From a virus, in the IMG/VR virus record IMGVR_UViG_3300035179_000352, positions 1 to 21,110 of that record: 21,110 nt of DNA. The stretch is one strand, 5' to 3'. The position numbers and the translations under genes were made by a program. Below, piece after piece: positions 1 through 21,110 of this stretch. The notes beneath the pieces were generated by a model, which made no database searches, was not told the DNA's origin, and saw only the letters and a program-made list of their open reading frames with translations. Every line of letters begins with the position of its first letter. The stretch's first letter is position 1.

Positions 1-705
1 ATACGCTTCTCCAGGACCTACAACTAAAGCATCTGTAACATTTTCATCTTTCATTACTTGTTCATAATAACCCGCTTTTGTTCCTACATTATTTCCTAGC
101 AAAACACTTTTTACTCGTAATGTTAAAGCTGAAATAGATTCTTCATCTTCTCCTGTAGTTATTGTTGCTTCATTAAAACATCCAGAGACATCTGCAACAG
201 CAGTAACTAAAACAGAAATAGCACCAGCATCAACATTAGCTTGAGATCCTCCAGCAACAGCTCTTATTGGAGCTTCTGCTTCCCACTGACCAGTATCAGG
301 GTTAAAACTTCCAGGATTTGATATAGTAACAGTTTGTAATGTAACAAATTGTTGAGCACCAACTTCTGCTCCAGGTTTAGTACTTATTGTAGTTCCTGCT
401 GGAATAGTTGCAGTAGTTCCAGATCTATTATAAAAAGTTACTGTTCCTGTTGCCCGAACTGCGGCTTTTCTTTCCAGTTGTAAATTCTCTGCTAATTTTA
501 CTAAATCATCTGTAGAAGCTAAATCTGGAGATTGAGCTTTCGAAATTACATCCAATTCAGCATAAAAATTATCTAATTCATTTGCAACCGGATTAATTAT
601 AACATCTCTTGTAAAAGTTCCTTCTTTCGTGTCCACACTTGGATGTAGCCTTTTCAAAAAGTTAATCATACTTTGAACAATATTTGAAAAACTCTTTCTC
701 GCCAT
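1..705 (-). CDS. Baseplate J-like protein, 5' part (3' end outside window)
   Basis: The first 235 codons are visible and remain open to the window edge, so the gene is 3'-truncated here only by the window. It starts with ATG (MARKSFSNIVQSM) 7 bases after an AAAGGAG site. The order of motifs fits the Baseplate_J family (T4 gp6, P2 gpJ, Mu gp47): an early 'GTFTRDVIINPVANELDNFY' segment, then 'RKAAVRATGTVTFYN', an 'IPAGTTISTKPGAEVG' strand followed by 'QQFVT', then 'AVAGGSQANVDAGAIS' and 'GEDEESISALTLRVK'. In that family the protein forms the wedge ring of the baseplate that triggers sheath contraction. It lies 12 bases after the gp25-like gene, the usual neighbour of J. The family call is strong; the C-terminal domains cannot be seen. 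Confidence 0.9.
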   Translation of the reverse strand, partial: MARKSFSNIVQSMINFLKRLHPSVDTKEGTFTRDVIINPVANELDNFYAELDVISKAQSPDLASTDDLVKLAENLQLERKAAVRATGTVTFYNRSGTTATIPAGTTISTKPGAEVGAQQFVTLQTVTISNPGSFNPDTGQWEAEAPIRAVAGGSQANVDAGAISVLVTAVADVSGCFNEATITTGEDEESISALTLRVKSVLLGNNVGTKAGYYEQVMKDENVTDALVVGPGEAY

Positions 706-717
706 AAATTTCTCCTT

Positions 718-1629
718 TTATAAAGAAACACTGCCTTGTAATATTGCCATAGATCCTTCAACATTTGTTATTCTTACTTTAAAACCTAATTGCCTTGGAT
801 CTCCTTCAATTTCATAAATTTCAATATTTTCTATTTTATCAATTAATTCTTTTAAAGAAAATTTATATCCTCTCTCAATACCATCACGTTGTAAATAACG
901 TAATCTTAAAACAGCATCCATAATAGACTGTTTTAATTTAGTCTCTCGAAATCCTTCAGTTTGTAATGCTCCTACACTATTAATAACATAAGATCCATAA
1001 TCTGCATAAAATGGATTATCACCTTTAGAAGTTATTGTAATTTTTACTAATTCTTGCAAAAGTTTTTCTACTTCACTAACAGTAAGAACATCGCCCAAAG
1101 GACTAAATTTTATATCATAATAAAAACCTTTTCCTAAACATCTTGGACAAGTATTTAAAGTAAATTTTCCGCTTGGTAAATTGTGATCACAAATATGCTC
1201 TAATTTAACATCATACAATACTAATTTTGTTTCATCTTTAGTTTTTAAACTAAAATTTGAAACAACTTTTGAAATTTTTGCAAACGAAAAAGAATCTGGC
1301 GATGTTGCTGGAATAATTTTTGCATCTGATAAAATAATCTGTTGTCTTATATAAAAAACAGAGGCATCAGATATAATCGTTTGTTGCAAGGTACTTATAA
1401 TATTAGCATTTGATATAATTAATTGTTGAACTCCTGTTTTAATATTAGCATCAGATAAAATAATTTGCTGAATATTTTCAACTAAAATATTAGTATCAGA
1501 TATAATTAATTGTTGAATCGTTACTTTTATATTTGCATCTGAAGTAATTAATTCTTGCCGTGTTTGAGGAACAAATTCATATGCACCTATATCATATCCA
1601 CATATTTGTATTGGTCTAACATGAATCAT
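718..1629 (-). CDS. gp25-like baseplate wedge protein with N-terminal 15-residue repeats
   Basis: 303 residues, ATG start with AGAGGAT upstream. Residues 1-19 end in 'GYDIGAYEF', a sequence typical of the end of right-handed beta-helix proteins. Residues 24-105 hold six copies of a 14-15 residue repeat (QQxIISDANI type) matching the large fibre gene at the right of the window. After a linker (IPATSPDSFSF, 106-116) comes a probable zinc knuckle C147-x-H149-x11-C161-x2-C164 followed by GKGFYYD. The last ~120 residues resemble the gp25/GPW family: a helix, then 'NPFYADYGSYVINSVGA' and further helices and strands. This domain is paralogous to the C-terminus of the gene at 2627-4246. In T4, gp25 joins baseplate wedge to sheath. 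The gp25 assignment rests on motif pattern and on the neighbouring baseplate J gene; the role of the repeats is unknown. Confidence 0.72.
   Translation of the reverse strand: MIHVRPIQICGYDIGAYEFVPQTRQELITSDANIKVTIQQLIISDTNILVENIQQIILSDANIKTGVQQLIISNANIISTLQQTIISDASVFYIRQQIILSDAKIIPATSPDSFSFAKISKVVSNFSLKTKDETKLVLYDVKLEHICDHNLPSGKFTLNTCPRCLGKGFYYDIKFSPLGDVLTVSEVEKLLQELVKITITSKGDNPFYADYGSYVINSVGALQTEGFRETKLKQSIMDAVLRLRYLQRDGIERGYKFSLKELIDKIENIEIYEIEGDPRQLGFKVRITNVEGSMAILQGSVSL
1312..1560 (-). repeat. Six in-frame copies of the QQxIxSDANI repeat inside the wedge gene
   Basis: Six coding units of 42-45 bases encode LITSDANI, QQLIISDTNI, QQIILSDANI, QQLIISNANI, QQTIISDASV and QQIILSDAKI with 4-5 variable residues between them. 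The same protein and DNA consensus (agatataattaattgttga and close variants on the plus strand) fills 19586-21110. Relative to the paralogue at 2627-4246 the block sits exactly between the 'YDIGxxE' end of the beta-helix and the 'IPxSSxDxFSF' linker. Confidence 0.9.
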
Positions 1630-1640
1630 ATTATATCCTC

Positions 1641-2630
1641 TTACAAAGGTCGTGTATTACCATCATGATCGGTGTATATTCCAACATCTGTAGCAGTGCT
1701 TATACAAGGAGAAGATCCTAATAAATGATAATCTGAATTCGAAACGTCAAAAAATTTTGGATCTCCTTCTTTTCCATTAGCTTCCTTCCCATTTAAAGAA
1801 CCAGAGCCCGCCTGAAATACTGTTAAATTATCAAATTCACAATCTCCTGCTTCAAGCCAAACATCCACATTAATAAATTGCCCATCAGTATATTGATAAA
1901 AATTATAATCTATATGAAATTTATTATTCCAATCAGATACATATTGAGGATAATATATAATCAAATAGAGGGCCGCTGATCCTACAACTTCAACAAAAAT
2001 ATTGTTTTTAATGTAAACATCAAAAAGTGCATGATTAGGAGAATACACCCTTAAACATTGAGCATTACTGAGAGGATCCTCATTCGTTCCACAAACTGTA
2101 TTATAATAAAAATATGCTGTCTCGTTATTCAGCATATAAAATGATACGGTAGGAAGGGTAGCAATTTTGGCTTTTCCAAAAATATTATTATAAATCTGTA
2201 TCTGATCACATCCAGAAGTAGCTCCAAAACGAGTGCCGTATTGAGTATCACAATTTCTTATAATTACATACGTTCCACATACATCTATATCAAATAAAGA
2301 ATATGTATTACTCATACTAAAACCATCTACAGTGATGTAATTTTTATTAAAACTCACATTTTTTATGCTAATTTCTCCTGAATCTCCAGTATAAATTCCA
2401 AATCTATCAGCAATATATTCTATTCTACTTCCAGAAATTCCATTATTTACAGGTTGAATTCCTCTTTCTATATCAGTTGCTTCAAGATAATAAGATCCGG
2501 AGCCCACATATACAGTATCCCCCGCATCCATATTAAGATTTGCATTTCTTAAAGTTTTCCAGGCGCCACTTCCACTCAGTCCATTATTATAATCATCTCC
2601 CATTGATCGACGAATGTAATAAGTAGTCAT
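1641..2630 (-). CDS. Right-handed beta-helix protein (stand-alone), tail adhesin-like
   Basis: 329 residues. The ATG at 2630 overlaps the stop of the preceding gene by four bases (ATGA), with AAAGGTG upstream. The N-terminus, 'TYYIRRSMGDDYNNGLSGSG' then 'AWKTLRNA', has the DUF1565/right-handed beta-helix opening: YYV strand, GxDxNxG turn, AW+Tl helix, then 'GDTVYVGSGSYY'. Short Asn-rich strands follow ('NNIFGKA', 'NNIFVEV', 'DYNFYQY'), and the end reads 'SPCISTATDVGIYTDHDGNT' RPL. Such folds in phages are host-receptor binding or polysaccharide-degrading modules; no catalytic residues can be recognised. The protein stops just where relatives continue with '(G)xxYDIGAxEF'. That missing tail appears at the start of the next gene (718-1629) in another frame, so this gene and the next look like the two halves of a split fusion. 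Confidence 0.8.
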   Translation of the reverse strand: MTTYYIRRSMGDDYNNGLSGSGAWKTLRNANLNMDAGDTVYVGSGSYYLEATDIERGIQPVNNGISGSRIEYIADRFGIYTGDSGEISIKNVSFNKNYITVDGFSMSNTYSLFDIDVCGTYVIIRNCDTQYGTRFGATSGCDQIQIYNNIFGKAKIATLPTVSFYMLNNETAYFYYNTVCGTNEDPLSNAQCLRVYSPNHALFDVYIKNNIFVEVVGSAALYLIIYYPQYVSDWNNKFHIDYNFYQYTDGQFINVDVWLEAGDCEFDNLTVFQAGSGSLNGKEANGKEGDPKFFDVSNSDYHLLGSSPCISTATDVGIYTDHDGNTRPL

Positions 2631-4246
2631 ACTAACACCTTTCCAGTAATCTCTATTTCTTTTCCTTCAACTGTAAGAATGTAAATTGCAAAGTTTAACT
2701 CAGTAGCAGAAAGTTCTGTAATTTCAACTTTTTCGACACTATCAATTAATTCTCTAGGAGAAAAATACCCATCTCCAACACCTTTGTTTGCTTCTCTTTT
2801 CTGGTACTTCATCAAATTAAAAATTGCATTCAAAATATCTGATTTTATAATTGGTTTCAAATCATCTATAGGAACTTGACCTACTCTTTTTTTAAGATTT
2901 GCTCCATACTCAGGATGAAAAGGATTAAAATCTGTTATTGTAACCTTTTCTAATTCTTGGGCCAACTTTGTTTCATCCCATACTTGAGGAACTAATCCTC
3001 CTGCGTCAAATTGAATATCATAATAAAAGCCAGTTCCTAAACATCTTGGGCAGGTATTTAAAGTAAATTGATCTCTATTTGGTAAATAATGAGTACAAGG
3101 CCATTTTAATTGAGGTTCCCTATAAGGAGTTACCCGTATTAAAACTGGACCTCTACTTATTCTAGGAGATACTTCAAATGAAAAAGTATCAAAAGAAGAC
3201 GAAGGTATAAAATAATATTCATCACATCCAATATCATAATCAAAACCTAAAGGTCTAAAATCTTCATCAATATCTTCAGATACTCCTAAATTAACGCCAA
3301 TATCAATACATGGAGAATTTTTTGTTAAATGATATTCATCTACTTCTAATAATGGATCACTTACAAATGAATTTGGATCAGAAATAATTGAAAACTCTGG
3401 TATAATCAAAGATGCAGTTGTTTGCCACTCTCCAAAATTAAAATAATTATGTTCGGTTGGACCAATAATAGGATGTAAATAAAAATCCATAAAAGAACCA
3501 CTACTACCCCCTATATAGTAACAATTATGATCAAAATTAAATATATGACTTCCATTTTCATAAGCATCTACATAATATATTTTACCAGAAAGAGATGCTT
3601 GATAACCAATATTATTTTTAACAATAAAATGACACATAGGAGTCGAATATCCATAAAGTTCTACAAGAGGACCAACCCAATGAGATTCACCAATACCTTT
3701 TGGAATGCCTACAAAAGTATTATGATAAATATAAAGATGTGGACTTGCCCCACAAGCAAGACAACCTCTATGAGCAAGAGAAGTTCTCATAGGCCACACT
3801 ACATTATTTTGAAAAACAAATCCAGAACCAGAAGAACCTATTCCAATAGCATAACACCCATAATCTAAAATACATTTTTCTATTCTAACATCTTCCACTT
3901 CCCCAACATCAACACTTGCATTATAATCGCCAAATGAAGTATAAGATAAACAATGAAATCCTTTTACTGTAATACCAAAATGTTCTTCACTTCCATGATG
4001 AGCTCTTATATAAGTAATTTGAGGATGTCCCACATCTCCAGTTTTTAATCCTCGAATATCTCCAATAAATGTTCTTCTATCTAATCCTGTTAAATCAAGG
4101 GCTTCTCCATAATTACCTGCTCCTATATACACAGTATCAAAATCAGTTGTATTTGCTATTGCATATGCAATAGTTCTCCATGCAGTTATTGGAGTTAATC
4201 CATCATTCGCGTCATTCCCACTTATTCGAACATAATAATCAACCAT
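2627..4246 (-). CDS. Beta-helix / gp25-like wedge fusion protein
   Basis: 539 residues, ATG with AGAGGAT upstream. Residues 1 to about 345 are a right-handed beta-helix of the DUF1565 kind, from 'YYVRISGNDANDGLTPITAW' through 'DFDTVYIGAGNYGE' and many NN-x-h turns to 'SPCIDIGVNLG' and 'YDIGCDEY'. A linker 'IPSSSFDTFSF' leads to a zinc-knuckle-like motif C384-x-H386-x12-C399-x2-C402 with GTGFYYD after it. The remaining ~135 residues are a gp25-like domain ('KLAQELEKVTITDFNPFHPE', 'YGANLKKRVG'). The C-terminal ~160 residues are clearly paralogous to 718-1629. Inference: the gp25 domain anchors the protein in the baseplate and the beta-helix points outward as a receptor-binding module. T4 gp25 carries no such fusion. 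Confidence 0.75.
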   Translation of the reverse strand: MVDYYVRISGNDANDGLTPITAWRTIAYAIANTTDFDTVYIGAGNYGEALDLTGLDRRTFIGDIRGLKTGDVGHPQITYIRAHHGSEEHFGITVKGFHCLSYTSFGDYNASVDVGEVEDVRIEKCILDYGCYAIGIGSSGSGFVFQNNVVWPMRTSLAHRGCLACGASPHLYIYHNTFVGIPKGIGESHWVGPLVELYGYSTPMCHFIVKNNIGYQASLSGKIYYVDAYENGSHIFNFDHNCYYIGGSSGSFMDFYLHPIIGPTEHNYFNFGEWQTTASLIIPEFSIISDPNSFVSDPLLEVDEYHLTKNSPCIDIGVNLGVSEDIDEDFRPLGFDYDIGCDEYYFIPSSSFDTFSFEVSPRISRGPVLIRVTPYREPQLKWPCTHYLPNRDQFTLNTCPRCLGTGFYYDIQFDAGGLVPQVWDETKLAQELEKVTITDFNPFHPEYGANLKKRVGQVPIDDLKPIIKSDILNAIFNLMKYQKREANKGVGDGYFSPRELIDSVEKVEITELSATELNFAIYILTVEGKEIEITGKVLV

Positions 4247-4256
4247 ATTAATCCTC

Positions 4257-4775
4257 TTACATCACATTCAATAATTCTAGCCATTTGTCAATTAAACTAA
4301 GCCTTGCATTCAATTGGTCCTTAGCTCTTGTAGAAATATTAAGAGCAGCATTGGCGCTGTTCAACCGGTAATGTATTTCACTTAAAATATCCTCTACATC
4401 TTCGAAGCCTTCAATTCTTAATCCAGAAACTCCAGCTCCTTTAATCATACTCTGCAATAAATTTTGAAGCTCAGGACAATTTTGTACTATATCTCCGAAA
4501 TGTGTTACATTAATTATATTTTTTACTGCCCCTAATTTATTACTAACTGCAACAAACAAATTATTGAATTTTTCTGAAAGCATATTATTTCTTTGAATCT
4601 GAAAAGCCAATTTATTTACTTTTAGTTCTAATAAACTTCTTTGTTGTTGTAAAAATAATTTTAAAGCGCTTCGGACAGGATAAGATAAAGATAAAATTGC
4701 TGTAAGGAAACAAACTGAGAAACCTGTTTTCTCATGCAGTTCATCAATAAGTTCCTGTGTTATATTACTAACCAT
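4257..4775 (-). CDS. Small helical structural protein, unrecognised
   Basis: 172 residues, ATG seven bases after AAGGAG; the SD overlaps the TAA of the previous gene (TAAGGAG). The protein looks almost wholly helical, with heptad-like stretches at about 36-85 ('ALKLFLQQQRSLLELKVNKL', 'NNMLSEKFNNLFVAVSNKL') and 130-168. There is no signal peptide, and the only mildly hydrophobic part is 'VCFLTAILSLSYPV' near residue 20-35. I do not recognise a family. Its place between the spike gene and the gp25-like wedge suggests a baseplate component or assembly factor, by context only. Confidence 0.7.
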   Translation of the reverse strand: MVSNITQELIDELHEKTGFSVCFLTAILSLSYPVRSALKLFLQQQRSLLELKVNKLAFQIQRNNMLSEKFNNLFVAVSNKLGAVKNIINVTHFGDIVQNCPELQNLLQSMIKGAGVSGLRIEGFEDVEDILSEIHYRLNSANAALNISTRAKDQLNARLSLIDKWLELLNVM

Positions 4776-4784
4776 TTTTTCTCC

Positions 4785-5879
4785 TTATTCCACTTTAACT
4801 TTTGTAGAAATTTCTCCAGTAGATGGAGTAGTAGGAGCACTAGTTGCTCCTCCAGGTGCTGGATGCGTGTGTTGATTGTATGTAGTTATAAAATCCGAAA
4901 GAACCACAGCCTTTTCATTCCCCCCACCCCCCAACAATATATCATCAGCCACAATTTTTAATTTTTTATCATTTGCAAGTGACATGGAAACATTCCCTTC
5001 CTTGTCTACTGTAAATTCAAATCCTATAGTGCTTTTAGTTCTTATTTGAATACATATCTCTTTTCCAGATTCTGCATGGTTGTCAGTGGTTTCTTCCGGC
5101 GAATATACAGTATTTAACCCAGAACCAGTCCTTTTAATTTTCGTTCCTAGAATAACTTCAACAAATGGATTATCTACTTCAGGTTCTGTAGTAGGATCTA
5201 CATCTGCTGTTTCCAAAACTCTTAATCTAAATTCTGTAAATGCCTTACCTCCATTTAAAATAGAAGTATTATTTCTTGTAACTAAAACCATTTCTGAATT
5301 CTGAGAAGGATCTGGATATGTAGGCATTTCTCTTTTTACCAAACCAAAATCAAGAACTCCAGCTTCAGTAGTACATTGGTAAGTCATACTATTTTGATGA
5401 ATTATATTATCAGTAGGATCTAATTCCCACCAATCTCCAGTACCATCTCGAAAAACAATTTTCCCAGAATTTGACATATAAATTTCAGATCCTGTAGGAA
5501 TAGGGATAGGAAATTGTTGTTTTTGATCCGTTTCAAAACCAGAATAACTTCTCCAAAGTTTTTCTCCAGGTTGTAATTGTTTAGCCTCTCCTGCTTGAAC
5601 TTGTTTAGCATATCCTATAGGCATGTATCTATCAATTTCAGGAATATCTCCTTCTCTCATTGCAACAAGTATAACTGCTCCTGGAGTTGGAAAATCAAAA
5701 GAACCAAATGCTGCTTGACTTATAACTACATTATCTCTTCCACTTGGATGATCTAACCATTTAATAGCAACAGTCCCTTTTTCAGCATTTACACTTGTTA
5801 TAACTGCAAGACGATGATATGGAGTTCTAGATAGTAAATGTCCACCAAAAGGTCTCTCATTTGGAAAGTATCTCCTCAT
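4785..5879 (-). CDS. Baseplate spike / puncturing protein, gpV-gp5-like
   Basis: 364 residues. The ATG overlaps the hub gene stop by four bases (ATGA), and a GGGGGAGGGG purine tract just upstream serves as SD. Residues ~22-95 look like the OB-fold of gp5/gpV/VgrG proteins: 'HRLAVITSVNAEKGTVAIKW', then 'VVISQAAFGSFDFPTPGAVI' and 'REGDIPEIDRYMPIGYA'. The middle region ('GSEIYMSNSGKIVFRDGTGD') and 'IGFEFTVDKEGNVSMSLAND' have the short repetitive strands of spike beta-helices, ending in 'KLKIVADDILLGG'. Near the C-terminus, H337-T-H339-P followed by GGATSAPTTP matches a motif common in phage spike and baseplate proteins. The protein would sit at the tip of the tube on the hub. No lysozyme domain is present. 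Confidence 0.82.
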   Translation of the reverse strand: MRRYFPNERPFGGHLLSRTPYHRLAVITSVNAEKGTVAIKWLDHPSGRDNVVISQAAFGSFDFPTPGAVILVAMREGDIPEIDRYMPIGYAKQVQAGEAKQLQPGEKLWRSYSGFETDQKQQFPIPIPTGSEIYMSNSGKIVFRDGTGDWWELDPTDNIIHQNSMTYQCTTEAGVLDFGLVKREMPTYPDPSQNSEMVLVTRNNTSILNGGKAFTEFRLRVLETADVDPTTEPEVDNPFVEVILGTKIKRTGSGLNTVYSPEETTDNHAESGKEICIQIRTKSTIGFEFTVDKEGNVSMSLANDKKLKIVADDILLGGGGNEKAVVLSDFITTYNQHTHPAPGGATSAPTTPSTGEISTKVKVE

Positions 5880-8257
5880 GACTTAACCCCTCCCCCTCTT
5901 ATAGTTAACTTTGCTTTAGTATAAGGTTCTGGATCTACAAAACCTGTTTCTCCTCGAACCATACAATATCTTAAAGGATCTTTTCCTTCTACATAACCTA
6001 TAGGTTGATATGTAGAAATTTCATCTCCTACAGAAACATTAAGTGAAACCAATCCATAATAATGTGTTTCGTATTGGCCACCTTTAGATCTTATTTTCAC
6101 AAAATCCACATCACTTTCTATAACAATTCCATTATGAGTTGCATATACTTCAGCTTGTTTTACTTTTAAAGTTGGATTTGTTAATTTTAAAGAGCTTAAA
6201 TCTATTCCGTTAGGTAATTGTTCATTTTCTCCCGAACTATTAACTCTATATCTTGTTTGCCCTGGATAAGAAGTCTCAACTTTATTATTATTGGAAGCAC
6301 CAAAAGGCCAAATAAGAGGATCATCTTTACTACTTTTTGAAGTAACTGCTGCATGAACAGCTGTTGATTCCATAGTAACATTTCTTCTTCCAACTTCTCC
6401 ATCAGTAGCAGAATATCGAGTATACGCTAAAGTTTCTGGAAGACGTTCCCAAGGCTTTCTTCCATAAGTTAATCCTAAAGTTGTAGTAAATGTTTCACCA
6501 AAAGCAAAATTATGAGTTATTGAATGAACATAATATATCATATTACGAAAAGGTATATATACTGGCATTGCCATTCTTATTTCAGGTCTTCCAACTATTG
6601 TAATAGTTCCAGTTCTTCTTTCCGCAAATGTTCTAAAAAGTAATGATTGTGCATAATAATAACAATCAGCAGCAGTTCTTACAAATGGATGACTTACCGT
6701 AAGCATTCTTCTACCATATTTAAAAATAAGTCCAGAATCCTCATAAAAATTTACATAATTAAAAGGATATTGGACTCCTTCAATCATATCCATCTGCCCT
6801 ACAACTAAAATAGAAGTAATTAAAGATTCATCACTTTCGGTATTCCCCCAACTAAGAATATCTTCATTTCTCAAAATATAAACTTCCGGTATATCTTCAG
6901 TAAGTATATGTCTATTATCAAATCTTGGTTGATGATACCAAATATCTCCATTAGCATCAGCATAAAATTCAAAATTAGATGTTTTTGCTATTTCATAAAT
7001 AATTTCTAAATGAGTTCTATATTCATTATCATAACTATCATAAGTAGTTCTAGCAAATCTTTTATAAGGAGTCTTTTGTAATTCTCCCATATCAGAATAT
7101 TCTTGCTTTTCCATAGGAATTTGAATATGTATTCTTGATTTCTGAAACAACTTATCCAAATCAGATACATCTTCACTTACAACAATTCCTTCTTTAGTAT
7201 TTTCAAAAGTAAGAGGACTAAGAATAGGAGTTTTTCCTCTAACTGAAGTAAAAAGTAAAGAAGACTCAGGACTTAACATAGGATTAAATTCAAATTCGCC
7301 AACTCCCCTCACTTTTAAACCATCTGCATCAATTCCCCCTAAAACTAAAAGTTTAATAATCTGCCAAGGTTCCATACCAGTAAAACGCTTCGACCACATT
7401 CTCATAGTATCAGCACCAGCATCTGGAAGACCTTCAGTAAGAGTTGAAGGATTTACATTAGCATAAGTCATTTTTAACCATTTAGTAACATCTTCTCCAG
7501 AAATTGTTATTTTTGAAAAATTTTCAGAGTATTCATCACTAATTGAATTTACAATTCCAGTAAAAGCAACAATATATTCATAAGGAATGCTTTCATTATA
7601 AAATCTTCGAGAAAATAAAACTACAACCCGATCCATAGGACTAAAAACACATCTTCCCTGATCCACCATTCCTTCATATTTTTCATAAAAATCTAAATTT
7701 GGACGAGAGTCTTTAACAACAGAGTCAAGATCCGTTCCTGTTAACTCAACAAAAGTATCAACACTTTCTAATTGTTCTTTTGCATGTTCTTCTAACCATT
7801 CTTTATTTTGAGCTTTTTTCCAATAACCTATAAGGCCATCTTTTTTATTTTGGTATCTTTCTAAAATACAAACATCTCCATTAGGTAAAAGAAAAAATCT
7901 TTTAAACTCTTCATGATTTAACCATTCTAAAGCATTTTTATAAGGATATGAAGATTTTAATGAAACTGATTTTTTTCCATATGTATCTAAAGGAGGATCA
8001 TTTAAATTTCTAACTTCAAAATTAATATCATCTTTTATAAAATATCTGTCATTTTTATTATTTAAAGTAATACTAAATGTTCCGGGTTGAGAAGTAATAT
8101 TTAAAGTGGTATTAATACTAATAATATCACTTATATCAGGAGCGACAATTTTTTTAGCCTCTCTTAACTTTCCTGAACCAGTCCACTTCTCATCTAAAAA
8201 ATAAACAAGAGCTTTTGGAAAATAATGATTAATTCTATGTTTAGTTTCGTCAATCAC
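5876..8257 (-). CDS. Baseplate hub protein (gp27/gpD-like) with degenerate M23 domain
   Basis: 793 residues from GTG at 8257. I prefer this start because AAGGAG lies nine bases before it and it gives a tight GTGATTGA overlap with the preceding gene; a TTG at 8278 would add seven residues but has no SD. The N-terminus ('FSITLNNKNDRYF', 'PMDRVVVLFSRRFYNESIPY', 'FTGIVNSISDEYSENFSKIT' 'ISGEDVTKWLK') is the pattern of late-control-D/gp27 hub proteins, as is 'FEFYADANGDIWYHQPRF' further on. Residues ~646-785 are a LytM/M23-like beta domain, recognisable by 'GIDLS', 'GIVIES', 'SLNVSVGDEISTYQPIGYVE' and 'VRGETGFVDPEPY'. Its metal-binding histidines are missing (H-x3-D is P-x3-D, HxH is L-x-Y), so it is probably structural rather than catalytic. 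The spike gene follows directly, as expected for a hub. Confidence 0.82.
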   Translation of the reverse strand: MIDETKHRINHYFPKALVYFLDEKWTGSGKLREAKKIVAPDISDIISINTTLNITSQPGTFSITLNNKNDRYFIKDDINFEVRNLNDPPLDTYGKKSVSLKSSYPYKNALEWLNHEEFKRFFLLPNGDVCILERYQNKKDGLIGYWKKAQNKEWLEEHAKEQLESVDTFVELTGTDLDSVVKDSRPNLDFYEKYEGMVDQGRCVFSPMDRVVVLFSRRFYNESIPYEYIVAFTGIVNSISDEYSENFSKITISGEDVTKWLKMTYANVNPSTLTEGLPDAGADTMRMWSKRFTGMEPWQIIKLLVLGGIDADGLKVRGVGEFEFNPMLSPESSLLFTSVRGKTPILSPLTFENTKEGIVVSEDVSDLDKLFQKSRIHIQIPMEKQEYSDMGELQKTPYKRFARTTYDSYDNEYRTHLEIIYEIAKTSNFEFYADANGDIWYHQPRFDNRHILTEDIPEVYILRNEDILSWGNTESDESLITSILVVGQMDMIEGVQYPFNYVNFYEDSGLIFKYGRRMLTVSHPFVRTAADCYYYAQSLLFRTFAERRTGTITIVGRPEIRMAMPVYIPFRNMIYYVHSITHNFAFGETFTTTLGLTYGRKPWERLPETLAYTRYSATDGEVGRRNVTMESTAVHAAVTSKSSKDDPLIWPFGASNNNKVETSYPGQTRYRVNSSGENEQLPNGIDLSSLKLTNPTLKVKQAEVYATHNGIVIESDVDFVKIRSKGGQYETHYYGLVSLNVSVGDEISTYQPIGYVEGKDPLRYCMVRGETGFVDPEPYTKAKLTIRGGGVKS

Positions 8258-9086
8258 TCTTTCTCTCTCCTTCTGCAAGTTGACGTAAATATTTTAAAGT
8301 ATCCGCGTTACGAACAAGTGTTTGCTGAATTTCTTGCTGAGCTCTACTAACAGAAGTTGCTTCATATTCTACTGCAAATTCTACAGTATATTCAAACTGA
8401 AAAGGTTTTTCTCCAACTTCTTCATATACAAAATTTCTCAAATGTCCTACAAAAATATTCCCTCTATATTCTAATCCTAACATTTTCATATTGCCAAGTT
8501 CTTGTTGCATTTGATCTTCATCATACAATATCTCAAAATCTTTAAATATTCTATAAGCTTCTGAATTATCTTCTGAAGGATTTGGAATATCAGTCATTGA
8601 TTTAGCATTTTCTGGAGGCTCTGGTGTTACATTTCCAGTTGTTCCTCCAAATGCTATAATAGATATATCTGGTCCCCAATGTTGAAATTCAAAACCACCT
8701 CTAGTTCTTATTTTAGTAATCAATTTACTTTTAGTAATATGAAGATTACGTGGATTTATATGAAAACTAAATGTTGCAGTAGCTCCAGTATTTTCTTCTT
8801 TCTCTTTTCCCATCACATTAAATCGTTCACTATTTCTTATAATAAAAGGAGTATTTTTTTCATCAACATCTCTATAAACTCTGTAAACCATGCCAGCATC
8901 TACTTTTTTAGTTAAATCAGTATCATCATTAATTTTTTCCATTGATCCTTCAATAATATATTCTGCTCCTCTTGGAAACAATGGATTACTCAAAGTTGCT
9001 ACATTTATATATCCAGAAACCGTAGCTCCTTTTTCTTCTTTTGCTTTATTTAATTTCCATATTCTTATAACTTCTCTTTTACCCAT
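8250..9086 (-). CDS. Baseplate hub / tube-initiator-like protein
   Basis: 278 residues, ATG ten bases after AAAAGGA. The core, about residues 105-152, reads 'FSFHINPRNLHITKSKLITK' followed by 'TRGGFEFQHWGPDISIIAFG' and GTTG. This NP...T+GG....WG.....aFGG.TG arrangement is one I associate with baseplate proteins lying between the tape measure and the hub in contractile-tailed phages. Later, 'RIFKDFEILYDEDQMQQELG' and 'LGLEYRGNIFVGHLRNFVYE' then 'PFQFEYTVEFAVEYE' continue the same tube-like pattern. No LysM domain could be picked out. The inferred role is a tube-proximal baseplate ring on which tube polymerisation starts. The last bases form the SD of the hub gene. Confidence 0.65.
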   Translation of the reverse strand: MGKREVIRIWKLNKAKEEKGATVSGYINVATLSNPLFPRGAEYIIEGSMEKINDDTDLTKKVDAGMVYRVYRDVDEKNTPFIIRNSERFNVMGKEKEENTGATATFSFHINPRNLHITKSKLITKIRTRGGFEFQHWGPDISIIAFGGTTGNVTPEPPENAKSMTDIPNPSEDNSEAYRIFKDFEILYDEDQMQQELGNMKMLGLEYRGNIFVGHLRNFVYEEVGEKPFQFEYTVEFAVEYEATSVSRAQQEIQQTLVRNADTLKYLRQLAEGERKSD

Positions 9087-9104
9087 AAATTATTATCCTT
9101 TTAA

Positions 9105-11072
9105 TTATTTAGGATGTGTTAAATCTCCTATTTTAGGAGGTTCTCCTAAAGGTATTATTAATTTTTGAGGTTTCAATATTATTGTAATTTCATTCTGTGT
9201 TTTTTGTACTTCCATTCCAAGTTCTGTTTGAACCATTTTTGCAATTCCTTGTGCGGCTCCAGGTCCTGCGGTTGCTTTATATTTCTCATATTGAGTTTTA
9301 GTAAGATCTTTTATATGTGCTAATTCTACATAAAGTTGCCGAGGATCATCAACCCAAGGACCATATTCTTTTAAAGCTTTTATAGCAAGTTCACCTTTCC
9401 CAGCTTCAGATAAAGCTTGAGCTTTCATCATTCCATATAAAACTTTAGCTGTTCCTGAAAGAGTTTTTTCTTGAGTTAATGCTGTTTCTTTTTCTTCTGA
9501 TTTAGCTTTTAAAAATTTGAAACCCTCAATAACAGTTTTTGTAACTAAAACAAGATCAACAAAGGCTCCTGTTACTACAGCTATTTGAGGGACAAATCGG
9601 GCCATGCCTAATGTTAATCCCGCGACACCGGCACCGCCGGCACCTCCTGCAATACCTCCACCAAAACCTACACCTCTTAAAGCTAATGCAGTCATTATTG
9701 CTCCTGGAGCAGCTCCTAAAACAGCACCTCCAATACCTCCAGCAGCACCAGCAACACCCCCTAATCCTTGAGACCTTAAATAATCCATAAATTGCAAGAA
9801 AGGATAATACCACTCTCTCATACCTTTAGTACTTGTTTCCATTGTTTTTTCTAATTCTTTAATAGCATTAGTAAGTTCTACAGTAGGATCTTTTAAATCT
9901 TTAATTGATTCTGCAAAAACTGGACCACCTTTTTCTAATGCTGGGCCTATTCGTTGTTGAAATGCCATAGCTTCAAATCCAGGCCAAAATTGTGCAAAAG
10001 CTACCGCTTGTATTGCTTTAGGAAACATTTTCAAAGTCTCTCTTCCAGCAACTGCAAAAACTTGACCATAAATTTCTGGGGCCACATTTTGTAAAACATC
10101 TGCCTGATAAGCAATTCCTATATTTCTATATTTAGCAGTATCTCCATATCTTTGTCTAGTTTCCGTTTCTAATGATTCTTTAATATTAGAAGGAACGTCT
10201 CCCCAAGCCCTGCCCAACATCATTGCCATTTTTACTCTAAAACCAAAGCCTCCTCCAGTCATTTGAGATTGGGCTAATGCCTGCATAGTTTGTTGCGCTT
10301 CTCTTGCAGTTATAGTTCCTTTCTTTAAATCATCAGTAAATAAATTTGTAAATGCCATTGCATCACGAATTGAAAAACCATATTGTTGTATTTGAGAAGT
10401 CAATCCAAAAACAGTATTTTTATAAAGTTCTAAAGGAACTCCAGCAGCAGCAGCATTCAAAGCCATTGTTTCATAAGAATCAGCAATGTTATCTATTGAC
10501 ATTCCTAGTTGTTCGTGCATAGTAACAAAATCTTTTGGAAAAGATTTACTTATACCTAAAGAGTATTTAACAAAAAGAGGAAGCATTTGATTAATTTCTT
10601 GTTCTGACCACATCCTCTGTTCAGTTAATGCTTTCATAATTTCTTCAGCAGATGCCCTTGCTGCCTTGCCCCCCATTCCAGAAGCCGTAGAAAGTTGTTC
10701 ATAATATTTAGTAATTGATACAACACCTATTCCAAGAGCTCTATTTAATTCAGCTTGCTTCTTTTCAAGCATATCCATTTCATGCAACATTACTGCCATA
10801 CCACCAACTGCTAAACCTAATCTTGTAGTAAATAAATGTAATTGTTGAGCATTTTCAAAAATAAGAGGTCCAAGTCTTGCACTCTCTTTATTCATTATTC
10901 CAAGCTGATTTAAAAAGTTGGTAATATGACCACCAGCATAAGACCAACCAAAGAGTCTAAATAAAGCTTCGAAAGAATTTGTTAATGTAGTAACACCCAC
11001 AGCAGCTTCTTTTCCACCAGGCCCTAACTTACCTAATTGTTCTGACATTCCAGCTAATTCTTCACCAACCAT
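9105..11072 (-). CDS. Tail tape measure protein
   Basis: 655 residues, ATG five bases after AAAGGAG. It is long, mostly helical and rich in Ala, Gly, Met and Gln, as tape measure proteins are. A Gly/Ala-rich hydrophobic stretch at about residues 431-505 ('GLGGVAGAAGGIGGAVLGAA', 'GVGFGGGIAGGAGGAGVAGL') resembles the membrane-interacting segments of this class. It lies after the chaperone genes and before the hub genes, the standard position. If the usual ratio of about 0.15 nm of tail per residue holds, the tail would be near 100 nm, short for a large myophage. No peptidoglycan hydrolase motif is visible. The assignment rests on composition, length and position rather than on a specific motif. 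Confidence 0.78.
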   Translation of the reverse strand: MVGEELAGMSEQLGKLGPGGKEAAVGVTTLTNSFEALFRLFGWSYAGGHITNFLNQLGIMNKESARLGPLIFENAQQLHLFTTRLGLAVGGMAVMLHEMDMLEKKQAELNRALGIGVVSITKYYEQLSTASGMGGKAARASAEEIMKALTEQRMWSEQEINQMLPLFVKYSLGISKSFPKDFVTMHEQLGMSIDNIADSYETMALNAAAAGVPLELYKNTVFGLTSQIQQYGFSIRDAMAFTNLFTDDLKKGTITAREAQQTMQALAQSQMTGGGFGFRVKMAMMLGRAWGDVPSNIKESLETETRQRYGDTAKYRNIGIAYQADVLQNVAPEIYGQVFAVAGRETLKMFPKAIQAVAFAQFWPGFEAMAFQQRIGPALEKGGPVFAESIKDLKDPTVELTNAIKELEKTMETSTKGMREWYYPFLQFMDYLRSQGLGGVAGAAGGIGGAVLGAAPGAIMTALALRGVGFGGGIAGGAGGAGVAGLTLGMARFVPQIAVVTGAFVDLVLVTKTVIEGFKFLKAKSEEKETALTQEKTLSGTAKVLYGMMKAQALSEAGKGELAIKALKEYGPWVDDPRQLYVELAHIKDLTKTQYEKYKATAGPGAAQGIAKMVQTELGMEVQKTQNEITIILKPQKLIIPLGEPPKIGDLTHPK

Positions 11073-11089
11073 AAAACTCCTTTATAAAT

Positions 11090-11124
11090 AAAAAAAGCAG
11101 GTAACATATAAAACAGTTACCTGC
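11090..11124 (-). terminator. Intrinsic terminator-like hairpin just before the tape measure gene
   Basis: On the minus strand a perfect 9-bp stem GCAGGTAAC / GTTACCTGC (11116-11124 and 11097-11105) encloses a 10-base loop and is followed by T7 (11090-11096). A second small stem TTGAG/CTCAA (11126-11140) lies just upstream. The AAAGGAG ribosome site of the tape measure gene begins only a few bases after the T tract, so the element may act as an attenuator or an mRNA end/processing site inside the operon. Confidence 0.8.
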
Positions 11125-11171
11125 CTTGAGTTCTTCTCAAAAGCTTGGTTATTAAAACAAAAATCTATATA

Positions 11172-11441
11172 TTAAATAACTATTTCAAACTTATATCCTT
11201 TGTCATTAAACATCGTAATCTTTTTAGATTTATTTCTTTTAATAATATTACTACAAGAAGACCAATAAATATTATTTTGTAATTTTTCTTTAGGTTCATC
11301 CTTCTTCTTTGAACACATTCCCCATAATATAAGAAAAGCTAATCCAACAGGAGTTACTGCAACTGCTACAAAAAGTATAATAAAAAGAATTGCAAAAAAC
11401 CCTGTTAATACTTTATCTACTTTATTTAAAAAGTTTGACAT
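11172..11441 (-). CDS. Small membrane protein, unrecognised
   Basis: 89 residues from the ATG at 11441, which lies seven bases after AAAAGGAG. An ATG six codons upstream would place the SD inside the gene and is unlikely to be the start. After a short N-terminus (MSNFLNKVDKVLTG) a strongly hydrophobic stretch of about 25-28 residues ('FFAILFIILFVAVAVTPVGL', then AFLILWG) makes one long or two short membrane passes, with a Pro-containing kink. A charged tail rich in Lys follows (CSKKKDEPKEK). It lies between the second chaperone-like gene and the tape measure, and a candidate promoter and a terminator bracket it. A holin-like or envelope-modifying role is possible but nothing specific shows it. 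Confidence 0.65.
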   Translation of the reverse strand: MSNFLNKVDKVLTGFFAILFIILFVAVAVTPVGLAFLILWGMCSKKKDEPKEKLQNNIYWSSCSNIIKRNKSKKITMFNDKGYKFEIVI

Positions 11442-11466
11442 TTTATTGCTCCTTTTCATCTAATAT

Positions 11467-11496
11467 ATTATACACAAAATTTAGAAAGAAGAGCAA
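11467..11496 (-). promoter_or_regulatory. Candidate sigma70-type promoter for the small membrane protein gene
   Basis: On the minus strand TTGCTC (11491-11496) and a perfect TATAAT (11467-11472) are separated by 18 bases, in the gap after the 211-residue gene stops at 11502. The ATG at 11441 follows about 25 bases downstream of the -10 box. In A+T-rich DNA a TATAAT can occur by chance, but the pairing with a -35-like box in an intergenic gap, with a terminator hairpin downstream of the gene, makes this the best promoter candidate in the window. Confidence 0.5.
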
Positions 11497-11501
11497 ATTT
11501 T

Positions 11502-12137
11502 TTACATATAATTCATCTCAACACTATCCCCGTCATCCTGACTTTCAAGATATTCTTGAGTCTTTTCATCAAATAAAACATTTTCTCGGGTGCTTTCTTC
11601 TGATTGTTTTACTCGGTCATATAATTCTTTATCTAACCAAGGCTGTAACATTTCAAAAACATTTTTAATTAATTCAACTATGTATTTATTCTTATCCTTA
11701 TCACTTTTTACTGAATTATAAAAAATCCACAATAGTTGAGCATTATTATATTTCGAAGAATTTAAAACTTTATCAATTCCAGAACTTTTAGATACTTCCC
11801 ATAAAAACTTAGATTGAACATCATTCTCTACAATATCCTCAACTATTTTATTTAAACCTTTAATCCAATCATTATAAACCTTAGTATACTTTTCAAATAT
11901 TGTATTAACTACAAAAAAATTCAAAGATTTTAAAAAGGCCTCTTTTTCTTCTTCAGATTTATTTGGAATAATCAAAACAGAAGCCAAAAGCTTAACACAT
12001 TCCTCCAAAGTCTGAGGAAAAGGTTTTTCATCAATTCTTAAAGTTAAAGACCAATCAACTTTTTTAAAAGGTTTAATTGTTATTACAGGTAATATATTTT
12101 CAAAAATAGCATTTTTTACTTGCTCTTTACTAAACAT
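11502..12137 (-). CDS. Probable second tail assembly chaperone
   Basis: 211 residues, ATG six bases after GGAG, which itself directly follows the T8 of a terminator hairpin. The protein is helical and charged (rich in Lys, Glu, Asp), with 'FPQTLEECVKLLASVLIIP' and 'VSKSSGIDKVLNSSKYNNAQ', and an acidic tail (SQDDGDSVEM). No family motif is certain. Two small genes between tube and tape measure are typically the tail assembly chaperones that hold the tape measure before tube growth. The frame of this gene is -1 relative to the gene upstream, as in classical chaperone pairs, but no usable slippery site joins them. Confidence 0.55.
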   Translation of the reverse strand: MFSKEQVKNAIFENILPVITIKPFKKVDWSLTLRIDEKPFPQTLEECVKLLASVLIIPNKSEEEKEAFLKSLNFFVVNTIFEKYTKVYNDWIKGLNKIVEDIVENDVQSKFLWEVSKSSGIDKVLNSSKYNNAQLLWIFYNSVKSDKDKNKYIVELIKNVFEMLQPWLDKELYDRVKQSEESTRENVLFDEKTQEYLESQDDGDSVEMNYM

Positions 12138-12146
12138 AAATTCTCC

Positions 12147-12180
12147 AAAAAAAAGCGAGCAGTTTTCTATTTCTGCTCGC
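12147..12180 (-). terminator. Intrinsic terminator-like hairpin with the upstream gene's stop in its loop
   Basis: On the minus strand GCGAGCAG (12173-12180) pairs perfectly with CTGCTCGC (12155-12162) across a 10-base loop, followed by T8 (12147-12154). The TAG stop of the 187-residue gene (12167-12169) lies in the loop, and the GGAG of the next gene begins immediately after the T tract. A ribosome reaching the stop codon would unfold the stem, so termination could depend on translation of the upstream gene. Confidence 0.85.
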
Positions 12181-12730
12181 CTTTAGGTTCTACATAAGCT
12201 CTAACTTGAACAGAAGGATCTTTAGATTCTTCATCAAGCTTTTTTACTTCTTCAACAACTTTTTGTGCTTCTACTTCTTTTTCTTTTGTTTCTTCCTTAG
12301 TCTCTTCTCCTTTTCCCAATAAAAAAGTTTGTTGTTCTTCTTGCAATTTATTATACTCAACATCGATAACATTTACAACAACTGAATCCCACTTTTTAAT
12401 AAGGATTTTTTTATACTCAAGAGCCGAAATAGCACTTTCTTTATCAAGATCGTGATCTTTATTATAAGCATCAACTTGTTCTTGAGTAATAAAAGGTTCC
12501 CCATTAATAGAAATTATACATCTTGCAAGTAATTCAACTTTAGCAATCCAAGCTATTACACTAAAAGGAGTATCTGCAAGAGCTTTTGCTATTTCAATAT
12601 TCTTTCCTACATCTAACAACTCAATTTCAACTTCCCAATCTTGAACTTTGGATCCTTTCCAAGTTCTAAAAGGTTTAACTTTTTTCTTTGCCATACGAGT
12701 TATGTATGTCAAAGCTTCACCATAATTCAT
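12167..12730 (-). CDS. Probable tail assembly chaperone
   Basis: 187 residues, ATG five bases after AAAGGAGG. The first ~130 residues are a compact alpha/beta part ('VKPFRTWKGSKVQDWEVEIE', 'ALADTPFSVIAWIAKVELLA' then 'RCIISINGEPFITQEQVDAY'). The last ~55 residues are a low-complexity, highly charged Glu/Lys tail that looks disordered. Position after the tube gene and before the tape measure, together with the charged tail, suggests a tail assembly chaperone (gpG/gp24-type role). An in-frame A-AAA-AAG heptamer at 12239-12245 could slip to -1, but the -1 frame stops one codon later, so it does not make a fusion. Family membership is inferred from context. Confidence 0.6.
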   Translation of the reverse strand: MNYGEALTYITRMAKKKVKPFRTWKGSKVQDWEVEIELLDVGKNIEIAKALADTPFSVIAWIAKVELLARCIISINGEPFITQEQVDAYNKDHDLDKESAISALEYKKILIKKWDSVVVNVIDVEYNKLQEEQQTFLLGKGEETKEETKEKEVEAQKVVEEVKKLDEESKDPSVQVRAYVEPKGEQK

Positions 12731-12758
12731 TTTTCCTCCTTTACTTTAATAAACTAAA

Positions 12759-13241
12759 TTATGCAACCCGAGTAGGTCTTACCGTCATTGTTTCAACATT
12801 AGTAATTGCCCCTGTAGAAATAGTTTTACCCCAATCAGTAATCCAACAATCCTCATAAGTTGTATAAACAATTCCCGCATTACCATCAGCCTTCCCCGGA
12901 GGACCAGTTACCGCATTATTAAAAAGATTTGTTTGCGGATGATGAATTGCTTCTTTAATATCTACAGATCTAATTTGATTTTGAAGATCTTTAGTCACAA
13001 TTCCAAAATGATCAAACAAAACTTTATTATATAATCTAACTTTTTCAAGCCGTATAGTATAATCAGTAACTCCAGGAACTATTTCTGCTATCTGGCCTCC
13101 GTTAGTTGCTATCTCTCTTACAACATCAACCGTCCTTGTTTGAGTTGGATTAAAACTTCTAAGAGTACCAACAGGAACATTATCAATAGTTATATCATAG
13201 GCATACCAAACTTCTGAATTTGTAAAAGGTAAACGTGCCAT
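12759..13241 (-). CDS. Tail tube protein
   Basis: 160 residues. It starts with ATG in a TAATG overlap with the homing endonuclease gene; its GGAGGTG ribosome site lies inside the last codons of that gene. The pattern 'DITIDNVPVGTLRSFNPTQT' then 'RTVDVVREIATNGGQIAEIV' and 'PGVTDYTIRLEKVRLYNKVL' with a C-terminal 'VYTTYEDCWITDWGKTISTG' and 'VETMTVRPTRV' fits gp19-like tube subunits of contractile tails: strand-rich, with a drawn-out loop and a final W-x-x..v.E.mT+.pt strand. The protein would stack as hexameric rings inside the sheath. Its length is normal for the family and the sheath gene is the next conserved gene upstream. Confidence 0.82.
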   Translation of the reverse strand: MARLPFTNSEVWYAYDITIDNVPVGTLRSFNPTQTRTVDVVREIATNGGQIAEIVPGVTDYTIRLEKVRLYNKVLFDHFGIVTKDLQNQIRSVDIKEAIHHPQTNLFNNAVTGPPGKADGNAGIVYTTYEDCWITDWGKTISTGAITNVETMTVRPTRVA

Positions 13242-14287
13242 TATTTTTCACCTCCAATAAAATTTATTAATTTCATTTTTACTTCTTCTGTATTATTTAT
13301 AATATCATCTTCCCAGAATCTTAATAAAATGAAACCAAACTTTGTTGCTAATTCTTCGTTTTCTTTATCTTTTTGACGTATTTTTTCTTGGCGCCAATTT
13401 AATTTACTAAACTTTTTAGAATTCCCATGAAAGTAATCACCATCTACCTCAATAAGAATATTAGTGTTTGGAATATGGAAATCAAAGTTATGATTTATTC
13501 CTTCAACTCTAAATTGGTGTTTAAAAGAAATGTTTAATTCATTAAGAATCTCTTTCATTTTAAGTTCAGGTTTAGTATCTTTAAAAGGTCCTGGATTGTT
13601 TTGAATACAAAGTAATGCACTTTTACTCATTTTTTCTTTTGTTTCTTTAGATTTAGGTTTTCCTTTTAGCTTATTACTTTGCATTTTTCTGTTTTCTAAA
13701 TTTGCCCAATATTGTTTACTTCGTATTCTTCTAAGATTTTTTTCTTCTTCAGTATATTTACGATGCTGAGATCTTTTAGTAATACTAATTTGTTCTTTTG
13801 TTTTTTCAGAATGAGGACCTAATTTTTTACCTTCACGAGACTTTGATTGTTTTCTTTTTATTTCAGAAGCTTTCTTCATCCCATAAAATTCTTCATAAGT
13901 TTTTTCCCTTCGAGGACCTCCTATTTTTTCACGAGATGTATCAGACCAATTCTTTTTATGAGGTCGTGGAGGTTTTCTATTTCTTTGTGCTTCTAAAAAA
14001 TTAACTCGAAAAACAGGGTCAGCCATTGTTTTTTTAACACTTTTGCTTGTTTTTTCGTGTTCTTCTTTTCGAGACCATCTAACAAAAGAACTTACTTTTA
14101 ACTTCTTTTTATGTTCTTCAGATTTTGGCTTACCTTTATTTGCTTCACTTTTTGACCTTGTAGAAATATTATATTTTTGCATCCACCGTAACACAGTAGC
14201 ATCTGACACATTCAACAAATTTCCAATTTGTTTTAATGTAAATCGTTTTTGAATATAATAATCTTCAAGTATTTCTTTACTTATCAT
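13241..14287 (-). CDS. Vsr-like (EDxHD/DUF559-type) homing endonuclease
   Basis: 348 residues from the ATG at 14287, preceded by TAAGGGC; an upstream TTG or ATG-type start at 14341 would overlap the sheath gene and lacks an SD. The N-terminus has a helix-turn-helix at about 15-40 ('FTLKQIGNLLNVSDATVLRW'). Several NUMOD3-like DNA-binding segments follow ('NKGKPKSEEHKKKLK', 'REGKKLGPHSEKTKEQIS', 'KLKGKPKSKETKEKMSKS'). The last ~119 residues form a Vsr-fold nuclease: 'KPELKMKEILNELNISFKHQ', then D269-F, 'ILIEVDGDYFHG' (E280, D282, H287) and 'GFILLRFWEDDI'. I-Bth0305I is a known homing endonuclease of this class. The gene sits freestanding between sheath and tube, so its target is probably there in phages lacking it. 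Confidence 0.85.
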   Translation of the reverse strand: MISKEILEDYYIQKRFTLKQIGNLLNVSDATVLRWMQKYNISTRSKSEANKGKPKSEEHKKKLKVSSFVRWSRKEEHEKTSKSVKKTMADPVFRVNFLEAQRNRKPPRPHKKNWSDTSREKIGGPRREKTYEEFYGMKKASEIKRKQSKSREGKKLGPHSEKTKEQISITKRSQHRKYTEEEKNLRRIRSKQYWANLENRKMQSNKLKGKPKSKETKEKMSKSALLCIQNNPGPFKDTKPELKMKEILNELNISFKHQFRVEGINHNFDFHIPNTNILIEVDGDYFHGNSKKFSKLNWRQEKIRQKDKENEELATKFGFILLRFWEDDIINNTEEVKMKLINFIGGEK

Positions 14288-14307
14288 TTTAGCCCTTACA
14301 ATTAAAA

Positions 14308-15678
14308 TTACACAAAGAGGTAAAAAGTAACTTTTACCCAATTTAAAGGATAAAGGAACTTTATGCTGCCGGTCACGTCTACCTGTCTTGGATCTACTAA
14401 ACTTTGAACCGCCTTAATTGGAACCTCTCCAGTTAGAGGATCTGTTTTTGTGCCATAAGCATAAATATATCCATCTCTAACCATTGCATTCCAAATTGCT
14501 TTCAATGCTTCCTCAACCAACCCAGGAGTTTCTGGACCAATCACAATTCCTTTACCAATAAATCTTTCATCAAGTTTGTTTCTTGTGATTCTACGAACAT
14601 AATCATCACTTGCTATAATAGAAACTTCAACCGTATCCGCAGAAGTTGGATCAGTAGTTAAAGCGTGTCTAACTTTTACAACTCCAGCTTCACTATAACA
14701 CACCAACACTCCATTTGCTCCTAACCGATTCATATCATAAGGCTCATATGCTTCATCTGGAATTGAGAAACCTACAAGAGTTTTTCCAGTTACTGGATAA
14801 ACAACTTTCTCTTGACTTGTAATTGCTCCAGCAACTGCAGCCGCTATATAAGAACCATCCAAAGTTAAATCATTTCTCTCTACATTATCTCCAGGAAATA
14901 CTAAAATAGCACGGCTACTTGCTAATGCGTTTGCCTTAGTAATATGATTATCAACCGTTGAAGAAGAGCTCATTCCCAAAATACATTCCCTTTCATGTCC
15001 AATTAAAGGTTGAGATTCTAACAAACAATGATTAACAAAATAAGCTTGCCTTGTAGAATCTACAGTAATAGGAATTACATAAGCAACATTTTTCTTTTTC
15101 CTTAACTTATTTACTGCAGTATTCCAATTAGAATCAGCAGAGCCACTGACTTGAACACACATAACAGCAGGGGCACCATTTTCTAATGCTAAATTTGCAG
15201 CCATTGTCATAGAGCCGTCAGCTGCAACACTTTCATTTCCATAAAAAGCAATTATATCATCTGAATCTACAAACGTTGTAGGATCAAATTGAGTTGCATC
15301 TACTGGATAGGTATAAGATACATAATATGTTTCACCTTCTCTAGGCTGTCCATCCCCAGGAGTGCCTCCGGTCCATTCTATATATCCTAAATTATTCACA
15401 TCAGTTCCAGCACCATAAGTATAATTACTTACCCAATTTGAATAACTTCCAGAAACACCAGGAATAGCAGCAACTTGACTAACAGTAACATTAAAATGTT
15501 GTAAAAAATCTTGATTTGAAGACCCTGAACCAGCAGCTCTAACCACAGGCTCATCTATTACTGTTCTTATACTAGGTCCAGTTGCTATAATTGCAGGAAT
15601 TCTGACTTCTTCAGAAATGTTAATAATCCTTTGATTTGCAATACTAATGACCTCCACACCAGGCGCATGATATGTCAT
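14308..15678 (-). CDS. Contractile tail sheath protein
   Basis: 456 residues, ATG nine bases after AGAAGGAGG, a strong site as expected for an abundant structural protein. It opens with 'YHAPGVEVISIANQRII' and 'ISEEVRIPAIIATGPS', the classic start of phage sheath proteins (PGVyvxe...). The middle has 'AYVIPITVDSTRQAYFVNHC', 'ASSRAILVFPGDN' and 'GSYIAAAVAGAITSQE' (the A..vAG..a pattern). The C-terminus 'AYEPYDMNRLGANGVLVCYS' through 'DDYVRRITRNKLDERFIGKG' to 'VDVTGSIKFLYPLNWVKVTF' is the conserved contraction domain ending in the C-terminal strand. It appears complete despite the homing endonuclease gene that starts 20 bases after its stop. Subunits form the contractile cylinder around the tube. 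Confidence 0.92.
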   Translation of the reverse strand: MTYHAPGVEVISIANQRIINISEEVRIPAIIATGPSIRTVIDEPVVRAAGSGSSNQDFLQHFNVTVSQVAAIPGVSGSYSNWVSNYTYGAGTDVNNLGYIEWTGGTPGDGQPREGETYYVSYTYPVDATQFDPTTFVDSDDIIAFYGNESVAADGSMTMAANLALENGAPAVMCVQVSGSADSNWNTAVNKLRKKKNVAYVIPITVDSTRQAYFVNHCLLESQPLIGHERECILGMSSSSTVDNHITKANALASSRAILVFPGDNVERNDLTLDGSYIAAAVAGAITSQEKVVYPVTGKTLVGFSIPDEAYEPYDMNRLGANGVLVCYSEAGVVKVRHALTTDPTSADTVEVSIIASDDYVRRITRNKLDERFIGKGIVIGPETPGLVEEALKAIWNAMVRDGYIYAYGTKTDPLTGEVPIKAVQSLVDPRQVDVTGSIKFLYPLNWVKVTFYLFV

Positions 15679-15725
15679 AACTTTTTTCCTCCTTCTATAA
15701 ATTAAATTTTATTTATTTTCTAAAT

Positions 15726-16802
15726 TTAGGGATCAAAACTCTGCACAGTAGGAAATACTTTTTTCAAAGTATCTTTTTCGTAATTCTCTTCCCAAAATCC
15801 ATAAACCTCCATCGTATATAAAACTGAAAATATTCTATCATTTCCTCTTTCTCTTACACTCTCTGCTGATTCTGAAATATTTATAATTTTAACACCAACC
15901 TCAGTAGTCTCACTCATAAAATCAAAATCAACATTTAATGTAGGAGGATATGTTATTGCTTCTTTTCTTTTTAAATCTGCATGTTTTAAAGCATTCAAAT
16001 ACATAAAAACAATATTTTTTACAGAACGCATACTATGAATATCTTTTGCTTCAATTCTAAATATTAAATTTGACTTAATTCCTCCTCCTAACCTTATATA
16101 AACTGGACCTTGAGCTACTGCTAAAAGAGTGGAGCTAGATGATAAACTCCAAGCTCCTACTCCATATTTAGTAGCTAAATAAGGATAAGGAGTTAAAGTA
16201 GTATCTGGATTTGTATCTTTTGCAACATAATATATACAATCACTTGGCGCTTCTAAAGTTAAAAAATACAACTGATTTTGTAACAAAGTAATTTGTGGAT
16301 ATAACTCACACCACTTCCATACAAAATCAGAATCTTCAAAAGCATCTATAGTTCCAGAAGCAATTGCAGCCCCTGGTAAACTTCCACTTGCCAAAGATAA
16401 ATTTAAAGTTATATCTCCATTTAATCTACTTGCATATTTTAAAGCAATTCCTACATCTCTTAATTTTAAATCTTCTCCAATTTTTATTCCAAACGCTCGT
16501 TTATATCCATTACCTAAAATTTCATAAGATAAAGGCTGAGACCCAAATCTTTCACTTATCCATAAATTATCTATTCTATCATTTATTGCCCAAGGGTCAC
16601 CAGCACCAGGTCCTCCTTCAATTGAAATATAAGGATAATTTTCAGGCTCCCTCGGTAAATGATCATAAACTTGAGGGATGTTTCCTTCAGTTAATTCAAC
16701 TATTTCTTGATCTTCGTTCACCCAGGAGATGTTTTGAGCAAATATTTTCCGAAATGATTTAGCCAAATAATCGATTACATCTTTTGTTTGCAAATATTTC
16801 AC
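15726..16802 (-). CDS. Tail terminator-like protein with inserted beta-sandwich domain
   Basis: 358 residues from GTG, seven bases after AAAGGAG; the SD overlaps the previous stop (TAAAGGAG). The N-terminal ~70 residues (helix 'DVIDYLAKSFRKIF', strand 'YPYISIEGG') and residues ~245-350 ('LIFRIEAKDIHSMRSVKNIV', 'GVKIINISESAESVRERGND', 'FSVLYTMEVYGFWEE') together look like one tail-terminator-type fold split in two. Between them, about 85-240, lies an independent beta-sandwich: 'KLRDVGIALKYASRLNGDIT', 'LNLSLASGSLPGAAIASG', 'LLQNQLYFLTLEAPSDC' and 'GAWSLSSSSTLLA'. This order (mild hydrophobic strands, sGslPGa.iasg, l..n..Yfltl, W) resembles choice-of-anchor-type exosurface domains. The terminator call rests mainly on position just before the sheath gene. 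Confidence 0.6.
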   Translation of the reverse strand: MKYLQTKDVIDYLAKSFRKIFAQNISWVNEDQEIVELTEGNIPQVYDHLPREPENYPYISIEGGPGAGDPWAINDRIDNLWISERFGSQPLSYEILGNGYKRAFGIKIGEDLKLRDVGIALKYASRLNGDITLNLSLASGSLPGAAIASGTIDAFEDSDFVWKWCELYPQITLLQNQLYFLTLEAPSDCIYYVAKDTNPDTTLTPYPYLATKYGVGAWSLSSSSTLLAVAQGPVYIRLGGGIKSNLIFRIEAKDIHSMRSVKNIVFMYLNALKHADLKRKEAITYPPTLNVDFDFMSETTEVGVKIINISESAESVRERGNDRIFSVLYTMEVYGFWEENYEKDTLKKVFPTVQSFDP

Positions 16803-16813
16803 AAACTTCTCCT

Positions 16814-17692
16814 TTAAAGAGTAATAACTCTCTTATATCTTACATCCGATTTCTCTAATAAGATTGTTTCAAATTCTTGGTGCAAAAAAATTCCTCTCAA
16901 ATATGAATCAGTTTTATTTACGATTTCATAAACTTTACCTATATTATCTCCAATGGTTCCTTTAATAATATCATAATTCTTAATATAAGGTGAAGATAAA
17001 GCCCAATGCTTGTTTTTCTGTTGTTCAACAAGCCCTTCTTTATTTAAAATAATCCTATAATCTGTTTTAGGTACTCTTATTAAAATTGTATCCATTGGAT
17101 TATATTTAGAAGCATCACATTCATATTTAACCCAACCTATAGGAAATCCAGCTCCATAACAAATTTCACAATTCATATCAGGTTGATTAGTAGAATAATC
17201 TACACATTCACATAATACTCTATATGAATAAGTTATAGCCCCTGAAGGAACATATCCAGAATTCAAATAAAGTTTTATTTGTTTTTTTGTAGAAACTCCT
17301 GTCCCTACAATTTCTTCTAAAGCATATTCACTATCATATAACAAATCATTTTTATCAAAAACTCTATTTAATCTAACTCCTCCTTCATATAAAGAAAAAG
17401 ACCCAGAACCATTATTAGTATAACTTCTCAAATCTAGGTGGTTGGAATCTCCAGGACTCCATAAAATTTTCATATACTGAGGAGTTGTTTGATCCCAAGA
17501 TGAAATAGTCCCATTAACTACACTTCCAGAGGTCATTCTTTGATATAAGTAAAAGGGTTCGCCACCTATAAGGATTTGTAAGCTATGATTTGTTTTTATA
17601 TAATCCAAAATTTCTTTATCTAACCCCAATTCGCAGTCACGAAAAAGTTCTTCTCCTGGAAGAAGGGGGTCGCTACTGTTAGTTATAGGCAT
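16814..17692 (-). CDS. Neck/connector protein with zinc-knuckle motif
   Basis: 292 residues. The ATG is seven bases after a GGAG that lies within the homing endonuclease gene, which overlaps it by 14 bases. The N-terminal ~150 residues are strand-rich ('PFYLYQRMTSGSVVNGTISS', 'KQIKLYLNSGYVPSGAITYS'). A probable metal site follows, C161-x-C163-x11-C175-x2-C178, continuing as YGAGF. The C-terminal third ('DTILIRVPKTDYRIILNKEG', 'KVYEIVNKTDSYLRGIFLHQ') looks like a small beta-barrel. The spacing of the metal motif equals that in the gp25-like wedge protein at 718-1629. Position between connector and terminator genes suggests a neck role; no exact family is recognised. Confidence 0.6.
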   Translation of the reverse strand: MPITNSSDPLLPGEELFRDCELGLDKEILDYIKTNHSLQILIGGEPFYLYQRMTSGSVVNGTISSWDQTTPQYMKILWSPGDSNHLDLRSYTNNGSGSFSLYEGGVRLNRVFDKNDLLYDSEYALEEIVGTGVSTKKQIKLYLNSGYVPSGAITYSYRVLCECVDYSTNQPDMNCEICYGAGFPIGWVKYECDASKYNPMDTILIRVPKTDYRIILNKEGLVEQQKNKHWALSSPYIKNYDIIKGTIGDNIGKVYEIVNKTDSYLRGIFLHQEFETILLEKSDVRYKRVITL

Positions 17693-18563
17693 TAGTTAAC
17701 TCCATTAAATAATCCTGCTCATCTATTACTGATAACAATATCTGAAAATAGTTTGTCCATTTTTTTCTATCTTTATTAACTTTTCCATTACATACATTAC
17801 ATAATGTAATCAAATTATATTCTTCACAATTTTGTTTGTCGTGGTCAATATGATGACAATGTAAAGAATCTCCATACTTTTCTTTATGTTCCTTATTTGT
17901 TAAAAAACATAATTGGCAAACATTTCCATCTCTTTCACGAATTCTTCTCTTTAATTTCGAATCAAATTTAAAACCATAAGGTAGATAAGAAATACCACCA
18001 CGATAGTTTGGGCTATTTTCTCCAGATAAAGAATCAATCCATCTTTTTCTATCCCCAGGGTCTCTATTAGCCATGCCTTTCTTTATATTTTCTCTACCTT
18101 CTGAAGTATGCTGTTGATCTTTCATTGGAGATGGTTTACCTTTACGAGCTTTACTACATTTTTCATAAAGTGAAGGGTCATTCTCAAAAGCTTTTTTCAT
18201 AGAATCACTTATTTGTTGTTTTATTTCAGCAGCTTTTTCAGTTCCAAATTCCTCTTCCATAGTTAAATTTTTATTTCGAGGAATAAGACCCTTTCGGGCA
18301 TTGGAACTATTTCTAACTCCTTCACTTGTTTCTTTAGTAAGCCCTTTACTCCATCCACACTTCTTTCTTATTTCAGGATCTTTCATTACTTCTTTCATTT
18401 TCAATTTCCAACTTTCACCCTTTGGCTTTGTTGAAAATATTTCTCGAAGTTGATTTCCATCTTCATCTATAATACCAAAATACCAACGATCATAATGAAG
18501 ACGACAAAATCCACGTGCAAGGTATTTTTTATTACAACCTTTTATTTTGCAAACTTTACTCAT
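17679..18563 (-). CDS. HNH homing endonuclease
   Basis: 294 residues from the ATG at 18563 (a TTG codon directly before it is a less likely start). The upstream SD is weak (AGTGAG), unlike the structural genes around it. An N-terminal zinc finger C5-x4-C10-x9-C20-x2-H23 is followed by NUMOD3-like segments ('NARKGLIPRN', 'KARKGKPSPMKDQQHTSEGR', 'SLSGENSPNYRGG'). The nuclease is a classical HNH domain: C216-x2-C219, 'LHCHHIDHDKQN' (H237, H238), 'EYNLITLCNVCN' (N250, C255, C258). The gene sits between two neck genes; its last codons overlap the start of the next gene and contain that gene's SD, so it is a freestanding mobile gene fitted into an operon junction. Confidence 0.9.
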   Translation of the reverse strand: MSKVCKIKGCNKKYLARGFCRLHYDRWYFGIIDEDGNQLREIFSTKPKGESWKLKMKEVMKDPEIRKKCGWSKGLTKETSEGVRNSSNARKGLIPRNKNLTMEEEFGTEKAAEIKQQISDSMKKAFENDPSLYEKCSKARKGKPSPMKDQQHTSEGRENIKKGMANRDPGDRKRWIDSLSGENSPNYRGGISYLPYGFKFDSKLKRRIRERDGNVCQLCFLTNKEHKEKYGDSLHCHHIDHDKQNCEEYNLITLCNVCNGKVNKDRKKWTNYFQILLSVIDEQDYLMELTNAYN

Positions 18564-18584
18564 CAAAATCTCACTTTTTAAATA

Positions 18585-19373
18585 TTACTGACTGCCTGCA
18601 AATTTGCTACAACCCCTGAGGGCTCGACTGAGCGATCGAGGAAAACCAACTGTGCTGCTAAACAATCCTCTCATACCCACGTGATTAAATGCATACATCT
18701 GTTTTACTTTTCTTATTCTCTCTTGATATGCTGAAGCTAAAGATGAATAAATTGATAAATATTTTCCGGATCTATCTCTGGTAATACTTATACCGTTATC
18801 ACTATATGCAAAATGCTTTCCAGCTTCTAATATTTCCATACCAATTAAAGCATGAATGATTGCCCCCATTTCAATTTCTCTATAATAAACAGTAGGAAGA
18901 GTTTTAAAACTAAACGCTGTTACCAAAGGAGGCTCGGCATTAAACCAATCCAATCCATTTTGTAGAAAATCTAACATTTCTCTATCACTTAAATATTTAT
19001 TTCTATATCCCCCGGCATCTAAATGCATATATAATTTAGATCGCATTGCATCTAATAAAGCGCCTTCAACAATAGCTTCTGATGGATCTTTTAATTTACA
19101 AATATTAGGAACATCTTGAGTAGTATATACTCCATTAATCCATCCAGACCACCATGCACCATAATATCCATAATCCCAACTTGCATTAGGAGTTATTGGA
19201 TAGTAATATATTCCTGTAGAATCATGAATACCTACTCCTGAAGCAATTTTTAAGGTTCCGTCTTGATACATAATCTTTACAGTTACGGACCCAGAGGCAT
19301 CTATTAAATTAAAATTATTATCTTTAAATTCTGCCCAAAGTCTTTCTGCTTGACCTCTAAATATAAATTGCAT
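18585..19373 (-). CDS. Head-tail connector-like protein with N-terminal beta-sandwich
   Basis: 262 residues, ATG seven bases after AAAGGA. The first ~95 residues look like an Ig-like or BppU-like beta-sandwich: 'GQAERLWAEFKDNNFNLIDA', 'VTVKIMYQDGTLKIASGVGI' and 'STGIYYYPITPNASWDYGYY' then 'GAWWSGWING'. Residues ~100-235 are helical: 'SEAIVEGALLDAMRSKLYMH', 'DREMLDFLQNGLDWFN', 'EMGAIIHALIGMEILEAGKH', ending in 'YQERIRKVKQMYAFNHVGMR'. That half resembles gp6-like adaptor or neck proteins. The start of the neck gene cluster is a fitting place for such a protein. Family assignment is tentative; the beta-sandwich is probably an exposed decoration. Confidence 0.55.
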   Translation of the reverse strand: MQFIFRGQAERLWAEFKDNNFNLIDASGSVTVKIMYQDGTLKIASGVGIHDSTGIYYYPITPNASWDYGYYGAWWSGWINGVYTTQDVPNICKLKDPSEAIVEGALLDAMRSKLYMHLDAGGYRNKYLSDREMLDFLQNGLDWFNAEPPLVTAFSFKTLPTVYYREIEMGAIIHALIGMEILEAGKHFAYSDNGISITRDRSGKYLSIYSSLASAYQERIRKVKQMYAFNHVGMRGLFSSTVGFPRSLSRALRGCSKFAGSQ

Positions 19374-19383
19374 GAATTATCCT

Positions 19384-21110
19384 TTAATTTATATTTTGAT
19401 TTTTCTTACCATCTGTCGAATCAATGTATCCTTCATTTTCTTTTGTTTGTATATAATTTTCATCACCTAACGTAGACTGAATATTTCCTTCTTCTTTTCC
19501 TGACTGAATAGAACCTTCTTCACCTCTTGTAGATTGAATAAAAGGTTTTTCTCCTTTGCTATCAATCTGTCCTTGACCTTTACCTCCTATAAAAGCATTT
19601 GAAGTTATAACTTGTTGAATTCTTCCAACAATAATATTTGTATCAGATGTAATTAACTGTTGAAGGGTTACAAAATAAATATAAGCATCAGAAGTAATTA
19701 CTTGCTGATTATTTAAAACTTCAATATTAGCATCAGATGTAATTACTTGTTGAAGGGTTGCAAAATAAATATAAGCATCTGAAACAATTATCTGTTGATT
19801 ATTTAAAACTTTAACATTAACATCAGATATAAGTATCTGCTGGATATTTGGAATTACTACATTAGCATCAGAAACAATTATTTGCTGATTACTAGGAATT
19901 ACAACATTGGAATCAGATATAATCTGTTGTTGAACATTATATTTTAAAACATTAGCATCAGATGTAAGTATCTGTTGTTGTAAAATTATTACATTGGAAT
20001 CAGATGTAATTGTTTGTTGTTTATTAAGAATTACTACATTAGCATCTGAAGTAATTAATTGTTGTCCTAGTAATATAATATAAGCATCAGATGTAATTAT
20101 TTTTTGAGTTGTAGCAAAAATATCAGCATCAGAAGTAAGAGTCTGTTGTTTATTTAAAATTACTACATTAGTATCAGATTCTATCGTTTGCTGAATATTT
20201 AAAGTTTTAATATTAGCATCTGAAGTAATTACCTGTTGAATATTTAAAACTTTAATATCAGCATCAGATACAATAATTTGCTGCCTACTTATAGATACAA
20301 CATTACTATCAGAAGTAATTAATTGTTGTTGCTGAGGAATTATTACATTAGCATCTGAAATAATTATTTGCTGATGCTCTAAAGTTTTAACATTGGCATC
20401 TGACTCTATAGTCTGCTGCTTGTTTAAAACTTCAATATTAGCATCAGATATAAGTAGTTGCTGTTTATTTACAACTACAACATTAGTATCTGAAATAATT
20501 GTTTGTTGATGGCCTAAAGTTTTAACGTTAGAATCAGATTCTATAGTCTGCTGCTTGTTTAAAACTTCAATATTAGCATCAGATACAATTATCTTTTGTA
20601 TATTCTGTTTAAAAATATTAGCATCTGATATAATGATTTGTTGATTATCAAGAATTACTACACTAGCATCAGATTTTATTACCTGCTGTGTGTTCCTTCT
20701 TAAAATATCTGCATCAGATGTAATTAATTGACGTACAAACAATTTTGAAATACTTGCATCTGATATAATTAACTGCTGTGTGTTCCTTCTTAAAATATCT
20801 GCATCAGAAACAATTATTTGTTGTTGGTCTAAAGTCTTAACATTAGCATCAGATAATATAGTCTGCTGAATGCTTAAAGTCTTAACATTAGCATCAGATA
20901 CAATTATCTGCTGATTACTAGGAATTAAAACATTAGCATCAGATACAATTATTTGTTGATTATCAGTTTCAACTACATTAGCATCAGAAGTAATTATCTG
21001 TTGTATATTCTGTTTTAAAATATTAGTATCAGATGTAATTGTTTGTTGTTTATTAAGAACTACTACATTAGCATCTGATAATATCGTTTGCTGTTTATTA
21101 GAAATTAAAA
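19384..21110 (-). CDS. Long 15-residue-repeat fibre-like protein (5' end outside window)
   Basis: The frame is open from the window edge to the TAA at 19384-19386, giving 574 visible residues. A TTG at 20742 could be mistaken for the start, but eight more repeat units lie upstream of it in the same frame. At least 34 units of a 15-residue repeat are visible, consensus QQ-x-I-x-S-D-A-N-V-x-V-L-N-x, with I/V alternating around an almost invariant SD pair and a nearly invariant QQ. The C-terminal ~65 residues change to a different, charged repeat of 9-10 residues (IQSTRGEEGS, IQSGKEEGN, IQSTLGDENY, IQTKENEGY, IDSTDGKKNQ). There is no signal peptide or membrane segment. Strand-turn repeats of this length could form a beta-solenoid or a trimeric beta-spiral shaft. 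A virion fibre is inferred; no known family is recognised. Confidence 0.75.
   Translation of the reverse strand, partial: LISNKQQTILSDANVVVLNKQQTITSDTNILKQNIQQIITSDANVVETDNQQIIVSDANVLIPSNQQIIVSDANVKTLSIQQTILSDANVKTLDQQQIIVSDADILRRNTQQLIISDASISKLFVRQLITSDADILRRNTQQVIKSDASVVILDNQQIIISDANIFKQNIQKIIVSDANIEVLNKQQTIESDSNVKTLGHQQTIISDTNVVVVNKQQLLISDANIEVLNKQQTIESDANVKTLEHQQIIISDANVIIPQQQQLITSDSNVVSISRQQIIVSDADIKVLNIQQVITSDANIKTLNIQQTIESDTNVVILNKQQTLTSDADIFATTQKIITSDAYIILLGQQLITSDANVVILNKQQTITSDSNVIILQQQILTSDANVLKYNVQQQIISDSNVVIPSNQQIIVSDANVVIPNIQQILISDVNVKVLNNQQIIVSDAYIYFATLQQVITSDANIEVLNNQQVITSDAYIYFVTLQQLITSDTNIIVGRIQQVITSNAFIGGKGQGQIDSKGEKPFIQSTRGEEGSIQSGKEEGNIQSTLGDENYIQTKENEGYIDSTDGKKNQNIN
19586..21110 (-). 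repeat. Tandem array of about 45-bp coding repeats
   Basis: Around 34 in-frame units, nearly all 45 bp with a few of 42 bp, share the plus-strand core ttagcatcagatrtaatta followed by a ttgttg tract. Units are not identical, but multi-unit blocks are: a 46-bp identity at 20405-20450 and 20540-20585 (135 bp apart, three units) and a 36-bp identity at 20683-20718 and 20773-20808 (90 bp apart, two units). A near-identical two-unit block lies around 19650-19810. The array continues beyond the window edge. Confidence 0.93.

Follow-up and report, generated by a model that had tools for sequence, protein, structure and literature searches.

An array of short, probably beta-rich repeats at the border of a gp25-like domain appears to be an old feature of a viral baseplate-type gene

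Results

Gene A and its surroundings

The window, that is, the whole stretch of DNA analysed here, is itself a virus record of 21,110 bases. On the minus strand, its genes follow in the order big repeat gene, connector-like gene, HNH-like gene, further genes, tail sheath gene, tail and baseplate genes, paralogue B, a beta-helix-like open reading frame (ORF), gene A and a baseplate J-like gene. Gene A (718-1629) starts with a 23-residue remnant of the C-terminal end of a beta-helix (MIHV...DIGAYEFVPQT, 1561..1629), continues with an array of six repeat units (1312..1560, spaced by 14, 15, 14, 14 and 14 residues), a putative stalk or linker, and ends with a gp25-like (sheath-initiator-like) domain containing a conserved CxH...CPRC motif (718..1311). 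The J-like gene (1..705; PF04865 Baseplate_J, E 7.2e-19) is located directly downstream of A; on the other side lies a separate beta-helix-like ORF (1641..2630) that matches the N-terminal module fused to A in a relative (contig L005 of source G002), followed by paralogue B (2627..4246), in which a beta-helix-like part and a gp25-like domain are fused and units are lacking. The tail sheath gene (14308-15678; phrog_2839, E 2.7e-36), the HNH-like gene (17679-18566) and a conserved head-tail connector-like gene (18585..19373; phrog_17327, E 0.0048), which is 78-82% identical in three relatives, lead to the adjoining big repeat gene (19384..21108), with 34 units in the window and its 5′ end cut by the window edge.

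The match between the two arrays, which had been noted from the sequence alone, holds. TRF, run independently, called an array at 1364-1557 (period 42, score 147), and the big gene, used as a query against its own record, matched positions 1306-1575 (E 5.7e-19), so that, given this match and the unprompted TRF call, the likeness of the six units at 1312-1560 to the 34 units at 19384-21108 is not a chance one. The insertion point relative to the paralogue was also correctly placed: in the window's B, YDIGCDEYYF runs into IPSSSFDTFSF without units, whereas in A the units lie between YDIGAYEF and IPATSPDSFSF.

In G002, A and the beta-helix form one ORF (L005 4856-6652), whereas in the window the beta-helix part stops and A restarts in another frame; thus, the window's A corresponds to the C-terminal part of the relative's single ORF. 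A starts 11 nt past the stop of the beta-helix ORF, with a purine-rich AGAGG before the ATG (window 1629-1660), and the same split is present in G001. An 'RP' motif occurs near the junction in both ORFs.

The label "gp25-like", as used in the sequence-only reading, is weakly supported. Five A genes match Pfam Sheath_initiator (PF10934) with 18-28 bits, all below the cut-off of 32.9 (window A: 19 bits, E 0.0015); the gp25-like domain of the window's A matches phrog_43, baseplate wedge subunit (E 4.5e-4), and is 38% identical over 113 aa to gp187 of Bacillus phage G. A Foldseek search with the model of the L005 A protein, which is mostly at pLDDT <55 in this part, returned, at E 0.14, a chain of the T4 baseplate with 126 residues (5iv5_BD) and, at E 0.86-0.94, T4 gp25 itself (5iw9). 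Besides these weak profile and fold matches, A resembles T4 gp25 in its gene neighbourhood, being located directly before the J-like gene (1-705); it differs in that there are two paralogues here, most with a large N-terminal module, T4 gp25 being given as 15.1 kDa in one account (PMC3004832). By eye, phage G gp188, which follows gp187, resembles a gp6/J-like baseplate gene. Zinc-ribbon-type cysteine motifs (CxH...CPRC) are found in both gp25-like domains (718-1311 and 2627-3120), and another, CECVD...CEICYGAG, in a protein matching phrog_1004 (virion structural; 16814-17692).

Sequence and predicted fold of the unit

The unit common to the A array and the big gene is 14-15 residues long and has the form QQ-x-I-x-S-D-A-N-V/I. 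The consensus, taken over the 144 units that have exactly 15 residues, reads Q (0.96), Q (0.85), [TIL], I (0.85), [VLT], S (0.98), D (0.82) or N (0.17), A (0.69), N (0.80), [VI] (1.00); the residues that follow vary, with K, E, V, I and T frequent and mostly N, D or S at the end, before one last variable residue. Counting the six commonest residues at each position of these units, Gly (at most 2%) and Pro (7% at one position) are both nearly absent. Spacing is 14 residues in 12 of 16 gaps of the A arrays, and in the big genes 15 residues in 134 and 14 in 43 of 181 gaps. In 7 of 11 arrays, D is replaced by N in the final unit, a change seen in 40 of 207 inner units (Fisher p = 0.0024), suggesting that array ends are special. 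The scored numbers of units depend on the pattern, a stricter one giving slightly different counts.

AlphaFold2 predicted a strand-turn-strand arrangement for each of eight units (single chain, 30 aligned rows), in a model of poor quality (mean pLDDT 57.5, pTM 0.44) for which Foldseek found no PDB match at E 0.001. No family scored above the cut-off in Pfam searches with five big genes, the window's big-gene part and a third repeat gene, or in NCBIfam searches with the G001 big gene and the third repeat gene. Among the literature matches listed, judged by title and abstract opening, no description of a 14-15-residue unit of this kind was found. The unit is a private repeat without a family name, and as such an unnamed target for structural work.

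Distribution of the unit

In IMG/VR, a profile scan and a pattern scan agreed on six contigs with the unit, not counting the record of the window itself; a scan of genomes added two contigs, both with phage structural genes, from a single Cloacimonadota MAG. The sources are denoted G001 (168 kb), G002 (= L005), G003, G004, G005, G006 and, for the MAG, G007. Within the set of 124 genomes of that phylum, units occur in this genome only, and the gp25-like profile matches one other genome (E 7.9e-4); the G007 contigs may be mis-binned, and the Cloacimonadota host is provisional. In the collections scanned, the unit is present in one group of related viral contigs only. G001 is 81-98% identical to the window in aligned blocks, and over 1098 nt the part of the big gene in G003 does not differ from the G001 sequence.

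At the orthologous site of A, units are present in all five distinct orthologues: six in the window and G001, the arrays of which are identical, six in G002, five in G007, three in G005 and one, degenerate, in G004. At the corresponding site of B, none of the six genes compared (window, G001, G002, G004, G005, G007) has a unit; one unit is found at the extreme N-terminus of G001 B (L004 6283-8994), and the window's B is without it. An IMG/VR search with a gp25-domain profile and a baseplate protein yielded no new A gene among the matches listed; contig L091, a distant relative, ends before the region.

The big repeat gene and other genes with units

The big gene of G001 encodes 956 aa with 58 scored units, and the number of units ranges from 15 to 58 among the big genes. 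All five share a start motif, WD-x3-WDD-x1or2-RIWDG, found no more than 25 residues from the N-terminus except in G004, where it lies deeper in the protein; an end motif, GxGQG, is found in four of the five, G006 being without it. The G004 gene contains a 309-nt block of seven units in 2.1 copies at 99% identity, and in the G001 gene higher-order periodicity is seen at 135 and 180 nt (74-82%), so growth by block duplication within a locus is plainly indicated by the sequences. In L091, the genes that flank the big gene elsewhere lie side by side (35% and 50% identity to those of the window) and no unit was found in the record, suggesting that the big gene is an accessory gain or has been lost there. 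The last residues encoded by L091 1679-2602 (VTTDAVTITSDAVIV) resemble, by eye, one degenerate unit, in a virus without the big gene.

Two further gene contexts in relatives include units, namely, the N-terminus of L004 6283-8994 mentioned above and a third repeat gene, L076 343-978. The latter, which precedes a capsid protease-like gene, has 11 scored units after ITRGFG-like repeats (MNLITRGFGARNSLIVRGFGG), and its units lean slightly to the G001 big gene, this being their top match for 6 of 11 by protein and 5 of 11 by DNA. The same contig encodes a Laminin_G_3 lectin-like protein (13309-14067, E 2.9e-16) and a fibre-like protein (11260-13296); lying between the capsid genes and the big gene, these could mark the spot as a hot spot of surface proteins.

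With the window's big gene, tblastn gave no match at E 1e-5 in 50,697 phage records, and a 90-residue stretch of the big gene matched phages and plasmids at E 1 to 10 only. The G005 and G007 big genes match PHROGs of unknown function strongly (phrog_923, E 5e-21; phrog_31265; phrog_15350), whereas the matches of the G001 gene are weak (best E 9e-5). In phage records, the G005 gene matches 15, chiefly from phages of Microcystis and Listeria (best E 2e-12), and the G007 gene seven (best single E 8e-10), at 21-31% identity in both cases. The three Microcystis phage matches that were read proved to be ordinary pentapeptide-repeat proteins lacking the unit; the matches from Listeria, Synechococcus and Acinetobacter and those from PHROGs are known from their scores. 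We take these matches to represent compositional likeness among beta-solenoid-like repeats and not the same unit, although the sequences leave room for a remote common origin of the unit and pentapeptide repeats.

The array as a border of the N-terminal module

Comparing the window with G002 (L005), its nearest distinct relative, in steps of 45 nt, identity is 0.91-1.00 over 720-1304, falls to 0.78 in the last unit and to 0.56-0.73 in units 1-5, and is mostly 0.2-0.6 in the beta-helix. In the comparison with G001, positions 401-1700 are identical (1.00), and the beta-helix ORF is at 0.59-0.81 (1901-2400). The B proteins of the window and G001 (539 and 903 aa) differ in both length and sequence of their N-terminal parts, whereas identity over their gp25-like parts, in steps of 100 nt, is 79-95%; G004 B, of 195 aa, has no N-terminal module.

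A beta-helix-like module precedes the array in four A genes (one modelled, L005; one, L074, by a match to PF22842 at E 0.006, below the cut-off; two by eye). In the model of the L005 protein, the one A gene modelled, 24 of 26 blocks of residues 1-260 have pLDDT 70-92, compared to mostly <55 in the repeat and gp25 part, and the predicted fold is a parallel beta-helix. The leading Foldseek matches were GH136 enzymes and a rhamnogalacturonan lyase (E 2.3e-4 to 9.2e-4), with PL6 next and the fibres of phage 7-7-1 further down (E 0.068); the lyase matches have low whole-model TM-scores (query TM 0.16-0.28, top 20). The model predicts, with fair confidence, a right-handed, polysaccharide-lyase-like beta-helix as the N-terminal module of G002 A. 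In G007, the module is F5/8C-like and not a beta-helix (PF22633, E 0.0057, below the cut-off).

These identity profiles, together with the module type in G007 and the lack of a module in G004 B, indicate that the modules of both gp25-like genes change fast and that the repeats of A lie between a changing and a constant part. On sequence comparison, the array appears as the border of the conserved gp25-like domain with an N-terminal module subject to divergence or replacement, a role on which the sequence-only reading was silent and which is added here. The fall in identity at the array may reflect fast divergence and not exchange. If exchange is involved, new N-terminal modules from other viruses could have brought the A arrays along, with the array as the stretch of homology through which modules are exchanged; we consider this possible, although we lean against it. 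Consistent with such replacement are the sharp fall at the last unit between the window and L005, the different type of module in G007 and the differing N-terminal parts of the window and G001 B proteins next to highly similar gp25-like parts. Against it, no donor was found, and the window and G001 have the whole array identical but differ in the beta-helix beyond it, so in this pair the border of change was outside the array.

Exchange of units between A and the big gene

The sequence-only reading had allowed for recombination linking the two loci, and for this part of it the evidence is suggestive in some viruses and contrary in others, with few genomes and short units to judge by. In the window, the longest exact match of A to its own big gene is 19 nt, compared to 14-17 nt with four foreign big genes (exact shared matches of 8-17 nt are not unusual), and the best 90-nt stretch is at 75.6% with its own big gene and 76.7% with that of G005, so that no tract stands out; the mean best match of the units is 0.82 with the own big gene and 0.79 with the next. 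For G007, the own big gene is the top-scoring match of the first four A units (five in all) by both protein and DNA, and the best 45-nt match to it is 91% compared to at most 82% in four foreign big genes; at 26 nt, however, the longest exact match to it barely exceeds the 24 nt shared with the big gene of G001.

When 15 units were sampled from each of five big genes (33 nt per unit; G002 was left out and G006 used as a foreign big gene only), the own big gene was the best mean match for two of four arrays by protein (G001 and G007) and three of four by DNA (with single-unit G004 added), and the top match for 6 of 15 units by protein and 8 of 15 by DNA. None of the three A units of G005 prefers its own big gene, and the single unit of G004 prefers a foreign one in the profile test.

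Do the units of the two loci cluster apart, as had been asked of the original observation? In unit trees, from which the single B unit was excluded, the A units are not set apart from those of their own big gene (5 changes vs. 5.8 in shuffled labels for G001, where 50 of 300 shuffles were as low; 5 vs. 4.9 for G007; 3 vs. 3.0 for G005). Taken together, the units cluster by virus (55 changes vs. 121 shuffled) and less so by locus (24 vs. 31), in trees that are poorly resolved.

Thus, clustering by virus, the mixing of A units with those of the own big gene, the G007 matches and the mean best matches are what would be expected if units were copied between A and the big gene within a lineage, by recombination or gene conversion, such that the loci co-evolve while the array site is old. 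Running counter to this are G005, the G004 unit, the near-equal exact matches in G007, the window without an outstanding tract, the 14-residue spacing kept in A, and the small size of the units, for which a virus-wide codon or residue preference could mimic the same pattern. Weak support remains for slow exchange of units between the loci or for shared drift of composition, and we regard ongoing exchange as a tentative proposition, rather unlikely as it stands. If it were shown, these loci would offer a clear example from nature of concerted evolution between virion genes that are not linked.

Age of the array in gene A

In the tree of gp25-like domains, A and B form separate groups, with support of 92/92 for B and a weaker 77/58 for A. 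As units are present in five of five A genes and none of six B genes, and A and B are apart in this tree, the array was present in A before these viruses diverged. It appears to have been inherited with A, as an old feature common to the relatives and not a fresh insert.

An alternative history in which the common ancestor of A and B had units that B then lost fits the tree as well as gain does, and the single unit in G001 B might be a trace of it, except that this unit is N-terminal, at another site. Given that neither any of the six B genes nor the sole outside relative compared, phage G gp187 (on a very long branch), has units at the site, gain in A requires fewer steps than loss in B, which makes loss improbable. 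The outcome named in the sequence-only reading as evidence for such loss, repeats at this point in all the gp25-like paralogues, was looked for and not seen in B (0 of 6). Its proposal of a block that moves as a cassette, if taken as a recent jump from the big gene into A of this virus, explains the common consensus and the clean insertion point relative to B, but is contradicted by units at the same site in five of five distinct A orthologues, by the want of any long DNA tract common to A and its own big gene (longest exact match, 19 nt) and by the different prevailing spacings, 14 in A (12/16) and 15 in the big genes (134/181); we reject a recent transfer for the window as highly improbable.

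Position-by-position orthology of the six units between the window and L005 was also rejected: with 33-nt cores, the identity of the matching order ranked 248 of 720 permutations and was not significant. In a tree of A units only, unit 5 of the window pairs with unit 5 of L005 (support 85).

Discussion

The reading that we favour, and consider somewhat probable, is that the array is an old, extendable, beta-rich stalk which joins changeable surface modules to the gp25-like domain, and that the same unit also builds a fibre-like protein. The units would fold as a beta-rich stalk; in A, a short array of 1 to 6 units would be the joint between the gp25-like domain and a changeable, presumably exposed N-terminal module, usually a polysaccharide-lyase-like beta-helix that may bind host polysaccharide. 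The conserved gp25-like domain would anchor the module in the baseplate, and domain and stalk together would place up to six surface modules around the upper baseplate. In 15 to 58 copies, the unit would form the big fibre-like protein encoded beside the connector-like gene. Within a locus, arrays would grow and shrink through the duplication of whole units; that of A was present before the known relatives diverged and has been passed on with the gene. The A, B and big-gene proteins are known here from sequence rather than from detection in virions. Counting against the stalk, the window and G001 encode the beta-helix in an ORF of its own, so that the array there follows just the 23-residue remnant; and, with one degenerate unit left in G004 A, a long stalk is not needed.

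A more speculative extension, to which we give rather little credence, is that the unit is a virus-private joint, kept alike across virion genes by exchange within the lineage, which would act both as a structural stalk and as a shared recombination border, allowing surface modules to be swapped on the sheath-initiator-like protein and fibre length to be tuned.

Several known repeats invite comparison with the unit. The shaft of the adenovirus fibre is described as built of 15-residue repeats, the number of which sets its length and varies between types (PMC7248032). The units resemble this triple beta-spiral in being hydrophobic repeats, 15 residues apart in most gaps of the big genes (134 of 181) but 14 in most of those of A (12 of 16), in a fold that is here predicted. 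A triple beta-spiral has a conserved Gly or Pro in the turn, and the units do not (Pro 7% at one position, Gly at most 2%). A trimeric spiral would also suit the big protein better than A, since six gp25 copies would fit a three-fold shaft only as two trimers.

Pentapeptide profiles come close to their cut-offs in two big genes (PF13599, Pentapeptide_4, 36.2 bits vs. 38, in G005; PF00805, 18.6 vs. 20.2, in G007) and have no match in the other three of the five; Pentapeptide_4 is the family that comes nearest to the unit. The big genes differ from such repeats in having a period of 14-15 without a raised five-residue period: lag-5 similarity is -0.8 to 0.06 in the five (near zero in G005), compared to 0.8 to 1.6 in three Microcystis phage proteins, and 14-residue units break the five-residue phase. 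This likeness bears on the fold of the unit and not on history at A, so our estimates are unchanged by it. The likeness below cut-off to pentapeptide repeats and PHROGs in two of the five genes (L077 2952-5405 and L079 1871-3724) hints at a beta-solenoid. The grass antifreeze beta roll (PF21300) is a solenoid with short coils; it matches two of five big genes weakly (E 0.041 and 0.35), at 14.4 and 11.4 bits vs. a cut-off of 30.

Among tandem repeats of phage tail-associated proteins, the BACON repeats of crAss-like phages are reported to have grown by duplication or transfer (PMC6949934), and side tail fibres of prophages are described as modular, with collagen-like short repeats and domains in varied combinations (PMC3368898). 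Here the repeat chemistry is other than collagen-like, and the partner is a gp25-like protein. BACON is a named globular domain, whereas the present unit has 14-15 residues. Ig-like domains of phage virion proteins are promiscuous, one module occurring in several unrelated virion genes; here, there is a short repeat in one virus group. The phi29 head fibre gp8.5 matches weakly by profile (PDB 3qc7, E 0.013; phrog_14753, E 0.015), but the alignment is patchy and the phi29 fibre is helical whereas the units are predicted to be beta; this homology was rejected as most likely a chance match.

Repeats and module swapping in phage fibres are already known. Less expected are the anchor, which is a gp25-like sheath initiator and not a fibre protein, and the finding that a long fibre-like gene, a baseplate-type gene and one or more others, seemingly of one virus, have a private repeat in common. 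The role is thus of a familiar kind, but the repeat that fills it has no name and its anchor is unusual.

Endonuclease-like genes are interspersed among the tail genes. In the window, they were detected by profile at 13241-14341 (Vsr/DUF559-like) and 17679-18566 (HNH-like), and in contig L006 by eye at 3906-4886, 5717-6703, 7797-8357 and 9741-10646. They partly differ between the window and its close relative G001, as expected of homing endonucleases.
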